The notes under the pieces were generated by a model that did not search any database, was not told where the DNA came from, and saw only the letters and a program-made list of their open reading frames with translations. A DNA stretch of 64,000 bases, taken from Comamonas halotolerans (GTDB lineage: Bacteria > Pseudomonadota > Gammaproteobacteria > Burkholderiales > Burkholderiaceae_C). The DNA is taken from the NCBI RefSeq assembly GCF_030162935.1, contig NZ_JASAUZ010000003.1, positions 48,664 to 112,663 on the forward strand. Direction: 5' to 3'. A program made the position numbers and the translations under genes. This document shows positions 1 through 64,000 of the stretch, piece after piece (position 1 is the first letter of the stretch; the number at the start of each line of letters is the position of its first letter).

Positions 1-111
1 GTGTACACAGAAGGCAAGGGCGAGAAGCAGCCTGTTGCTGACAACAAGACCCGTGAAGGCCGCGCACAAAACCGTCGCGTGGAAATCGAAGTGGTTGGTA
101 CCCGCAAGTAA
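1..111 (+). CDS. C-terminal end of an OmpA-family outer-membrane protein (partial)
   Basis: The first 36 codons end in TAA and contain REGRAQNRRVEIEV, the end of the OmpA-like peptidoglycan-binding domain (NRRVEI signature). The 5' part lies outside the window. It would anchor the outer membrane to peptidoglycan in the periplasm. A strong terminator follows. This is a host gene. Confidence 0.85.
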   Translation: MYTEGKGEKQPVADNKTREGRAQNRRVEIEVVGTRK

Positions 112-136
112 TTCTTAGAGATTACTTTTAAAAGAA

Positions 137-160
137 AGCCCCGTTCACGGGGCTTTTTTG
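137..160 (+). terminator. Rho-independent terminator after the OmpA-family gene
   Basis: The stem AGCCCC/GGGGCT with a six-base loop is followed by a run of T. Confidence 0.9.
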
Positions 161-193
161 TTTCTCCAAGCAAGTCGTAGCACAATTGCTTCC

Positions 194-907
194 ATGACCG
201 ATTCGATCAATGTCGATCCAGCTGAGCTGGAAAAATTCTCAAGTCTTGCCCATCATTGGTGGGATATGGACAGTGAGTTCAAGCCTTTACATATGATTAA
301 TCCGCTGCGTTTGGGGTGGATTGATGAGCACATATCCCTTAGCGGTAAAGATGTGCTGGATGTGGGCTGTGGCGGAGGTATTTTGGCTGACTCCATGGCA
401 CGCAAAGGTGCAAATGTATTAGGCATTGACCTCGCAACGAAGTCATTGCGCGTGGCGCAATTGCACGCGCTGGAAACAGGTACTCCGCATATCCAATATC
501 GTGAAGTGGCTGTTGAAGCGTTGGCAGTGGAACGTCCGGCGAGCTTTGATGTTGTGACCTGCATGGAAATGCTGGAGCATGTACCGGATCCTGCATCTGT
601 GGTACGAGCCTGCGCCACCTTGGTTAAACCTGGTGGCAGGGTGTTTTTTTCGACGATCAATCGAAATGTCAAAGCCTTCGGTCTGGCAATTGTGGCGGCT
701 GAATATGTGTTGAAAATGCTACCCAAGGGTACGCATGAGTTTGATAAATTTATCAAACCCAGCGAGATGGCTGCATTTTGTCGACAAGCGGGTTTAGTGG
801 TCACGCACTCCAAAGGCTTGCAACACAATCCATTGACCGGGCGTTATTGGCTAAACGAAGACTGCAGCGTGAATTACATGCTTGCCACTCAGCGACCAAT
901 CCAATGA
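194..907 (+). CDS. ubiG: Ubiquinone biosynthesis O-methyltransferase UbiG
   Basis: This SAM-dependent enzyme carries out both O-methylations of ubiquinone synthesis in the cytoplasm. The SAM-binding motif is [15 protein letters not shown], followed by the acidic motif IDLA and the post-I motif [12 protein letters not shown]. The family-specific region INRNVKAF is also present. Length (237 residues) is normal for UbiG. The start at MTDSINVDP was preferred over an in-frame ATG 12 codons upstream because family alignments begin near here. No clear ribosome site is seen. The stop overlaps the start of gph by 4 bases (ATGA), so the two are co-translated. Confidence 0.95.
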
Positions 908-1578
908 GTTTGCTGCACGATAACATTGGTGCTGTCCTGTTTGATCTTGACGGAACCTTGCTGGACAGCGCTCCTGACTTAGGTTTTGCGGCTAATCAAC
1001 TGCGTTTGGTACGGGGGATGGAAGCGCTGTCGCAGTCTCACTATCGCCCTTTTGTCGGTACAGGCGCGCGAGGTATGTTGCGAATTGCACTGGGTGTGAC
1101 AACAGAGGCAGAAGATTTTGAAGCGCTGAAAGAAGAGTTTTTTGTGGCCTATGAACGATGCATGGGTCGGCACTCTAGGCTTTTTGCGGGCGTTCCTGAA
1201 CTTTTGAACGCTCTACAAGAGCGTGGCATTGCCTGGGGCGTGGTTACCAATAAGTCTGAGCGCTTTGCCTTGCCGATTGTTCAGGGCCTAGCTGAGCTTT
1301 CTGCGGCGCACACTGTAGTTTGCGGTGATACAACGGCGTATTCCAAGCCTCATCCTGCTCCCTTGATTGAGGCGGCCAAACGCATTCATATTCAGACAGA
1401 GCGTTGCATATACGTCGGAGATGATGAGCGAGATATGGTGGCAGCCCATGCTGCAGGCATGAAATCTGTAGCAGCAGCCTATGGATATCTTGGGGGCGTC
1501 GAGTCCGTGGATGTATGGAAACCGCATGCCATCATCAAATCACCCAGCGAACTCACGCAATTGCTAGGATTGAATTAG
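904..1578 (+). CDS. gph: Phosphoglycolate phosphatase (HAD superfamily)
   Basis: It hydrolyses 2-phosphoglycolate to glycolate and phosphate. HAD motif I is DLDGTLLDS (nucleophile and acid aspartates), motif II is in VVTNKSE, and motif III is YVGDDERDM. Length is 224 residues, usual for Gph. It overlaps ubiG by ATGA; a ubiG-gph pair is common in betaproteobacteria. The MSLLHDN start sits on that overlap. ssrA starts 12 bases after the stop. Confidence 0.92.
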
Positions 1579-1590
1579 AATATCGTTTAT

Positions 1591-1968
1591 GGGGCTGTCC
1601 TGGTTTCGACGTGGGTTCGGGATCAGCGTGGTGCATGTCGAGCTTGAGTGATGCTCGTAAATCTCCATTCAAAAAACTAACTGCAAACGACGAACGTTTC
1701 GCACTCGCCGCTTAAATCCGGTGAGCCTTGCAACAGCACGCTGATGGGCTGGGCAAAGGGGTAGTAATACCTCTCGGCTGCAAGGGAATTTTCATCAGCT
1801 GGCTTTGTACCGGGCACCTTGGTACCGAGCGAGATCCAAGGGGGCTGGCCTTGTTAGTAGCGTGTGTCTGCGCGGCTGACAGGGCGAGATTTAAATCAGA
1901 ACACTAAACATGTAGATCTGCCTGACGAAGGCTTGCGGACGCGGGTTCAATTCCCGCCAGCTCCACCA
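1591..1968 (+). ncRNA. ssrA: Transfer-messenger RNA (tmRNA)
   Basis: It starts with GGGGCTGTCCTGGTTTCGAC and ends with the T-arm GGTTCAATTCCCGCC and CCA. The reading frame encodes the tag peptide (A)NDERFALAA followed by TAA, the usual betaproteobacterial tag. With SmpB it rescues stalled ribosomes and tags the product for proteolysis. The last 29 bases form attL, and integration leaves the RNA intact. Confidence 0.97.
1940..1968 (+). other. attL: prophage attachment core in the ssrA 3' end
   Basis: These 29 bases (T-arm and acceptor end including CCA) recur exactly at 61847-61875; the flanking bases differ on both sides. The integrase gene starts reading 135 bases away, the usual layout for tRNA/tmRNA integrators. 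Confidence 0.93.
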
Positions 1969-1976
1969 TCCACTAC

Positions 1977-2017
1977 AAGGCCACACAATGAGAAATCACT
2001 GTGTGGCCTTAATTTTT
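1977..2017 (+). terminator. Phage-supplied terminator for the tmRNA
   Basis: Perfect 11-bp arms AAGGCCACACA/TGTGTGGCCTT with a TTTTT tract. It lies just inside the prophage and replaces the native hairpin that was displaced to 61887. Confidence 0.85.
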
Positions 2018-2102
2018 GCCCGTTTTCTTGTGCTTAGTGGTGCTGCATTCACACCGATTTCACACGAGATTCACACCGGAATTCGCACGGTATTCGCACC
2101 GA

Positions 2103-3278
2103 TCACTTTGCGAGTTGGGCTGCTGGCTTGGGCTTTTGGAAGTCTTCACGAATGAACTTGCCATAGGTTCTGAAGACCATCTCCACATCCTCATGACCCA
2201 GCTGGCTAGCTATGTACCAAGGATTGGCACCAGCAGTCAGCATGGTTGAGGCGTAGGTGTGCCGGATTTGATAGGGATTCCGGTACTTGATCCCGGCACG
2301 CTCCATGATGGGCAGCCATGCGGTCTTACGGATTTGGGCATCTGTAGACCATGGCGCCAAGGTGCGTGGGTTGAGAAAAACACGCTGGCCACGTTTGATA
2401 CTGATGGGCTTTTGTGCGATCAGAGCCGCTACAGCATCTGCATTTAGATCCACAACTCGCAGCCCTGCAGCGGTTTTGGGGCTCTTGATCACGCCTGCGA
2501 CCTGGTTCAGTTCAATCTTGGCGGTGGCATTCTCAAGGTCTATGTGCTTCCACTCAAGAGCTTGAAGCTCTCCTGGACGAAGCCCTGTGTTGAACCAGAA
2601 CTGAAAAGTGGGGCGTTCATCATCCCGGCAGGCGGCCAAAATGGCCTCACGCTCTGACTGCGAGAATGGCTCAATAACGTAATCGCTCGACTTGCTGTTC
2701 TGTCGTATCAGCTTAGCTAAAGCGATTTGGTCGAATGGATTGCTTACGACAAGCCCATCATTGAGCGCATCCTCGAACATGGAGCGCAAAGGGGTGAGCA
2801 TGTTTCTTATAGCCTTAGCGGTGCAGTCCATGTTGCTGATCCAGTCTCGCAGCAGGGCGGGAGTGACCTCGTGCAATTCCATGCCGTGCCAGCGCTGCAT
2901 ACGCTCGCCTGTCAGGCTTTTTTTGTAGCCAGCAAAAGTAGCAGGTGACATCTTGCCGTTTTCAACCTGCTTTTGATAGAGCTGCAGTTGCTTATCAAGC
3001 AGCTCTTCCATAAGGCTAGAGTTGACGGTTTTCTTTTGGGCTTTGGTGCTTTCGGGGAAATACTCCTGGTAGACGAACTTCCCATCGGCAATTCGCCTCA
3101 GTATTTCGCCGCGAAGGTTGGCGGCGTACTGTATAGATGCCTTGTTGATCGGGCAGGGCGGCAGCAGCTCACGACATTGTTTACCTTCCCAGGTAAAGGC
3201 CACTTGGATACGTGGCCCTGATGCCATTTGCCGAATTAATACGCCTGTTGGCGTTGGGAAACTTGGTTTCTTATCCAT
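2103..3278 (-). CDS. int: Phage tyrosine integrase
   Basis: This 391-residue site-specific recombinase should integrate and excise the prophage at ssrA. The N-terminal arm-binding region is about residues 10-80, the SAM-like core about 90-180, and the catalytic domain follows. Visible catalytic residues: Arg234 in TGLRPGEL, Lys near 268, Arg339-His340 in YQIRHTYAS (box II has Tyr instead of the first His), His362 in LGHED and the nucleophile Tyr372 in RTYGKF. It is the phage gene closest to attL and points toward it. The xis stop overlaps its start by 43 bases. Confidence 0.95.
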   Translation of the reverse strand: MDKKPSFPTPTGVLIRQMASGPRIQVAFTWEGKQCRELLPPCPINKASIQYAANLRGEILRRIADGKFVYQEYFPESTKAQKKTVNSSLMEELLDKQLQLYQKQVENGKMSPATFAGYKKSLTGERMQRWHGMELHEVTPALLRDWISNMDCTAKAIRNMLTPLRSMFEDALNDGLVVSNPFDQIALAKLIRQNSKSSDYVIEPFSQSEREAILAACRDDERPTFQFWFNTGLRPGELQALEWKHIDLENATAKIELNQVAGVIKSPKTAAGLRVVDLNADAVAALIAQKPISIKRGQRVFLNPRTLAPWSTDAQIRKTAWLPIMERAGIKYRNPYQIRHTYASTMLTAGANPWYIASQLGHEDVEMVFRTYGKFIREDFQKPKPAAQLAK

Positions 3279-3490
3279 TTGTCAGCTTCCTTCACATTGA
3301 CATAAAGACGCCTCGCAATCACTGCGCAATGAGTTCCGTCAAGCCATACGCCTTCTTTACGACGCTGATGGACCGCATTCGGTGTGGTACCTGTTAGCTC
3401 TTGGTATTTGGAAGCCAGAACCCACTCAGGCTCAATTGAGGATCGCGATTCAGGTGTGTCATTTTTGACAGTTGTGTCGTGGTGTTTCAT
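3236..3490 (-). CDS. xis: Excisionase-like small DNA-binding protein
   Basis: This 84-residue protein contains the winged-helix pattern WVLASKYQELTG..NAVHQRRKEGVW...HCAVIARRLYVNVKEADKWI, typical of phage recombination directionality factors. It overlaps the integrase start, so the two are translationally coupled. Its position directly upstream of int is the main reason for the call. A leftward terminator at 3503-3530 separates it from the early operon, so xis-int probably has its own promoter in the short gap. Confidence 0.75.
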   Translation of the reverse strand: MKHHDTTVKNDTPESRSSIEPEWVLASKYQELTGTTPNAVHQRRKEGVWLDGTHCAVIARRLYVNVKEADKWIRNQVSQRQQAY

Positions 3491-3502
3491 AGTTCACCCA
3501 AT

Positions 3503-3530
3503 AAGAAAAGCCCCGACTTAGCGGGGCTGT
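3503..3530 (-). terminator. Leftward terminator ending the early operon
   Basis: The GCCCCGCTA/AGTCGGGGC stem is followed by TTTTC on the minus strand. It overlaps the end of the tiny 3518-3592 reading frame. Confidence 0.8.
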
Positions 3531-3592
3531 GGTTCATCAAAATCAGGAATGGGGGCGCGGCGGTCGCGACGGGTTCGTTTTCGCTTGCTCAT
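3518..3592 (-). CDS. Tiny basic protein (24 aa), hypothetical
   Basis: It overlaps the upstream gene by ATGA, which supports translation. The protein MSKRKRTRRDRR.. is strongly basic at its start. Its last codons lie in the terminator stem. No function is recognised. Confidence 0.4.
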   Translation of the reverse strand: MSKRKRTRRDRRAPIPDFDEPQPR

Positions 3593-3699
3593 TCGTAGCC
3601 TTCCATACTCTTGTGGGTGATAAAGAACCCCCAGGCGAGTACAACAAGCGCGATAAAACCGATCATTGCAAGTGCGCGGATGATCCATTCAATTAGCAT
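3589..3699 (-). CDS. Small single-span membrane protein (36 aa)
   Basis: MLIEWIIRALAMIGFIALVV has one hydrophobic segment and a short charged tail. An ideal ribosome site AAGGAGG lies 5 bases before the ATG. It overlaps its neighbours by a few bases on both sides, as in the rest of the early operon. Function unknown. Confidence 0.6.
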   Translation of the reverse strand: MLIEWIIRALAMIGFIALVVLAWGFFITHKSMEGYE

Positions 3700-4033
3700 G
3701 TGTACCTCCTTCTGGTGGCTGGGGTGCTGCAGCGAGCATGGCTTGGTACTGCGGCAAGATGGTTAAGCCTGTCTCCCCATCCCACTGCATGAGCGCGCAA
3801 AGCATGGCGTCGGTTGGCACCTCTGGCACCGGCTTCCACCCATCCAACACTGCATGAGCGCGGCGCGCTGCTTGCCATGCTGCAAACGCTAGGTCGATCT
3901 CATAGCGCGCATAGTCGCCTTCCTGATTGCGAACAAACAACCATTCGAGCGGCACGAGTTGCTCCCTCAAATGCTGCTGAGCCACTATGACCGCCTCAAA
4001 CTCAGCGCGCTCTTGCTCTGTTGTGTGTGTCAT
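3689..4033 (-). CDS. Phage early hypothetical protein (114 aa)
   Basis: A soluble protein with the motif WKPVPEVPTDAM and the end AAAPQPPE. This motif is frequent in small uncharacterised phage proteins of gammaproteobacterial and betaproteobacterial phages. It overlaps the 4030-4251 gene by 4 bases. No catalytic motif is visible. Confidence 0.7.
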   Translation of the reverse strand: MTHTTEQERAEFEAVIVAQQHLREQLVPLEWLFVRNQEGDYARYEIDLAFAAWQAARRAHAVLDGWKPVPEVPTDAMLCALMQWDGETGLTILPQYQAMLAAAPQPPEGGTHAN

Positions 4034-4251
4034 CCCTGCTCCTTTGCTGGATAGTCCTCAATCTCCGGCACACCAAATGAGCACGGCTGGCGATAGTCAG
4101 GCCATTTACGACTCGGGTGCATATCAAGCCAAATAAAGCTGCCACACACGTCTATCCAGTGGCGTTCCCACCTCCCTCCGTACCAGCGGCGATACCACTT
4201 GAAACGCTGGCCGAGATGGTGCCTAAATGGGAATGAGCGAAATAGATTCAT
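4030..4251 (-). CDS. Phage hypothetical protein (73 aa)
   Basis: A short basic, tryptophan-rich protein (RFKWYRRWYGGRWERHW). It overlaps both neighbours by 4 bases, so it is read as part of the early operon. Function not recognised. Confidence 0.6.
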   Translation of the reverse strand: MNLFRSFPFRHHLGQRFKWYRRWYGGRWERHWIDVCGSFIWLDMHPSRKWPDYRQPCSFGVPEIEDYPAKEQG

Positions 4252-4592
4252 CCCTGCTTCTCCTGGTTGATGCGCGTTGCACGTAACTCTGCGCCGGGTG
4301 GGGCGATTAATAGTCCATTCGGGTCGCTTTTAACATCTAGCGGATGACGGGGCTTGCCGTTGAACGGGTTGAAAAGCAGCGGTGCGCGCTGTGCCTGCGC
4401 TGCTGCAAGACCCGCGGAGTGCTGCACTTCCTTTCGCAGCATTCCCTCCAGCTCCTGCACGCGTGCATGCAGGCGCTTGAGTTGCGAAGCGATTTCAACC
4501 CTCTCTGAAAAACTAAGAATTCCTCGCTTGTTATCCAGCGCTAAAGATGACAACCGAAGCGCCTCTGGCTGCTCTGTGCTTGTGTGTGTCAT
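4248..4592 (-). CDS. Phage hypothetical protein with coiled-coil segment (114 aa)
   Basis: The start at MTHTSTEQPE was chosen because it continues the 4-base overlap pattern with the 4589-4768 gene. Residues about 28-55 (SERVEIASQLKRLHARVQEL) look like a coiled coil. The C-terminal half is proline-rich. Function unknown. Confidence 0.6.
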   Translation of the reverse strand: MTHTSTEQPEALRLSSLALDNKRGILSFSERVEIASQLKRLHARVQELEGMLRKEVQHSAGLAAAQAQRAPLLFNPFNGKPRHPLDVKSDPNGLLIAPPGAELRATRINQEKQG

Positions 4593-4768
4593 TGCTTGCC
4601 TTTCAGGTTCTCGGCGATCTTCATTTGCTCGCACTCCGGGTGGTATTTGTTGGCAACGTAGTGGATGCCGTTGTGCTCGCTGCGGCGCGCGTACTGCTGG
4701 CCCTCGTGGATCGTGGTTTCGCACCACGCGCAGCGGTAGTCTTTGGGGGCTGTGCGGAGGCTGCTCAT
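4589..4768 (-). CDS. Small putative zinc-binding protein (59 aa)
   Basis: Starting at MSSLRTAPKDYR it contains CAWC followed by H.G..Y and YHPEC. This CxxC...HxxC arrangement suits one zinc ion. It overlaps both neighbours by 4 bases. Possibly a DNA- or protein-binding accessory factor; not otherwise recognised. Confidence 0.6.
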   Translation of the reverse strand: MSSLRTAPKDYRCAWCETTIHEGQQYARRSEHNGIHYVANKYHPECEQMKIAENLKGKQ

Positions 4769-4998
4769 GGCTTCTCTCCCTGTAGTGGGCGAGCTGCGCT
4801 GGTCAGTCGCCACCTGATCTGCCGCACATACGGATAGCTCGGCGCACGCTCGACCAGCCCTTCGCGCGCCATCTTTTCCAGCTCTCGGCGCACAGGCGCG
4901 GCATTTCCACGGAAGCCGATCACGTTGGCGATTACGTAGGTCATTTCCCCTCGCAATCGGTACTTGTCGCTGAGGACTTCAATGATCTTTTCACGCAT
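4765..4998 (-). CDS. Small winged-helix-like protein (77 aa)
   Basis: The start MREKIIEVLSDKY has a purine-rich ribosome site upstream. The pattern of MTYVIANVIGFRGNAAPVRRELEKMAREGLVER resembles a helix-turn-helix with a wing, so DNA binding is plausible but not shown. Confidence 0.6.
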   Translation of the reverse strand: MREKIIEVLSDKYRLRGEMTYVIANVIGFRGNAAPVRRELEKMAREGLVERAPSYPYVRQIRWRLTSAARPLQGEKP

Positions 4999-5194
4999 CG
5001 CGATCCCCCTTGGCTGCTTGGGTGGCGCGCAGCGCGTTTTCTGATTGAACTCGCAGTGCGTGGCGCGTATGCACATCAACTGGCGTGCCGCAGCTGTAAA
5101 GTGGCTTGGGCTGTGAAAGCCATTGAATTCGCTCGCGATGGTTAGCCAAGTTTTCGGCTTCTCGAGCCTCCTGAATTGCCTTTGCGTCCATCAC
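4991..5194 (-). CDS. Phage hypothetical protein (67 aa)
   Basis: A helical, charged protein (AIQEAREAENLANHRERIQWL). It overlaps the gene downstream by 8 bases and the gene upstream by 4. No function recognised. Confidence 0.55.
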   Translation of the reverse strand: MMDAKAIQEAREAENLANHRERIQWLSQPKPLYSCGTPVDVHTRHALRVQSENALRATQAAKGDRDA

Positions 5195-5958
5195 GCACCT
5201 CCCTGCTTGGCTTGGGCTGCAATGGCGGCTTCCCGCTTCAATTCACGACTGCACACCGGGCATGCATACCGCGCCTGCGATGGCTCAGGGGTCAGCAATT
5301 CATGGGCGCTAGTGGTGAAGTTTTCACACAGGGATTGGCCCGCTCGGTAGTAACACTCGATAGGGCTGCCAAACTTGGCTAGCCACCCCGATACCTGCTT
5401 GGCCGCAATGGCAGCATCTACTGCCGCGTCTAGCTCTGACTTTGGGGCGGGTTTGCCACTCAGACGAAGCCCCCAAATCCCTCGACTTGTCTTTGACGCG
5501 CAAAAAACTCCAGTCTCAACCAATGCTAGATACCGTGCTGCATCCTGCTCCAGCCCCTGCGGGGTGGGGTGGGTGGCAAGCGCCTCTTGCGTCAGACGCA
5601 TCACCTTTTGCATCCAGCGGTGCAACACGTCATGACTTAGACCAAAGCTAAGAGCCTCTTCTAACGCGCTGTGGGCCATGTCATCAACGTCAGGTAAATC
5701 GACTTCCTGCTGCCCCACTAGCGGTGCTGCTGGCTCTGCAATCTTGTGCAGGCACTGGCCCTTGCGCAGAGATTCAAGCTCTGCCCGCAGGTTGCGAACT
5801 GTCAGCTCATAGGCGCGCAGCTCTTGCATGTGTTGCTCGGATTCGGTGCAGTCGCGGCTCTGCATCTTCCGCACAGCCTCGTTGTAGCCAAGCACCCACA
5901 TGGCTTGGTCGTTCGTATTAAGAAGCTGTGGTGCGTCTTGGATCGCTACTGTCTGCAT
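5191..5958 (-). CDS. Phage hypothetical protein with C-terminal Cys pair (255 aa)
   Basis: Translated from MQTVAIQDAPQLL; an upstream in-frame start would run through a terminator hairpin. Residues about 50-70 are coiled-coil-like. Near the end CPVCSREL could form half of a zinc site. It begins the operon segment that runs leftward to 3518. Function unknown. Confidence 0.65.
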   Translation of the reverse strand: MQTVAIQDAPQLLNTNDQAMWVLGYNEAVRKMQSRDCTESEQHMQELRAYELTVRNLRAELESLRKGQCLHKIAEPAAPLVGQQEVDLPDVDDMAHSALEEALSFGLSHDVLHRWMQKVMRLTQEALATHPTPQGLEQDAARYLALVETGVFCASKTSRGIWGLRLSGKPAPKSELDAAVDAAIAAKQVSGWLAKFGSPIECYYRAGQSLCENFTTSAHELLTPEPSQARYACPVCSRELKREAAIAAQAKQGGA

Positions 5959-5975
5959 GTCTGTCTCCAAAATGA

Positions 5976-5996
5976 GAAAACCCGCACGGTGGCGGG
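5976..5996 (-). terminator. Leftward terminator
   Basis: CCCGCC/GCGGG hairpin followed by TTTTC on the minus strand, just upstream of the 5191-5958 gene. Confidence 0.65.
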
Positions 5997-6079
5997 TCTG
6001 GTGTTGAACAATTGAATACAAACTACTTGGTAAAGCTTGATCTAAAATTATTGTTAATTCACTTCTTTAGTAATTAAAA

Positions 6080-6241
6080 ATGAAAAAGTTCATGGGCTTG
6101 TTTCTGCTGGCTTCGGTCTTAACCGGATGCGCTGTTCACACCCCAAGCGGGTCGGTAGTGGTCGACCCAAGCTTAGGTGGACATGGTCATGGACATGGTG
6201 GCTTTTGCCCCCCGGGTCAAGCGAAAAAAGGCAATTGCTAA
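6080..6241 (+). CDS. Small lipoprotein, probable lysogenic moron (53 aa)
   Basis: MKKFMGLFLLASVLTGC is a signal peptide with lipobox LTGC; the mature part is short and rich in Gly and His (GGHGHGHGGF). It is the only plus-strand gene in the leftward early block, lies in an AT-rich leader and has its own terminator at 6257-6281. This is typical of a moron expressed in the lysogen. Small phage lipoproteins often act in superinfection exclusion (family knowledge), but the role here is inference. Confidence 0.75.
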   Translation: MKKFMGLFLLASVLTGCAVHTPSGSVVVDPSLGGHGHGHGGFCPPGQAKKGNC

Positions 6242-6256
6242 TTCAGTTTCTTATGA

Positions 6257-6281
6257 AAAGCCCGCATCTGCGGGTTTTTTT
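6257..6281 (+). terminator. Terminator of the lipoprotein gene
   Basis: AAGCCCGCA/TGCGGG hairpin followed by seven T. Confidence 0.85.
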
Positions 6282-6416
6282 ATGTGCACTCTCAGGTGCT
6301 ATTTTCAAATTGACTTAGCTTTTTGAATACAAGATTCAGAATTGTGTGAAGTAGCTATTCGTCGGCAAAGTGGCGCTTGTGGCTGCTGATGGCACGCGGG
6401 TGCCGCTGAGTCTGAG

Positions 6417-6791
6417 TTAGTTGTAGCAATCGCCGTAGCCATCTGAGGATTCCGGGCGGCTGCCCAGCATCTGCATGTTGTCAGCGCGAATCTCAGTTGC
6501 GTAGCGCTCTTGACCAGTTGCTTGGTCTGTCCACTTCCGGGTCCGAATCGCGCCTTCCACGTATACCTGAGAACCCTTCTTCAAAAACTGGCCAACGATT
6601 TCGGCCAAGCGGCCACCAAAAGTGACCTTATGCCATTCGGTGGACTCTTTGTTCTCGCCGGTGTTCTTGTCGCGCCAGCGGTCTGTCGTGGCGATGGTGA
6701 CGTTGGCGACCTGATCTCCACTGGGGAAGGTGCGCATCTCAGGATCTCGCCCCAGGTGCCCCACGATGATGACTTTGTTCACGGATGCCAT
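6417..6791 (-). CDS. ssb: Single-stranded DNA-binding protein
   Basis: [20 protein letters not shown] and the OB-fold residues [30 protein letters not shown] are classical SSB. Length is 124 residues. Unlike most bacterial SSBs, there is no long acidic tail ending in DDDIPF; it ends YGDCYN, so partner recruitment by the tail is doubtful. It lies in the phage recombination block downstream of the exonuclease and ERF genes. Confidence 0.9.
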
Positions 6792-6835
6792 ATCTGGCCT
6801 TTCATAGTCCCGCCACCTGTCGAGGCGGGTGTGGG

Positions 6836-7897
6836 TTAATAGTGGATGGCAATGTTTGATACTTTTCCCTGGGCAATCAAAGTAACGGCCAGTTTTGCGC
6901 ATTCCTCTGACAAGCCACCATCGATGAAGTCGCGCATCGCTTGGCGGTTGAATGCGGCGCGGTGCTCTTTATCTGCTTCGCGGCGCTTTGCCTCGGCTTC
7001 TGCGGCAGCTTGCTCTTTGGCTATGCGCTGGCGCTCTGCCTCGGCGGCTGCTGCAACGCGGGCTTCGGCGTCTTTCGCGGCCTGCACTGCGCGCTGCTCG
7101 GCTTCCAGCTTTTCGCGCTCAGCCTTTTCGGCGGCCAGCCTCAGCTCCAGCTCGCGACGTTCGGCGGCTGCTTTGGCCTCGGCTTCTCGCTTGATGGCGG
7201 CTTCATGTTCAGCCTTGGCTTGGGCTTCTGCCTCTTGCTTGGCGCGTTCAGCAGCTTCACGGGCAATGCGCTCTTCTCGCTCTTTTTGCTCGCGTTCGGC
7301 GGCTTCGGCGCGCAGGCGGGCAAGTTCCGCCTGCTCAGCCTCGTAGGCTTGACGTTTGACCAGGGCAGTGTTTAGCGATTCCAGTGCAGCAGCTTTTGCG
7401 CGATGCGCTTCCGATTCGTACTCTTCCCAGCTTTCATTGACTGGCAACGATTCCAGCTCGGCAATCGCGCCAGCTATGTACACGGCCTCTTGATGCTCGA
7501 ACTGAGCAGGACGACCATTGATCCGTGCTAGGGCATCGCGGTGCTTCTGAATACGCGCCTCTTCGGCTTGCTCCCACTCGGTCAGTGGGCGGCGAACATC
7601 ATCCTTCCACTGATCCAGAATGTCGCGCATACGCTTGCGCTCTGCGTCGATCTTCTTTGGCACATCCTTCAAATCAGCCACAAGCTTTTTGCCAACATCG
7701 TCCAACGCTGTCTTTGAGCGTGCTACTTTATGAGCAATGGAAGCGATGGCATCGCGGCCCTTCTTTGTGCTTACATCAGGTGTGAAGGCGTCAATCTCAG
7801 CCTTAATTCGCTCTAAGTAGGGGTCAAGCCCAGCAGGAGTTGAGAACACTTGCAGGGCAGTTTCTGCTGGTGGAAGAGTTACGAGTTCTGTAGTCAT
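6836..7897 (-). CDS. Long coiled-coil phage protein (353 aa)
   Basis: Residues about 190-320 are an almost continuous Ala/Glu/Arg coiled coil. The first 120 residues form a helical domain ([24 protein letters not shown]). The gene sits between ssb and the exonuclease and overlaps the exonuclease stop by 4 bases, so a role with the recombination proteins is likely. Similar coiled-coil proteins accompany phage recombinases. Mechanism unknown. Confidence 0.75.
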
Positions 7898-8514
7898 GCT
7901 GCGTTCCTGAAATTCTTGATAAGGTCAACTTCTTCCAGCACTTCTTTGCTGAAGGTCTTGATGGCTTGCTCCAGCTTGACGATGTAGTCGCTGTCGCGTT
8001 TGATGCGCCGCACAATCAGCTGTGCGTTCTCCGGGAAGTCCGGGTGGAAGCTCACGAAGTCCCACCAGTCGCGTCCAGTTACCCACATGCAGCCTTGGAT
8101 CTGTGCTGTGTAGGTGCTTGGTTCTGCTGGCATGGATAGGTAGGTGGCGTGCGTGCTAGCCTTGGGGCACTTGATTTCGACGCCGCCATCAGCATCAATC
8201 AAGCCATCTGGCGAAACCCCGCAGGGCAGGGTGTCGTGCAGGCAAAAGCCCACCTCATCCACAAAGTTACCGCTGTAGGCTTCATACAGGGCGCGGGCGA
8301 TGGGTTCTCGCTCCGTGCCAATCTGCATGTCCGCGCTGGTAAATGCTTCCACTTGCTTGCCAGTGACAATCTCCAGCGCAAGTTGCACGGCGTAGGCTTT
8401 GCGGGTTAAGCCATTGCCGCCAGCCAGCACATCTGCAAAACGGCTTCCAGTGGCTTTGCCCAGGCGGGCAGCGAACCATTCAGGCGATTTTTGTTCAGCC
8501 GTGATGATCTGCAT
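7894..8514 (-). CDS. YqaJ/lambda-type phage exonuclease
   Basis: From MQIITAEQKSPEWFAARLGK the protein has the YqaJ pattern: the SPEWFAARLGKATGSRF start, the acidic motif CGVSPDGLIDADGGVEIKCPK (catalytic D...E.K) and the later Q in YTAQIQGCMWV. These exonucleases degrade one strand of linear DNA 5' to 3' and load the annealing partner. The partner is the ERF gene, which overlaps it by 20 bases. Confidence 0.9.
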   Translation of the reverse strand: MQIITAEQKSPEWFAARLGKATGSRFADVLAGGNGLTRKAYAVQLALEIVTGKQVEAFTSADMQIGTEREPIARALYEAYSGNFVDEVGFCLHDTLPCGVSPDGLIDADGGVEIKCPKASTHATYLSMPAEPSTYTAQIQGCMWVTGRDWWDFVSFHPDFPENAQLIVRRIKRDSDYIVKLEQAIKTFSKEVLEEVDLIKNFRNAA

Positions 8515-9310
8515 TTGAGGCTCCTTGTTTGGCAGCGTGTGCCAAGTCCAAGCGATGCTGTGCAACCGCCTCTTTGAATTTGGCGTGCGCAGCTAGATTC
8601 TTAGCGAATTTGCTGTTGTGGTCTTTCCAGTACTGCAAGGCATCCGCATCAGTCTTGGTTGTGAGTGCGGCAGCAATGTAGCCATCCGCTTCAGAGTCGG
8701 CAGAACGATCAGGAGGCGGATTCCCGTCCGTGTCATCGCCACCTTCAGCCACGCCGCAGATAGCCTTCAGCGTGTAGCGCTCCAAGTAGGTCTTGGTGCT
8801 TGCGCGTGCCTGCAGTGCATTCTTTGCGCCGCCAGTGTCTGGAGCACCGCCCATGCTTACGCTTTCGCTATGTCCAGAGACATGCTTGAGGGTGCATGTG
8901 ACCTCCATCCAGTCCTTGTCATCGCGGGTTAGCTTCCAAGAAGCGCTTAGACCGTGACTTGACAGGGCAGGGGTCACCGCGTCAACAACATCATGCAGTT
9001 CAGCGTAGCTCTTGCCTTTAAGGGGGCCGTCCGTGACTGTTCGCCCCTTCATGATGTGAACGGCCTCTGCTTTGAATGCAGCAAAAGCAGCGTTGTATGC
9101 CTTCTCGGCCTCCTTTTGCTCCCAGCGATCCTGCAAGTCCATCATCTTCTCGATCTGTTCCAGACTGGCGCCTTGAGCCATTGCGGCCATCATCATTCCT
9201 GCAGGGGAGTTGATGGGCAGGCTTTGCGACTGCATCTGCGGGAGATGGTTTTGCTCAGCTGCTGGTGCTAATTCCAAAGCAGCGCTCTCATATGTGGTTT
9301 TTGCATTCAT
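8495..9310 (-). CDS. erf: ERF-family single-strand annealing protein
   Basis: The conserved core KAYNAAFAAFKAEA..., YAELHDVVDAVTPALSSHGLS and ARASTKTYLERYTLKAICGV matches the ERF superfamily of P22-type recombinases. It anneals complementary single strands in phage recombination and genome circularisation. Start MNAKTTYES was chosen; the ribosome site is GGAGG. The C-terminal tail is variable. Confidence 0.88.
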   Translation of the reverse strand: MNAKTTYESAALELAPAAEQNHLPQMQSQSLPINSPAGMMMAAMAQGASLEQIEKMMDLQDRWEQKEAEKAYNAAFAAFKAEAVHIMKGRTVTDGPLKGKSYAELHDVVDAVTPALSSHGLSASWKLTRDDKDWMEVTCTLKHVSGHSESVSMGGAPDTGGAKNALQARASTKTYLERYTLKAICGVAEGGDDTDGNPPPDRSADSEADGYIAAALTTKTDADALQYWKDHNSKFAKNLAAHAKFKEAVAQHRLDLAHAAKQGASNADHHG

Positions 9311-9311
9311 A

Positions 9312-9443
9312 TCAACCTCCAAACGTCATGCACCCGGCGGTTACAGTCGCAGCAGCTACGGTGATGGCGTACAAAAGAAAAGCCCCGTACTTGCGGGGCT
9401 TGCGACGGCGCGGGATGTGCTGCAGGGTTATGGGCGGGGTCAT
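9312..9443 (-). CDS. Small membrane or lipoprotein-like peptide (43 aa)
   Basis: MTPPITLQHIPRRRKPRKYG is followed by one hydrophobic segment with a lipobox-like VTAGC near the end. Its start overlaps the 9440-9568 gene (ATGA). A terminator-like hairpin (9375-9400) lies inside the frame. Function unknown. Confidence 0.4.
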   Translation of the reverse strand: MTPPITLQHIPRRRKPRKYGAFLLYAITVAAATVTAGCMTFGG

Positions 9444-9568
9444 GCCGGCCTCACTCCCACTACAGCCTTGACGTGGCCCGCAAAAAGAAAAGCCGCAGTG
9501 CATGCGGCTTGTCGAGAGGGGAAAGTGGTCGCGCTGGTCTGGCCGTTCACTGTGTAGATGTATCGCAT
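9440..9568 (-). CDS. Small hypothetical protein (42 aa)
   Basis: Starts MRYIYTVNGQTS with GGAG 6 bases upstream. A second terminator-like GCCGCATGCACTGCGGC hairpin lies inside the frame. The overlap with the next gene supports it. Function unknown. Confidence 0.4.
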   Translation of the reverse strand: MRYIYTVNGQTSATTFPSRQAACTAAFLFAGHVKAVVGVRPA

Positions 9569-9592
9569 GGGTGTCTCCATGAAAAAGCCGCC

Positions 9593-9856
9593 TCATTGGG
9601 CGGCTGGTTGTTCTTTGCGGCGGTGGGTGTGGTTCATGAATCCCCAGCCTCCAGACGGCTTGCTTGTGTCTGTGTGACCTTCGCAGTTGTCGCAGAGCGG
9701 GGTGCCGCAGACGAACTGGCCTGTGTGATCGCACTCGTTGCTTGCCTGCTCGCCGCAGACGCTACATTTCTTTCCCAAGTGCGCTGCGCAGAACTCGCCT
9801 TCGCATTCCTTTTTGCACTGGTTTTGCCAGCATGGGTAGTAACGGCAGTAGCTCAT
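9593..9856 (-). CDS. Cysteine-rich zinc-binding phage protein (87 aa)
   Basis: Twelve cysteines and several histidines occur in pairs (CSVCGEQASNECDHTGQFVC, CDNCEGH), consistent with two or more zinc sites of treble-clef or RING-like type. Such small zinc proteins are common in phage early regions, but the role is unknown. A hairpin with T-run lies at its 3' end. Confidence 0.7.
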   Translation of the reverse strand: MSYCRYYPCWQNQCKKECEGEFCAAHLGKKCSVCGEQASNECDHTGQFVCGTPLCDNCEGHTDTSKPSGGWGFMNHTHRRKEQPAAQ

Positions 9857-9993
9857 ATCGCCTCACTCTGGTGTTCTTCGGTAGGTTTCAGCAGCTCGCG
9901 AACCTCTTCGGGGCTACGCGGCTCGGGGTAGGTGGGTGGCGGGGTGTGGCCAAAGTCGGCTTCAGCAGGCCCAGGGTTGAGATCAAACGTCAT
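9853..9993 (-). CDS. Small acidic proline-rich protein (46 aa)
   Basis: Begins MTFDLNPGPAEADFGH and ends in EEHQSEAI. The stop overlaps the start of the zinc protein by 4 bases. Function unknown. Confidence 0.5.
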   Translation of the reverse strand: MTFDLNPGPAEADFGHTPPPTYPEPRSPEEVRELLKPTEEHQSEAI

Positions 9994-10336
9994 TTGCTCG
10001 GCTCCCTACGATGTCGCGCCAGAAGGCTTTGGCGTGAACAAGTCCCGCGCATTCAATGACGCGCCGCACTTCTGGATATGTGCAGGCCATCAGAATGTCC
10101 ATGGCTGTGCGCGTGTCGTCGTCCACTTCCAGCGCCTCTGCAAGCAGCTCATCAGGACTGAAAGGGCGCGGCCCTGAGACGATGTCGCGGTGCCAGTCGG
10201 TGGGCTTGAGGTTTGATAGCTCCGCAAGCACGATGCGGCCTGCCTCAATCTCCAGCGCTTCTGCTTGAGCTTCGCGTCGGTCTTGCTGGTTGGTCCAGCG
10301 CTCGGCGTCTGCGCATGGGTTTGCTGTCATGAACAT
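9983..10336 (-). CDS. Phage hypothetical protein (117 aa)
   Basis: Starts MFMTANPCADAERW with GGAGG six bases upstream. It is an acidic helical protein and the first gene of the leftward operon after a terminator (10356-10386). No domain recognised. Confidence 0.6.
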   Translation of the reverse strand: MFMTANPCADAERWTNQQDRREAQAEALEIEAGRIVLAELSNLKPTDWHRDIVSGPRPFSPDELLAEALEVDDDTRTAMDILMACTYPEVRRVIECAGLVHAKAFWRDIVGSRANDV

Positions 10337-10355
10337 AGTGAGCCTCCGGATAGAA

Positions 10356-10386
10356 GAAAACCCGCCGTGCTTGCGCAGGGCGGGGT
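10356..10386 (-). terminator. Leftward terminator
   Basis: CCCGCC...GGCGGG hairpin followed by TTTTCTT on the minus strand. Confidence 0.75.
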
Positions 10387-10544
10387 GAAGAGATGGCCGA
10401 TTAACCATCTAGGGGTTCTCTAAAGAACGTTGGTATTGGGTATTGAGGGCGAGCCTCTGTCGTTAGAAGCCTTTTGCAGGCTTAGTCGGTAGCTTCAGTT
10501 CCAATAAACACCCTCAAGAAGTGTGTCATGTAGCTAGGCTCAGT

Positions 10545-10889
10545 TTAGTAGCGACCGCCGCCGTACCCACCATTGCCATAACCGACACCGGTGCGGTTGC
10601 TGGCGCGGAATTCATGGTGGCCACCTGAGCCACGGCCTTCTTCACGAGGCTTGGCAATGTTGACGATGATTGATCGACCATCTACAGACATCCCATTCAG
10701 TGCCTTGATAGCAGCTTCGGAAGCGGCGAGGGAATCCATTTCTACGAAACCAAAACCTTTGGATCGCCCGGTTTCGCGATCCATCATGATCTTGGCCGAT
10801 GTCACATTACCGAATTCGGCAAAGTTGCTTTCCAGGCTGGAGTTAGTGACGGAGTAAGGCAGATTGCCAACGTAAATTTTGTTGCTCAT
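10545..10889 (-). CDS. RRM-type glycine-rich RNA-binding protein (copy 1)
   Basis: This 114-residue protein has one RNA recognition motif: RNP2 is IYVGNL near the start, RNP1 is KGFGFVEM about residues 45-52. It ends in a Gly/Tyr-rich tail (GYGNGGYGGG). Such proteins are normal chromosomal cold-response proteins in betaproteobacteria; here the gene lies between phage genes. A second RRM gene is at 59542-59898, and each is preceded by a member of the same small family (11005-11217 and 60009-60251). Confidence 0.92.
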   Translation of the reverse strand: MSNKIYVGNLPYSVTNSSLESNFAEFGNVTSAKIMMDRETGRSKGFGFVEMDSLAASEAAIKALNGMSVDGRSIIVNIAKPREEGRGSGGHHEFRASNRTGVGYGNGGYGGGRY

Positions 10890-11004
10890 TGGGATTTATT
10901 TTCTAATTAAGAACGTGCCAGAAATGACGCGTCGTCTGGATGTGGCTGTCGTGATCAGTGACCTTAACAACCTGGGTATGTTGGTGAGTCCGGTTGTTAG
11001 TGGC

Positions 11005-11217
11005 TCAACGACACGGTGAGGTTTGCGGCATAGAAGCCTGGAGCCAGCCGAGAGTAACGGCATAAATTTTGGCAGCTTCGGTCGTGGTGAAAGTCTTGTC
11101 AAAGCGGAAAATTCGGCAGTAGCTGCTGTTCTGCTTTGTGCGCTGAAGCGCGAATGAGGCCTGAAAGCGGCCGCAATTTGTCTTCAGTGATGTGGGCGTA
11201 ACGAAGTACTGGCCCAT
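11005..11217 (-). CDS. Small protein accompanying the RRM gene (copy 1, about 70 aa)
   Basis: Translated from MGQYFVTPTSLKTNCGRF. The pattern Y.VT.T....G.F.AS....(N)SS..RIFRF...F.T.EAA..YA...G.LQ can be aligned by eye with the protein at 60009-60251, which also lies upstream of an RRM gene. The conserved pairing supports a real gene. Function unknown. Confidence 0.5.
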   Translation of the reverse strand: MGQYFVTPTSLKTNCGRFQASFALQRTKQNSSYCRIFRFDKTFTTTEAAKIYAVTLGWLQASMPQTSPCR

Positions 11218-11677
11218 TGCAATTGGTAGCTGTGTAATCTGGATCAATCAGAGCGCAAGCTTGGGTTGCTTGCTAGAGCATTGGATTACTCGTTTGGCTG
11301 CTGCTCTACAGCCAACGGTGCGAATGATTTCGCGAAAAGTTGCTTGACTAAGGCTGAACAAGCCTTGGTGGAGCTGTTGGTGTTTGCATCTATCTTTGCT
11401 AGCCAACGAAATCTATTATGCAGTATTCCTATAAAAAACATAAATTTAATTCTTGTGAGTTTTAAAGGTCTTCGTTCCCAAGCTTCCCCTGTACCGGCTA
11501 AGCCAGTAGGCTGAGGCTGGATGCGTACATAAGCCAAGAGAATCCAGAAGGTTGTTTTGGCGAGATCTTCACTAGGGTGGGGTTGTTGACCACCTTGAGG
11601 ACACGCTTCTAACGGGCGCCTATTTGCTACAACCACGGGTATAGGCATATGCGTAAACTGTCAGCACAAGGAGACTC
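11218..11677. other. Gene-poor stretch
   Basis: Open frames here have poor codon character and no ribosome sites. I see no RNA gene or repeat. It may be a gene remnant. Confidence 0.4.
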
Positions 11678-11875
11678 ATGAACATCACTACCCACAAGGT
11701 CAAGTTGATATGGGCGTTGTCGATGGCTGGCAATGCAGCCGCTCAAGCGGAGATGAAAATACTCCACAACGACTACCCGCAGCTCAATGAAAAATTCAGT
11801 CGCTTCAAGCTTGCAATTGATCAGATTCGAACTGGGGTGACCAAGAAGCCGGACAGACGTGGCTTTAAGATTTAG
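11678..11875 (+). CDS. Small hypothetical protein (65 aa)
   Basis: Ribosome site AAGGAGACTC sits before the ATG. The protein (MNITTHKVKLIWALSMAGN..) is mildly basic with no recognised domain. A terminator follows at 11964-11988. It is probably an independent accessory gene. Confidence 0.55.
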   Translation: MNITTHKVKLIWALSMAGNAAAQAEMKILHNDYPQLNEKFSRFKLAIDQIRTGVTKKPDRRGFKI

Positions 11876-11963
11876 CCAGCCCACCGTAACTATTTTTTGT
11901 TGGCGGATATCCCATCTGTCTAACTTCTGAATTAGCTCTGAAGTTGACTACTTCGAATAGATG

Positions 11964-11988
11964 CAGCCTCTGATCGGAGGCTGTTTTG
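11964..11988 (+). terminator. Terminator
   Basis: CAGCCTC/GAGGCTG stem followed by TTTTG. Confidence 0.7.
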
Positions 11989-11993
11989 CTTCT

Positions 11994-12018
11994 GAAAAAA
12001 AACCCGCTCAAGGCGGGT
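11994..12018 (-). terminator. Leftward terminator
   Basis: AACCCGCC/GCGGGTT hairpin with a long T-run on the minus strand, downstream of the 45-aa gene. Confidence 0.75.
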
Positions 12019-12071
12019 TATGAAACTGAAGTTTTAAGTTTTAGCTTGATTTATGCGTCATTCTCAGCAGT

Positions 12072-12209
12072 TTATTTTTGCTGTTTGGACGCGTCGTCTT
12101 GCTTCTTTTCTTGAATCTGACCGGAATGCTGCTTTTCTGAAGCAGATTGCTCAACTTCTCCAGGTTTCTGGCTTGTGTTTTTGGGGTCGGTTTGTGTAGT
12201 TTGTGTCAT
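12072..12209 (-). CDS. Small hydrophilic protein (45 aa)
   Basis: A strong ribosome site AGGAGG precedes the ATG. The protein MTQTTQTDPKNTSQKPGE.. is rich in Gln, Lys and Ser and has no hydrophobic core. It resembles the 56-aa protein at 13150-13320 in composition. Such small disordered proteins are often stress-related in Comamonadaceae; that role is only a suggestion. Confidence 0.55.
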   Translation of the reverse strand: MTQTTQTDPKNTSQKPGEVEQSASEKQHSGQIQEKKQDDASKQQK

Positions 12210-12412
12210 TGTGTGCCTCCTAGGCGTTTGTAAAAGTCAAAATAACTTCTACGTCTTCATAATGAGGCTTAAGCAATACCTGCGTTGTGCGAATATGTAA
12301 GTAACGATGTTTTTTAGTAGGGCTGATTAAGAGATAGATGAGCTACGAAGTGAATATTATTTCTCTGGTACCAATACTGCACGTTGTGAAATTCCATAAA
12401 GGACTTTTAAAA

Positions 12413-12438
12413 GATAAAAAACCTGCTTTGGGCAGGTT
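12413..12438 (-). terminator. Leftward terminator
   Basis: ACCTGCC/GGCAGGT-type hairpin followed by TTTTTTA on the minus strand. It ends the 12597-13010 unit. Confidence 0.75.
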
Positions 12439-12596
12439 AAATGATATCGATATATCTGCACCGTTATCCCCACAGGAATTGCAGTTGCTGTCCTTGGAAG
12501 TCCAAAATATGAATCCTCCTACGTGAGGTTACTTGAGGCTCCTCTTCAAGTATGTGGAGAGGGCAGTGAGCACTCTGATAGGAAATGTTTAAGGAG

Positions 12597-13010
12597 CTAT
12601 GAGATCGCCTTGGCCTTGGCAATTGCGGCACGGGCTGAAATGATCGCATTGTTTCCTTGATCGCGCATTTCCTTCGTCATATGAGGATTGGGAGCGTGGG
12701 ACATTGCGTATTCCATTGCTTTCAAGGCTTCAAGTAAATCAGGCGCTGCGGCGATTAAGCGTGCGTTAGCTTGTAACCTTTGGTCTTCAGGTGGGTGTGA
12801 GAAATCTTTATATTCATTCACTGCAAAGGCTATAGTTTCGCCCTGTTGATCAATAATTGCCTGCGTCGATGTGAAGGCTTTGTCTTCATAAATAGGAATT
12901 CGCCATAACTTGGCTAAGGCGCTTATTGCAAAAAAATGCAACTCTTTATGTGTAGGCATTCGCCATGCACCTTCAAAATCTCCGACTCTCCATTGCCTTG
13001 TTTCACTCAT
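12597..13010 (-). CDS. Phage/plasmid hypothetical protein with ARLIAAAPDLLEAL motif (137 aa)
   Basis: The block NARLIAAAPDLLEALKAM followed by a helical tail is very frequent in small phage proteins of unknown function. The N-terminus (VGDFEGAWRMP) differs from the usual members. It has its own terminator at 12413-12438. No enzymatic motif is visible. Confidence 0.65.
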   Translation of the reverse strand: MSETRQWRVGDFEGAWRMPTHKELHFFAISALAKLWRIPIYEDKAFTSTQAIIDQQGETIAFAVNEYKDFSHPPEDQRLQANARLIAAAPDLLEALKAMEYAMSHAPNPHMTKEMRDQGNNAIISARAAIAKAKAIS

Positions 13011-13149
13011 GACTGTCCCCTGTTATTTTTAAAGAGCAGGCTTCTTTTTGGAAGCTACTTTTTAAATGGTAGAAAAAACCTGTTATAGGTAGGTCAATTC
13101 TTGGAAAATCATCCCGCTACTTCAACGTTTCTATTGAAAAGCAACATTG

Positions 13150-13320
13150 TTATTCATACGCATCTTCAATTTTTTCTAAAGGACCCTGACCTGGGTGTCC
13201 TTTGTCAAAGGTTGATTGGTGCGCTGGAGAAGGTTTCAAATTTGTTTTTTGCTCAGCAAGTTTGTCTTTGGTGCGTTCCTCTGACTTGCGTTGTTGGCTT
13301 TGTTGTTTAGATTCTGTCAT
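13150..13320 (-). CDS. Small hydrophilic protein (56 aa)
   Basis: MTESKQQSQQRKSEERTKDK is preceded by AGGA nine bases upstream. It is highly charged and probably disordered. A GGACCCTGACCTGGGTGTCC hairpin lies within the 3' coding end. Function unknown. Confidence 0.5.
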   Translation of the reverse strand: MTESKQQSQQRKSEERTKDKLAEQKTNLKPSPAHQSTFDKGHPGQGPLEKIEDAYE

Positions 13321-13584
13321 CTTGTCATTTCCTGTGTATGTTCGAGAGAGTGCCATGCCTAAAGGCACTCGGTGCTTAGTAATCCAGCTGTGCTGCACTG
13401 AGTGATGAGCCCTTTTTGAGGGGCTCTGGCTGAGAGTCACTTTTTTCCTTTGTGTTAGGCACATTTTCTGCCGACGTTGGATGTTCAGATGGTTCGGTTG
13501 TGTCGCTTGAATTGCACTGAAAGTAGCTGCAGAACGAGGGAAAGTATTTTTGTAACCAGGACATAAGACCTCCAATTGAAAAAA

Positions 13585-14446
13585 ATAGTAAAAAAGTTTG
13601 ACTACCAAGCCCCACAGTACTCGCTTTTGCTGCCAATAGTGCGTGCTTTACATCTACTTGGTAAGTGCAGGTAACTTTCAAACCGAAGCCCTCTGTCACA
13701 GGTCTTTGGTTTGCCCTGATCTCGCTCAGGGCAGCGCCGATTGCTCGGTGCGTATGCTTAGGTGGCGTCACTTGGGGATAAGAGGGAAGGTGGCTCCTCA
13801 ACCCGTCTGCCAAATTTGATCCTTTGCCTGTTTCGCTAGGCTTCCTGCGCTGCCGACTTGCAGGTGCCTGGACGGGTCAACCGTCCCAACCATCTCGCAT
13901 GTTTTCTCCTTCGCAGCGCGTAGCTGCCAGTTGTTAAGTGCTTTCGCCCGCACTGAATAGGCGTCTCATTGGTCTCACGCGGTGTGACCTGCCGCGTGCA
14001 TCCTGTCCGTAGACTTTCTGCTTGCTCCGTGTACCGACTTTGCGGCTTGGAGACGGGTTTACCCGCGCCTTCGCTGTGATGCACTGCGTTGGCTATTACT
14101 CGCTCTATGTCTGGCTGAAAGTGATTTAGGGAGGCAGGCAGGGCGCGACTCCTGCTCAGGCGTTATCCACGCAACAGCGGTATTCGATGAGGCTTCATGC
14201 GTGGTGTTTGCCTCACCCTCACCAACGGCCTGACTTTCCATGCATGCGCTTACATGCTTGCCGCCTCTCTAAATCACTCTCTCGCCGCTTGTTAATGACA
14301 TGGGCTACCTGGCTCGATCACTCGGGGCCCATCGCGTTGGTGCACCTACTGCATCGCCCCCTTTAGGAGCTAACCCCGCCTGTGCTTCCTTTCAGCTTCG
14401 GCCCCGGATCGCTGGGCCTTGGGTGTTCGCGTGGTGTGCTGCGATG
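13585..14446 (-). ncRNA. Large structured non-coding RNA candidate (about 860 nt)
   Basis: No convincing gene lies here, but the minus strand is dense in perfect helices. Plus-strand coordinates of paired arms: 14121-14129 with 14269-14277 (9 bp, then a mismatch and 5 more bp), 14167-14173 with 14198-14204 (7 bp), 13977-13982 with 13992-13997 (6 bp), 13870-13875 with 13881-13886 (6 bp), 13713-13719 with 13726-13732 (7 bp). GNRA-type loops such as GCAA and GAAA are visible. A sigma70-like promoter at 14453-14482 faces it, a terminator isolates it upstream, and U-rich tracts end it near 13585. Length and complexity recall the giant phage RNAs GOLLD and ROOL. Family membership is not shown. The 3' end is approximate. 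Confidence 0.7.
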
Positions 14447-14452
14447 GAGTTG

Positions 14453-14482
14453 AGTGTAAGCATGCTAACAACGCAAAGTCAA
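14453..14482 (-). promoter_or_regulatory. Sigma70-type promoter for the large RNA
   Basis: On the minus strand TTGACT (14477-14482), an 18-base spacer and TACACT (14453-14458) face the structured region. The predicted start is near 14446. AT-rich DNA lies just upstream of the -35. Confidence 0.65.
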
Positions 14483-14545
14483 GTGTGCTTACGAAATATT
14501 TTTAGAGTACTAATATTTAATCTGAAGATTTCATACCACTCGGAC

Positions 14546-14570
14546 AAAAAAAAACCCGCTTGAGGCGGGC
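14546..14570 (-). terminator. Leftward terminator between the DUF2789 gene and the RNA
   Basis: CCCGCC/AGCGGG hairpin followed by nine T on the minus strand. It insulates the RNA promoter from upstream transcription. Confidence 0.85.
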
Positions 14571-14609
14571 GACGGTTGGTTGGAAGTTTCTACTGGAATG
14601 GCGCAAGCA

Positions 14610-14879
14610 CTATGTCATTGCCAGGTCATAAGGTCTTTCACGTAGAGCAAGGTTGAGTTGATCGATAACGATAGACCAATCGGCGTCATCGGCAAGATCT
14701 TCCTTAAGCATGGCCGCCTGCTGCGACGTCCAGAAGGGGGCTTCATAGATGTGTAGGGCCTCATGCAAAATACGATGCTTTTCAATGAACTGAGCGATGC
14801 TATCTGGATCGCAGGCTAATCCTAATTGCTCAAATAAGCTCGTAAAGCTGGGTTGTGCGTCACCTGGTGTCATGGACAT
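14610..14879 (-). CDS. DUF2789-type protein (89 aa)
   Basis: SLFEQLGLACDPDSIAQFIEKH, followed by APFWTSQQAAMLKEDLADDADWSIVIDQLNLALR, matches the DUF2789 pattern of small acidic helical proteins usually found on host chromosomes. The start may be at either of two close ATGs. Its presence here suggests captured host cargo. Function unknown. Confidence 0.75.
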   Translation of the reverse strand: MSMTPGDAQPSFTSLFEQLGLACDPDSIAQFIEKHRILHEALHIYEAPFWTSQQAAMLKEDLADDADWSIVIDQLNLALRERPYDLAMT

Positions 14880-15148
14880 AAACCCCCCGTGCTTTAAGTG
14901 AATCAGGCTACCATGATGATCCTTTTTACAGATTTTGTCTGTAAGGGTTGGTAGCGAGTAATGAGATTGCTGAATGTGCGTGCGAAGTGGGCTTTTTTAG
15001 ACTGATCTAGTTCAGCGGCAGTGATAGGAGCTACTGCGGCAGCTAGTGCAATCACTGCGCTGCTACCGGCTGCCAAGCTAGCCACACTGCACTTAACACC
15101 ATTCAGAAGGCGAACACATAGAGAGGGGCGCAGCGTAGTGTGCGTGCG

Positions 15149-15823
15149 CTACTTTCTTCGAAACTTCCTGCGGTGCTCAATCATGGTGCCAATCACCACA
15201 AGGTGCCGCTCATCGCTGCGCAGGATGGGATAGTCGTTATTAAGTGGCACCAACTCGAAGACTTCATGTCCGGCCTCATCTATACCGCGCACTCGGTACT
15301 TCTTGAATGTGGCTTCTTGTTTGGTGCTGCGGGCAGCGACGAAGTCACCAGGACGTGGCTGAACATCAGGGTCAATCAGCACTCGATCACCAGGACGAAA
15401 ATCAGGCAGCATTGAGTCGCCTTCAATCTCCAAGAAGAATGACCACTGCGATGCCTCATCGTCGCCAAATTCCACATCAAAGCCATCACCCGGGCCGTAA
15501 GGCACAGCTATCTCTTTCAGCGCGCCTGCTTGAACATGGGAGATAACGGGATAGGGACGCATGCCCATCGGCGTTGGCTTGGCATTGACGTCAAAAGGCG
15601 CGACACCACTTTTCTCAGGGCCTGCACCTGTTGCGATCCACATTGCACTAAAGCCAGTCGCTGCTGCGAGCTTTGTCGCAGGGGCGGTCTTAAGGCTTTT
15701 CGTTGGACCATCTTTCCATTGCGTAACTGCCGATGAAGAGACGCCAGCAATGTCGGCAATCTCGCCAACGGTTTTTCCTGTCTCTGCCATCAGTTTGGCA
15801 ATGCGGTCTTGAAGAGTTGTCAT
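15149..15823 (-). CDS. cI: CI-type lysogeny repressor (S24/LexA-like)
   Basis: The 224-residue protein has an N-terminal helix-turn-helix (about 5-60; VGEIADIAGVSSSAVTQWKDG) and a C-terminal S24 peptidase domain. Self-cleavage residues are visible: the Ala99-Gly100 bond in HVQAGAL, nucleophile Ser137 in EGDSML and general base Lys in TFKKYR (about 174/175). RecA-stimulated autocleavage would induce the prophage. It diverges from cro across three operators at 15824-15885. Confidence 0.93.
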   Translation of the reverse strand: MTTLQDRIAKLMAETGKTVGEIADIAGVSSSAVTQWKDGPTKSLKTAPATKLAAATGFSAMWIATGAGPEKSGVAPFDVNAKPTPMGMRPYPVISHVQAGALKEIAVPYGPGDGFDVEFGDDEASQWSFFLEIEGDSMLPDFRPGDRVLIDPDVQPRPGDFVAARSTKQEATFKKYRVRGIDEAGHEVFELVPLNNDYPILRSDERHLVVIGTMIEHRRKFRRK

Positions 15824-15885
15824 GTAAGAGAGCTTACTTGCTATGTTTGTTAGAGTGCTTGCAATTACTCTGTAAGTGCTCTAAC
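15824..15885. promoter_or_regulatory. CI/Cro operator region, three 14-bp sites
   Basis: The intergenic region holds GTAAGAGAGCTTAC (15824-15837), GTTAGAGTGCTTGC (15849-15862) and GTAAGTGCTCTAAC (15872-15885). All fit GTnAG-N4-CTnrC with 23-25 base centre spacing. The first abuts the cI start codon. This is a lambdoid-type switch with three operators; which site favours which protein cannot be read from sequence. Confidence 0.8.
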
Positions 15886-15894
15886 ATAGGTGGC

Positions 15895-16098
15895 ATGACT
15901 AAAACCGAAGCTATCGATTTGCTTGGTGGTTCTGTGGCAAAGGCTGCTGAAGCCATAGGCATCAATTCGCAGGCGGTCTCGCAATGGCCTGCAGAGCTAC
16001 CTGCACGTCTGATTGACCGTGTTCAAGCTGCCCTCTATCGAAAGCAGCAAACGGAATCGACTGCGCATAGCAGTACTCAAATGGCGCGCCATGACTGA
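15895..16098 (+). CDS. cro: Cro-type repressor (67 aa)
   Basis: MTKTEAIDLLGGSVAKAAEAIGINSQAVSQWP has the compact helix-turn-helix of Cro/YdaS-type proteins. The ribosome site AGGTGGC precedes the ATG. It is the first rightward early gene and diverges from cI. It should shut off cI during lytic growth. Confidence 0.85.
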   Translation: MTKTEAIDLLGGSVAKAAEAIGINSQAVSQWPAELPARLIDRVQAALYRKQQTESTAHSSTQMARHD

Positions 16099-16375
16099 CC
16101 TCTCCACTTTCAAGCTACGGCATGCCACGCAGATTGAATGCCCTCCAAGCGTATGGCCGTTCATCAGGGGGGAGCCACCAGAGCTTGAATGTGTAGATGC
16201 GCCTGGTTCGCCTCTAAGGCCATGCCCTACGGGGGCAACAACAGCACTCGTGCCGCTTTTTGAGCGCTTGATTGAGTCACTAGAGGCTTCGTACAGGTCT
16301 TCGAACATTGCACACCCGCATGCAGCTGCCTTTAGCTTTGGGCACTTTGCAGCGCGAATTCCAGAAAAAGCGTAG
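16091..16375 (+). CDS. HATQIEC-motif phage protein, copy 1 (94 aa)
   Basis: It contains FKLRHATQIECPPSVWPFIRGEPPE, nearly repeated in the 16638-17378 protein. The rest is unlike it. It overlaps cro by 8 bases. The last 44 bases overlap the opposite-strand gene 16332-16553. Function unknown; the shared block may be a binding domain. Confidence 0.6.
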   Translation: MTDLSTFKLRHATQIECPPSVWPFIRGEPPELECVDAPGSPLRPCPTGATTALVPLFERLIESLEASYRSSNIAHPHAAAFSFGHFAARIPEKA

Positions 16376-16553
16376 GTGGCTTGATGTCCAAATCCCAAGT
16401 GCGTTCCTTAACCACGAATTTGAGACCGTTCAACCTTATCAGGTCTCCAACGACCGGAGGGTTGGAGTCGTCGATGAATTTGGGGATCGCGTGCTTGCCA
16501 AAAACTTCCTTTGCTTCTATCGGAAGCACCAGTTGGATATTGCATTTGTTCAT
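16332..16553 (-). CDS. Small phage protein under the shared divergent element (73 aa)
   Basis: Translated from MNKCNIQLVLPIEAKE with an AAGGAGGG ribosome site. The block PPVVGDLIRLNGLKFVVKERTWDL looks like a small beta fold found in other phage proteins. It is expressed from copy A of the divergent element (16571-16637), against the direction of the early operon. Function unknown. Confidence 0.6.
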   Translation of the reverse strand: MNKCNIQLVLPIEAKEVFGKHAIPKFIDDSNPPVVGDLIRLNGLKFVVKERTWDLDIKPPTLFLEFALQSAQS

Positions 16554-16570
16554 GCCTGCCCTCCTTGGCG

Positions 16571-16637
16571 ATGGTTGTGTGAGAACTTCCATAGTAGCCC
16601 AGGCAGGGCGGGCACCCAAACCATGGAGGCCTGACGT
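16571..16637. promoter_or_regulatory. Divergent regulatory element, copy A
   Basis: Aligns without gaps (one base shorter) with 17461-17528 and 30873-30940. Constant parts are ATGGTTGTGT at the left, GTAGCC in the middle, GGCGGG and CTGA near the right. On the minus strand TACTAT is a good -10. The right end supplies GGAGG for the plus-strand gene starting at 16638. Confidence 0.75.
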
Positions 16638-17378
16638 ATGAATGCTTCTTCCTTCACGCTACCAGCAGGCACGGTCTGCAAGCGCAACGGTATTCCCTTC
16701 AAGCTTCAGCACGCGACGCAGATCGAATGTCATCCCGGCGTGTGGCCGTTGATCAAGGGCGAACCTCCTGAATTTGCGCAAGAGGAGGTTGTCCAAGCGC
16801 CGCGACCGCTGGCTCCATGTGGTGCTGCTGAACTCATTCCACAGCAGGAGCTACAAGCACAAGCTACAACGAAGGCTTCAGTCCAGCAGGCCGAAGCGAT
16901 GTTGGCTGCGCTGCACGTTCGCGCTCTAGGCAATGCCTTCACGCCCGCTGAGATTGTTGCTAAGGCTTGGGATCTAGATCTCCACAAGTCAGCACCTTCA
17001 ATGGGTGAGCTGCAAACCTTCATGCTCCCAGCCGGAACAGCTCTTTCTGGAGAAAACATAGGAGCCACGCTACGCGCTGATGCGGTGGTGGTATGCCACC
17101 CAAAAGATGAGTACATCATCCAGGCGGCATTGAAGCTGCAACCTGACGATCAGCGATTGAGTACGTCCGTCAACCACTCGTTGCCAATGACATCGAAGCC
17201 TTGCCAAGCAGCTTGTTTGCCAGTGATGTCCACCACAAAAAGCTCGTCGTTGGAGTCCAAGTGCTGCGCTACCCAGTCGCGTACATGCACAGCAGTCAGT
17301 GATGTTTCCACGATCCAAGTCGTTGTGAGCCTGGACCAGCAAATTGGAAATTTCGCAGTTATTGCTTCGCGCAATTGA
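16638..17378 (+). CDS. HATQIEC-motif phage protein, copy 2 (246 aa as open)
   Basis: Residues about 20-45 (FKLQHATQIECHPGVWPLIKGEPPEF) repeat the block of copy 1. A middle helical part follows. The last 75 or so codons are the antisense of the 17150-17437 gene and have poor protein character. The real gene may be a truncated form reading into that neighbour. Start ATG has GGAGG ten bases upstream. Function unknown. Confidence 0.6.
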   Translation: MNASSFTLPAGTVCKRNGIPFKLQHATQIECHPGVWPLIKGEPPEFAQEEVVQAPRPLAPCGAAELIPQQELQAQATTKASVQQAEAMLAALHVRALGNAFTPAEIVAKAWDLDLHKSAPSMGELQTFMLPAGTALSGENIGATLRADAVVVCHPKDEYIIQAALKLQPDDQRLSTSVNHSLPMTSKPCQAACLPVMSTTKSSSLESKCCATQSRTCTAVSDVSTIQVVVSLDQQIGNFAVIASRN

Positions 17379-17437
17379 GCGCGCTTTGGTGCGGAGACTT
17401 CCTTGTTCAAGTCGTACGTAAAAAGAATTTTGTTCAT
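17150..17437 (-). CDS. Cas2-like/SinR-type small protein (95 aa)
   Basis: MNKILFTYDLNKE, then LREAITAKFP, W..L.TTWIVET, VRDWVAQHLDSNDELFVVDITG and a final WL.D.L give the beta-alpha-beta pattern of a ferredoxin-like fold. This pattern is shared by Cas2, VapD and the phage/plasmid proteins often named SinR. An aspartate follows strand 1 as in Cas2 nucleases, but activity cannot be inferred. It is driven by copy B of the divergent element and opposes the early operon. Relation to the CRISPR arrays is speculative. Confidence 0.6.
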   Translation of the reverse strand: MNKILFTYDLNKEVSAPKRAQLREAITAKFPICWSRLTTTWIVETSLTAVHVRDWVAQHLDSNDELFVVDITGKQAAWQGFDVIGNEWLTDVLNR

Positions 17438-17460
17438 GCCTGACCCCCATGTGGCTATTG

Positions 17461-17528
17461 ATGGTTGTGTGAGCAACACCATCGTAGCCCTGGGTGTGGC
17501 GGGCACCATTTCCATAGAGGTCTGAGCT
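17461..17528. promoter_or_regulatory. Divergent regulatory element, copy B
   Basis: Same 68-bp architecture as copies A and C. On the minus strand TACGAT with a 17-base spacer from ATGGTG would be the promoter for 17150-17437. On the plus strand the element ends at the ATG of 17529. Confidence 0.75.
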
Positions 17529-17804
17529 ATGACAGATCAAAAAACAATGTTCGCCCGCGCCACGATTGGTGGCAAAAAGACCGAAAAGCTGGAAGCCCGC
17601 GTGTCGGACGAACTTAAAGAGGCCGTGCGCCGCCGCTGGAAGGACGATGGGTTTGGGTCCGAATCTGAGTGGCTGGAGCACGTGATCGCTATTGCATGTT
17701 TCGGTTTTGAACATGTACGCATGGTGCAGGAACAGCGTTTGAGGCGGGTCAGCTTTGTGTCTGACATCGTGCAGCCAAATCCCTCTGGCAAAGAGGTGGA
17801 CTAA
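17529..17804 (+). CDS. Putative ribbon-helix-helix-like protein (91 aa)
   Basis: LEARVSDELKEAVRRRWKDDGFGSESEWLEHVI is a strand-helix-helix pattern seen in small phage RHH-like regulators. GAGG precedes the ATG. Its stop overlaps the start of the next gene (TAATG). DNA binding is likely but not proven. Confidence 0.6.
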   Translation: MTDQKTMFARATIGGKKTEKLEARVSDELKEAVRRRWKDDGFGSESEWLEHVIAIACFGFEHVRMVQEQRLRRVSFVSDIVQPNPSGKEVD

Positions 17805-17983
17805 TGCGCAGCGAACCACCTAGCAAATGCTCTACCGCTTTTGATAGAGCCGCTATTTCCATTGCCATGCAGTTGCAACGGGACCGAAAAAAGCAGCACG
17901 CACCGGCGAAGGAATCTTATTTCCACATTCCCAAACAAGAAGAGCGTTTGCACTCTCTGCGAATTGCGAGGGCCGCGATATGA
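17804..17983 (+). CDS. Phage hypothetical protein (59 aa)
   Basis: Read through TAATG overlap from the previous gene and ATGA overlap into the next, which supports translation. Basic, helical (IAMQLQRDRKKQHAP). Function unknown. Confidence 0.5.
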   Translation: MRSEPPSKCSTAFDRAAISIAMQLQRDRKKQHAPAKESYFHIPKQEERLHSLRIARAAI

Positions 17984-18153
17984 GCATGGCTCTCTACGCT
18001 AAAGAAAAACGCCTGCAGGCTCTCGCAAAGCGTGCAGGCGTGAAATTGGCTGAAGCGCACAGCCAAGGACATCAATCAAAAGCACAGCACTTCAAGGCGC
18101 GAATGTATCGCTTGCTGAAAGTGGTTGCAAGCCTGCGAAGCCAGGAGGATTAA
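17980..18153 (+). CDS. Small basic phage protein (57 aa)
   Basis: MSMALYAKEKRLQALAKRAG.. is helical and strongly basic. The ribosome site of the replication gene (GGAGGATTAACC) lies at its end. Function unknown. Confidence 0.5.
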   Translation: MSMALYAKEKRLQALAKRAGVKLAEAHSQGHQSKAQHFKARMYRLLKVVASLRSQED

Positions 18154-18155
18154 CC

Positions 18156-18980
18156 ATGGCGCGAATTCGTACCGTAAAACCCGAGCTTTTCAAGCACGAA
18201 GATCTCTTTGAGCTGGAAGAGCAAACAGGTCTTCCCATCCGCATCGCCTTTGTTGGCTTATTCACATGCTGTGATCGTGAAGGTCGCTTTAAGTGGCGTC
18301 CCCGTGCTTTGAAGTTAGACGTGCTGCCTTATGACATGGTGGACTTTTCACGCGTGCTTGACGCGTTAATCACGCGTGGCTTTGTCGTGAAGTACGCGAT
18401 AAATGGAGAGGTTTTTGGCGAGATTCCGTCGTTCAAGCGGCACCAGACCATAAACAACAAGGAAGTCGCATCAGAAATCCCAGCGCCGCCTGAGAACTTA
18501 AATAAATCAAGCACTTGCACGGGAGATTCACGCGATGTCCACGCGAACGGCACGCGTGAACCACGCGAAGGCCACGCCACTCAAGGGGAAGGGAAAGGAA
18601 AGGAAGGGAAGGAGGATAGCGCCGAGCTCGACGCGTCGAACTCAACGCCAGCTTCACCTATCGAACTTGACCTGGTTGGAGGCAGCCAAGGCCAGATCGA
18701 GGCTTTGGTGAACATTCCCTTGAACGACGGAACCGAGTACCCCGTGACGCAGGGCATGGTCGACGAGTGGGCTTTGACGTACCCAGCGATTGACGTGCTG
18801 CAAAAGCTTCGCGAGATCCGTGCTTGGTGCTTGGCGAACAAAGCCAACCGTAAAACTTCGCGTGGCGTGGATGCATTCATCGTGCGCTGGCTGAGCAAAG
18901 AGCAAGACCGTGCCCCCCGTGCTGGCGGCTACGTTGGTCAGCAACAGCCTGCAGGCTCGGGTGTTGGGAGCTTCGTGTGA
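18156..18980 (+). CDS. Phage replication initiator / replisome organiser
   Basis: MARIRTVKPELFKHEDLFEL, then LPIRIAFVGLFTCCDREGRFKWRP, LKLDVLPYD and VDFSRVLDALITRGFVVKY is the conserved N-terminal winged-helix of phage replication proteins of the lambda O/DnaD-like group. A low-complexity linker (about 110-160) leads to a helical C-terminal domain. It should bind the phage origin and recruit the helicase encoded two genes downstream. A strong ribosome site supports the start. A G-rich GGGAAGGGAAAGGAAAGGAA tract lies in the linker. Confidence 0.85.
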   Translation: MARIRTVKPELFKHEDLFELEEQTGLPIRIAFVGLFTCCDREGRFKWRPRALKLDVLPYDMVDFSRVLDALITRGFVVKYAINGEVFGEIPSFKRHQTINNKEVASEIPAPPENLNKSSTCTGDSRDVHANGTREPREGHATQGEGKGKEGKEDSAELDASNSTPASPIELDLVGGSQGQIEALVNIPLNDGTEYPVTQGMVDEWALTYPAIDVLQKLREIRAWCLANKANRKTSRGVDAFIVRWLSKEQDRAPRAGGYVGQQQPAGSGVGSFV

Positions 18981-19351
18981 TGTGCGGCCACCAACCCCTG
19001 ATCGACATGCGCCGTGGTGGCGTTTTGCCCAACGACACGGCATGGGTGCTGGACATCGATTCCCCCATCGGTGACTGGCTCTCCCGCAACTGGCACGGTT
19101 TTGCGCCAAGTGGTGGGCCGCTGCAGCCCCACATTGCCGTGGGCGCAGATGACGTTATCGAGGTTTTGGATTTCCGCTGCTTGGTGGGTATGACCGTTCA
19201 CTTGCAGGCAGGTCGAAGCGATGACCGCGCAAAACGTCTCTTCACTGCAATTCGCAAAGTGCAGCCCAAAGCATTGGCCTGCTGCCGCAAGTCTGAAATC
19301 TGGCTTTACAAAAACGAAGAGGGCGGCAATGGCAAACGTATTCCAGCTTGA
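18980..19351 (+). CDS. Phage hypothetical protein between replication genes (123 aa)
   Basis: Start ATG overlaps the previous stop. The protein has tryptophan-rich sequence (DIDSPIGDWLSRNWHGF) and ends with KNEEGGNGKR. It overlaps the helicase start by 23 bases. Position suggests a replication accessory role; no domain recognised. Confidence 0.6.
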   Translation: MCGHQPLIDMRRGGVLPNDTAWVLDIDSPIGDWLSRNWHGFAPSGGPLQPHIAVGADDVIEVLDFRCLVGMTVHLQAGRSDDRAKRLFTAIRKVQPKALACCRKSEIWLYKNEEGGNGKRIPA

Positions 19352-20306
19352 TGACATCGACTTCGCTGCGTACGAGCAAGAGACAGACGTCCAGCAGAAG
19401 GTGGTCGAGGCATCCGTGTGGGTGCAAGCACTGATCGACCAGATCCTGAATCCACAAAAGTGTGCAAAGGCTGCAAAGCTGCCCTGGCGCAAGACTCATG
19501 CTCTGGGTGAGTTCCGCCCTGGTGAGTTGACGCTGTGGGCTGGCGCCAATGGAAACGGCAAGTCGTTGGTGACCGGCATGATAGCCCTGAGCCTGTGCGC
19601 TCAAGGTGAGCCTGTTTGCATTGCTTCATTCGAGATGAAGCCAAAGACCACGCTGGCTCGAATGGCACGCCAATGGTCTGGCGAGAACCCCCGACACCCG
19701 AAGTGGGTTGGCAGCGCGCCTGGCATCAAGCACATCGTGGGTATTTATGAGCAGTTCCGCGATTGGACGCTAGACAAGCTGTGGTTGTACGACCAGCAGG
19801 GCACGGTGGTTCCAAGCCAGGTTGTGGCCATGTGCCGTTATGCCGCCAAGGTGCTGAAGGTCAAACACGTTTTTATCGACAGCCTGATGAAGTGTGTCCC
19901 CGATGAGGATGATTACAACGGCCAAAAGCGCTTTGTGGACGAACTGACAGCGATTGCCCGTGATTACAGCATCCACATCCACTTGGTGCACCACATCAAA
20001 AAGCCAGCTAACGACGAGCATCGGCCTAACAAGTACGACCTCAAGGGCTCTGGTGCGATCTCCGATTTGGCCGACAACGTGATCCTGGTCTGGCGTAACA
20101 GGGCTAAGGAACGCAAGCGCGAAGACAACAAGCTGACCGAGGAAATGGATGCCAAAGAACCAGACACCTTTCTTCTTTGGGAAAAGCAACGCAATGGTGA
20201 GTGGGAGGGCTCGATAGGCCTGTGGTTTGAAAAGCAGTCCCAGCAATTTGTGGGCACGTGCGGCGCTGACCCTTTGAAGCTGTATACGCCAGACACCGAC
20301 GAATAA
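19329..20306 (+). CDS. DnaB-like/RepA-like replicative helicase ATPase
   Basis: The RecA fold has Walker A GANGNGKS, Walker B KHVFIDSL and the downstream histidine motif HLVHHIKKP, as in DnaB/Gp4 C-terminal domains. It lacks the DnaB N-terminal domain (325 residues in total). It probably unwinds phage DNA with the initiator at 18156. Start at MANVFQLDDID was chosen after GAGGGCGGCA. Confidence 0.88.
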   Translation: MANVFQLDDIDFAAYEQETDVQQKVVEASVWVQALIDQILNPQKCAKAAKLPWRKTHALGEFRPGELTLWAGANGNGKSLVTGMIALSLCAQGEPVCIASFEMKPKTTLARMARQWSGENPRHPKWVGSAPGIKHIVGIYEQFRDWTLDKLWLYDQQGTVVPSQVVAMCRYAAKVLKVKHVFIDSLMKCVPDEDDYNGQKRFVDELTAIARDYSIHIHLVHHIKKPANDEHRPNKYDLKGSGAISDLADNVILVWRNRAKERKREDNKLTEEMDAKEPDTFLLWEKQRNGEWEGSIGLWFEKQSQQFVGTCGADPLKLYTPDTDE

Positions 20307-20323
20307 AACAGGAGCAAGAAAGC

Positions 20324-20923
20324 ATGATCACTCTTACGCTTCCGTACCCTGTGAGTGCCAAATTTGGGCGCTTAACTATCAAATCTCGAGCCGACAACGA
20401 CAAGTTCGGTCGAACTCAATGGCACTGCATTTGCGAATGCGGAAAAGAGAAGGTCGTTGCACTTTTTCGCATGACCAGCGGCCACACAAAATCATGCGGC
20501 TGCATCAAGGGTGAGGCAAAGGCCACGCATCGCATGAAGGGGACACCAACTTACAACAGCTGGTGCGCCATGAAGCAGCGTTGCAACTATCCCGGTAGCG
20601 ATGAATACGCAAACTACGGTGGCAGAGGGATCAAGGTTTGCGATCGCTGGAATGAAAGTTTTGAAAATTTCTTGGCTGATATGGGTGAAAGGCCTGCTGG
20701 GCACACCATCGAGCGAAAAGATACCAATGGCCACTATGAGCCTCTCAACTGTGTTTGGGCAACGATGGAGCAGCAGCAGCGCAACCGTCGTTCAACGATT
20801 CTGATTGAGCGCAATGGTGTGACCAAGTGCGTCAAAGATTGGTGCATCGAGCTTGGCCTCAACCCAGACAGGGTGTATGGACGTATCCGCCGTGGCGCAA
20901 CACCAGAGGAGGCGCTGAAATGA
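20324..20923 (+). CDS. HNH/AP2-like phage endonuclease-type protein fused to a rusA start
   Basis: Residues from about 15 follow a common free-standing phage nuclease pattern: CICECG...TKSCGC, Y.SWCAMKQRCNYPGSDEYANYGGRGIKVCDRW, FLADMGERP, IERKDTNGHYEPLNCVWAT. A C-terminal DNA-binding part follows. The first 11 residues MITLTLPYPVS instead match the N-terminus of RusA encoded next. The gene has therefore inserted at the rusA start and borrowed its translation signal. Catalytic competence is uncertain. Confidence 0.75.
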   Translation: MITLTLPYPVSAKFGRLTIKSRADNDKFGRTQWHCICECGKEKVVALFRMTSGHTKSCGCIKGEAKATHRMKGTPTYNSWCAMKQRCNYPGSDEYANYGGRGIKVCDRWNESFENFLADMGERPAGHTIERKDTNGHYEPLNCVWATMEQQQRNRRSTILIERNGVTKCVKDWCIELGLNPDRVYGRIRRGATPEEALK

Positions 20924-21408
20924 TGCCTGCCATTACTCTCACGCTTCCCTATCCTGTCTCTAGTAACAGGTACTGGGCTACCCGCATCATCAAAATGAAG
21001 GGTGCTCTCAAGCCCACGGCGATGATTTACGTCACCCCGGAGGCCAAGGCCTTCAAAGAGAAGGTGCAGTGGCTGGCCCGCCAAGCTGGTGTGCGAACTC
21101 CATTTCAAGGACGTTTCAATCTGTTGATCATCTTGCACCCTCACTGCCCGCAAGACGCTCACCGTCGCATGAAGCGTGACCCCTGCGGATGGGAGGACAC
21201 CGTGCAGTGCATGGACCTGGACAACGCCCAAAAGGTGACCATTGATGCACTTAAAGGCGTGGTATTTGAGGATGACAAGCGGGCATGGGATATTCACTCA
21301 AAGCGCGGCACGCCCGTTGACGGTGGAAAGCTGGTGGTGACCATTACCCCCATTGCTCCAGCCATGGCCGCGCAAGAGCAGGGTGACTTGCTGGAGACAT
21401 TGGCATGA
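20920..21408 (+). CDS. rusA: RusA-family Holliday junction resolvase
   Basis: The motif MDLDNAQKVTIDALKGVVFEDDKR carries the RusA aspartates (D.DN...DAL.G....DD). The N-terminus ITLTLPYPVSSNRYW is typical. It resolves branched phage DNA, likely before packaging. Start ATG overlaps the upstream stop (ATGA). Length (162 residues) is longer than E. coli RusA because of an insert around residues 75-95. Confidence 0.9.
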   Translation: MMPAITLTLPYPVSSNRYWATRIIKMKGALKPTAMIYVTPEAKAFKEKVQWLARQAGVRTPFQGRFNLLIILHPHCPQDAHRRMKRDPCGWEDTVQCMDLDNAQKVTIDALKGVVFEDDKRAWDIHSKRGTPVDGGKLVVTITPIAPAMAAQEQGDLLETLA

Positions 21409-21878
21409 GTCGCCTCGTTTTGACCAAAGGCCAAGACGGCAAGCTGCAAGGCCTTGATCCAAAAGGGCAGCGTGCTTGGGATCGTTTCAAGTCCAGACTC
21501 AAGGCGCTGGATATAGGAGACACCCTGGGATTTACCTTCTTCTTGCCACGCGATCCAGTAAGTCACCGCAGATTCTTTCGCAAGCTGCAGGTGCTGCTGG
21601 AGCGCACAGAGACGTTCGCAGAGTTGGATCACCTGCGTGCCTGGTTGCTGATGGGGGCGGGGTATTGCGACTACATCCCAGGCGTGGGCGGTGAGCTGCG
21701 TGCAGTTCCGCAAAGCATGGCCTTCGATGCGATGGACCAGGCCGAGTTTATGGAGCTCAACCGCAAGGTGGACGAGTTTCTGTACACAGACCGCGCTTTG
21801 GAGGTGCTTTGGCCTGGGCTTGGCAGCCAACAGCAGTGGAATTGTTTGACCAGTTTCTTGGAGGACCTGCGCCGATGA
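21405..21878 (+). CDS. DUF1367-type phage protein (157 aa)
   Basis: The pattern FFLPRDPVSHRRFFRKLQVLL, CDYIPGVGGELRAVPQSMAFDAMDQAEF and VLWPGLG matches DUF1367, which accompanies RusA or NinX-type genes in many lambdoid phages. Overlaps rusA by 4 bases. Role in recombination or replication is presumed from context only. Confidence 0.8.
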   Translation: MSRLVLTKGQDGKLQGLDPKGQRAWDRFKSRLKALDIGDTLGFTFFLPRDPVSHRRFFRKLQVLLERTETFAELDHLRAWLLMGAGYCDYIPGVGGELRAVPQSMAFDAMDQAEFMELNRKVDEFLYTDRALEVLWPGLGSQQQWNCLTSFLEDLRR

Positions 21879-22432
21879 GCAACAAAGATACCAGAAACAG
21901 TCGACAAATAGTTCTGGATGCTATCAATGAGTTGGTAGGCCAGGAGCACGTCATCACACGAGAAAATCTGCAGGCCACGACTGGTCTAACGATGCACATT
22001 ATTGACGATCATGTCTCTCGCATGGTTGATGAAGAGGGGACGCTTCGGCGCGTTCGACCAGGTGTCTACGAGCTGGCCAAGGGTATTGGCAAGATGCCCA
22101 ATGTGTACTTCACGGACATCGGTGAAGACAATTCTCTAATCATCGAGGTGGATGATTGCGGCAAGCTGGTTATCAACGATCCCCGGGTGGCGCGCAAGAT
22201 CGCAGAGCGGCTGTCTGGCAACTATGCCCAGGTGGCCATGCTTGAAATGAAGTACCAGTTTGGCGTTGTTTCGCAAGACCTGATGCTGGAACTCAAAACC
22301 GCAAAACGTGAGTTGACACAGCGGATCAATGACCTGGAGGCAGAAAAAGCTAGGCTGCTCCGAACAATTGCCGAGCGCCCAGCCCAGACCAGCCTGAGTT
22401 TTGATGCTGTAGATGCTGTCTCCGTGGGTTAA
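21875..22432 (+). CDS. Winged-helix protein before the late genes, candidate late regulator (185 aa)
   Basis: Residues about 10-70 (IVLDAINELVGQEHVITRENLQATTGL, RMVDEEGTLRRVRPGVYEL) look like a winged helix; residues about 135-165 are a coiled coil. It is the last early gene and is followed at once by the first late motif (22474) and terminase. That is where lambdoid phages place Q-like or late activators. Activity on the motif is inference. Confidence 0.65.
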   Translation: MSNKDTRNSRQIVLDAINELVGQEHVITRENLQATTGLTMHIIDDHVSRMVDEEGTLRRVRPGVYELAKGIGKMPNVYFTDIGEDNSLIIEVDDCGKLVINDPRVARKIAERLSGNYAQVAMLEMKYQFGVVSQDLMLELKTAKRELTQRINDLEAEKARLLRTIAERPAQTSLSFDAVDAVSVG

Positions 22433-22473
22433 GGCTTTGCAAACCCGCTCCCAAAACGTGCGGGCATTCCGAT

Positions 22474-22491
22474 CCCCCTCTAGGGTTCGCT
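22474..22491 (+). promoter_or_regulatory. Late motif, copy 1 (terminase unit)
   Basis: CCCCCTCTAGGGTTCGCT, 49 bases before the terminase small-subunit start. One of six copies of the CCCCGGCTAGGGTTTCG family; this one is more divergent. Confidence 0.6.
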
Positions 22492-22522
22492 TAGATAGAC
22501 TGCTGTCCCCACACTTCGGGGC

Positions 22523-23203
22523 ATGGCAAGCAGTACAGGAAACAAACCATCCCCAAAAAAGCCCGAGATCGATTGGGAGCGTATCGAGCTGGATTACCGC
22601 GCTGGCTTGAAGACCCTGCGCCAAATTGCTGACGAACACAGTATTTCCCATGGCGCCATCAACAAAAGGGCAAAGCGTGATGGCTGGGAGCGTGATCTCT
22701 CTAAAAAGATTCAATCCAAGGCAGACGCACTGGTATCCAAAGCAGCGGTATCCAAAGAGGTATCCAAAGCAGTTCGAGTTGCTGAAAACACATTGATCGA
22801 GGCCAACGCGCTGACTCAAGCAGGTGTGCGTCTCGCTCATCGTGCTGACATCGAGCGCACCCGCAACATCTGCATAGGGATGATCCTCGAGCTGGAGCAG
22901 CAAAGCGTTGATCCTTCAGTGATCGCGGAGGCCGCTGAGATCCTGCGCAGCACGCCACCGGAGGAAATGACCAAGGACAAGCGCGCAAAGCTGGCTGAAG
23001 CGGCCACAAAGGCTGCATCACTTCAGGGGCGCTCTAGCGTGATGCGCTCTCTGTCCGAATCGCTGAAGGTGCTGGTTGCACTGGAGCGACAGGCCTTTGG
23101 TATCCGTGAGGAGATGCCTGAGCCACCGCCGCCAGGACTGGAAGCCTTCACCACCAAGGAGCTGCTGGCTGTGGCTCAAGCCCTAAAAGGTGGCGGGCAA
23201 TGA
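22523..23203 (+). CDS. terS: Terminase small subunit
   Basis: The N-terminal helix-turn-helix (YRAGLKTLRQIADEHSISHGAINKRAKRDGWER) is typical of small terminases that recognise the packaging site. A helical middle and C-terminal part would form the ring and contact the large subunit. It overlaps TerL by 4 bases and opens the late region. Confidence 0.88.
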   Translation: MASSTGNKPSPKKPEIDWERIELDYRAGLKTLRQIADEHSISHGAINKRAKRDGWERDLSKKIQSKADALVSKAAVSKEVSKAVRVAENTLIEANALTQAGVRLAHRADIERTRNICIGMILELEQQSVDPSVIAEAAEILRSTPPEEMTKDKRAKLAEAATKAASLQGRSSVMRSLSESLKVLVALERQAFGIREEMPEPPPPGLEAFTTKELLAVAQALKGGGQ

Positions 23204-24660
23204 ATCAGTTAATCCAAGACCTCACTCAGCAGAAGAGGGCTGCTGTGCTGGCCATGGTGGAGCGTGAGCTGCAGGGCCGTCAGTTAGAGCAATACAGTGC
23301 ATACGCCAAGCAACGAGAGTTCCATGCTGCTGGTGCGAAGTTCAATGAACGGCTTTTCATGGCAGGTAACCAGCTTGGCAAGACCAAGGCTGGGGGCGCT
23401 GAGTGGGCCATGCACCTTACTGGCCGCTATCCGGACTGGTGGGAAGGTGCGGTCTTTGACAAGCCTGTGCTCTTTTGGGCTGGCTCTGTAACCAGTGAAG
23501 CTACCCGAGATAACCCACAGCGCATGCTGCTGGGCCCGCCAGCGATTCAGGCTCTATGGGGCACCGGGATGGTGCCGCGTGAAGCGATCAAAGATTTCAC
23601 CCGGGCTACGGGTGTTGCAGACTTGCTCGACAGCGTTGTAATACGCCATGGTGGTGGCGGGGATGTGCAGGCAGGCGAGTCGATCATTGCCTTCAAGTCC
23701 TACGAGAAGGGGCGTGAAAAGTGGCAAGGGCCGACAGTTGATGGTGTTTGGTTTGACGAAGAGCCGCCCCTGGATGTGTACACGGAGGGATTGACTCGTA
23801 CCAACAATGGTATGCGTGGGCAGTTTGTGCAACTGACGTTTACGCCGCTTCTGGGCATGTCTGAAGTGGTGAGCCGTTTCTTGCTGCCTGATGGCAAAGA
23901 TGCTGGGGCCAAGACCCGCAATGTGACCAGTATGACCATCTGGGATGTGGACCACTACACCCAGGAGGAAAAAGAGCGGATTGTGGCCAGCTACCCCGCT
24001 CATGAACGCGAAGCACGCTCCAAAGGTATCCCGACATTGGGTAGTGGGCGCATCTTCCCTGTCGAAGAGGACAGCATCAAGGTGCCGTCATTTCCTGTAC
24101 CGCCGCATTGGCCACGCATCAATGGGCTGGACTTCGGCTGGGACCACCCAAGTGCCGCCGTGCAGCTTGCATGGGACCGCGACAACGATTGCATCTATGT
24201 GGTCAACACGCACCGCCAGAAAGAGGCTGTGCCAGTTGTGCACGCTGCAACGATCAAGGCATGGGGTGATTGGGTGCCAACGGCATGGCCCCATGACGGC
24301 TTACAGCACGACAAAGGCTCTGGCGAGCAGTTGGCAGTGCAGTACGCAGCAGCAGGTTTGAAGATGCTCAAGGATCGAGCCACGTTTGAAGACGGCAGCA
24401 ATGGTGTAGAGGCTGGCCTGATGGACATGCTCGAGCGCATGCAAACCGGGCGCTGGAAGGTATTCAGCCATCTGGAAGACTGGTTCAGCGAGTTTCGGCT
24501 CTACCACCGCAAAGACGGCAAGGTGGTCAAGAAGATCGATGACCTGATGAGCGCGAGTCGCTACGCCTTGATGATGAAACGCAAGGCCATTACCAAACCA
24601 GCACCGACACGCTCCACGGGCGGCGGGTGGGCTCCTTTAGATCGAGAAATAGGGTACTGA
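23200..24660 (+). CDS. terL: Terminase large subunit
   Basis: The N-terminal ATPase has Walker A MAGNQLGKTKAG (about 54-65) and Walker B VWFDEE (about 183-188). The C-terminal nuclease includes Asp311 in GLDFGWDHPSA. At 486 residues it belongs with P22-type headful-packaging terminases. It cuts and pumps DNA into the prohead through the portal encoded next. Confidence 0.93.
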   Translation: MNQLIQDLTQQKRAAVLAMVERELQGRQLEQYSAYAKQREFHAAGAKFNERLFMAGNQLGKTKAGGAEWAMHLTGRYPDWWEGAVFDKPVLFWAGSVTSEATRDNPQRMLLGPPAIQALWGTGMVPREAIKDFTRATGVADLLDSVVIRHGGGGDVQAGESIIAFKSYEKGREKWQGPTVDGVWFDEEPPLDVYTEGLTRTNNGMRGQFVQLTFTPLLGMSEVVSRFLLPDGKDAGAKTRNVTSMTIWDVDHYTQEEKERIVASYPAHEREARSKGIPTLGSGRIFPVEEDSIKVPSFPVPPHWPRINGLDFGWDHPSAAVQLAWDRDNDCIYVVNTHRQKEAVPVVHAATIKAWGDWVPTAWPHDGLQHDKGSGEQLAVQYAAAGLKMLKDRATFEDGSNGVEAGLMDMLERMQTGRWKVFSHLEDWFSEFRLYHRKDGKVVKKIDDLMSASRYALMMKRKAITKPAPTRSTGGGWAPLDREIGY

Positions 24661-24661
24661 C

Positions 24662-26839
24662 ATGCAAGCCATTGCACATAACGAAGCGCCTAAGCAATCT
24701 GAAGGCGAAGACCTGGACAAAAGCGCTTTTCTGCAGACGTTGCTGAGCAAGCGTTCAGAGGCTATTGCTGGGCGTGCTGGCTCTGGCATTGAAACAGAGT
24801 GGACAGAGGATGAAGAGCACTACCAGGGGATCGATGATGCCAACCGGGCTTTTCAGACTGCCAACCAGCTGTATCGCAGCAAGAACATTGGTGTGGATGC
24901 CAAACCTGATAGCCAGCAACTACGTTCGGTAATGTTCTTGAACATAACCCGCTCCTATGTGGATGCAGCCAGCGCACGCGTTGCTGATATGTTGCTGCCC
25001 ACAGACGACCGTAGTTGGCAGATCAAGGCCACGCCGATTCCCAAGCTCTCCGACGCAATGTTGAATCAATTGCGTGAGGTGATGGGGCCGCTATATGACC
25101 GCGCAACCATGGAGCAGTTCGTTGTGCAGCAGGTGGAGGCCGCCAAAGAAGCTGCACTGAAGATGCAATCAGCTATTGACGATCCTTTGGTTGAGAGCAA
25201 TTGGCACGGTGAAGTACGTCAGCTGATCGAGGACGCGGCGCGTATTGGGGCGGGTGTGCTCAAGGGGCCTTTCCCGGTGTTGCGTCAGGTGCGTATGCCG
25301 TACAAGCATCCCGTCACAGGGCATATCCATTATGTGAAGGCGCAAGAGGTCAAGCCTGCGAGCAAACGGATCGATTGCTGGAACTTCTTTCCAGATCCAG
25401 CATGCGGAGAAGACGTTCACAACGGAAGCTATACCTGGGAGCGGGACTATATTGGTCGGCGCAAGCTAAAAGAGTTGCTCAAAGACAGTAGCTACGATGC
25501 GGAAGCTATACGCAAAGCGCTCAAACAGGGACCAGGACGAACACGCCAGGGCACGGAGGCGGTGTATCGACCGAATGAAGACGAGTACGAAATGTGGATC
25601 TTCTACGGTCATTGCGCAAGAGACAGTCTGCGCGCAATGGGTGTTGAGCTTGACGAAGAAGAAGACGAGCGATTGCCGACGATGGCAGTGGTTATCAACG
25701 ACATGATCGTCAAGTTGGTGCTCAGCCCACAAGAAGATGGTGAGTTCCCGTATGACGTGCTGGCTTGGCAGCGTAGGCCAGGTATGCCCTGGGGTGTTGG
25801 CATCGGTCGGCAGATCCGGACCGTGCAGCGCATGCTCAATGGAGCGGTGCGCGCCATGATGGATAACGGTGGCTTGTCAGCTTCGCCTCAAATTGTGATC
25901 GGCAACGGCATTACCCCTGTTGATGGAAATTTCACGATTCGTCCGGGCAAGGTATGGCGTGCTGAGACCTCATCTGACGTTGCAGATGTACGGGGCGCCT
26001 TTGCCAGTTTTAGTGTGACCAGCGTGCAAAACGAGCTGATGAACATCATCAACTTCGCGCTCAAGATGGCTGAGGACACCACAGGCATGCCTGCGATGTT
26101 GCAGGGTATCCGTGGCGATGCTCCTAACACCCTGGGCGGCATGCAGATGCAAAACAACAATGCAACCAGTGTGCTGCGCAGACTGGCCAAGCGCTTTGAC
26201 GACTACATGACTCGCCCGCATATCCAGCGCTACTTTGACTGGATGATGACTTACAGCGAGGACGAAAGCATCAAGGGTGACTTCGAGATAGAAGTGCGGG
26301 CTTCTTCGGCACTGGTTGAGCGTGATGCCCAGCAGCAGTTCTTGACCACACTGTTGTCAGTGTCCGCGAACCCGGTCTATGGCCTGGATCCGGAGTTGCT
26401 GGCCGAGGAACTGGTCAAGGGTCAGCGCCTGGAAGTGAAGAACTTCAAGCTGTCGCCAGAAAAGCGGCAGCAGTCCGCGCAAGTTGATCCTACGGCGCAG
26501 GCCAAGGCCAAGCTGCTGGAGGCTCAGGCTACGGACAAGCTGGCTGATGCCGAAAAGAAACAGGCTCAAACAGTGGGCATTCGCGGAGAGACTGTCTATG
26601 GTGCTGTGCAGACGGCGCAGGTCATAGAGCAAGTACCTGGCACTGCTACCACTGCAGACGGTGTGCTGGGCACGATTGGCTTTGTAGACCAGAACGCAGC
26701 ACCCATGGTGCCGCAGGCCAGCGCTGCGGGGCAGGCTATCGATGTGCCACAGAACACCAATCCCACAACACCTGCCAGTCCATCAGTTGGATTGCACCAG
26801 GGTATAGAAACACCAGAGGCAGACGGCGTGAATTCTTGA
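24662..26839 (+). CDS. P22-type portal protein
   Basis: The 725-residue protein has portal features: DEEHYQGIDDANRAFQTANQLY, ARVADMLLPTDDRSW, CWNFFPDPACG and GMPWGVGIGRQIRTVQRMLNGAVR. The C-terminal tail is Gln/Ala rich and helical, possibly a barrel. It forms the dodecameric channel for DNA. The start is one base after the terL stop. A terminator follows at 26856. Confidence 0.9.
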   Translation: MQAIAHNEAPKQSEGEDLDKSAFLQTLLSKRSEAIAGRAGSGIETEWTEDEEHYQGIDDANRAFQTANQLYRSKNIGVDAKPDSQQLRSVMFLNITRSYVDAASARVADMLLPTDDRSWQIKATPIPKLSDAMLNQLREVMGPLYDRATMEQFVVQQVEAAKEAALKMQSAIDDPLVESNWHGEVRQLIEDAARIGAGVLKGPFPVLRQVRMPYKHPVTGHIHYVKAQEVKPASKRIDCWNFFPDPACGEDVHNGSYTWERDYIGRRKLKELLKDSSYDAEAIRKALKQGPGRTRQGTEAVYRPNEDEYEMWIFYGHCARDSLRAMGVELDEEEDERLPTMAVVINDMIVKLVLSPQEDGEFPYDVLAWQRRPGMPWGVGIGRQIRTVQRMLNGAVRAMMDNGGLSASPQIVIGNGITPVDGNFTIRPGKVWRAETSSDVADVRGAFASFSVTSVQNELMNIINFALKMAEDTTGMPAMLQGIRGDAPNTLGGMQMQNNNATSVLRRLAKRFDDYMTRPHIQRYFDWMMTYSEDESIKGDFEIEVRASSALVERDAQQQFLTTLLSVSANPVYGLDPELLAEELVKGQRLEVKNFKLSPEKRQQSAQVDPTAQAKAKLLEAQATDKLADAEKKQAQTVGIRGETVYGAVQTAQVIEQVPGTATTADGVLGTIGFVDQNAAPMVPQASAAGQAIDVPQNTNPTTPASPSVGLHQGIETPEADGVNS

Positions 26840-26855
26840 TTGCGGCCACAAAAGC

Positions 26856-26890
26856 AACCCTCCCTGCGAAAGCTCGGAGGGTTTTGTTTT
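26856..26890 (+). terminator. Terminator after the portal gene
   Basis: CCCTCC...GGAGGG hairpin followed by TTTTGTTTTG. Confidence 0.8.
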
Positions 26891-26907
26891 GTGAGTTCTT
26901 GAGGTCT

Positions 26908-26925
26908 CCCCCGCCTAGGGTTTCA
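26908..26925 (+). promoter_or_regulatory. Late motif, copy 2 (head unit)
   Basis: CCCCCGCCTAGGGTTTCA, 50 bases before the 26958 start and just after a terminator. Confidence 0.65.
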
Positions 26926-26957
26926 TTAAATGCGCAGGCATCTGGACACTGCAGGGC

Positions 26958-27179
26958 ATGACACAGCCACTGGACTTCAGCTCACCAACATGGAAAGCAA
27001 TTGCAGCGAAAGCCGGAGAGCAGCTTTGCGTGTTGCGTGAGAAGAACGACAGCGCCTCCATGGATGCAATACGCACAGCAGAGCTGCGCGGACGTATCGC
27101 TGTGTGGAAGGAGCTGCTGGCCTTGCCTGAAAAGGTAAACCCAGCACACAACGTCACCGTCGATCCTATGGACTACTGA
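26958..27179 (+). CDS. Phage late hypothetical protein (73 aa)
   Basis: Contains STWKAIAAKAGEQLCVLRE-like helices and ALPEKVNP. Small proteins with this pattern often sit between portal and scaffold genes. It is the first gene of the unit started by motif copy 2. Role unknown. Confidence 0.65.
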   Translation: MTQPLDFSSPTWKAIAAKAGEQLCVLREKNDSASMDAIRTAELRGRIAVWKELLALPEKVNPAHNVTVDPMDY

Positions 27180-27214
27180 CCGTGGCTAACCTTGAAGTTT
27201 AGGAGTGCAAGCGC

Positions 27215-28093
27215 ATGAACGCACAAGAGCAGTTAGAGCAAGAAGCCGCGTTTGAGGCGAGCTTCGCAGGCAAAGAGTTACCAGCGTCGGAAGCCCCCGC
27301 AACGGCAACACCAGCCAGTGCCGCGGCATCCGCTGAACAACTTCAGCCCGAGGAGCACGCCGAACAAGAAACAGCGACCACACCAGGAGCCCAGCAAGAG
27401 CAGCCTGCTGCCCCTGCTGAAGAAGATCCTGAGGTGTTTGATGGTTTCAAGCGAAGCGAAGTGCTACGACTGTTTGAGCAAGCCTCCAAGGTGTCTGATC
27501 TCGAACTGCAGTTACGCAAGGCAAATGGCCGCATCGGTGATCTTCTCCGCAAAAAGGCCGAAGCCCCAGCGCAATCCCAGGTGCCGCCGCAGTCAGCTGC
27601 GCCCGTACCAGCCAACCCTGAGTTGGAGCAGTTCGCGAAAGACTTTCCGGAGATAGCTCAGTACGTTCAGGCCGTGATCCCACAGGCATCGAAACCGAAG
27701 GAGGCCCCGCAGGTAGAGCAGCAGCAGACCGAGGCCAGGGACGCTGTACCTACACCTGCCGCGCTGGATCCCGTGGATATTGAGCTGGCTGTGATGGATC
27801 GCATGCACAAGGGGTGGCGACAGACCGTGCAGTCACAGGAATTCAACCTGTGGCTGGGGGCGCAACCGCACGAAGTGCAGCAAGAGTTTGAAGTTGCTGA
27901 TACCGCAGACCGCCTGGCTGCAGTGATTGGCCAGTATTCACAGTGGAGCACCGCCAGAGCCGAGGCCGCTAACAAAGCAGCCAAGGGCAAGCAGCGGCTG
28001 CAGGCTGCTGTGACGCCGACCAGTCAAGCACAGCGCCCAACGGCTGAGCTCACCGAAGAAGAAGCTTTTGAGGCCGCGTTTAACTCTAAATAA
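27215..28093 (+). CDS. Head scaffolding protein
   Basis: A 292-residue acidic, Ala/Gln/Pro-rich, mostly helical protein with a coiled coil near 100-120 (SKVSDLELQLRKANGRIGDLL), directly before the capsid gene, as in P22-like phages. The C-terminus ends in TEEEAFEAAFNSK; an EAAFEASF motif also occurs near the N-terminus. It would template prohead assembly and then leave. Confidence 0.8.
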   Translation: MNAQEQLEQEAAFEASFAGKELPASEAPATATPASAAASAEQLQPEEHAEQETATTPGAQQEQPAAPAEEDPEVFDGFKRSEVLRLFEQASKVSDLELQLRKANGRIGDLLRKKAEAPAQSQVPPQSAAPVPANPELEQFAKDFPEIAQYVQAVIPQASKPKEAPQVEQQQTEARDAVPTPAALDPVDIELAVMDRMHKGWRQTVQSQEFNLWLGAQPHEVQQEFEVADTADRLAAVIGQYSQWSTARAEAANKAAKGKQRLQAAVTPTSQAQRPTAELTEEEAFEAAFNSK

Positions 28094-28119
28094 GTGAGCG
28101 CGGTACACGGAGAAAGAAC

Positions 28120-29157
28120 ATGGCTCAATTTACCTCTGGATCCCCAGCAGCCCGTCTCGGCAAACTCAAGGGGGATATTCTTAAACATGCAGTGCCGGCT
28201 GAAGTTCTGGGCATGTGTGGGCAGCAACGCCAAATTCCCAAGAACAGCGGTTTGACGGTCGTGCATCGACGCTATCTGCCTTACGGGGCATCTGCGGCGA
28301 ACGCCAACTCGATCAACCGCCCGAAGGCTGATCCGGCAAACCATATGCTCATTGAAGGCGTGACTCCGCAAGCGGACAGCCTGACGCCACAGGATATTTC
28401 TGTGACGCTCAAGCAGTACGGTTGTCTGTATCAGCTGACCGATGTGGTTGCGGACACCTACGAAGACGATGTGCCAGCTGAGATGAAAAAGCAGACTGGT
28501 GAACGCATTGCTTTGGTGCGCGAGATGATCCGCTACGGTGTGCTCAAGGCATGTACGAATGTTTTCTATGCGGGCGGGGGCTCTTCGCGTGCCACGGTGT
28601 CCAAAAATATTGAGTTGAAACTGCTTCGCAAGATCAGCCGCAATCTTCAGGCCAACCATGCCAAGCGCATCACCGGTGTTCTGGATGCTGGCCCCAAGAT
28701 TGCCACACGTCCCGTGGAAGCTGCTTATGTGGTGTTCGTGCATACCGACGCAGAAGCGGATATCCGCGATCTCGAAGGCTTTACGCACACCAGTGAGTAC
28801 GGTACACGCACGCCTATTTCACCTTATGAGTTGGGCAGTTGCGAAAACTTCCGCTTTGTGACTACGCCTGAGCTTTCGCCTTACTTGGATGCGGGTGCCT
28901 TGATTGGTTCGACAGGCCTGACAGGTGACACCAAGGTCGATGTGTACCCGTTCATCATGGTGGGCGAGGATGCATACGGCCAGGTGGCATTGCGAGGTGT
29001 GAACTCAATTGACCCCACTTACATCGCTCCCGGCGTCAAGGATAAGTCCGATCCGCTGGGCCAGCGTGGCTACGTGGGTGCCAAGTTCTACATGGAATGC
29101 ACCATGCTCAACGAAGGCTGGATGGCCGTCGCTGAAGCAGGGGTGACAGCCTTGTAA
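28120..29157 (+). CDS. N4-gp56-family major capsid protein
   Basis: The 345-residue sequence has the N4-gp56 signature: VVHRRYLPYG, LTPQDISVTLKQYGCLYQLTDVVADTYEDD and the C-terminal VYPFIMVGEDAYGQVALRG with GYVGAKFYMEC. It forms the icosahedral shell in an HK97-like fold. An inverted repeat follows the stop. Probably the most expressed late gene. Confidence 0.93.
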   Translation: MAQFTSGSPAARLGKLKGDILKHAVPAEVLGMCGQQRQIPKNSGLTVVHRRYLPYGASAANANSINRPKADPANHMLIEGVTPQADSLTPQDISVTLKQYGCLYQLTDVVADTYEDDVPAEMKKQTGERIALVREMIRYGVLKACTNVFYAGGGSSRATVSKNIELKLLRKISRNLQANHAKRITGVLDAGPKIATRPVEAAYVVFVHTDAEADIRDLEGFTHTSEYGTRTPISPYELGSCENFRFVTTPELSPYLDAGALIGSTGLTGDTKVDVYPFIMVGEDAYGQVALRGVNSIDPTYIAPGVKDKSDPLGQRGYVGAKFYMECTMLNEGWMAVAEAGVTAL

Positions 29158-29173
29158 GGGTACGTGCCCACAT

Positions 29174-29208
29174 CAACCCCCGAGCTGATGACAATCTCTC
29201 GGGGGTTG
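29174..29208 (+). terminator. Perfect inverted repeat after the capsid gene
   Basis: Eleven-base arms CAACCCCCGAG/CTCGGGGGTTG with a 13-base loop but no T-run. It may stabilise the capsid mRNA or act as a weak terminator. Confidence 0.6.
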
Positions 29209-29239
29209 CCAAATCTTCCAACCTTTGCCGAAAGTTGAT

Positions 29240-29701
29240 ATGGCTACCTCTCAACCTAAAAAGCCTGCAGTCGATTCGACCAACGAATACCTGGGCGCGA
29301 GCAATACCATGGAGTTTGGCGTTGTGCCTGACTTCACGAGCGAGATCATTGATAACCCGATTCCGGATATGGCGTCCGCTGAATACGAGGCCTTCATGAA
29401 TGAGCCGGTGATGGTGACAGTGATGTCCAGCGGAAAAGACAACGAGCACATGTTTGTGCAAGTCGCGGTCAATGGGGTCATCCAGATGTTCAAGCGCGAT
29501 GTGCCGATTGTGGTCAAGCGCAAGTATGTGGAACGTCTGGCACGCGCCAAGGAAACCGGATACGAGCAGACACTGGATGATCGTCTGGGCGAAGCCATGA
29601 ATCGTTTGACCTCACACCACAGCCTGCGCTATCCCTTCCAGGTTAACCGTGATGACAATCCACGCGGTGCGGCCTGGCTGCGCTCAGTATTGGCCTCTTA
29701 G
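29240..29701 (+). CDS. Capsid-associated phage protein (153 aa)
   Basis: Begins MATSQPKKPAVDSTN, with NEPVMVTVMSSGKDNEHMFVQVAVNG and VVKRKYVERLARAK. Found between capsid and adaptor genes in N4-gp56-type podoviruses. Perhaps a head decoration or completion protein. An upstream alternative start adds five residues. Confidence 0.65.
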   Translation: MATSQPKKPAVDSTNEYLGASNTMEFGVVPDFTSEIIDNPIPDMASAEYEAFMNEPVMVTVMSSGKDNEHMFVQVAVNGVIQMFKRDVPIVVKRKYVERLARAKETGYEQTLDDRLGEAMNRLTSHHSLRYPFQVNRDDNPRGAAWLRSVLAS

Positions 29702-29718
29702 CAGCAGGGATTGGCGCC

Positions 29719-30387
29719 ATGAAGGTCAAAGAACTGATCAGTCTTTATCGAACGCAGTCTCTTGATAAAGTCTCAGGCAAGAACCATGGGGACATATTCA
29801 GCACAAATGAAGAGTTGATCCTCTACGCCAATGAGGCGCAGGTGGAAGCCTGCCGCCGCAGTGAGTTGCTGCTGGACTCCACAGGGCCAATGTGCACGCA
29901 TGAGCTGGCGCCAGGTCAGCGTTCGATTTCCCTTGATGGTCAGGTGCTGACCATTCGCCGTGCCTACATTGGCGCTCAACCGGTGCGATCTGTGGATGCG
30001 CAATGGCTGGATGACTCCATTCCTGGCTGGGAAGACGATGAGCGCTGCGCTTCGCCTATGTATTTGGTCACAGGCATGGATAGCAACAGCTTGTATCTGT
30101 ACCCTAAGCCCAGTAATGCAGTGACGCTGCGATTGACTGTCTCTCGTTTGCCGAAGGTTCTGGCTGGCGATGATGATGAGCCGGAGATCCGTGCAGAGCA
30201 CCATGCTGGGCTGGTCGAATGGATGCTGTTTCGCGCCTACAGCCGCGAAGACAACGACCTGTACAACGACACCAAAGCCGCGCTGTGCCTGCGCCGGTTT
30301 GAAGCCGAGTTCGGCTCCAAGGTGAGTGCACGCAATGAAACTTGGATGCGCCAAGCAGAGAGTGTGTTGCCGGGGCCGATTGCTTGA
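29719..30387 (+). CDS. Head-tail adaptor protein (P22 gp4-like)
   Basis: The 222-residue protein begins MKVKELISLYRTQSLDK, with TNEELILYANEAQVEACRRS and the C-terminal HAGLVEWMLFRAYSREDNDLYN, a pattern of phage adaptor proteins that dock under the portal. P22 gp4 is of similar size. No terminator follows, so its transcript may continue toward array 1. Confidence 0.75.
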   Translation: MKVKELISLYRTQSLDKVSGKNHGDIFSTNEELILYANEAQVEACRRSELLLDSTGPMCTHELAPGQRSISLDGQVLTIRRAYIGAQPVRSVDAQWLDDSIPGWEDDERCASPMYLVTGMDSNSLYLYPKPSNAVTLRLTVSRLPKVLAGDDDEPEIRAEHHAGLVEWMLFRAYSREDNDLYNDTKAALCLRRFEAEFGSKVSARNETWMRQAESVLPGPIA

Positions 30388-30488
30388 GGGGTGCTGGGGG
30401 GAACCAACACATTGGCTATCCTCCCCAACGGTGTCCACGGGCTTGGCCTTCCCATTGGTGTTTATTACTGATTCAATTGCTTGTCACT

Positions 30489-30855
30489 TCAAGTGGCACA
30501 GTCCACAGTACATAGAAGACGGTCAGACATCACTATTAAGAAGGCAAAGCAAAGCCACAAAAAGGCTGCATAGCGGACATCGTTTTGAATGTCTGGCATA
30601 TGAACAATCAAAAATCCGCATCTAAACGCACGCCTGTTTCGCAATGGTGTTTTAGTTTTGCAGCAACGGAAACGCAATAATTGATTCTCTTGCTTCAGAC
30701 ATTGAATTTCGTGATAGGTAACCGCAAGTTTGCCGACAAGATCTTCATGCTTGCTTGGCAAGAGCGTACAGGCCATTGTTCATGTTCCAGGAAATAGGAT
30801 TTTTCTGGGGCGAAAGCATTCTGAGGTTTTCTTCAAAGTACTCTTTCACACTCAT
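30489..30855 (-). pseudogene. Frameshifted small gene upstream of array 1
   Basis: From the minus-strand ATG at 30855 (ribosome site AAGGAAGG), MSVKEYFEENLRMLSPQKNP runs into a stop at 30745. One base out of frame the sequence continues as HEDLVGKLAVTYHEIQCLKQENQLLRF, a natural coiled-coil continuation. I read this as one small protein broken by a one-base shift near 30750. It is driven by copy C of the divergent element. Function unknown. Confidence 0.45.
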
Positions 30856-30872
30856 ACGAACCTTCCTTGTCA

Positions 30873-30940
30873 ATGGTTGTGTAAGGAGCTGTATCGTAGC
30901 CAAAGCAGCGGCGGGTACCAATTGGGGCAAGAACTGAGAA
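30873..30940. promoter_or_regulatory. Divergent regulatory element, copy C, next to array 1
   Basis: Aligns base for base over 68 bp with copies A and B. On the minus strand TTGGTA-17-TACGAT is a promoter for the broken small gene. On the plus strand the position of the A and B start codons is an ATG at 30941, 55 bases before the first CRISPR repeat. It may thus be the leader-side promoter of array 1. Confidence 0.7.
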
Positions 30941-30995
30941 ATGGAACTTTTAGAGGTGGAGCCGCAGTCCAGTATTAGACTGACTACGTTTTCTT

Positions 30996-31504
30996 GTTCC
31001 ATGCCGTACAGGCAGCTCAGAAAGAACGGGGCCCGGAACCTTACTAAGTCCCAACGATCGCTGCCGTATAGGCAGCTCAGAAAATGCCGCGTATGCAGTA
31101 ACTCTGCCGCAGTTGGTTCGCTGCCGTATAGGCAGCTCAGAAAAGATCGTTACCCTGCAAGGTTTCGAGCCACGCGTTCACTGCCGTATAGGCAGCTCAG
31201 AAAACAAGGAGGGCTGCGTAAGCCCCGAGCGAAGTGTTCGCTGCCGTATAGGCAGCTCAGAAAGTTTTGGAGCGGTGATCCCCAGGAGCTGGTGAGTTCG
31301 CTGCCGTATAGGCAGCTAAGAAAATGGAGGATTAATACAGCAAGCAGCGCGCAATGTTCGCTGCCGTATAGGCAGCTCAGAAAATGACGGAGATAGCCCT
31401 GCGCATCTCGTTAGCTGTTCGCTGCTGTATAGGCAGCTCAGAAAATCTGGTTTACACAGCATGCACACCATGTCTCGTTCGCTGCTGCACAGGCAGCTTA
31501 GATA
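30996..31504 (+). CRISPR. Type I-F CRISPR array 1 (9 repeats, 8 spacers)
   Basis: Repeats start at 30996, 31056, 31116, 31176, 31236, 31296, 31356, 31417 and 31477. The 28-nt repeat begins GTTCGCTGCC and ends CTCAGAAA; its CTGCC/GGCAG stem with GTATA loop is the Cas6f hairpin of type I-F. Spacers are 32 nt, except the seventh (31384-31416, 33 nt). Repeats vary: the first (three changes), second (one), fourth and sixth (one each), and the last two. The last is degenerate as expected at the distal end. No cas genes are in the window. Spacers 4 and 5 (31204-31235, 31264-31295) recur in array 2. Confidence 0.95.
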
Positions 31505-31518
31505 GATTCGTTTAACTC

Positions 31519-31542
31519 AAACCCGCTTCGTCGGGTTTTTTT
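31519..31542 (+). terminator. Terminator after array 1
   Basis: AAACCCGCTTCGTCGGGTTT hairpin with T-run, 14 bases after the last repeat. Confidence 0.85.
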
Positions 31543-31545
31543 AAT

Positions 31546-31563
31546 GCCCCGGCTAGGGTTTCG
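31546..31563 (+). promoter_or_regulatory. Late motif, copy 3
   Basis: CCCCGGCTAGGGTTTCGT directly after the array 1 terminator and 75 bases before the 31621 start. Confidence 0.7.
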
Positions 31564-31620
31564 TTGTAGCCACTTATCCCAACAGACTTGGAGCCAAAGC
31601 AAACAAGCGAGGCTCTATCC

Positions 31621-32796
31621 ATGGCTAGCAATCCAACCCAACAAGCGTATGACAACTGGCAGGCGGCCAAGACTCCCTGGTACCGTCAAAGCACGCCGAC
31701 CAGCGCAGGCAGAGAGAAAGAGGCTGAGGATGCCTATTCGCAGGCAGTGCGCAATCCGCGCAGTGGGGTGGCCTTCGGTGGCAATCCTGGTGCTCCAGCA
31801 AAACCTGCTGTTGCGGCTCCATCAATGAGTGCAGTGGATACGGCACAGCAGGTAACGCCAACGCCAGCTACGCCCGCATCAAAACCAGAACCTTCATTTG
31901 TGAATGGTGCAAGCCAAGTATCACCAGGCATTTACCGCGTTGGCGATAGTTATGCAGGGACAGCAGAAGCGGCTAGCGCCCTTAACGCAGTGCCAGCACT
32001 GAAACCCTCTGCGCAAAACATGGAGGCTGCTGAAGGTTTGGCTGGGCGTAGATCCCTGGTTGAGGCAGCAGACTTACAACTGGGCCAACAGGCCCAGCAG
32101 GTAAGAGCACCTACTGCCACCCACAGCGGCAACGACTGGACCGCACGAGAGATGCTGCGACGCCAGAAAATGGATGCAAGTAGTTTGATCCATAAGTCCC
32201 ATTGGGCACCAAAAGGATCTGGGCTTGCGGCTCAGGCAGCGTACCAAAAAGCTGCAGCTGCAGACATTGCGGCCATGACCGGAGGACAAACGCAAGCTGA
32301 CGTAGCGACCATGCAGCAAAACGCAGGGTTGATTGGTGAATCCATGCGCCAAGATGGCGCGAACCAGCGCGAAGGGCAGCGTAGCTTGATGGATGCAGCC
32401 CGGCTGAAAGGTGATCTGACCACGCAGGGTTTTGCCCATCGCGCAGCAGCACAGCAAGAGCAGTTGCGCAATACGCTGCTTGATCCGAACGCTACGTCAG
32501 AGCAGCGTGCACTTGCGCAGCGGTCGCTGTCTGCACTGGCAGGTAAGACTGCGGCGGACAGGATGCAGACTGTGAACTTGCCAGACACTACCAATGAGAT
32601 GGGTGCGGTGGTTCGCGGGGGACAGGCCTTGATACGTGTGCTAGAGGATGGCACTGCCCAGCAGGTACCAGTTGGATCAATGTCTTCAGAGCCTCCAGCG
32701 AACCACATTGATGCATTGCGCAAGGATCCCAAATTGGCAGCCTTCTTTGATGAGCAACATGGCAAGGGTGCTGCAGCCCGGTATTTGGGACGTTGA
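31621..32796 (+). CDS. Late virion-associated protein, Ala/Gln-rich (391 aa)
   Basis: Start MASNPTQQAYDNW has GCGAGG eight bases upstream. Helical, Ala/Gln-rich with a proline linker around 60-110. Position before the giant ejection protein suggests an internal or ejection protein such as those between adaptor and gp16 in P22-like phages. No recognised domain. Confidence 0.6.
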   Translation: MASNPTQQAYDNWQAAKTPWYRQSTPTSAGREKEAEDAYSQAVRNPRSGVAFGGNPGAPAKPAVAAPSMSAVDTAQQVTPTPATPASKPEPSFVNGASQVSPGIYRVGDSYAGTAEAASALNAVPALKPSAQNMEAAEGLAGRRSLVEAADLQLGQQAQQVRAPTATHSGNDWTAREMLRRQKMDASSLIHKSHWAPKGSGLAAQAAYQKAAAADIAAMTGGQTQADVATMQQNAGLIGESMRQDGANQREGQRSLMDAARLKGDLTTQGFAHRAAAQQEQLRNTLLDPNATSEQRALAQRSLSALAGKTAADRMQTVNLPDTTNEMGAVVRGGQALIRVLEDGTAQQVPVGSMSSEPPANHIDALRKDPKLAAFFDEQHGKGAAARYLGR

Positions 32797-32900
32797 AATA
32801 TTTTCTAGCGAGTTCTTGATAGAAGCTGATTAGTCTGACGGGAGGGTGTTAGTTAAGGCTGTTAAATTGCTACAACCTTCAATTTCTTTCCCTAGCTATC

Positions 32901-33290
32901 ATGACTCTCGCAGAAATTTGCATCTTGGTTGCCTGCTTGCTTCCAATAGTCTGTGCTGGTATCGCCAAGTCCCGAAGCTTTGGCAAGGATAAGCAAGATG
33001 GTGGTTTTGATAACCATAACCCTCGAGCTTGGATGGCTGGCCTCGAGGGCTGGCAAGCACGTGCTCATGCGGCACAACTCAATAGCTTTGAAGCATTGCC
33101 ACTCTTTATTGCTGGTGTTCTGGTGGCTCAGCAGCATAGTGCTCCTCAGCATTTGGTTGACGCTTTTGCGGCTGCATTTATCGTCCTGCGAATTGGCTAT
33201 ATCTGGGCGTATCTGAATGACTATGCCAGCTTAAGATCCGTGATCTGGGCTTTGGGCATTGCTTCTTGTATCGCACAGTTCTTCCTATAA
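32901..33290 (+). CDS. MAPEG-family membrane protein (129 aa)
   Basis: Four hydrophobic segments and the signature WQARAHAAQLNSFEALPLFI, then VLRIGYIWAYLNDYASLRS, fit the MAPEG superfamily (membrane glutathione-linked enzymes). It has no obvious role in virions and sits between ejection genes, preceded by a non-coding stretch. It is most likely a host-derived moron. Substrate unknown. Confidence 0.8.
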   Translation: MTLAEICILVACLLPIVCAGIAKSRSFGKDKQDGGFDNHNPRAWMAGLEGWQARAHAAQLNSFEALPLFIAGVLVAQQHSAPQHLVDAFAAAFIVLRIGYIWAYLNDYASLRSVIWALGIASCIAQFFL

Positions 33291-33338
33291 GAACTCGCTC
33301 CAGCACATCATCCCTGGCTCGCCTAAATGGGTTTACAG

Positions 33339-33356
33339 GCCCCGGCTAGGGATAGT
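33339..33356 (+). promoter_or_regulatory. Late motif, copy 4 (ejection protein)
   Basis: GCCCCGGCTAGGGATAGT, 49 bases before the 33388 start. Confidence 0.7.
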
Positions 33357-33387
33357 GTTTGAGCTGACAAGTTAGCAAAGTGGGAGC

Positions 33388-36300
33388 ATGAGCACTCCCA
33401 ATCCCTTTGCAGATCCTGCTTTTGGTCTAAGCAAGCAGCCTAAAAATGGCAAAACAGGTAATGGCAACCCGTTTGCAGATCCTGAATTTGGCAAGCAGCC
33501 ATTAGCTCCCAAGCGCTCCCTGAGAGCAGCCCTCAATGACACAGTGATCGAGGCTGCCAATTCGGCTGCCGGCACGGTATCAGCCACTTTTAACTTTGCC
33601 AGCCCTGGCAATGCTGCATCGCAGTGGATTGACAAGAACATCATTGAAGCGGGGGAAGCTGCACAGTCTGATGTAGTCAAGGCCGAGAAAGCACGCTATG
33701 CCCAGGAGATGCAGCAAGCCCAGGGAATGGGTGACGAAGTCTCTGCAACGCTGGGCTATGCAGCACGTAACCCATTGCTTGCGGCGGCACAGGCTGCAGG
33801 CTCTTTTGCTGTTCCAGGGCTGGGCGTGTCTAAAGCCAAAGCGCTGGCAGGTATTGCAGGTCTCGGTGCCAAAGGGGCCAGTCGTGCAGGCCTGGCTGCG
33901 GGTGCCGGTTTAGGCGCGGCTGCAGCTGGTGGTGATGCAGCAGGGACAGCCTATGAATTGTCGCGTGAAGGCGGAGCGACAGATGAGCAGGCGGTTGCTG
34001 CAGCCCGTGGTGCGAGTTTGATTCCAGCAGCTATTGGCGCTGCTGGCGGTCTTGTCGGGGCAGAGCGTTTGGTGGCAGGTGCCAAGGGCTTTGGTGGTGG
34101 CGTTGTCTCTCGTGCACTCAAAACTGGAGCAGTAGAAGGTGTTCAGGAGGCTATCGAAGAAGGTGTGACTCAGTACGAAGGCCAGCGTGCTGCTGTTCCA
34201 TTCAACCCAGACCTTGATCCAAGCAAGGGTGTTGCAGGAGCCGCCACTCTGGGTGGTGTTCTTGGTGGCACAACCGGTGCTGGGACTTCTTTGCTGACTC
34301 GTCAGAATCACAGCGCAGCTCGTAAACCCAGCGAGGATCTGGGGCTCGATCCTGAGAATGGCCCTCTCTCAAAAGTTGCTGCTGCTGCCGTGGATGAAGG
34401 GCGCGCAGCTGCATCTGTTCAAACAGCTCCGGACACGGTCAAAGATGAACTGTCTCTGGTGCCGCCGACGACCTCCGGACAAAGTTCTAACGCGCATCCG
34501 ACACCAGAGCAGCCTATCAATCCTCAAATGGAAGATGCCATTGGTCGTGACATGGAGCAACGCAATGCTCAGCTCTTGGAATCACCACTCCAAGATGCGC
34601 AGACCCCCGAGGTATCTGAGCCAACTGCCGATACATCCTATACCCAAGAACTCCCCTTCACGCCACTACCACTGCAAAACTATGGTGCCTCCACGCCTAT
34701 CGACGATAAACCGCAAACAGATTCGCCGTTGCAGGCGCAAGGCCAAGCGTCAACGCCTGTTACTTCGCAACAAGTAGAGGGAGCAGATGGCGCGCAAGTG
34801 CATCTTGACCAGTCGCAGACTGAAGAAGTACCTGTTACTCAACCCGCAGACAGCGCTGCACATTCGCTAGCGCAGAACGATCCAGAAGCCTCTGCTTTCG
34901 CAGCACAATCTCCCCAGCAAAGTGACGTGCCAGTACAGGCGATGTCCAGCCCACAAGCAAGTGCTGATCAAACGCAATCCAGAGCCTTCAAGGATTGGTA
35001 TGGAGACTGGCAGAATGCTGGGCATGAAGCCTCTCAAGCAGATTCCACTTCCAATGCCGCGCAGGACGCCGCAGCAGGAGCAGTTGACGTTCGACGACTA
35101 CAGGGATCGGGTGATGTGGGGGCGGCTGTTGATAGCCGATATGCAGAAGTTCCTATTGCTGGGGGAACCACGAACCCTGATGGGGCCCAAGGCATTGCGC
35201 CAGAGGATAGAGCGGCACTACGGGTGCACGACGCAGCCCCTGGGAGAGGCGCAGCCAGTGTGGGCAACACGGGAGGAGCGCTGGCACTGCCTGGCGTACA
35301 GCGAGAGGCGGGCTTGGATACGTCTACTGGTGTACGAGCTGCGCATGCAGGTAAGGTGGGGCAGGATGCGACGTTCACAGGGACCAGCGGGCCTACGGGA
35401 CCGGATGGATCGCCTTTACGCATATCTCAACTTACGTTTTCAGGGTCCTCCGGACCTACGGGGGTGGATGGAGCGCCACTTCCCCTCTATCACGGAACGC
35501 GAGAAGACATAACCGCCTTCGACCTGAACCACCCAACTCGCAAGGATCATGGGTGGCTGGGCCAAGGGGTGTACCTGGCGAGTGATCCCGTGACCGCGTC
35601 TGAATATGCCCAGCGCAAGATGGGCAAGCATGGATCCAGCGTCATGCCGGTGTATGCCAATGTGCGCAACCCGTATGTGGCGACGCAGGCGCAAAAGGAT
35701 CGTATCAAGGCTGGTGGTACGGCAGCCAGTCAGGCATTCACTGAGCGCTTGAAGGCCATGGGCCATGATGGCGTGGTGCTAGATTTGGGCGAGGCAGGCA
35801 TTGAGCTGGTGGCCTTTGAGCCGACCCAGATCAAGAGCACCACTGGCAATAACGGCGATTTTGATGGTTTCAATCCTGACATTCGCTACAGCCTAAGTGC
35901 CAAGGTTGTCACCAAGCCTACAGCCATTAATTTGCGTCGCGCCATGGTGCAACGCACAGTCAACAGCCTTAGCAAAGCCTGGGCTCAAGCACCTAGCATC
36001 ATCATCGTTGACAGCATGCAGGATGCTCAAGTTCCTGAGTCAGTGCGTGCAGCTGATGCGCTTCAGCGTTCACAAGGTGCCCAAGGAGAGCCAGAGGGTT
36101 TCTGGCATGAGGGCAAGGTGTACTTGGTTGCTAATGCTCTCTCAAGTTCTGCTGATGCTGCCCGCGTGCTGTATCACGAGGTGCTGGGCCATCATGGTCT
36201 AAAAGGTTCCTTCGGGCCTGATTTGGACAAGGTGCTGGTTCAAGTAGCCAAGATGCGTCCAAAAGACCTGGAGGCTAAGGCCCTGGGATATGGGCTTGAT

Positions 36301-39300
36301 CTGAACAATCCAGATCATGTTACCTACGCAGCAGAAGAGGTGCTTGCTGAAATGGCTCAGACACGCCCTGATATTGGGTTTGTACAGCGTGCCATCGCAG
36401 CGATAAGAAACTTTTTGCGCACTCATGTGCCAGGCTTTAGCACGCTGGAATTGACTGATGCTGACATCGTGCAAGGGTACTTGTTGCCTGCACGGAGGTG
36501 GGTGGAGAAGGGCGTTTTACAGGGTGGCAAGACAGTCCATAACCCGCCTGAGCATCCCAAGCCAGCGATGAGCCTGAGTCCAATGAAGTCAGTGGAGGCA
36601 AACATTGCTCGTGGTATGGAGTCGTTAGCCAAGGCGGTCACTGATAAAACTACAGTGCATAGAGCTATGCACCGCAACGGTCTGGGTTGGGTTGATTTTG
36701 TTTGGGGGAGTGAAGGGCAAATCAAACCCAGTGGCAGAACCAAAGGAGCGATGGGTATTGCGCACATCCTTGAGGCTCGACAGCGCAAGGACAGGCTTTC
36801 GGAGCAAGAGGCAATCCGATACCTGGGGGATGTCGTGAAGGCGGTGGCGCAAGGAGGTGAGTTCGACCGCAAGGAGGTGGCTCAGTCAACCCGTGTTGGT
36901 GTAGCGCACGAAAACACGATTGTTTGGCTCACCCAGAATAAAGGCTCCAACGCTTGGATAGTGACTGGATATGAAAAAACCCCCAGTGATGCAGTCGCGG
37001 GGAGAGCCACTACTACATCTACGCATGCTTCAGCTTCGCTTACCCGCAAAAGCATGGAGGGGGTCGAATCCATTGTGAGTGATGCTGATGTTTTAGGCAA
37101 CACCTTGTTCAGCCGTTCGCACACCGGTGGCGCTATCCGCTCCAGCATGGGCACGCTGACGCCCGCCCAAGAGGCGGCATGGAAGAATGTGGCCGGCCTG
37201 GAAAAGGTGCCAAGTCTGCGAGAGCGCTGGGATGCACTAAAGGCCAACTTGGGGCTGCGCATGAAGCAAGCCATGGTGGATCAGTTTGCACCCATTGCAG
37301 AGCTGGATCAGCATGCGTACATGATGGCACGCATGTCCAAGGGCAGTGACGGAACCTTGGAAGCTGCGTTGCTGTACGGCAAGCCTTTCCTGCGTGATGG
37401 TGTGCCGGATGTGGATATTAAGGATGGCGGCTTTGCCAATGTGCTGGCCAGCCTGAAGGGAGAGGATTACCGCTTCCTGACGTGGGTGGCTGCGCATCGT
37501 GCGGAGCTATTGAAGTCGCAAGACCGCGAGAATCTGTTCTCAGGCGGTGACATCAGCGACCTCAAGACTCTCAATGATGGCTTGATGGAAGATGGCAGCA
37601 GCCGCAAGGAGGCTTATGCCAAGGCGCTGATGCAGCTCAACAGCTTCAATGAGAGCGTGCTGCGCATGGCCAAGGAGTCGGGATTGATTGACCAGGACGC
37701 CTATGACTTGATGCGCGATCAGCCTTATGTGCCTTTTTATCGCTTGATGGAAGAGGAGGGCGGGCTGCAAGGGCCTAGCTTCTCCAAAGGGTTGACCAAC
37801 CAAGAGGCATGGAAAAGGCTCAGTGGTGGTACCGAACAGCTTAACGCTGACCTCCTGCAGAACTTGCTTTTGAACTGGGGCAATCTGTATGCGGCTTCAG
37901 CGCGCAACCGCGCAGCGCTGGCAACTATGGACGCAGCCGAGAAAATGGCCGTGGCCTATAAAGTGTCTAGCGATACCCAGGGTGCGGCCAAAGTGATGCG
38001 TGAGGGGGTAACAGAGTACTGGATGGTGGAGGATCCTTATCTTATGGAGGCCATCAGCGCATTGCACTATCAGGCAAGTCCCTTGATGAAACCTCTGGCC
38101 AAGGCCAAGCAGTTGCTCACACTGGGTGTGACGGTGAACCCAACATTCAAGATTCGCAATCTGATTCGAGATGTGGTGTCATCGATGGCCATTGCGGATC
38201 TAGGCTTCAATCCTGCAGCCAATGTTGCGAAGGGCTGGAAACTGACAGCCAGCGATAGTCAGATCTATGCTTCCATGCTTGCCTCGGGTGGAGTGATCAA
38301 GTTTGGCACGCAGGAGCAAACAGACCGTGCGCGCAAACAGGCAGCAAAACTCTCCGGAGTGATGCTGGACCAGAGTGGTGCCCAAAAGCTCTGGCGCCAA
38401 ATGCGCGAGCTCTACGATGTATACGCAGAGTTTGGTGACCGTGCCGAAAACGTCAACCGTGCAGCACTGTATGACCGTCTGATTGCCAAAGGACACAGCC
38501 ACGCAGAAGCTTCTTTCATGGCCCGCGATCTGATGGACTTCTCTATGGGAGGCAGCGCACCGGTGGTGCGCTTTCTGACGCAGTCAGTACCTTTTCTCAA
38601 CGCCCGCTTGCAAGGACTGTACAAACTTGGACGCGCTGCCAATGATGATCCCCGGCGATTTGCGACCGTGGCTCTGGCTGTGAGCATGGCATCGCTTGGT
38701 TTGCTGGCTGCCTATGCTGATGACGAGGATTGGAAGCGTCGCGAAGATTGGGACCGTGACAGCTATTGGTGGTTCAAGATTGGGGAGACGGCTTATCGCA
38801 TTCCCAAGCCGTTCGAGGTGGGCGCCATTGGTACGCTGGCTGAGCGTACGGCGGAAGCTATGTTCAGCGAGGAAATGGGTAGTCAGCGTTACATGGAGCG
38901 CATTGCGCATATGGTTAGCCAGACATTTGCTCTGGATCCCATTCCTCAGGCGGTCAAGCCCCTGCTCGATATCTATGCCAACAAGGATAGCTTCACTGGT
39001 CGTGCCATCGAGAGTCTGGCTGATCAGCGGCTGCGTCCAAAAGATCGCTTAAATGAACGAACTTCTGAAGTTGCCCGCCTGCTGGGGCAGCTGGGTCTGC
39101 CAGATCCAGCACAGCTGGTGAAGGGGGAGTACACGGAGCTAAGCCCCAAGCAGATAGATCATCTTCTGCGTGGGTACTTTTCCTGGATAGCAACTGCCGC
39201 AACGACAGTGTCGGATTACCCGTTGCGCATGGCTGCGGACCGGGGCGTACGGCCTGAGATGCGTCTGAAAGATATGTTCCTGGCAGGCAATTTTGTGGAG

Positions 39301-39636
39301 AGTTTGCCCACAGGAAGCAGTCGATATGTCAAAGCGTTGTATGAGCAGTCACGGCAGGTGGAGCAGGCGTATGCATCTTATAGAGATGCGCTGGCTTCAG
39401 GTAATTCTCGTAAGGCGACTGAGGTCATGGAGAGCGACGGAGACTGGATCAGACGCCGAGCCTCAGTTGTACAAGCTACCAAACAGCTGTCTCAATGGAA
39501 CGCCTTGGCCAAGCGTATCGAGGCTGACAACAATTTGGATGCAGTACAAAAACGCAAGCAATTGACCGCCATTGAACAGCGTAGGCATGAGATTGCTCAG
39601 CTTGCAGTGAGCAGGGTGGCAATTTCAGGTGGATGA
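33388..39636 (+). CDS. Giant polyvalent ejection/internal virion protein (2082 aa)
   Basis: Several domains are visible. Residues about 100-310 are Gly/Ala-rich hydrophobic segments. A linker rich in Gln/Thr/Pro follows to about 690, with two GPTG.DG repeats. An ADP-ribosyltransferase-like region starts near 697 (LYHGTRED...GQGVYLASD). A metallopeptidase-like motif YHEVLGHHG lies near 930. A PBECR-type nuclease-like region lies around 1085-1200 (WVDFVWGSEGQ...MGIAHILEAR). An LPD38-like region covers about 1290-1700 and a membrane-like segment lies near 1765. Such proteins enter the cell with the DNA. The enzyme activities are inferred from motifs only. Confidence 0.85.
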   Translation: MSTPNPFADPAFGLSKQPKNGKTGNGNPFADPEFGKQPLAPKRSLRAALNDTVIEAANSAAGTVSATFNFASPGNAASQWIDKNIIEAGEAAQSDVVKAEKARYAQEMQQAQGMGDEVSATLGYAARNPLLAAAQAAGSFAVPGLGVSKAKALAGIAGLGAKGASRAGLAAGAGLGAAAAGGDAAGTAYELSREGGATDEQAVAAARGASLIPAAIGAAGGLVGAERLVAGAKGFGGGVVSRALKTGAVEGVQEAIEEGVTQYEGQRAAVPFNPDLDPSKGVAGAATLGGVLGGTTGAGTSLLTRQNHSAARKPSEDLGLDPENGPLSKVAAAAVDEGRAAASVQTAPDTVKDELSLVPPTTSGQSSNAHPTPEQPINPQMEDAIGRDMEQRNAQLLESPLQDAQTPEVSEPTADTSYTQELPFTPLPLQNYGASTPIDDKPQTDSPLQAQGQASTPVTSQQVEGADGAQVHLDQSQTEEVPVTQPADSAAHSLAQNDPEASAFAAQSPQQSDVPVQAMSSPQASADQTQSRAFKDWYGDWQNAGHEASQADSTSNAAQDAAAGAVDVRRLQGSGDVGAAVDSRYAEVPIAGGTTNPDGAQGIAPEDRAALRVHDAAPGRGAASVGNTGGALALPGVQREAGLDTSTGVRAAHAGKVGQDATFTGTSGPTGPDGSPLRISQLTFSGSSGPTGVDGAPLPLYHGTREDITAFDLNHPTRKDHGWLGQGVYLASDPVTASEYAQRKMGKHGSSVMPVYANVRNPYVATQAQKDRIKAGGTAASQAFTERLKAMGHDGVVLDLGEAGIELVAFEPTQIKSTTGNNGDFDGFNPDIRYSLSAKVVTKPTAINLRRAMVQRTVNSLSKAWAQAPSIIIVDSMQDAQVPESVRAADALQRSQGAQGEPEGFWHEGKVYLVANALSSSADAARVLYHEVLGHHGLKGSFGPDLDKVLVQVAKMRPKDLEAKALGYGLDLNNPDHVTYAAEEVLAEMAQTRPDIGFVQRAIAAIRNFLRTHVPGFSTLELTDADIVQGYLLPARRWVEKGVLQGGKTVHNPPEHPKPAMSLSPMKSVEANIARGMESLAKAVTDKTTVHRAMHRNGLGWVDFVWGSEGQIKPSGRTKGAMGIAHILEARQRKDRLSEQEAIRYLGDVVKAVAQGGEFDRKEVAQSTRVGVAHENTIVWLTQNKGSNAWIVTGYEKTPSDAVAGRATTTSTHASASLTRKSMEGVESIVSDADVLGNTLFSRSHTGGAIRSSMGTLTPAQEAAWKNVAGLEKVPSLRERWDALKANLGLRMKQAMVDQFAPIAELDQHAYMMARMSKGSDGTLEAALLYGKPFLRDGVPDVDIKDGGFANVLASLKGEDYRFLTWVAAHRAELLKSQDRENLFSGGDISDLKTLNDGLMEDGSSRKEAYAKALMQLNSFNESVLRMAKESGLIDQDAYDLMRDQPYVPFYRLMEEEGGLQGPSFSKGLTNQEAWKRLSGGTEQLNADLLQNLLLNWGNLYAASARNRAALATMDAAEKMAVAYKVSSDTQGAAKVMREGVTEYWMVEDPYLMEAISALHYQASPLMKPLAKAKQLLTLGVTVNPTFKIRNLIRDVVSSMAIADLGFNPAANVAKGWKLTASDSQIYASMLASGGVIKFGTQEQTDRARKQAAKLSGVMLDQSGAQKLWRQMRELYDVYAEFGDRAENVNRAALYDRLIAKGHSHAEASFMARDLMDFSMGGSAPVVRFLTQSVPFLNARLQGLYKLGRAANDDPRRFATVALAVSMASLGLLAAYADDEDWKRREDWDRDSYWWFKIGETAYRIPKPFEVGAIGTLAERTAEAMFSEEMGSQRYMERIAHMVSQTFALDPIPQAVKPLLDIYANKDSFTGRAIESLADQRLRPKDRLNERTSEVARLLGQLGLPDPAQLVKGEYTELSPKQIDHLLRGYFSWIATAATTVSDYPLRMAADRGVRPEMRLKDMFLAGNFVESLPTGSSRYVKALYEQSRQVEQAYASYRDALASGNSRKATEVMESDGDWIRRRASVVQATKQLSQWNALAKRIEADNNLDAVQKRKQLTAIEQRRHEIAQLAVSRVAISGG

Positions 39637-39772
39637 TGGGAGGCGACCTGACCAGTGCATTGCAGATTCATAGCCACACCAATTCGACAGCCGTTGCGGG
39701 AGTTAGAAGTGCAGCAGTGAGTTGTAAATCCGCATCAACGCTTTGCTACGATCTTCCGAAAGGAGGGTAGAC

Positions 39773-40282
39773 ATGATTGATCGGGTTCCCGTTCCAACAG
39801 ATAACATTTACAAGTTCTACGCGTTATTTTCTCTGGTGGTGCTGATATTTTGTGGTTGGGCATCTTTTTCTAAACATGAGGCGACCAATGCGATTGTCTT
39901 CATAAACTACCCTCAAATTGAAGAGCTTAAAGCGGTGGAAAAACCAACACCCTTCCAGGTCGCCAAACTTGCAGCTCTTGAACTGCAAACAGAATTAGCT
40001 GTTAAAGACAGAAATTTTTTCAACAAGCTGTTTGGTGGTTGCATGGCAGTTGCTTTAGTTGTTATGTTCTATGGCTTTAAGAAGTGGCATTGTGAAATTC
40101 AGCCCAGAGCAGATGCAACTAACAAAGCACAACTAGAAATATTGCAGCTACAGATCGAAAAGCTTAAGCTTGAGAATCAACAGCTTTCACAATCCTTGCT
40201 GCCTGCACAAGCGCAGACCAAGGAACAGCGAAACGATCAATCCAGTATTTTGATTCGCTTGATTCGCTTGCTTGCTTCGTGA
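39773..40282 (+). CDS. Two-span membrane protein with coiled coil (169 aa)
   Basis: A perfect AAAGGAGG ribosome site precedes MIDRVPVPTDN. Hydrophobic segments lie near 14-32 (ALFSLVVLIFCGW) and 92-110 (GCMAVALVVMFYGF). A coiled coil covers about 125-150. It ends 17 bases before the first repeat of array 2. Might be a superinfection-exclusion protein by topology; not recognised. Confidence 0.65.
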   Translation: MIDRVPVPTDNIYKFYALFSLVVLIFCGWASFSKHEATNAIVFINYPQIEELKAVEKPTPFQVAKLAALELQTELAVKDRNFFNKLFGGCMAVALVVMFYGFKKWHCEIQPRADATNKAQLEILQLQIEKLKLENQQLSQSLLPAQAQTKEQRNDQSSILIRLIRLLAS

Positions 40283-40299
40283 AATCCCAGCCGCGCTGC

Positions 40300-40867
40300 G
40301 TTCGCTGCCGTATAGGCAGCTCAGAAAACAAGGAGGGCTGCGTAAGCCTCGAGCGAAGTGTTCGCTGCCGTATAGGCAGCTCAGAAAGTTTTGGAGCGGT
40401 TATCCCCAGGAGCTGGTGAGTTCGCTGCCGTATAGGCAGCTCAGAAAACTTGAAGAAGGTTGCAGGCTGGGAAAGCGGGGTTCGCTGCCGTATAGGCAGC
40501 TCAGAAAGGGTAACGTAGCAGAGCCGGTCGCAGCTGACGGTTCACTGCCGTATAGGCAGCTCAGAAAATCTGCGCTTCAACCGTGTCAACGTCCGAGACG
40601 TTCGCTGCCGTATAGGCAGCTCAGAAAAATCGGCTCATACATGCAGTCGCTAGCCCCATGTTCGCTGCCGTATAGGCAGCTCAGAAAACATCGCTGATAG
40701 AGCTGCGCCGAATACAGGGGTTCGCTGCCGTATAGGCAGCACAGAAAATATCGGACTGGTAGTGCAAGGTGAAGGCGGAGTTTGCTGCCGTATAGGCAGC
40801 TCAGAAAAAAGACCAGCAAGCGATGCATCAAGGCGTCACGTTCACTGCCGTATAGGCAGCTCAGAAA
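40300..40867 (+). CRISPR. Type I-F CRISPR array 2 (10 repeats, 9 spacers)
   Basis: Repeats start every 60 bases from 40300 to 40840; all nine spacers are exactly 32 nt. The repeat is the same 28-mer as in array 1, with single changes at 40540, 40720, 40780 and 40840. The distal end is not degenerate. Spacers 1 and 2 (40328-40359, 40388-40419) match spacers 4 and 5 of array 1 in the same order, each with one base changed. The array is co-directional with the late genes and ends at a terminator (40891). No cas genes are seen. Confidence 0.95.
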
Positions 40868-40890
40868 TCACACGCACACCATGCAAACAA

Positions 40891-40914
40891 CAAAGCCCTC
40901 TGGCGAGGGCTTTG
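40891..40914. terminator. Bidirectional terminator between array 2 and the XRE gene
   Basis: CAAAGCCCTC/GAGGGCTTTG perfect arms; a shared end for the array transcript and for the convergent regulator gene. Confidence 0.8.
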
Positions 40915-40926
40915 TAAGTAAGTCAG

Positions 40927-41430
40927 TTATGACTTAGGTGATGGGCTTTTTTTTTGAGAGCTGGATGTATCTGTGTCAACTGGGCGAAGCAACGAATCCA
41001 ATTTGCGACCACTGACCGCAATGACTTGCTGCAGATATTGTTCCGCATCAGCCGAGAATTGTTGCCGAAACTTCTCGTCAGCTTGAGCGAGCCTACTTGC
41101 ACCAAGAAGCATCAAGTACTTGAGGATCATGTGCACAGGGACGTTTATCTCTGTTGAGATTTTAAGAGCCTCTTTGTATTTATCGTCAGGAATTTCAAGC
41201 TCGATGGCATGCACTGCGTCTCGCTCGTAAGTGTCGTCACCTTTGAGCCATTCGTGATTGACAGCCAGAGCCTTAGCCAACTTCATGAGAACCGGAGGCC
41301 GAGGAGTGCTTTTGCCACTTTCGTAGCGCGAAAGCTGAACTGTGGAAATTCCAGTTATTTCAGATAGCTCTCGCTGGGTTATGCCTGCGTCAGAGCGTGC
41401 GTGAAGAAGTCGGGAGGCGAACTCAATCAT
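40927..41430 (-). CDS. XRE-family regulator of the immI-like island (167 aa)
   Basis: An N-terminal helix-turn-helix is clear (RSDAGITQRELSEITGISTVQLSRYESGKSTP). The middle part IELEIPDDKYKEALKISTEINVPVHMILKYLML may oligomerise. It diverges from the Arc-like gene, in the place of Mnt in P22 immI. It probably represses the BRO/Ant antirepressors in the lysogen (inference). Confidence 0.8.
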   Translation of the reverse strand: MIEFASRLLHARSDAGITQRELSEITGISTVQLSRYESGKSTPRPPVLMKLAKALAVNHEWLKGDDTYERDAVHAIELEIPDDKYKEALKISTEINVPVHMILKYLMLLGASRLAQADEKFRQQFSADAEQYLQQVIAVSGRKLDSLLRPVDTDTSSSQKKSPSPKS

Positions 41431-41519
41431 TGAATGATCTTTAAATTTATAAAATGATTTGCAAGTTTAAGAAATGATGGTAAAGTTAAGTTGTTATCGT
41501 TACTTAACAAAGGATGTCA

Positions 41520-41711
41520 ATGATTAAATATCCCCATTCTACAGTTCTAGGATCGAAGCGGCGCACACAGGTTGGCTTGGAGCTGCCGGTGGAAATTGAG
41601 GAGTTTTTGCGACAACGAGCACAGAGTGAGTTCAGGTCGTTTTCGAAAGAGATTGCAATGCGCCTTATACGCAGCGTGGAGCAGGAGGCACAGCATGGAA
41701 AGCTGGCCTAA
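41520..41711 (+). CDS. arc: Arc-family ribbon-helix-helix repressor (63 aa)
   Basis: TQVGLELPVEIEEFLRQRAQSEFRSFSKEIAMRLIRSVEQE is the Arc/Mnt fold. Start at MIKYPHST fits the AAAGG spacing better than an ATG six bases upstream. It overlaps the antirepressor gene by 17 bases, as arc-ant in P22 are adjacent. Confidence 0.8.
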   Translation: MIKYPHSTVLGSKRRTQVGLELPVEIEEFLRQRAQSEFRSFSKEIAMRLIRSVEQEAQHGKLA

Positions 41712-42504
41712 AAAAGGAAACGCCCCTGGAGGTAGGAGTCCAGAGGCGTTGAGTGAAGTGTCCCAATACGCAAAGAAAGGAACAATCGTGAGTAATTCTA
41801 TCGCGAAAGTACAGAAAAGTACCACCATTTCTCCTGATCCAAACAAGCTGGCTTTCAACAGCGTCTCGTTCGACGTTGTGATGCGAGATGGTAGGCAGTG
41901 CTTGAAGGCAGTAGAGATTGGACGGGCCCTTGGGTATTCCGACGAAAAGGCAATTCAGCGCATCTATGCTCGCCATGCAGATGAGTTCACTCAGGAACTG
42001 ACAGGGGTGGTCAAGTTGACCACCCCTTCCGGAAAGCAGGAATCACGTGTTTTCTCCCTGCGTGGTGCCCACCTGCTTGCAATGTTTGCCCGCACCAAGA
42101 TTGCCAAGGACTTCCGCAAGTGGGTGCTTGATGTGCTTGACCGAGAGGTTGAGCGACAAGCGCAGAAGCAGACTCCGGTCATGAGCCTGACGGATTGTGG
42201 CGACAAAGCACAGGTTGGCAAATTCCTGATTGCTATGCGCAAAGGAGCAGTTCAGCACCTTGCCCAGATCGAAAAGCAAATGGTGGCCTGGGAGATCGTG
42301 GACGAACGGATGGAGAAGGGCATGCCAGCAGAGCAAGCGGCGGAGATAGGTGCTCGAATTGAGAGGCTGGGAAAGTTGTTCCATCCGTTCAGCGAACAGT
42401 TTACGGATGTGCTGGGTATTAGCCGAGCATTGCGTGGCTTAGACCCACGGATGGGGGCGAGCAGGGCTGGCTGGGTTGAAGTGCTGCCAAAGATCACTGC
42501 ATAA
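41695..42504 (+). CDS. BRO-N/Ant-type antirepressor 1 (269 aa)
   Basis: Strong GCAGGAGG ribosome site before MESWPKKGNAPGG. The BRO-N domain runs about 50-155 (FNSVSFDVVMRDGRQCLKAVEIGRALGY, SLRGAHLLAMFARTKIAKDFRKWVLDVL). An inner GTG start at SNSIAKVQ is possible. Phage antirepressors of this type bind repressors and allow lytic growth. Confidence 0.8.
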   Translation: MESWPKKGNAPGGRSPEALSEVSQYAKKGTIVSNSIAKVQKSTTISPDPNKLAFNSVSFDVVMRDGRQCLKAVEIGRALGYSDEKAIQRIYARHADEFTQELTGVVKLTTPSGKQESRVFSLRGAHLLAMFARTKIAKDFRKWVLDVLDREVERQAQKQTPVMSLTDCGDKAQVGKFLIAMRKGAVQHLAQIEKQMVAWEIVDERMEKGMPAEQAAEIGARIERLGKLFHPFSEQFTDVLGISRALRGLDPRMGASRAGWVEVLPKITA

Positions 42505-42516
42505 CAAGGGTCATTC

Positions 42517-43287
42517 ATGAGCAATATCACACCTTATAATTTTGAAGGCGCAAGCATTAGGGCTCTGGAAATCAATGGTGAGCCTTGGTTTGTTGGAAAG
42601 GACATTGCAGATGCCCTTGGATACGCTGACCCAACTACTGCCATGCGCTCGCATTGCCGTGGGGTGCAAAAGCTGCACCCCATCCCTGACACGCGAGGCC
42701 GCATGCAGGAAACGCGCCTGATCTGCGAGCCTGACATGCTGCGGCTGATCGTGAACAGCACTCTTCCAGCAGCAGAGCGTTTTGAGCGCTGGGTCTTTGA
42801 AGAGGTGCTGCCCTCCATCCGCAAGACTGGAAGCTATACAGCCAAGGCTGCGGCAACACCACTCAAGGCGACTGCTGAGGCAGCCAGGGCATTTGCTCCA
42901 CTTGTCCGCGTTGCCCGCCTGCTGGGCTGCGATAAGAACGCAGCAGCTATCAGTGCAAATCAGGCCATCTACCAGATGACCAATATCAACCTGATGCAGC
43001 AACTCGGGCACACACACTTGGAGGCTGACAGCCAGGATGGTCACTGGTACACGCCCACGGAGCTAGGCAAGGCTATCGGAGTCGGCGCACGCGGGACTAA
43101 CCTGCTGCTGGCTGAGGCCGGACTACAGATGAAGCTCAACGAAAAGTGGGAGGCGACGGATGCCGGTAAGGATTTCTGCCGCCTGTTCGACACTGGCAAG
43201 AAGCATGGCAGCGGTGTTCCGGTGACCCAGATGAAATGGTCGCGAACTGTGATTCCTCTTCTGGGTGAGCGCAAGGAAGTCGCCTGA
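42517..43287 (+). CDS. ant: BRO-N/KilAC antirepressor 2 (256 aa)
   Basis: BRO-N is at about 5-110 (IRALEINGEPWFVGKDIADALGYADP, ERFERWVFEEVLPSIRKTGSY) and a KilAC-type C-terminus from 170 on (YTPTELGKAIGVGARGTNLLLAEAGLQ). It follows antirepressor 1 by 12 bases. Two BRO genes in tandem suggest redundancy or split targets. Confidence 0.85.
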   Translation: MSNITPYNFEGASIRALEINGEPWFVGKDIADALGYADPTTAMRSHCRGVQKLHPIPDTRGRMQETRLICEPDMLRLIVNSTLPAAERFERWVFEEVLPSIRKTGSYTAKAAATPLKATAEAARAFAPLVRVARLLGCDKNAAAISANQAIYQMTNINLMQQLGHTHLEADSQDGHWYTPTELGKAIGVGARGTNLLLAEAGLQMKLNEKWEATDAGKDFCRLFDTGKKHGSGVPVTQMKWSRTVIPLLGERKEVA

Positions 43288-43300
43288 CCACCTTTGGCAC

Positions 43301-43324
43301 AAACCCGCTTCGGTGGGTTTTTTT
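43301..43324 (+). terminator. Terminator after the immI-like island
   Basis: AACCCGCTTCGGTGGGTT hairpin with seven T. Confidence 0.85.
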
Positions 43325-43326
43325 AT

Positions 43327-43344
43327 GCCCCGGCTAGGGTTAGG
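43327..43344 (+). promoter_or_regulatory. Late motif, copy 5 (tail unit)
   Basis: GCCCCGGCTAGGGTTAGG immediately after a terminator, 69 bases before the 43396 start. Confidence 0.7.
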
Positions 43345-43395
43345 TCATTCACTTACAGGTGTTGAAACTGGAATTTATTTCCAGGAGCACCTGTC

Positions 43396-43797
43396 ATGGC
43401 CAACCAGTTTTACCCCAAAGCCAAGCAAGCATTTTTAAGTGGGCAGTTTCATTTGTTGAATGACACCATCAAAGCGGTATTGGTGTCGAACGCCTATGTG
43501 TTTGCTACGGTGCACGAGTTTGCAACAGAAATTGAGCCGTTCATTATTGGCAGCAGCGTAGAACTTAAGGGAAAAACCATTGATGGTGGTGTATTTGATG
43601 CGGAGGACATCGCATTCTTGAAACTCCCTTCTGGGCACACAGTGCGCGCAATCGTTTTGTTCAAGGACACCGGTGTAGCTGAAACATCGCGCCTGATTGA
43701 CTATATAGACACGGTCACGGGCCTGCCCATGATCACCGCAGGCGGTGATGTGCAAATCCGCTGGGATGATGGTGCCTACAAGATTTTCTCTTTGTGA
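43396..43797 (+). CDS. Tail-region phage protein (133 aa)
   Basis: MANQFYPKAKQAFLSGQFHLLNDTIKAVLV is a widespread start of small podoviral virion proteins. Beta-rich throughout, ending DVQIRWDDGAYKIFSL. It opens the tail unit; role uncertain. Confidence 0.65.
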   Translation: MANQFYPKAKQAFLSGQFHLLNDTIKAVLVSNAYVFATVHEFATEIEPFIIGSSVELKGKTIDGGVFDAEDIAFLKLPSGHTVRAIVLFKDTGVAETSRLIDYIDTVTGLPMITAGGDVQIRWDDGAYKIFSL

Positions 43798-43812
43798 TGT
43801 GGGGGCACAGTC

Positions 43813-45270
43813 ATGCAGTTCCACAATAATTTGGAGTTGGCCTTGGCGCGAGCCGCTACTGGTCGGGATTGGAGTTTTTACGTAAAAAACATACCTGAAA
43901 TGTTGTTTACGAATCCAGACATTGAAGGAAGCCGCCATTGGCAGCAGGTTTCGTTTCCTATGACTCTTGTCGACGCAAGCGATAAAACAGTTATGGAAAT
44001 TGTGTGGGTCTCCTCTTTAGAAAAGGGGGATCTGAGCGGAATCCCGTACTTTATGTTGAGTGTCAATCGCGGCTCAGAGGGCACTATTTCGCGAGATTGG
44101 CCCATTGGCACATGCCTGGAAGGGCGTATTACAGCGGAGATGCTGAGGACGATTTATGAAGGGTGGGGGGTCCGTAAGCTGCTTGTTCCCCATGGTCGTC
44201 GGATTACGGAAATGTCTGCTGCGGTTGGAGAGTGGACCATGTCTGCGTCTGAAGAGTCCGTAGCGGTAGGTTCATTTGCTGTGACCGATATTGGGGGCTA
44301 TAACAGCGTTGTGGTGGGGCTGCGCAGCAGAACCATGGAGCCTGGATCAGTTGCTATTGGCAGCAAGGCTTGCGCAGCAGGGCAGAATTCAGTGGCAATC
44401 AACACCACTGTCTGGACAGATGAGTCGCTAGTGGTTTCCGCGTTGCCTGTCATGCAACGTGGATGGCATACAGAAGATTACGAAGGCTTTTACGGCGACT
44501 CCAAACAGCAAGGCAAAGTATCCATGGAGGGATACCTTGCCAGCAACCCGGTCAACATCGGTGTACCGCCAACGCTAAATCCTGGACAGATCATTACCGA
44601 CTTGGATGTGGTGGCCATTCAGGGTGCACCGGCCGGTGTTTATTACCGCATGGTCATTCCTTATGAGATCCGCTGGGATGTCTTTGATAGTGGGCCATCA
44701 AAGAGCTGGCCACGTCGCCCGGATGATTACGAAAATGATACGGTGGGCGGTTATGACTTTACATACACTGTTCCACAAGGCTTCCAAGTGATCCCTCCAC
44801 CACTGGGTGGACGTTTTGGGGTCTGGGACAACGACCGGGAAATGACCGGCATCGGTATTCATTCCAATGAATGCGATGTTGTCATTCCTTATGGCGTGAT
44901 TGCCTTCGTCAATGAGCTGACCTTTTTGTGCCTGACTAAAAATGGGGTCGGAGCAGATGCCCAACTCACCATCAAGAGCTGGCATGCGGATGGTACGGAG
45001 TTCACTGCGGTTACGGGTGTGACGATTGCTGCGCAGGGGGCTTACCACCGAGTGCAGATTGAATTGCCAGCCAGCATCAAAGAGCATGGTATCCGCGATC
45101 GCATTCGGTTTGAATGGACCAGTGCAGCATATTCGTGCTTGGGCCGCTTCACTGCACGTGGCATGTTTGTCACTCGCCACGATCTCAGTGGCGGTGGGCA
45201 GGGGCTGACCAATGATCGGTTATTAGGTGGGTATACATATCCAGGTCTCAGTGCGACGGAAGAGACCTGA
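43813..45270 (+). CDS. Tail fibre/spike protein with YadA-like repeats (485 aa)
   Basis: Near residues 145-205 there are repeats of the head type of trimeric adhesins (ESVAVGSFA, GSVAIGSKA, NSVAINTT). The C-terminal half is beta-rich and Gly/Tyr-rich, suitable for receptor binding. An N-terminal domain would attach to the tail. Host range probably depends on it (inference). Confidence 0.65.
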   Translation: MQFHNNLELALARAATGRDWSFYVKNIPEMLFTNPDIEGSRHWQQVSFPMTLVDASDKTVMEIVWVSSLEKGDLSGIPYFMLSVNRGSEGTISRDWPIGTCLEGRITAEMLRTIYEGWGVRKLLVPHGRRITEMSAAVGEWTMSASEESVAVGSFAVTDIGGYNSVVVGLRSRTMEPGSVAIGSKACAAGQNSVAINTTVWTDESLVVSALPVMQRGWHTEDYEGFYGDSKQQGKVSMEGYLASNPVNIGVPPTLNPGQIITDLDVVAIQGAPAGVYYRMVIPYEIRWDVFDSGPSKSWPRRPDDYENDTVGGYDFTYTVPQGFQVIPPPLGGRFGVWDNDREMTGIGIHSNECDVVIPYGVIAFVNELTFLCLTKNGVGADAQLTIKSWHADGTEFTAVTGVTIAAQGAYHRVQIELPASIKEHGIRDRIRFEWTSAAYSCLGRFTARGMFVTRHDLSGGGQGLTNDRLLGGYTYPGLSATEET

Positions 45271-45281
45271 GGGAACTCACG

Positions 45282-45785
45282 ATGTACCTCATTAACTCTG
45301 TTCCTATCAATGGGGCACCACAGGCAACAGTAGCTCAAGAGCTCTTGCATATAGGGCACCAAAGCGGCGGAGGTCATGGCAAGCCTAAGCTCACAGAGAT
45401 TATTCACGTAGAGCTTTCCCCTCAGGGGCATGGTGGTGCACGCCATGGCACGCCAAATCTTGCGGTGGTGCTGTCTGCCCCGTCCATTACTCCATCCTCC
45501 CAGCACGGCGCTCCAGGTTTGGTTCATGCGCTAAAAGTGAGCAGTCAAGGGCCATTGGGGCGCCATGGTGTTCCGATCAATGGGATGGGGCTTTTTGTAA
45601 AGGGCCATCTTGTGACCAAGCATGGAGCGCCCCTTGCGCATTCGTTCTGGGAAGGCCAGTCCATGGGCCACAGCTCCACGCTACACGGCACGCCCAATGT
45701 GCAATCCATGGTGCTTCATGTGGTGGGGCAAACCTCATCAATCCGTCATGGCAAGCCTGCTGTCATCAGGGAGCACACATGCTGA
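45282..45785 (+). CDS. HGxP-repeat phage protein (167 aa)
   Basis: Seven HG(K/T/A/V)P units at roughly 20-residue spacing cover the protein (GHGKP, RHGTP, QHGAP, RHGVP, KHGAP, LHGTP, RHGKP). Regular histidines could bind metal or shape a beta-solenoid. It overlaps the next gene by 7 bases. Likely a virion tail component. Confidence 0.6.
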   Translation: MYLINSVPINGAPQATVAQELLHIGHQSGGGHGKPKLTEIIHVELSPQGHGGARHGTPNLAVVLSAPSITPSSQHGAPGLVHALKVSSQGPLGRHGVPINGMGLFVKGHLVTKHGAPLAHSFWEGQSMGHSSTLHGTPNVQSMVLHVVGQTSSIRHGKPAVIREHTC

Positions 45786-46960
45786 CATTTGACCGTTTCA
45801 CAGGCATCAACAATGTGCTGCCCAAGGCGCGAATGGGCAAGCATGATTTGGTGCTGGCTACCAATGTGGACATAGGCAACACAGGAGAGCTGGTTCGCCG
45901 CGATGGGTACACACGCATCTCCAGTTGCTGCCACAAGCATTTGTGGCAAAGACAAGTGTGCTTGCTGGCGGTAGTCAACCATGACCTGCAAGCTATCCAT
46001 GAAGACGGAACAAGGAAGGTCATAGAGCCAGGCCTGGGCAGCACACCAAAGGTGCATTACTGTGACTTGCCAGATGGATCAACGGCATACAGCAATGGCT
46101 TGATTGCAGGTGCCACAGATGGACATGTGAGCAAGCCCTGGGCCATTCCCGTTCCAGAGTGCGCAGCCAGCACCATCGATATGCCTGGCTCTTTGACACC
46201 CGGGCAGTATCTTTATGCCTTGAGCTATTCCCGTCTATCGGATGGTCTGGAAGGCCCTGCTGTGATGGGTGAGCATGCATTGCAGCTGCAGCAAGGCGGT
46301 GTTTTGTTCATGGGCTTGCCCATGCTGGAAGGGCACCAAATCAATGTCTACTTGAGCAGCTGCGGTGGTGAAGAGCTTTTCTTTGCAGGCTCCACAGTGG
46401 GCGATGGCCTGCAGTTTGTTGGATCATCCCTGGCATTGCAGTCTCCTGTACGCACGTTGGGTCTCATGCCAATGCCCATCGGTATCTATCCCGCGTTTTG
46501 GCGAGGACGCTTGCTGGTGGCGCGGGGAAATGTACTGTGGGCTTCACAGCCGCATGCGCGGCATCTGTGTGATAAACGGCGGGACTTCAAGCAGTTTGCC
46601 GCGCCTATCACCCTGGTGCAGCCCGTTGACGATGGCATCTATGTGGGCACCACACAGGAGCTGGTTTTTCTGGCTGGTACCGAGTTTGACAAGCTGGTTT
46701 ACATGCCGCGCATAAAAGGCTTGGTTGTTCCTGGTTCGGGGGTGAGCGCGCCAGGACAGAGCATCAAGTTGGGCGATGGCACAGGCAGTGGGCCTGCCAT
46801 GGTCTGCATTGTTGCTGGAGAGATCGTCGCAGGTTTCAGAGAAGCGCAGGTGTATTCGCTGACCAAGGATCGCTACAAGACCAACGCTCAGCGAGTCAGT
46901 GCCGTGTGGCGCGAGACACCATCGGGCATTGGCCAGTATGTAGCTATTGAGCAGGAGTAG
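45779..46960 (+). CDS. Tail stabilisation protein (P22 gp10-like), beta-propeller type (393 aa)
   Basis: MLTFDRFTGINNVLPKARM, then DIGNTGELVRRDGYTRI and later AFWRGRLLVARGNVLWASQP and DDGIYVGTTQELVFLAG, is a typical start and body of podoviral tail-hub/stabilisation proteins. P22 gp10 is of similar length. It would close the head after packaging. Confidence 0.7.
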   Translation: MLTFDRFTGINNVLPKARMGKHDLVLATNVDIGNTGELVRRDGYTRISSCCHKHLWQRQVCLLAVVNHDLQAIHEDGTRKVIEPGLGSTPKVHYCDLPDGSTAYSNGLIAGATDGHVSKPWAIPVPECAASTIDMPGSLTPGQYLYALSYSRLSDGLEGPAVMGEHALQLQQGGVLFMGLPMLEGHQINVYLSSCGGEELFFAGSTVGDGLQFVGSSLALQSPVRTLGLMPMPIGIYPAFWRGRLLVARGNVLWASQPHARHLCDKRRDFKQFAAPITLVQPVDDGIYVGTTQELVFLAGTEFDKLVYMPRIKGLVVPGSGVSAPGQSIKLGDGTGSGPAMVCIVAGEIVAGFREAQVYSLTKDRYKTNAQRVSAVWRETPSGIGQYVAIEQE

Positions 46961-46962
46961 CC

Positions 46963-48816
46963 ATGGGACAGTGGAATCCATATGGTCAGACATTAAATGG
47001 AACCCCTGTGGTGGGACAAGTTCCATGCAAGACCGTAGTGAAGGGGCCAGCTTTGACTGCCAAGCAACAAGCTATGGCCCAAAACGCATATACGCTGTTT
47101 TGCGCCAATCATCGCTTGAGTTGTTTCAACAACACGGCTATTCAGGGCTGCTTGCCAGATGGCTCACGCTATTCGATTCGCAAGATTGGCGCAGTAGCTA
47201 TCATGAAAATTCAAACATTGGAACAACCGCCAGCTCCAGAAAAATACTTAGGCGGTATCGGCTATAGATTTGTCGACTACAAGGGTAATCCAATTATTTC
47301 TGAACCAGACGCTCCAATTGATTTCTCAAAAGTTTTTAACGTTTATGAGGTTGTGGAAAAGGGTACTACGAAGGGGACAGGTGTTTGGCGTTACCATAAA
47401 AGAGAATATCCATATAAAGGGTTTAAAGCCACTTGGACAAATGAGCAAGGTTTAAGGTGTAGAGGAGTTGATTCGTATAGGCAAAGAAATAGCGAGTATT
47501 TTCATGCAAGCAATTATGCTGGTTACGAATCACTGTGGGATGTCTTCGCTGCAGCTAGTTATGTGGGAAAGAAAACTTACGGGCATATTCCTTTGCCTTC
47601 AACATATTTAGAGTTTGGATCTGTCGTTTTTTTATATAAAAATCAGCGTGGTGAAGAATTTGTAATGCAAATTCGTGTTGCTCCTAGTTATGCTGGCAAG
47701 GTTTGGAGAATCTTCTTGTTGGCTAAGCTCCGAAGTGAGGGTACAGCGCTAACTACAAAAGATGAAGTGGCTTTTGTTACCTGTCCAATCTCCTGCTCTC
47801 TAGATTATTACTCAACAACAGTTAGTCGTGATGGTAAACGTTTTACTATTATGTATTCCAATGATGGAATAGGACATTTGGCTGAATATGAAATAGATGA
47901 AAAATCGATTAATCTATTATCTGATAATGAGGTTTATAAATCCTATCCTACTACTTCAAATAAAGAGGATCTTAGCGAGCAAACTGACGAGTACATACTT
48001 GACCATACTATCTTTAATGAACAAAGTTACTGGTCAGAGGGGACTCTCTACGCTGGATATGACATTCAAGGTAAGAGGTTTTCAGTTGAGATTGTTACCG
48101 GAAGATCCACGTTGAGACAGGAGTCTTGGGTGAAAAGTTGGGATACTAAACCAACTCCTCTGCCACGAGATCATGTCTGGGAACGTGTTGAAGACTCAAA
48201 AAAAAATTATGTAAAAATACTAATACCAGGGTCCGTTACTATTAATGGGTATAAGACTAGCTTTCCAGAGCGTGAAAACTCAATACTTGTATCAAACCAT
48301 TTGCTAACTGACTATATTCAGAATGAATTGGTTATAAATAGAGAGCAAAATGGTAGTTTGAGTAGTATAGATATAGTGAGTTCTACAAGTATTTTATTTA
48401 TAGAGCCTGTTAATAGTTTCTTGGTGCTACGTGAAACAGCAACTAAACATGTTAGATATGAATCAACTTCAAATGGTGTAACAACAACAGATCTAGAAGA
48501 TATTATTTTGGAGGATGACTTTGTAGTCATGTATCTACGAGGTGTAGAGGTTCATAGATTTAATGTGATTGCTCGGAAGTATGTAGATGTACCTCCAAAG
48601 GTTTATGCTGACGCAGCTATTGATCCAAGGTCGGGGGGGATAATTTTTTCAATTTTTGAGTTTGACGGAGGGAAAAATGAAGTTTATGACTTCAATCCAG
48701 CCGTTAACAAACGGCATCAGGCTTTTGTAGTGGATGGGAAAGGATGTAGGCGTATGGAGGACGTTCTTGCTGTTCCAAGTATTAATTACCAAATTCCTGC
48801 AATGGGGTCATTATGA
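46963..48816 (+). CDS. Variable tail protein with AT-rich body (617 aa)
   Basis: The first 85 codons have the usual base composition and look like a phage virion protein (TAKQQAMAQNAYTLFCAN). From about 47220 to 48800 the DNA turns strongly AT-rich and the protein becomes rich in Lys, Tyr, Asn and Ile. Composition returns to normal in the next gene. This indicates replacement of the body by foreign DNA, as in receptor-binding or decoration domains. No domain recognised. Confidence 0.65.
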   Translation: MGQWNPYGQTLNGTPVVGQVPCKTVVKGPALTAKQQAMAQNAYTLFCANHRLSCFNNTAIQGCLPDGSRYSIRKIGAVAIMKIQTLEQPPAPEKYLGGIGYRFVDYKGNPIISEPDAPIDFSKVFNVYEVVEKGTTKGTGVWRYHKREYPYKGFKATWTNEQGLRCRGVDSYRQRNSEYFHASNYAGYESLWDVFAAASYVGKKTYGHIPLPSTYLEFGSVVFLYKNQRGEEFVMQIRVAPSYAGKVWRIFLLAKLRSEGTALTTKDEVAFVTCPISCSLDYYSTTVSRDGKRFTIMYSNDGIGHLAEYEIDEKSINLLSDNEVYKSYPTTSNKEDLSEQTDEYILDHTIFNEQSYWSEGTLYAGYDIQGKRFSVEIVTGRSTLRQESWVKSWDTKPTPLPRDHVWERVEDSKKNYVKILIPGSVTINGYKTSFPERENSILVSNHLLTDYIQNELVINREQNGSLSSIDIVSSTSILFIEPVNSFLVLRETATKHVRYESTSNGVTTTDLEDIILEDDFVVMYLRGVEVHRFNVIARKYVDVPPKVYADAAIDPRSGGIIFSIFEFDGGKNEVYDFNPAVNKRHQAFVVDGKGCRRMEDVLAVPSINYQIPAMGSL

Positions 48817-49247
48817 AAGCGATTGTTCTCAATACTGCTTCAGGAGCAGTCTCAGAGTACGGAGATTTTGATTTTGATTCGGTTACTCAGGGTCATTATG
48901 GAGGAATGCAAGGTCTTTTTGCTGTGGGAGGTGCTACTGACGATGGACAACTCATAGTTGCTCATGCAATCACGCCGCCCCTGCTGCAGCAAAACCTGCA
49001 GAAGAAACGACTGGCTGCTGTTTATGTCGCTGCCCAAGCTGAGGGTGAGATGCAGGTCCATGTGCATGGCCAGTCCAATCAATGGGATTACCCAATGCAC
49101 ATTCGCGTAGGGGGCATGAGCCGAGCAACGCCAGGGCGCGGTATTTGTGAGAGCTATCTGGCCGTGGGTATCAGCAATCCCCAAGGTCAAGCGTTCGAGA
49201 TTGATTCCATTGCTGCTGAAGTGGTGCTTTCGCAGCGTCACATTTAA
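48813..49247 (+). CDS. Tail-region phage protein (144 aa)
   Basis: Overlaps the variable gene by 4 bases. Beta-rich, with AAVYVAAQAEGEMQVHVHG and VGISNPQGQAFEIDSI. Probably a structural partner of the neighbours. Confidence 0.6.
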   Translation: MKAIVLNTASGAVSEYGDFDFDSVTQGHYGGMQGLFAVGGATDDGQLIVAHAITPPLLQQNLQKKRLAAVYVAAQAEGEMQVHVHGQSNQWDYPMHIRVGGMSRATPGRGICESYLAVGISNPQGQAFEIDSIAAEVVLSQRHI

Positions 49248-49258
49248 GGGAGAAAGAC

Positions 49259-51067
49259 ATGGCTGAACTTAATGGACCTGCAGAGATTGTTCAGGATGCC
49301 TACCAGCGGTCGGTAGCAATGGCGGATAAGGCCATGACTCAATTGGCAAGCTTCACCGCTGCCATGGGGGCGACACTCTATGAGCCCCCAACTATCAGCG
49401 TGGAATGGGCAGCCATCCCGGCGCCAGCTATTGAAGCATTGCCCGCTGTACCAGATGTACCAATCATCCAATTTAAAGATCCAGGCAATGTACCGTTGCC
49501 GCTTGATTCCGATCTGGGCGAGATAGGAGAAATTGACGACTTTGATGTGCAAGTTCCCGCACTCAATTACGGTGATGCACCGAACATCACTATAGGTGCG
49601 GTACCGAAGTTGCCCGAGATTGGTGCGGTGGTGCTGCCAGAAGTGCCTGAGATTGTGTTGCCAGAGGCACCTGAGACGTTGACATTGACCACGCCCCTTT
49701 TTGGTGGCATCAGCTTGCATAGCGAATACCTTGAAAAGCTCACAGAGCTGCCAGAGCTTCAACTTGCGTTACCCGAGAAGCTGGACTTCAAACGTCCGGC
49801 CAACTATGTATCGCAGTTGCTTGAGAATCTAAAGGCGGTAATTGATGAGCGTGTCAAAGGTGGTACGGGACTGCCAACTACAGTTGAGCAAGGCATCTGG
49901 GATCGAGCACGGGACCGGGAAGCCAGTGCGCTGTTAGGGGCTGAAACAGATGCCAAGCGGGCCGCAGAGAGTCTTGGGTTCGCACTGCCAGCAGGAGTGC
50001 TGTCTTCACAGCTTGAGCAAGCAAGACGCGATTACACCTCCACGCTTTCCGCGTTGAGCCGTGACATTGCAATCAAGCAAGCAGAACTGGTGCAGTCGAA
50101 TATGCACCAGGCGATCACGCACGGCATCCAATTGGAAACCCAGCTCATGGACTATGCACAGCGTGATGTGCAGATGGTGTTTGACATGGCCAAGAGTGCC
50201 GCAGAAAGCGCCGTGCAAGTGCATAACGCTGGCGTGGAGCATTACAAGGCATTGCTGCAGGGCTACAGCGCCTACGCGCAAACATACGACACCTTGATGA
50301 AGGGCGAGCTGGCCAAGATCGAACTCTACAAAGCACAGCTGGAAGGTGAGCAGACCAAGGCGCAGGTGAACAGTGCATTGGTGCAGCAGTACAAAGCCGA
50401 GATTGAAGCATCGCTGGCGCACGTAGAGCTGTACAAGGCCCAGGTGCAAGGGGCGCAGTCACTGGTTGAAATTGAGAAGGCCAAGCTGCAGGCCGGTGGT
50501 GAGCAGATCCGTGGATTTGTTGCGCAGCTAAGTGCTGAGACTGCAAAGATCGAAGCGTACAAAGCAGGTATCTCTGCACAGGCGACCAAAGCCGAGGCTT
50601 ATAAGTCCCAAGCTCAAGCGTATGCTGCCAAGGTGGGAGCTCAGGGAGAGCGCGCAAGGATCCAGGTTGCGCGGCTTCAGGCCATGGCCACGGCCAAGTC
50701 GGCAGAGTGGGATGGATACAAAGCGCGCATCAGTGCAGAGACTTCTCGCATTGATGCACTTCGCATTCAAACCCAGGCCCAAAGTGACGCATACCGTATG
50801 GGTGCAGCTGCAATCACTGAAAAGGCAAGGCTTAACGCTTCAATGTGGGAAGCCAGCATCCGTCAATACGAAGCTGCCACAAACGTGACCATTCAGACTG
50901 CGCGTATGAATAACGAAGCGATGCTGGCAACCAACAACGCCCGCCAGGATATGGCGAAGGTAGGAGCGCAGGTGTATGCACAGATAGCAGCATCAGCGTA
51001 CAACGTTGTGAGCACCAGCGCCGCGATTTCGGGCAGTGTGACAGAGAGTATTTCCAGCGAGGGGTAG
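49259..51067 (+). CDS. Long coiled-coil tail protein (602 aa)
   Basis: The first 140 residues carry Pro/Glu repeats (VPEIVLPEAPETL). From about 190 to 590 the protein is an unbroken Ala/Gln/Glu-rich helix with repeated (Y/H)K(A)QLEGEQ-like heptads. Such proteins form tail needles or internal rods. It is the last structural gene before the lysis unit. Confidence 0.65.
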   Translation: MAELNGPAEIVQDAYQRSVAMADKAMTQLASFTAAMGATLYEPPTISVEWAAIPAPAIEALPAVPDVPIIQFKDPGNVPLPLDSDLGEIGEIDDFDVQVPALNYGDAPNITIGAVPKLPEIGAVVLPEVPEIVLPEAPETLTLTTPLFGGISLHSEYLEKLTELPELQLALPEKLDFKRPANYVSQLLENLKAVIDERVKGGTGLPTTVEQGIWDRARDREASALLGAETDAKRAAESLGFALPAGVLSSQLEQARRDYTSTLSALSRDIAIKQAELVQSNMHQAITHGIQLETQLMDYAQRDVQMVFDMAKSAAESAVQVHNAGVEHYKALLQGYSAYAQTYDTLMKGELAKIELYKAQLEGEQTKAQVNSALVQQYKAEIEASLAHVELYKAQVQGAQSLVEIEKAKLQAGGEQIRGFVAQLSAETAKIEAYKAGISAQATKAEAYKSQAQAYAAKVGAQGERARIQVARLQAMATAKSAEWDGYKARISAETSRIDALRIQTQAQSDAYRMGAAAITEKARLNASMWEASIRQYEAATNVTIQTARMNNEAMLATNNARQDMAKVGAQVYAQIAASAYNVVSTSAAISGSVTESISSEG

Positions 51068-51236
51068 CGCCGACGATGATATGGATCATGAAGAAAGCGA
51101 AGGCTATACGTAATTTTCTTGTTATCAGTTACTGACGACTAGGAGTTGTGAGTGGAAAGCTCTGCGCTGCTACCATTAAGCTTTATTAACTCTTTGTTTT
51201 TCATGCAAATTAACAATCGAAAATTAAAGGGATGGC

Positions 51237-51701
51237 ATGTTGAAGACTCTGATCTGTATTGCTGCAATTGCTGGTGTCAGCCCCAGCGCATTGGCTGTCA
51301 TGGATTGCTCTGAGAATGACAAAACATGGTGCCAAATTGTTTCTCGTGCGCAGGGTTCCCAAGAAATACTGCAAGAGGAAGCGCAATTTTCTTCAACAGA
51401 CGTGAGCGTGGCTAAGTCACCGGCAAACTCTCCACCCACTGCGCTTGAGAAGGAAGCCAAGAGGTGCTTCGCTTGGTATAAAAAAAACGTCCCCTTGGAG
51501 CCTGAAGCTAGCTATTTAGACTCCTCCAAAGAAGGCCGTGTTTTGACCATCGTGATCTCCATACCTTTCATTTTCGTAAACCCAATGGGTGTACCGATTA
51601 AAAGCACAATGGAAACGCCTGCCTCTTGCCAGTTTTATAACGGAAGGCTGGATGAGGGCTGGACTCATATCCATGCCAAACGTGGTAATTGGATTCGGTG
51701 A
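51237..51701 (+). CDS. Secreted hypothetical protein (154 aa)
   Basis: MLKTLICIAAIAGVSPSALA is a signal peptide. The mature part has four cysteines and ends HAKRGNWIR. It stands alone after a non-coding gap, with AAAGGG before the start. It is likely a moron acting in the periplasm or outside. Function unknown. Confidence 0.65.
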   Translation: MLKTLICIAAIAGVSPSALAVMDCSENDKTWCQIVSRAQGSQEILQEEAQFSSTDVSVAKSPANSPPTALEKEAKRCFAWYKKNVPLEPEASYLDSSKEGRVLTIVISIPFIFVNPMGVPIKSTMETPASCQFYNGRLDEGWTHIHAKRGNWIR

Positions 51702-51926
51702 TAGACCTCATTCGGCACGCTGAACGTTCTTTAGAGCGATAAGGGAAGTCAGGGAAAGTTCTTTCGCAGCAATTTTTCATTGTTAGCCTACGCAAATAAC
51801 AGCGCATGGTAATGGGCTGTTGTAGCTTTCGTCTTTGGATTCAACTATTTAACGTTGATAGAGTAACGGACGCATTAATCTAGAAAACAATAGCGTAACA
51901 AAGCTTTCAATAGGTTTATTGAGAGA

Positions 51927-51944
51927 CCCCGGCTAGGGTTTCGC
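51927..51944 (+). promoter_or_regulatory. Late motif, copy 6 (lysis unit)
   Basis: CCCCGGCTAGGGTTTCGC, 115 bases before the holin start. A hairpin lies between motif and gene. The rest of 51702-52041 holds nothing else that I can see. Confidence 0.7.
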
Positions 51945-51997
51945 TTTTTTCAAACGAGCAAAGAAACTGTCTGCAAGAAGGCCGTCAAGCTCCCACA

Positions 51998-52024
51998 AAC
52001 CGCCGCCTTCGGGCGGTTTTTTTA
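51998..52024 (+). terminator. Hairpin with T-run upstream of the holin
   Basis: ACCGCCGCC/GGGCGGT stem followed by seven T, between the late motif and the lysis genes. It would need antitermination or read-through if the motif is the promoter. Confidence 0.75.
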
Positions 52025-52041
52025 CGCCCGGAATCTTTACC

Positions 52042-52317
52042 ATGAAAGTTGAAACAGCAATTGAAGCCGCGAACGTTGCGGCAGTTGGCAGCAAGACCAC
52101 CTTGGCTGGATCGGCAACCGCGGGGTTCGGTTGGCTGACATCCAGTGCATTTTTCGGCTGGGCAGGGTTTGTTATTGCGCTCATGGGTCTGGGGGTGAAC
52201 TATTACTTTCGGCGTAAAGAGCATGAGCTTCGCTTGCGTGATGACGCACGCAGTGAGCAAGAGCATCAGGCGCGCATGCGTGCGATAGAAAGTGGATGCA
52301 ATGTCTGGGAAAGCTAG
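52042..52317 (+). CDS. Holin/pinholin-type membrane protein (91 aa)
   Basis: One clear membrane span (FFGWAGFVIALMGLGVNYYF), a charged C-terminus (RRKEHELRLRDDARSEQEHQ) and position before the SAR endolysin fit the many class-III-like phage holins of this arrangement. It overlaps the endolysin gene by 17 bases. It would set lysis time or release the SAR endolysin. Confidence 0.75.
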   Translation: MKVETAIEAANVAAVGSKTTLAGSATAGFGWLTSSAFFGWAGFVIALMGLGVNYYFRRKEHELRLRDDARSEQEHQARMRAIESGCNVWES

Positions 52318-52771
52318 GCTCATCGCCGCGATCGGTGCGGCTGCTGCTATAGCCGTGGTGCCGTTTGTGACCAGGCACGAAGGAACGGTGCTGCGCACCT
52401 ACCGTGATCCCATCGGCATCATCACAGCGTGCACCGGGCACACCGGGCCAGAGTTGCGCATGGGGCAGACCTTTACCCGCCAGGAATGTGAAGAGCTGCT
52501 CTACAAAGACCTTGCCCTGCACGCCAACGCACTAGGCTGCATCACACAGCCACTCACTGACGGGCAGCGCGCCGCCTTTCTGAGTTTTGCTTTCAACGTG
52601 GGGGAGGGCGCGTTCTGCAATTCCACCCTGGTGCGCAAAGCCAATGCGGGTGATTTGCAGGGCGCATGTGCAGAACTCAGCCGCTGGACCTATGCCGGCG
52701 GCAAGCAACTGCCCGGCCTTGTGCAGCGTCGTGCGGCAGAGCGCCAAATGTGTGAAGGGGGGCTGGCATGA
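52301..52771 (+). CDS. SAR endolysin (glycoside hydrolase 24)
   Basis: MSGKARLIAAIGAAAAIAVV is an N-terminal signal-anchor-release segment, followed by the T4/P22 lysozyme triad Glu27-x8-Asp36-x5-Thr42 (RHEG...YRD...T). It cleaves the murein glycan. Length is 156 residues, usual for the family. Overlaps Rz by 4 bases. Confidence 0.92.
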   Translation: MSGKARLIAAIGAAAAIAVVPFVTRHEGTVLRTYRDPIGIITACTGHTGPELRMGQTFTRQECEELLYKDLALHANALGCITQPLTDGQRAAFLSFAFNVGEGAFCNSTLVRKANAGDLQGACAELSRWTYAGGKQLPGLVQRRAAERQMCEGGLA

Positions 52772-53223
52772 GCACGCGTACCCTGGTGCTGGTCGTAGGC
52801 GGAGCCTTGATGTTTGGTGCGGGATGGACTGCCAACGGATGGCGTTTCGGCCAAGATCTAGCTGAGCAGAAAGCAGCACATATCCAAGAATTGGCCTCTC
52901 GCGACCTTGCTGCATTCCTGGTTGGTCAGACCATCAACACCAATTACCAAGAGGCTTTGAACGATGCCATTCAAGAACAAGCGCGCCTGGCTGGTGCTGC
53001 TTCTGCTGCACAACGTAATGCTGGTCGGTTGCGCGACCAGCTCCGTGAAGCCGATGTGCGAATTTCCGCAGCTTCCAGCACCGCCGTCCGAGACTACGCC
53101 GCAACCGCCAACAACTTACTCGGAAGCTGCAGCCAGCGATATACAGAGTTGGCAGAAAGAGCTGATGGACATGCCCTTGATGCGCGAATCTGTAGGCGGG
53201 CTTGGCCTCGGGAATGGCGATAG
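52768..53223 (+). CDS. Rz: Rz-type inner-membrane spanin (151 aa)
   Basis: An N-terminal membrane anchor (TLVLVVGGALMFGAGW) is followed by a periplasmic coiled coil (AQRNAGRLRDQLREADVRI). The gene encloses the Rz1 start in another frame, the classical spanin arrangement. It fuses inner and outer membranes at the last step of lysis. Confidence 0.88.
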   Translation: MSTRTLVLVVGGALMFGAGWTANGWRFGQDLAEQKAAHIQELASRDLAAFLVGQTINTNYQEALNDAIQEQARLAGAASAAQRNAGRLRDQLREADVRISAASSTAVRDYAATANNLLGSCSQRYTELAERADGHALDARICRRAWPREWR

Positions 53224-53251
53224 CAACATAGATGGCATGAAGGCCTACTAA
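52964..53251 (+). CDS. Rz1: Rz1-type outer-membrane spanin lipoprotein (95 aa)
   Basis: MPFKNKRAWLVLLLLHNVML is a signal sequence with lipobox LVGC. The mature part is proline-rich (LPAPPSETTPQPP). It lies in a different frame mostly inside Rz and extends 28 bases beyond it. Confidence 0.85.
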   Translation: MPFKNKRAWLVLLLLHNVMLVGCATSSVKPMCEFPQLPAPPSETTPQPPTTYSEAAASDIQSWQKELMDMPLMRESVGGLGLGNGDSNIDGMKAY

Positions 53252-53400
53252 TTGTTTTTAGTATGTACTTCTGTCCCGAAGCCGAAGGTCCTTATGCTTC
53301 GAATTGAACCGTTTCTACAATAACCGGAGACTTACAAATTAGTCTCTATTTTGGCCAACGGTCGTGCCATCCATCGCTCCTCCCAGTTAACTAATGGATT

Positions 53401-55626
53401 TTACTTTTCGTTGAATAAACCCCGCATCATGCCTAATCCTTTACCTAGTACCGAGTCTTTACCAACAGTCATGTCCGTCGCAGCATCTAGACTCTTACCC
53501 ATGGCGGCGCCAACATTTCCTTGCGCTAATTCTTTGGTTATGCCTATACCATGACTAAGCACGGCACCACCACCTTGAGTGACCTCGTTAGCGATATCCA
53601 ATGTCTTTCCAAATGCACCCTTGATATCTCCAGCGATTAAATTTTGCGCTAAATCTATGCCTAAATCCAACAATGCGCCATGACCTAAAGTCAGGTCGAC
53701 AGCCATAACTACGCCTTTACGTACGGCACTACTAATATTTCCCTTAGAAACATCTTCTGCGATGTCTAGACCTTGGTCCACAGCCTTAATATTGCTTCGC
53801 GCAATATCAACTGCTGCGGTTAAGCCTGTCTCAAGAAGTGAGTTTTTGCCGCTTTGACTTGCTGCACGTTGAAGCCACTGTGCAGCTTCAATTTGGTCCT
53901 GCGTTACTCCAAGGCCTTTTTGAAGCATTGAACCTAAATTCGTTTGTGCAAGAGCATTCCCTTGTTCAGCTGCTCTACGGTACCAATGTGCCGCTTCCGA
54001 AAGATTTTCTGTGACGCCCAAGCCTTTTTGCAGCATTGTTCCCAAGTTCGTTTGGGCAAATGAGTTTCCTTGTTCTGCCGCGAGGCGGAACAAATTTACT
54101 GCTTCTGCAAGGTTCTGGGGTACACCTAATCCACTCTCAAGCATTGCACCCAAGCTATTTTGGGCTCGAGCATTACCTTGTGCGGCTGCAAGCTGGAACC
54201 ATTTCGCGGCTTCAGCTTGATTGAGGGCTATTCCTCGGCCATTGGCTAGCATGACTCCCAAATTAGTTTGAGCAAGCGCATTGCCTTGTTCAGCTGCACG
54301 TTGATACCATTGAGCCGCCTGGGGCTGGTTCTTCTCTACTCCTAGTCCTCGCTCTAGTAAAGTTGCTAAATTGTTCTGCGCACGCGCATTTCCCTTATTG
54401 GCAGCACGCTGGTACCACTGAGCAGCTGCTGAGTAGTTTTGCGTTACTCCCCAGCCTTTTTCCAGCATCAGTCCGTAGTTGAATTGGGCTGGCAAAAAGT
54501 TTTTGGCTGCAGCGCGTTGGAACCATTGAGCCGCTTCCGTTTGGTTCTTAACCTGGCCTCTACCAACTGCTAGAAAAATTCCCAAGACATTTTGTGAATA
54601 TGTATCTCCTTTTTCCGCAGCACGTCTAAACCAAAGCGCTGCCTCTTCCGAATTCTGGGGCACCCCGAGGCCTTTATTTAATGCATATCCCAAGTGACGC
54701 TGGGCCTCAGTATTCCCTTGCGTAGCTGCATTCCGCAGCCATTTCACAGCTTCTTCCTGGTCCGTAGATACAGTCGAACGGTGGAGTAGATTGACTCCTA
54801 GGGTAGATTGGGAAAGTACATAACCTCGAGTGGCTGCGAGCCGCAACCATTTTTCTGCTTCAGCTTGATCTTGCGAAGAATTTGAACGCAGAAGAATCGA
54901 ACTTAGGTTGTGCTGCCCACGTACATGACCTTGTTCTGCAGCTAATCTGTACCAGCGTGCAGCCTCCGTCAGGTCTTTCTCTACACCGTAGCCCATATGG
55001 TGCATAAACCCCATGTTGCTTTGGGCACTCGCATCACCTTGCTCTGCTGCACGGCGGTACCATTCCACAGCTGCAACTTGATCCTTTTCTACACCTATTC
55101 CTCGTTCCAACAAAGAACCATAGTTAACTTGAGCACGCACCTCGCCAAGCTCTGCGGCACGCCTATACCATTGCGCTGCTGCTGCTGGGTTCTTTTCTAT
55201 TCCACGCCCATGCTCCAGCATAAACCCCAAGTTAGTTTGCGCCAAGATATTGCCTTGTTCAGCAGCGCGTTGGAACCATTGCACTGCTTCAGGCAAATTT
55301 TGCGCGACACCTCGGCCATCATTAAGCATTAGGCCTAGATCATTTTGAGCTTGTGCGTTGCCTTGATCAGCGGCGAGTCGAAACCAATGCGCAGCTTCAG
55401 CTTTATTCTGCGTTACGTCCTGGCCTTTATTAAGGGCCACGCCCAACTTGTACTGAGCTTCAGACTCGCCTCGCTTAGCAGCGTCGATAAGCTCGATAGG
55501 CTGAGCGACTGCGAAGAGCGATATCAAAAAAAAACTAACTCCAATAGCGTGCTGGCGGATTATCAATTTCTTTCCTTGACTTACATTAAGACGCGTATTC
55601 TCCTTTAAAAATGAGTTGCGAAACAT
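53401..55626 (-). CDS. Secreted Sel1-repeat protein (741 aa)
   Basis: A hydrophobic export signal near residues 27-41 (AIGVSFFLISLFAVAQP) is followed by about 15 Sel1 repeats of 36 residues (AQTNLGxML..G.GV..N..EA..W...AAEQGN). The C-terminal 150 residues form a different, repetitive helical domain (LDIAEDVSKGNISSA). Sel1 proteins are scaffolds for protein interaction, often in host adaptation. It is on the opposite strand after the lysis genes, so it is cargo. Partner unknown. Confidence 0.88.
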   Translation of the reverse strand: MFRNSFLKENTRLNVSQGKKLIIRQHAIGVSFFLISLFAVAQPIELIDAAKRGESEAQYKLGVALNKGQDVTQNKAEAAHWFRLAADQGNAQAQNDLGLMLNDGRGVAQNLPEAVQWFQRAAEQGNILAQTNLGFMLEHGRGIEKNPAAAAQWYRRAAELGEVRAQVNYGSLLERGIGVEKDQVAAVEWYRRAAEQGDASAQSNMGFMHHMGYGVEKDLTEAARWYRLAAEQGHVRGQHNLSSILLRSNSSQDQAEAEKWLRLAATRGYVLSQSTLGVNLLHRSTVSTDQEEAVKWLRNAATQGNTEAQRHLGYALNKGLGVPQNSEEAALWFRRAAEKGDTYSQNVLGIFLAVGRGQVKNQTEAAQWFQRAAAKNFLPAQFNYGLMLEKGWGVTQNYSAAAQWYQRAANKGNARAQNNLATLLERGLGVEKNQPQAAQWYQRAAEQGNALAQTNLGVMLANGRGIALNQAEAAKWFQLAAAQGNARAQNSLGAMLESGLGVPQNLAEAVNLFRLAAEQGNSFAQTNLGTMLQKGLGVTENLSEAAHWYRRAAEQGNALAQTNLGSMLQKGLGVTQDQIEAAQWLQRAASQSGKNSLLETGLTAAVDIARSNIKAVDQGLDIAEDVSKGNISSAVRKGVVMAVDLTLGHGALLDLGIDLAQNLIAGDIKGAFGKTLDIANEVTQGGGAVLSHGIGITKELAQGNVGAAMGKSLDAATDMTVGKDSVLGKGLGMMRGLFNEK

Positions 55627-56000
55627 GTCGTTACTGCACGTTTTGTCATTAGTATTTGTTGCATCGACACTCTATATGCGGAATTTTCTTATTTACTAAA
55701 TGCACTAATAGTGCTAATGCTTCTGCGTTGGTTTGAGTTCGCTTTAACTTCAGGAGTCCAGAATAATGGTATTACGAACCACGGATTCTGTTATTCAGTT
55801 TTATGTACCAGTCATTGGTCATTAAGGGTGGCGTGCAGCGATGTTTGGAAGTCATTTCCTCTCATGCCCGTGCTATCGGCACTTCATCTAGTCTTGTTGT
55901 GTAGCGGGGGGGGGCACCGCTCTTGCTTCATGTGTCGGCCAGGCAGGCCTACACCGGTGTCTTATAGTGATTGAGATAGGCGAACGCGCCAGACAAAATT
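55627..56000. other. Intergenic region without a recognisable gene
   Basis: AT-rich near the Sel1 start, then mixed sequence with a run of G near 55905. I see nothing coding. Confidence 0.4.
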
Positions 56001-56034
56001 AAGCCCGCTGGCCATGGTTAGCGGGCTTTTTTTC
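56001..56034. terminator. Terminator next to the Rha gene
   Basis: AAGCCCGCT/AGCGGGCTT arms with T-run on the plus strand and a weaker one on the minus strand. Confidence 0.7.
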
Positions 56035-56037
56035 CTT

Positions 56038-56739
56038 CTAGCGAAGCTGCAAGCTACCTTGCTGCGGGGCAGCCACCGCATTGCGAGCAGCCATGCGGCC
56101 CAGGCGGGCGGTGCAGGTGGATGCAAGCTGGGTGAGGGTCTGTGCGTCAATGCAGATGCTGTCCTCGATGGCGCTGTGAAAGCGCTCCATGGGCAGCACA
56201 TAGGCGTTGCTTTCGATGGGTTTTACACAGGCTACAGCCGTAGTTTCAGGATTGGCATCAAAGCCAAGCATGTAGCGGTTGTGCCGCCAGTCGTTGCCTT
56301 GGAGCACAGCATCAAACACGGACTGGTAGACCTCTGCGGTGGCCGCAACTGCAGTGCGGTGGGCGAGGGCGATCTGGTCGGGGTCGTAGGCGAGCTTTTG
56401 CAACTCGGCCTCCATGCGGTTGAAGGCGTCGATGTAGGCCAGCTTGAACGCCAGCGCCTTCTTGCCGGTGAAGCCCATTGCCAGCAGCGTGAAGCCGTCG
56501 CGGGTGAGGCGGTAGGCGGGGTAACTAGCCTTGGCCCCATTCCCACTTTCCACTTCGACAGACGCCTCCGCAAAATTGCGGAGGTGTTCCTCGCTTAGTT
56601 GGGGCAGCAGATTACGGATGGTTCGGAGCACATCGTCATGGCGCTTGCTAAAGTGGCGTGCCAGATCTGTGCTGAGGGTGGTGGGTTTGCCGTCAACAAT
56701 GGTGATGGCGGGAGTGATAACCGATGCGGTTTTAGACAT
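56038..56739 (-). CDS. Rha-family phage regulatory protein (233 aa)
   Basis: The N-terminal Rha domain is clear: TTLSTDLARHFSKRHDDVLRTIRNLL, NFAEASVEVESGNGAKASYPAYRLTRDGFTLLAMGFTGKKALAFKLAYIDAFNRMEAEL. The C-terminus is unrelated. Rha (P22 orf201-like) interferes with phage growth in some IHF-deficient hosts and is used as an antirepressor-like module (family knowledge). Confidence 0.88.
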   Translation of the reverse strand: MSKTASVITPAITIVDGKPTTLSTDLARHFSKRHDDVLRTIRNLLPQLSEEHLRNFAEASVEVESGNGAKASYPAYRLTRDGFTLLAMGFTGKKALAFKLAYIDAFNRMEAELQKLAYDPDQIALAHRTAVAATAEVYQSVFDAVLQGNDWRHNRYMLGFDANPETTAVACVKPIESNAYVLPMERFHSAIEDSICIDAQTLTQLASTCTARLGRMAARNAVAAPQQGSLQLR

Positions 56740-56769
56740 GTGGCGCTCCTTGTCGAGACTTTGATTGCC

Positions 56770-56988
56770 TCATGACCCGTTCTTACGCGAGGCATGAGGC
56801 GGCCGGGAGGTTAAGAACCTAGGACAAGCTAGGCGGACTTCTTTCCCTTGCGGGTGTTGTATCCGTCGCCCTCCCGGCCAAAAATCAGCACCTGCAAAGG
56901 TGCAGGCGTGCAAAGTCCGGGCGCAAAAAAACCGCCAAGCTATCGGGTGCGGTTCTTCCGCTTGTCCTAAGGAGTTCTTACGCTCCAT
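56770..56988 (-). CDS. Small protein upstream of Rha (72 aa)
   Basis: Begins MERKNSLGQAEEPHPIAW. Basic, Cys- and Pro-containing, of a type often placed next to Rha genes and sometimes named as division inhibitors or Ash proteins. Sequence evidence is weak. Confidence 0.35.
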   Translation of the reverse strand: MERKNSLGQAEEPHPIAWRFFCARTLHACTFAGADFWPGGRRIQHPQGKEVRLACPRFLTSRPPHASRKNGS

Positions 56989-57164
56989 CTCTTTCGAGAC
57001 AGCGCCAGTATAGCGTGTGTGGCGGGGGAGACAAGGGGCCGGGACTCGAGCCAGAGCCGACAGTTGCATGATTGCACCAAGCAGTCGGTGGCGCTCGCTG
57101 CCCTGATAGGTTGTGGTCAGGGGCTGCATTAAAGTGGGGTGCCTCATCACTACGCCGCTTTTAC

Positions 57165-57710
57165 ATGGATCTGATTGCCCTCATTCTTTCATTGGTTAGC
57201 CTCGTAGGCCTTGTTGTCGCAGGTTCAATACTGCGTGGATATTTACCTTCCTACATCGCAGAGAAAGGCAAGAATGCAGCCTCCAAGGAGGATTTGGCTC
57301 AACTCACTGACATAGTCGAAAAAGCCAAATCGTTCCATTCTGCTGAACTCGAACGCGTCAAAGCTGAGCTTTTCTCCGAAGGCCAAGTCACCGAGAGGCG
57401 TCGGCGCATTTACGAGGAAATGTCCTCCGCACTCAGGGTATTCATTGCGGGGCACGGTTGTACAACAGAAGTAAAAGAGCGTTTCCACGCTGAGTACGCT
57501 GCAGCATGGTTATGGGCCTCCGACGATGTACTCCGTGCGCTCAACCACTTTGTCGAACTACAGGTCCAACTTGTAACAAGTAAAGGTTCTGTCGAGGAAA
57601 TTGAGCAGAAGAACGCATACGCCGCCGTCATTCTTGCAATGCGTCAAGACGCTGGATTTTCTGGCACGGGCATCAAGGCAAGTGACTATCAGTTTGTGCG
57701 GTTTGACTAA
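57165..57710 (+). CDS. Membrane-anchored hypothetical protein (181 aa)
   Basis: MDLIALILSLVSLVGLVVAGSI is an N-terminal membrane segment. A helical part (SKEDLAQLTDIVEKAKSFHSAELERVK) follows. This topology recurs in small accessory proteins of prophages and islands. Function unknown; an exclusion or defence role is possible. Confidence 0.6.
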   Translation: MDLIALILSLVSLVGLVVAGSILRGYLPSYIAEKGKNAASKEDLAQLTDIVEKAKSFHSAELERVKAELFSEGQVTERRRRIYEEMSSALRVFIAGHGCTTEVKERFHAEYAAAWLWASDDVLRALNHFVELQVQLVTSKGSVEEIEQKNAYAAVILAMRQDAGFSGTGIKASDYQFVRFD

Positions 57711-58024
57711 ACGGATTCCACAACTATTCAATCAACGGCGCGTCTCTCATATTCAGCGTTAAGTGACAGCTTCTTTGTGTTGCCGACGACCGCTCCTGGC
57801 CGAACTGTGACAGTCGCAAAACGACCCGTTACTGTCGTTCAAGCTCCAGTACTCGATGACCGGTTTCGATCACCTTGGAGCCATTCGTTCTGCAGATCTT
57901 CCGGATCCGCCGTCAGGTATTCAAGGTGACTCTAAAGTATTTTGTGGCCAGTTCGTTGAGCCAGGCGAGTGCGTATGACTTGGTGAATACCATCTAGGCA
58001 TCCCGCGACTAATCAGATTTTTTA
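57711..58024. other. Intergenic region
   Basis: No coding frame or clear hairpin seen. Possibly a gene remnant. Confidence 0.35.
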
Positions 58025-59035
58025 ATGGAATTATTCAACCCCATTGTTCCGCGAGAGCGCTGGCATCCCATATTCAAGATGCTGGTGGAAGGAGACTATG
58101 CTCCGGAACGCGCTGTACTTACGCGTTGGGCGGAGGGGTTCTCCGACCGTGACGGGAAGTTTGTCCAAGAATTTCAGTTGTCGTTCGAGCCCTGCCTGTG
58201 GGAACTCTATTTGAATGCCTGCTTAGTCGAGCTGGGCCATCAACTTGATTTCTCTCATCACGCGCCTGACTTCGTCGTCCAAGGTAATGTCTCGTTTAGT
58301 CTCGAGGCAACGATCGCAGCTCCAGCCGCAGGCGGGAGGCCGGCCTATGGCTGGTCAATTCATGACTTACCAGAAGACCTAAACCAGTTCAATCTGGAAT
58401 CGACCCTACGCATTTGCAACAGCTTCTCTTCGAAGGTGAAACGGTACAGAGAACACTACAAAACTCTCGGCCATGTGGTCGGCAAGCCGTTCGTGATAGG
58501 CATTGCGTCATTCGATCGCCCGCTTGCTCACTTTGCTGCACTGCGACCCGTGATTGCCGCGCTATATGGTCTTTACCATGACGAAGAAGCGACGCCACGC
58601 GATGCGACGAGCGTGGTCAGCTACAACGTCGCGCAGGCACCCAAGAACGCCGACGTAAATATTGACCTTGGGCTGTTCTGTGATGATAGTTTTGCTGACG
58701 TATCGGCAATCATCTATAGCTCCGTGGCCACGTGGGGGAAAGTTCGTGGCGTAGCCGACAACTCCGATGCCAAGATCGTCTTCACGACCTTACATCCACA
58801 GGAGGGAAGCCTGATGCCGCGAGTCTTGACGAGACTGAAGCGAGACTATTCGGAGCACCTTCTGGACGGATTGGTGGTTCTGCACAATCCGTTCGCTACC
58901 CATCCGTTACCAAGTGATGTGTTTCAGCATCCTCGGGTCGCTCAGATCCGTCCAGCTCCATCAGGTGAGCTGGTAACGAACGCGCCCGACGATTTCCTGC
59001 TGTTGCGAATGCTCCAGTCGTTTGTCGATCAGTGA
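58025..59035 (+). CDS. Putative PD-(D/E)xK-like accessory protein (336 aa)
   Basis: FEPCLWELYLNACLVELGHQLDFSHHAPDFVV followed by SFSLEATIAAP gives a W/FELYL helix, PDF and an E.T strand, as in restriction-endonuclease-like folds. The late part contains DGLVVLHNPFATHPL. Proteins of this type are scattered on islands and prophages. A defence role is inferred from this pattern and from the cargo location; catalytic Lys is not identified. Confidence 0.5.
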   Translation: MELFNPIVPRERWHPIFKMLVEGDYAPERAVLTRWAEGFSDRDGKFVQEFQLSFEPCLWELYLNACLVELGHQLDFSHHAPDFVVQGNVSFSLEATIAAPAAGGRPAYGWSIHDLPEDLNQFNLESTLRICNSFSSKVKRYREHYKTLGHVVGKPFVIGIASFDRPLAHFAALRPVIAALYGLYHDEEATPRDATSVVSYNVAQAPKNADVNIDLGLFCDDSFADVSAIIYSSVATWGKVRGVADNSDAKIVFTTLHPQEGSLMPRVLTRLKRDYSEHLLDGLVVLHNPFATHPLPSDVFQHPRVAQIRPAPSGELVTNAPDDFLLLRMLQSFVDQ

Positions 59036-59492
59036 CCAAGGCGCAGAATCGGCGGCTCTTGACATTCCTAATTTGATATTCACGGAATGGGTGTTTACGC
59101 AGAACTGAATGATGCCCCCCCGAGCGCGTTAATGCGTAGCGGTCTACATCAGCATGGTCGGGCTCGCATCACAAATTCGTCGATTCGGCTAAAGGGCACT
59201 GAATCGACCAGAATTTTAATTTTTAGCCCTCGTACAAGCTGCATTTGGACACGGCCTCAGCCTAAAACTGACTACTCTTAGTTCGGCTTTTCAGCGATTG
59301 CTGAAGTTCATGTTCACAAGCCAAGCTTCTGCTACTGGCCGATAGCTGACACCTGAACAATTTCTCTCATGCACGCGCAATAGGCATTTCTATCTCACAA
59401 GTTGTGTAGCGCTGTGCACCGTGGCTTTGACATAGTTTGTTGGTGTCTCAAAACCAAAGTGGTAGACAAGCATTGCACTGAATTTGCCCATA
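59036..59492. other. Intergenic region
   Basis: No reading frame with good codon character; no RNA recognised. Confidence 0.35.
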
Positions 59493-59519
59493 AAAAAACC
59501 GGCCCCTGGGGACCGGTCT
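59493..59519 (-). terminator. Leftward terminator of the second RRM gene
   Basis: ACCGGTCCCC/GGGGCCGGT stem followed by seven T on the minus strand. Confidence 0.85.
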
Positions 59520-59541
59520 TGCGGGTAAAAGCTTATTGGGC

Positions 59542-59898
59542 TTAGTAGCGGTTGCCGCCGCCATAGCCGCCACCGTTACCGCCGTAGCCGCCACCATTGC
59601 CGCGATAACCACCACCGCCACTGTTGCTGCGATAGCTGCTTCCACCTTCTTCGCGAGGGCGTGCAATGTTGACGGTCAGATTGCGGCCGCCCATTGTTTG
59701 CTCATGCATGCCTTCAATGGCAGCTTCTGCTTCATCTGCAGTGGACATTTCGACAAAGCCGAAACCCTTGGAACGATCAGATCCACGTTCCATCATGACT
59801 TGTGCGGAGATCACATTGCCGAATGAAGAAAATTGTTGTTGCAGATCGTTGTCACGTACGGAATAGGCGAGGTTACCAACGTAAAGTTTAGTTGTCAT
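59542..59898 (-). CDS. RRM-type glycine-rich RNA-binding protein (copy 2)
   Basis: 118 residues; RNP2 LYVGNL, RNP1 KGFGFVEM, and a C-terminal tail of GGYGGNGGGYGG type. Start MTTKLYVGN. Close relative of copy 1 at 10545 but with a longer Gly tail. Likely an RNA chaperone active in cold or stress (family knowledge). Confidence 0.93.
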   Translation of the reverse strand: MTTKLYVGNLAYSVRDNDLQQQFSSFGNVISAQVMMERGSDRSKGFGFVEMSTADEAEAAIEGMHEQTMGGRNLTVNIARPREEGGSSYRSNSGGGGYRGNGGGYGGNGGGYGGGNRY

Positions 59899-60008
59899 AT
59901 TGAGACTCAAATTGATGTTACGAGTGATCCCGGTAAATGACCAGGTATCGATATGGTGCAAAGCGTCCGCATAGGGGGAGCTTTTGGGTATGCAGGCAGA
60001 CCAGCTGA

Positions 60009-60251
60009 TTAGGCAGGGAGCACAGGCAGTTGCAGATAGCTTTTGCCTTGCTCAATGGCATAGCAGATGGCGGCTGCAGAGGTAAGAAACAGGGGAATGA
60101 AGCGAAACACTCTGTCGTGTGAACTAGAGCCTTTGCCGCTACGTATGGAAAGAGTCGCGGCATAAGTGCCGCTGGGGGTCAGTTCGGCGGTATGCGTCAG
60201 AGCATAGCGTCCGATGACTTGAGAACTAGAGAGAGATGGATTCAAGAGCAA
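60009..60251 (-). CDS. Small protein accompanying the RRM gene (copy 2, up to 80 aa)
   Basis: YALTHTAELTPSGTYAATLSI, then SSHDRVFRFIPLFLTSAAAICYAIEQGKSYLQ parallels the protein at 11005-11217. The start is uncertain; the longest frame begins with TTG. Confidence 0.45.
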   Translation of the reverse strand: MLLNPSLSSSQVIGRYALTHTAELTPSGTYAATLSIRSGKGSSSHDRVFRFIPLFLTSAAAICYAIEQGKSYLQLPVLPA

Positions 60252-61078
60252 CGCGCTGAGTCAAGCAGTCGCGTAAAAAGTTGGCTCGAAAGCAAGCCGC
60301 TTATACGTTTTGGGATGCGTAAAAAAGAGAATCAAGCAGAACACTTCAGCTTGTGTTATCGCCAGCGACCAACAGGTCATTGAGATAACAAAATTGGCTG
60401 GTAAAAATATGAAAGCGCCTTGAGCGCTATGTACTTCGTGGATGCCACGTTTGTGTTGGATACCAGCAATCTGGAGATCACTATAACACCAATCGCTAAA
60501 AAATGTGCATTTAACGGCGATAGGTCAAAATCTGAGTCTAAGCTTTGGGAGATCGATAGGTGCCGTCACTTTGAAAATTGCACAAAATTGGGGCGCACCG
60601 TCCTGTCCACGTTTGAATTGCTTGAACGGCAGGTGGGTTAAGTTCCAGGGTTAGGGCGGCTCCTTATAAAGCAACAATGTCCAACATTGCATGGCGGAGC
60701 TTCTGTAGTTAGGGTCCTATGTGCTAGAGACTGACAGATGGCGTGTGATAGGGGCCGTCATCCAATCACTCTAGGTCTAGGTAGGTGCAGCAGGAACTAT
60801 CTGCGCCGATGCCAACGGGCGCTATGTGCATGTCAACTGTTCAGACTTGCACCTTAGCTCAGCGAAGCCCACATGCAGCCACAAATTTATGTCTGGAGCA
60901 ACCAGCTCGCGTGTCCCCATAGCACGTAGTGCATCTATTCCAAACAAATCTCAGAGAAGAGTAAGATTCATCTCGTCAAGGCAGTAGGAACCCATACCAA
61001 TCATTGCCTGACGCAAGTTAGGCATCGTCTTGGTGTGTGGATGTTGTATCACCTGAATCGTTTTTAATGGGTTTTAAA
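60252..61078. other. Gene-poor stretch of about 830 bases
   Basis: A 73-codon plus-strand frame near 60420 has weak support. Otherwise I see nothing coding or structured. Confidence 0.4.
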
Positions 61079-61471
61079 ATGAGCGATGAAATTGATACCG
61101 ACATGATCGAGGAGTCTTTGATCGTCATAGATCAGGCTTGTGCAGATATCAAGGAAAGTGTCCAGGTCCGAGCCACGAGGGAAAGGGATTGGCGAGCTCG
61201 GCATAAGGTTGATGAAGTTATTGTCTGCTTTGATGCCGTTAGGTACGCGGGACACCGGCGCACAAAAGATTTGATGCTTCTTGAGTTAGATGAGCTTTGT
61301 CAGAAGCTAGATCTAATGGTTGGCTGGTCATGTGTCAACAGGCCATTTGACGCAGCTTGCTATGCAAAATCCTTAGAAATTGTGCAACTGGCAAAAGGTG
61401 CTGTTTACTCAGCCTTGGGGATTTTTCAGCCTTGTCACAAACTCTTTCCAAGTATTGGACAACGCGTCTAG
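61079..61471 (+). CDS. Hypothetical protein (130 aa)
   Basis: From MSDEIDTDMIEESLIVIDQ; helical throughout, acidic N-terminus. An ATG 12 bases upstream is also possible. A terminator follows at once. It is the last gene before attR. Function unknown. Confidence 0.55.
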   Translation: MSDEIDTDMIEESLIVIDQACADIKESVQVRATRERDWRARHKVDEVIVCFDAVRYAGHRRTKDLMLLELDELCQKLDLMVGWSCVNRPFDAACYAKSLEIVQLAKGAVYSALGIFQPCHKLFPSIGQRV

Positions 61472-61483
61472 CGAGGGTCTAAT

Positions 61484-61511
61484 CAAAAAAGCGCCTTCGG
61501 GCGTTTTTTTG
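61484..61511 (+). terminator. Terminator
   Basis: AAAAGCGCC TTCG GGCG hairpin followed by TTTTTTT. Confidence 0.8.
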
Positions 61512-61846
61512 ATGGGAAAAGAAGGATCAGAAATATTGTGATCTTCCGGTATTGCTGAGTTAGTTGGCCCAGATTGATCGCAACGATTTGAGGAAGTATT
61601 GTCTTCACTGATGCCGACGACGAGGCAAAGTAGGGTGGCTGCGAGCATGTCACCAAGTCTATGTGCACTGATTTGAGTTGCAATCCTCTGTATATCAGCA
61701 TATTTGCGGACGAGGGTTCAATTGTCTTTTACGGATTTGAATTGGATCAGGTGGCGTGGCGTGGTGTTGTCTTGTGCGACTCTCTCTAGTGCTTTCACAC
61801 CAAAATCACACAGATTTCTTTAAGTTATTGTTCTTATTGAGATGTG

Positions 61847-61875
61847 CGCGGGTTCAATTCCCGCCAGCTCCACCA
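61847..61875 (+). other. attR: second copy of the 29-bp ssrA core
   Basis: Identical to 1940-1968. It is followed by a hairpin that fits the original ssrA terminator. Confidence 0.92.
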
Positions 61876-61886
61876 CCATAACGTCC

Positions 61887-61925
61887 AAGGGCGTTCGCTG
61901 ACTTCCAGTGAACGCCCTTTTTCTT
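61887..61925 (+). terminator. Displaced terminator downstream of the ssrA core
   Basis: AAGGGCGTTC/GAACGCCCTT perfect arms with TTTTTCTTTT. Either the native ssrA terminator or that of the next element. Confidence 0.8.
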
Positions 61926-61987
61926 TTGTAAATCAATGGTTTGCCTTCCGTAATCGTCCGCCCAAGTTCGTGGGTATCCAATACAAA

Positions 61988-62140
61988 GTGGGGGTACAAG
62001 TGGGGGTACAACTCGCCAAAAGTCTATACTTTGAGCATGTTGTACCCCCACTTTCAGGCGAAACCCAGCATTCATACGGTCTAGCGGCCCATGCGTTGTA
62101 CCCCCACCCAAGGGCTGAAAGAGGGATTTTGTACCCCCAC
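61988..62140. repeat. Five copies of the decamer GTACCCCCAC upstream of the second integrase
   Basis: Inverted copies at 61988-61997 and 62000-62009; direct copies at 62042-62051, 62098-62107 and 62131-62140. The set lies between attR and the integrase start, where arm-type integrase or regulator sites are expected. Confidence 0.75.
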
Positions 62141-62159
62141 CTGAGGAGGCTGCCCCCCA

Positions 62160-63404
62160 ATGCTGACCGATGCCCATTGTCGCAATGCCTCATGTCCGCC
62201 TGATCGCAAACAGGCCCGCTTCACGGATGCTGGAGGGCTGTACCTTCAAGTCAGCCCCAGCGGCTCAAAGCGCTGGTTCTACAAATATCGCGTGGATGGC
62301 AAGGAGAAACAGCTCGCACTTGGCAGTTACCCCTCGGTCGGCCTCACTGCTGCACGTAAAGCACGTGATGCTGCCAAGGTGCAGCGTGCTGAGGGGAGCG
62401 ACCCCATAGCGGCGCGCAAGCTGGAAAAGCTCAAAGGCGGGCTGGAAAGAGGGCATACCTTCAAAGCAGTGGCGTTGGAATGGCACGCCAAACAGACCGA
62501 GGGCTGGAGCGCTGGCCACGCCGAGCGCACCTTGCGGCAATTGGAGCGCGACCTGTTCCCCTGGTTGGGTGAGCAGCCCATGTCCAGCATTGAGCCTATG
62601 GAGCTGCTATCAGTGCTGCAAAAAGTGGAAGAGCGTGGGGCGCTGGAGACTGCTGACCGGGCGCTGATGCTGGCCCGGCAGGTGTGGCGGTACTGGCTGC
62701 CCACCGCCAGCAACACCCAGCGCGACATTACCGAGGGGCTTAAAAGCCGCTTGACCCCGTACCGGGGTAAGAACTTTGCCGCCATTGTTGAGCCGCAGCG
62801 TTTTGGTGAGCTTTTGCGAGCTATGCATGCCTACAAGGGGGGACCGTTGGTGCGGACTGCTTTGCTGCTGGCCCCGCTGCTGTACCAGCGCCCCGGCAAC
62901 TTGCGCATGATGGAATGGGCAGAGTTGGATCTGGATGCGGGCTTATGGACTATTCCCAGCAAAAAAATGAAACGCAGCAAGCAGGAGAAAGAAAACGGAG
63001 AGCCGCATGTGGTGCCCATGCCCACGCAGGCTGTGGAGTTGCTGCGAGATCTGCAACCCATAACAGGGCAGGGCCGCTATGTTTTCCCCGGTCAGCGCGA
63101 CCACGATCGCCCACTGTCTGACAACTCTGTGCGCAGTGCCCTCTATGGTTTGGGTTTTGGTACAGAACAAAGCTGGCACGGTTTCAGAGCCAGCGCCCGC
63201 ACCATGCTGGTCGATCAGCTCGACCTTGACCCGCTGGCAATTGAAGCCAACTTGGCACACGCTGTCAAAGATGCCAATGGCCGCAGTTACAACCGCACGA
63301 AATACTTGGCCAAGCGCTTTGATTTGGTGCAGCAGTGGGCCGACTACCTTGATAAGTTGCGCCGTGGTGGCGATGTGATTGAGCTGCACCAACGCGCCAG
63401 CTGA
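62160..63404 (+). CDS. int: P4-type tyrosine integrase of a second element
   Basis: 414 residues. The N-terminal DUF4102 arm-binding domain is clear (ARFTDAGGLYLQVSPSGSKRW, KEKQLALGSYPSVGL). Catalytic residues are in YQRPGNLRMMEW, HGFRASARTML, LAHAVKD and the Tyr of SYNRTKY. Lying about 285 bases after the ssrA core, it should belong to a second element at the same site that extends beyond the window. It is unlike the first integrase. Confidence 0.93.
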   Translation: MLTDAHCRNASCPPDRKQARFTDAGGLYLQVSPSGSKRWFYKYRVDGKEKQLALGSYPSVGLTAARKARDAAKVQRAEGSDPIAARKLEKLKGGLERGHTFKAVALEWHAKQTEGWSAGHAERTLRQLERDLFPWLGEQPMSSIEPMELLSVLQKVEERGALETADRALMLARQVWRYWLPTASNTQRDITEGLKSRLTPYRGKNFAAIVEPQRFGELLRAMHAYKGGPLVRTALLLAPLLYQRPGNLRMMEWAELDLDAGLWTIPSKKMKRSKQEKENGEPHVVPMPTQAVELLRDLQPITGQGRYVFPGQRDHDRPLSDNSVRSALYGLGFGTEQSWHGFRASARTMLVDQLDLDPLAIEANLAHAVKDANGRSYNRTKYLAKRFDLVQQWADYLDKLRRGGDVIELHQRAS

Positions 63405-63470
63405 AAATTTGAGCTCCCCCGATTTGGTGAACCCAAAAACTCTCTCCCAGGCTGCGCAACCCCTGCCACC

Positions 63471-63497
63471 AGCCGCCCCACTGAGGCGGCTTTTTTG
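63471..63497 (+). terminator. Terminator after the second integrase
   Basis: GCCGCC/GGCGGC stem with a T-run. Confidence 0.85.
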
Positions 63498-63648
63498 CGT
63501 CCGTTGCTTGGATTGGCAGCACGCTTAAGGAGCTAGCAAATCCAGCCAGAAGACGATTTTTCTTGGGAACTTGGGAACACAGCGTTTTTTGAAAGCCAAA
63601 TTAACCTCGAAGGCTTATAGATAGGGCACAGGATGCTCCAAAAAGTTT

Positions 63649-63692
63649 TGGGAACAAAGTGGGAACAAAGTGGGAACAAATTGGGAACAAAC
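63649..63692 (+). repeat. Four 11-bp tandem repeats TGGGAACAAAG
   Basis: Units at 63649, 63660, 63671 and 63682; the last base changes in the last two. Two TTGGGAAC half units occur near 63562-63576. The rest of 63498-64000 shows no gene. Confidence 0.7.
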
Positions 63693-64000
63693 AAAGAATT
63701 TTTCTTTATATGAAATATTGAGTGTTCTTTTCTCTGTTCTTTCTGTTTATGGGCGGGCAGTTTTGCAGGCTTTGAGGTTGTGGTGAAGCATCAGAAGAGG
63801 GCCGTGAGCTGCTTTGGATCTTGTTATGGATGTGTGCTGGTTCTGGTGAACGTGGGTGGAGGGTGCCGGAATACGGCGCAAGGGATGTTCCTTGGTGCCC
63901 TGCATAGCGGCGCTACAAATGTTGGCTGTGCATGGTGCGCGGGTAAGATGGCCAGCGCCCCATCAGCGAACTTCAAGCCACCTGTGCATGCTGCTATGTC

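What the first reader, a model, noticed from the sequence alone, without database searches (positions are those of the whole stretch)
30996..31504. Cas-less type I-F CRISPR array inside the late region of a podoviral prophage (array 1)
Nine 28-nt repeats with the Cas6f hairpin and eight 32-33 nt spacers lie between the head-tail adaptor gene and the next late unit. No cas gene is in the window. If the host or a co-resident supplies I-F Cas proteins, the prophage could arm the lysogen against rival phages. Alternatives are decoy repeats that occupy Cas6f/Csy proteins (as with RNA anti-CRISPRs), or a relic. The leader-side repeats are degenerate, which argues against recent spacer uptake.
Basis: partly seen in the sequence, partly recalled or inferred. 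Interest (0 to 1): 0.93.

Follow-up and report, generated by a model that had tools for sequence, protein, structure and literature searches.

The report
Prophage CRISPR arrays borrowing host Cas
A prophage in a Comamonas-group bacterium carries two CRISPR arrays but no cas genes of its own, in a cell whose genome holds a complete type I-F CRISPR system with nearly the same repeat, so it likely lends the cell guide RNAs against rival phages; related prophages, one of them in Delftia acidovorans, carry smaller arrays with spacers that match another prophage of the same family.

Summary
Confirmed and extended. Array 1 (30996-31504: 9 type I-F repeats, 8 spacers) is real; a second lies at 40300-40867 (10 repeats, 9 spacers). 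Two adjacent spacers are shared with one change each, leaving 15 distinct. The prophage sits in ssrA. The same genome has a complete I-F locus (cas1, cas2/3, csy1-4, 28 repeats) on another contig. Host and prophage repeats differ at two loop bases; 18 of 19 prophage repeats keep the stem, 16 of 19 the host handle. Neither array has the host leader. Four related prophage lineages carry shorter arrays at one site as a conserved cassette (TGGTACGCT box, repeats, terminator) with mostly different spacers; one relative has the empty site. Four of their 13 distinct spacers match one other prophage of the family, each beside CC. Best reading: guide arrays that use host Csy proteins to exclude rival phages. 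Against: none of the window's 15 spacers has a protospacer in anything searched (only partly searched), no promoter was found, and one carrier genome (D. acidovorans NBRC 14950) has no csy4. The kind is known (C. difficile prophages, archaeal viruses); this is a new I-F variant.

The parts
30996..31504 (+). Array 1: nine 28-nt type I-F repeats, eight spacers
40300..40867 (+). Array 2: ten 28-nt type I-F repeats, nine spacers
31176..31323 (+). Block of array 1 (repeats 4-6, spacers 4-5) shared with array 2; 4 differences in 148 bases
40300..40447 (+). Block of array 2 (repeats 1-3, spacers 1-2) shared with array 1
31519..31538 (+). Terminator-like hairpin with T run directly behind array 1; a similar hairpin without an array is in relatives
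40891..40914 (+). Hairpin behind array 2 with a poor T run; not called by the terminator scan
   Evidence: seen in the sequence; one search did not call it
1940..1968 (+). Left att repeat, 3' end of the tmRNA gene ssrA (1591-1968)
61847..61875 (+). Right att repeat, 29 identical bases
2103..3278 (-). Integrase of the prophage
   Evidence: phrog_1, E 1.4e-50
24662..26839 (+). Portal protein, used to find related prophages
58025..59035 (+). Homologue of the anti-phage protein PD-T7-5 inside the prophage, a second candidate defence gene
   Evidence: E 2.2e-104

Best explanation
The two arrays are cas-less type I-F guide arrays carried by a prophage, and they likely feed crRNAs into the host cell's own Csy complex so that the lysogen would destroy the DNA of competing phages. 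Predicted steps: each array is transcribed, from the late operon or from an unrecognised promoter, as far as the hairpin behind it; host Csy4 (Cas6f) would cut at the conserved stem; crRNAs with the host-type CUCAGAAA handle would load into Csy1-3; Cas2/3 would degrade matching DNA next to CC. Spacers are probably renewed by recombination at repeats with other arrays, since the host leader is missing. Shown here: both arrays, the host cas locus, repeat compatibility, spacer sharing with drift, absence of the host leader, and relatives' spacers that match another prophage of the family beside CC. Not shown: transcription, processing, interference, or any target of the window's own spacers.
For: Complete I-F cas locus (Cas1, Cas2/3, Csy1-4, each over its Pfam cut-off) in the same genome. 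Host repeat and prophage consensus differ only at loop positions 12 and 14 and fold alike; 18 of 19 prophage repeats keep five stem pairs (G-T allowed), 16 of 19 the host handle. Relatives: 4 of 13 distinct spacers in four lineages match prophage G031 (exact; one indel plus a first-base change; 3 and 2 mismatches), CC at 4 of 4 sites; reversed spacers gave none up to 7 mismatches ungapped and one 16-nt hit in the gapped search. The two genes hit by G036's spacers were not found in the five array-bearing records nor in the window. Conserved cassette with changing spacers and an empty site. A second candidate defence gene in the prophage.
Against: None of the window's 15 spacers has a convincing match in the named phages, in the listed plasmid rows, in 4.68 Mb of partly overlapping fetched loci, or in the partial pattern searches. 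No promoter-like site near either array. No host leader. The carrier genome G045 (D. acidovorans NBRC 14950) has no Csy4, and Csy4 is in only 15 of 53 genus genomes, so the array can sit where it cannot work. One further match of G036 spacer 2, in G021, has CA, not CC. Array 1 repeat 1 loses a stem pair.
Confidence: 0.6

Rival explanations
1. Relic: the arrays were captured by recombination and are now untranscribed or unused, drifting with the prophage.
For: No leader, no promoter-like site, no protospacers, one change in each shared spacer, degenerate outer repeats of array 1, and a carrier genome without csy4.
Against: 18 of 19 stems and 16 of 19 host-type handles are kept; array 2 has at most one change per repeat. 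Relatives swap spacers within conserved ends and match a rival beside CC. But changes per base in the stem (3 of 190) and elsewhere (13 of 342) are too few to show selection.
Confidence: 0.22
2. RNA anti-CRISPR: the repeats are transcribed as decoys that occupy host Cas6f and Cas7f and protect the prophage from the host's own CRISPR.
For: RacrIF1 is a prophage-encoded I-F repeat with this action (PMC10651486, passages); the prophage lives in a cell with a matching I-F locus.
Against: Racrs are solitary repeats that lack a 5' handle from an upstream repeat (PMC10651486, passages); here 19 repeats frame 17 spacers of 32-33 nt. Relatives' spacers match a rival prophage beside CC, which a decoy does not need. 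Host spacers do not match the window within 6 mismatches, so no immediate threat is visible.
Confidence: 0.12
3. The guides act on the host chromosome or on the prophage's own genes, as regulators.
For: The late position on the sense strand would fit a lytic-stage role; nothing else.
Against: No window spacer matches the window outside the arrays within 8 mismatches (best 9). Four spacers have no match within 3 mismatches in the own genome outside the arrays; the other 11 were not searched through the whole genome.
Confidence: 0.05

Closest known systems
CRISPR arrays in Clostridioides difficile prophages (type I-B)
   Same: Arrays in prophages, generally in the structure/morphogenesis module, similar to host arrays, with spacers that match other phages of the species (PMC4916379, passage); their crRNAs are the most expressed in two strains (PMC6079278, passages).
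   Different: Here subtype I-F in a Comamonas-group host; relatives show a conserved cassette with an empty site; no targets and no RNA data for the window's own arrays.
Virus-borne mini-CRISPR arrays of archaeal portogloboviruses SPV1/SPV2
   Same: No cas genes, host-type repeats, same site but different spacers, spacers against related viruses (PMC6858448, passages).
   Different: Those have 1-2 spacers and a host-like leader; here 8 and 9 spacers and no host leader.
Leaderless phage and prophage mini-arrays (Faure et al. 2019, seen only as cited in PMC6858448 and PMC7099407)
   Same: No leader, spacers against related phages, acquisition suggested by recombination (passages).
   Different: Described there as 1-2 spacers with repeats identical to the host's; here longer, two per prophage, with two loop differences from the host repeat.
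Cyanophage N-1 CRISPR array
   Same: Phage array without cas genes, four spacers without matches, host-like repeats (PMC4916379, passages).
   Different: Transcribed during infection and with an AT-rich leader; type and host differ.
RacrIF1 solitary repeat (RNA anti-CRISPR)
   Same: Prophage-borne I-F repeat hairpin (PMC10651486, passages).
   Different: Solitary repeat without spacers, acts as decoy.
Vibrio phage ICP1 type I-F system
   Same: Phage-borne type I-F array (PMC11656645, passages).
   Different: ICP1 carries its own cas genes and targets PLE.

Membership tests
Type I-F CRISPR array | 28-nt repeat with the Cas6f stem-loop and 8-nt handle | tested here: met
   Rfam CRISPR-DR4 on 17 of 19 repeats; 18 of 19 full stems; folds
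Type I-F CRISPR array | regular unique spacers of about 32 nt | tested here: met
   16 of 17 spacers are 32 nt, one is 33 nt; 15 distinct apart from two near-identical pairs
Type I-F CRISPR array | adjacent host-type leader | tested here: not met
   Upstream 200 nt score 18 and 16 against the host leader, within shuffles, while 10 of 11 chromosomal arrays of the genus that I could compare score 39-64
Type I-F CRISPR array | cognate cas genes in the same cell | tested here: met
   Cas1, Cas2/3, Csy1-4 on contig C2
Virus-borne mini-array (1-2 spacers, repeats identical to the host's) | one or two spacers | tested here: not met
   8 and 9 spacers; definition from PMC11656645 and PMC7099407
Virus-borne mini-array (1-2 spacers, repeats identical to the host's) | repeats identical to the host's | tested here: not met
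   two loop differences from the host repeat
Virus-borne array used in phage-phage conflict | no cas genes in the virus | tested here: inconclusive
   whole-genome searches for Csy4 found only contig C2; not all window ORFs were scanned for other cas families
Virus-borne array used in phage-phage conflict | spacers match related viruses next to a PAM | tested here: inconclusive
   met in relatives (4 of 13 distinct spacers); 0 of 15 for the window in the searches made
Virus-borne array used in phage-phage conflict | transcribed, processed and interfering | not testable with these tools
   needs RNA and interference assays
RNA anti-CRISPR (Racr) | solitary repeat not associated with other repeats | tested here: not met
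   19 repeats in two arrays, none solitary within 7 mismatches

The most novel reading that the evidence does not exclude
Comamonas- and Delftia-group prophages keep a dedicated, exchangeable guide cartridge: a compact array with its own start box and terminator at a fixed site, whose spacers are swapped by repeat-mediated recombination so that each lineage aims the host's I-F machinery at its current rivals, and which is gained or lost as one block; the window's two longer arrays are the same weapon in a sister lineage.
Probability: 0.35. Interest if true: 0.75.

Novelty: new variant of a known kind. Interest (0 to 1): 0.6.

Why it matters
It puts guides and machinery in one cell: a prophage with 15 distinct guides and an intact I-F locus with a near-identical repeat. 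Whether bacterial prophages use host Cas proteins against rivals becomes directly testable in one lysogen. The cassette in the relatives, with an empty-site allele and changing spacers but no host leader, also makes it testable how phage arrays gain spacers. In IMG/VR the pattern is not rare: 36 of 37 array-bearing records that I selected had no Csy3 (some may be ends of host arrays).

Tried and rejected
Led nowhere: protospacer searches for the window's spacers. Plasmid searches listed 30 of 38 and 30 of 35 records; the short hits listed fall on repeats and the long ones look like arrays at 65-70% identity; the unlisted rows were not seen. The single hits in named phages (Zymomonas record, Xanthomonas phage SB4; 27 nt, E 0.04 and 0.6) span repeat sequence and were taken as chance. 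Weak 8-9 mismatch matches (8, against 3 in the reversed control) were taken as chance. One search (array 1 against 53 genomes) returned repeats of host arrays in a capped list, so it says little on protospacers. Among 812 spacers parsed from those loci, matches to my spacer list came only from L104 and L105, which are the NBRC 14950 prophage array and the window's own array 2. Not counted as targets: gapped hits of A2_7 (16 nt), G036_3, G044_3 (20-22 nt, E 0.001-0.017) and G013_4 (6 mismatches, CC, in related record G040, E 7e-5); the last could be a fifth. Self-like matches of other viral arrays were not followed. A terminator count behind viral arrays (8 of 26 downstream, 3 of 26 upstream, 12 of 260 shuffles; 7 of 33 arrays left out for short flanks) is only suggestive and misses cassettes whose last repeat overlaps the stem. 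Chance or artefact rejected: 19 regularly spaced repeats, none on the other strand.

Full report
What is there. The window holds a prophage in the tmRNA gene: ssrA at 1591-1968, an integrase at 2103-3278 (minus strand) and a 29-bp copy of the gene's 3' end at 61847. Terminase, portal and major head genes lie at 22.5-29.2 kb on the plus strand. The portal's listed relatives in named phages are 23-44% identical (20 of 37 records listed). I did not test the label 'podoviral' further.

Array 1 is at 30996-31504 (nine repeats, eight spacers), array 2 at 40300-40867 (ten repeats, nine spacers). Both are on the plus strand, that of the late genes. Spacers 4-5 of array 1 equal spacers 1-2 of array 2 with one change each; the shared block of 148 bases has 4 differences, which points to common descent or exchange followed by drift. 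No further repeat lies elsewhere in the window up to 7 mismatches.

Machinery. Contig C2 of the same genome carries Cas1, Cas2/3, Csy1, Csy2, Csy3 and Csy4, each above its Pfam cut-off, and an array of 28 repeats. Host repeat and prophage consensus differ only at positions 12 and 14, in the loop, and fold to the same hairpin. Eighteen of 19 prophage repeats keep five stem pairs and 16 of 19 have the host's CTCAGAAA handle. None of 27 host spacers matches the window within 6 mismatches.

Leader. The 200 nt before arrays 1 and 2 do not resemble the host leader: scores 18 and 16, reached by 49 and 129 of 200 shuffles. The same holds for the relatives G011 and G013 (17 and 17). Of 11 chromosomal arrays of the genus compared in the same way, 10 score 39-64 and one scores 18.

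Who the host is. The tools give it no name. Contigs of genus members equal in length named contigs of three Comamonas genomes, of two Delftia acidovorans genomes (one is NBRC 14950) and of one Burkholderiaceae bacterium. I therefore say Comamonas group, as an inference. Csy4 is in 15 of 53 genus genomes, this one included; G045 (NBRC 14950) has none.

Relatives. A portal search of IMG/VR gave 46 loci. I gave 43 of the 46, plus one locus found by its repeat (L060), to a whole-record repeat search: 6 of 44 records matched, 5 of the 43 portal relatives among them. G010 and G011 hold the same array, so I count four lineages: G010/G011, G012, G013, G036. In all four the array is on the strand opposite to the late genes, between the head genes' end and the conserved part of the homologue of the 2082-aa gene. 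Its ends are conserved: a TGGTACGCT box (TGGTACTCT in G012) two bases before a degenerate first repeat, and a degenerate last repeat that runs into a GC-rich hairpin with TTTTT. I read the box as an extended -10 element, from general knowledge and untested; arrays 1 and 2 lack it. The spacers between these ends differ, apart from two shared by G010/G011 and G013 with one change each. In G024 the left gene end and the right flank adjoin without the cassette: an empty site. The other relatives fetched in whole or part showed no match to the left flank.

Targets. Four of the 13 distinct spacers of these lineages match one related prophage, G031: G013 spacer 3 exactly (its G010/G011 form with one mismatch), G010/G011 spacer 1 with one indel and a changed first base, G036 spacer 1 with three mismatches at the far end, G036 spacer 2 with two. 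All four sites have CC directly upstream. G036 spacer 2 also matches G021 with two mismatches and CA. The four spacers of L060's record have no counted match. G013 spacer 4 has a 6-mismatch, CC-flanked match in G040 that I left out. Reversed spacers gave no match up to 7 mismatches and one 16-nt match in the gapped search, against 10 for the real ones. The two genes hit by G036's spacers were not found in G010-G013, G036 or the window. Carriers and G031 share 27-34% of the carrier's length at 83-92% identity: rivals of one family, not the same phage. That CC is the I-F PAM is general knowledge.

The window's own 15 spacers have no convincing protospacer in named phages, in the listed plasmid rows, or in 4.68 Mb of fetched, partly overlapping loci up to 7 mismatches. 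Five of 15 were searched in IMG/VR, by an exact seed with three free positions; two in 399 genomes and two in 53, up to 3 mismatches. This is the main gap.

Mechanism. I infer that the arrays supply crRNAs to the host's Csy complex and so exclude competing phages. Each array ends before a hairpin; that of array 1 is terminator-like and has counterparts without an array in relatives, while that of array 2 was not called. No promoter-like site was found near either (the scan expects about 2 by chance and covers sigma-70 types only). They might be read through from the late genes. The missing leader argues for spacer gain by recombination, as others suggested for phage mini-arrays (PMC6858448, passages). 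A PD-T7-5 homologue at 58025-59035 is a second candidate defence gene in the prophage.

Known or new. The kind is known: C. difficile prophage arrays (passages in PMC4916379, and PMC6079278), archaeal virus mini-arrays (PMC6858448, passages), and a review that says viral mini-arrays target related viruses (PMC11656645, passages). RacrIF1 is the decoy alternative (PMC10651486, passages); a model of such conflicts exists (PMC7099407, passages). A search with Delftia, Comamonas, prophage, CRISPR array and type I-F (at least 4 of 5 terms) gave 3 papers, none on this by the listing; the library is open-access only. Other literature searches. Not met in these: the I-F subtype in this host group, arrays of 8 and 9 spacers without the host leader beside an intact cognate locus, and the cassette with an empty site.

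How common. Of 54 loci with two or more loose repeats I chose 31 by eye, plus the six records above; 36 of 37 had no Csy3. Some are probably ends of host arrays at prophage borders, which I did not sort out.

Verdict.

Noticed in passing
window 58025-59035 +: Homologue of the phage-defence protein PD-T7-5 (PADLOC E 2.2e-104) near the right end of the prophage.
   Followed up: partly
window 33388-39636 +: A 2082-aa polyvalent protein with ADP-ribosyltransferase (ART-PolyVal), PBECR1 nuclease and LPD38 domains, probably injected with the phage DNA (inference).
   Followed up: no
window 62160-63404 +: An ORF of 414 aa just outside the right att site that reads like a second integrase (my reading of its sequence, no family search that would show it), so a second element may sit in tandem at ssrA.
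   Followed up: no
window 41572-43287 + and 56038-56739 -: Two anti-repressor genes beside array 2 and a Rha-type regulator further right; a repressor-like HTH gene lies just behind array 2 at 40927-41430 on the minus strand.
   Followed up: no
L010 (host array spacer 3); L371, L372: A host chromosomal spacer matches two prophage regions of the genus with one mismatch each, without CC.
   Followed up: no
L235, L253, L278, L236: In other viral contigs with I-F arrays, a spacer resembles the carrier's own sequence with 1-6 mismatches and no CC, as if it were aimed at a relative's version of the gene; L236's record carries Csy3.
   Followed up: no
L292 position 159: A 4.2-kb viral contig has a two-repeat unit whose spacer matches the same contig exactly next to CC; assembly effect or self-targeting.
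   Followed up: no
window 56793-56879 -: A match to the small RNA family sRNA-Xcc1 (67 bits) inside the prophage.
   Followed up: no
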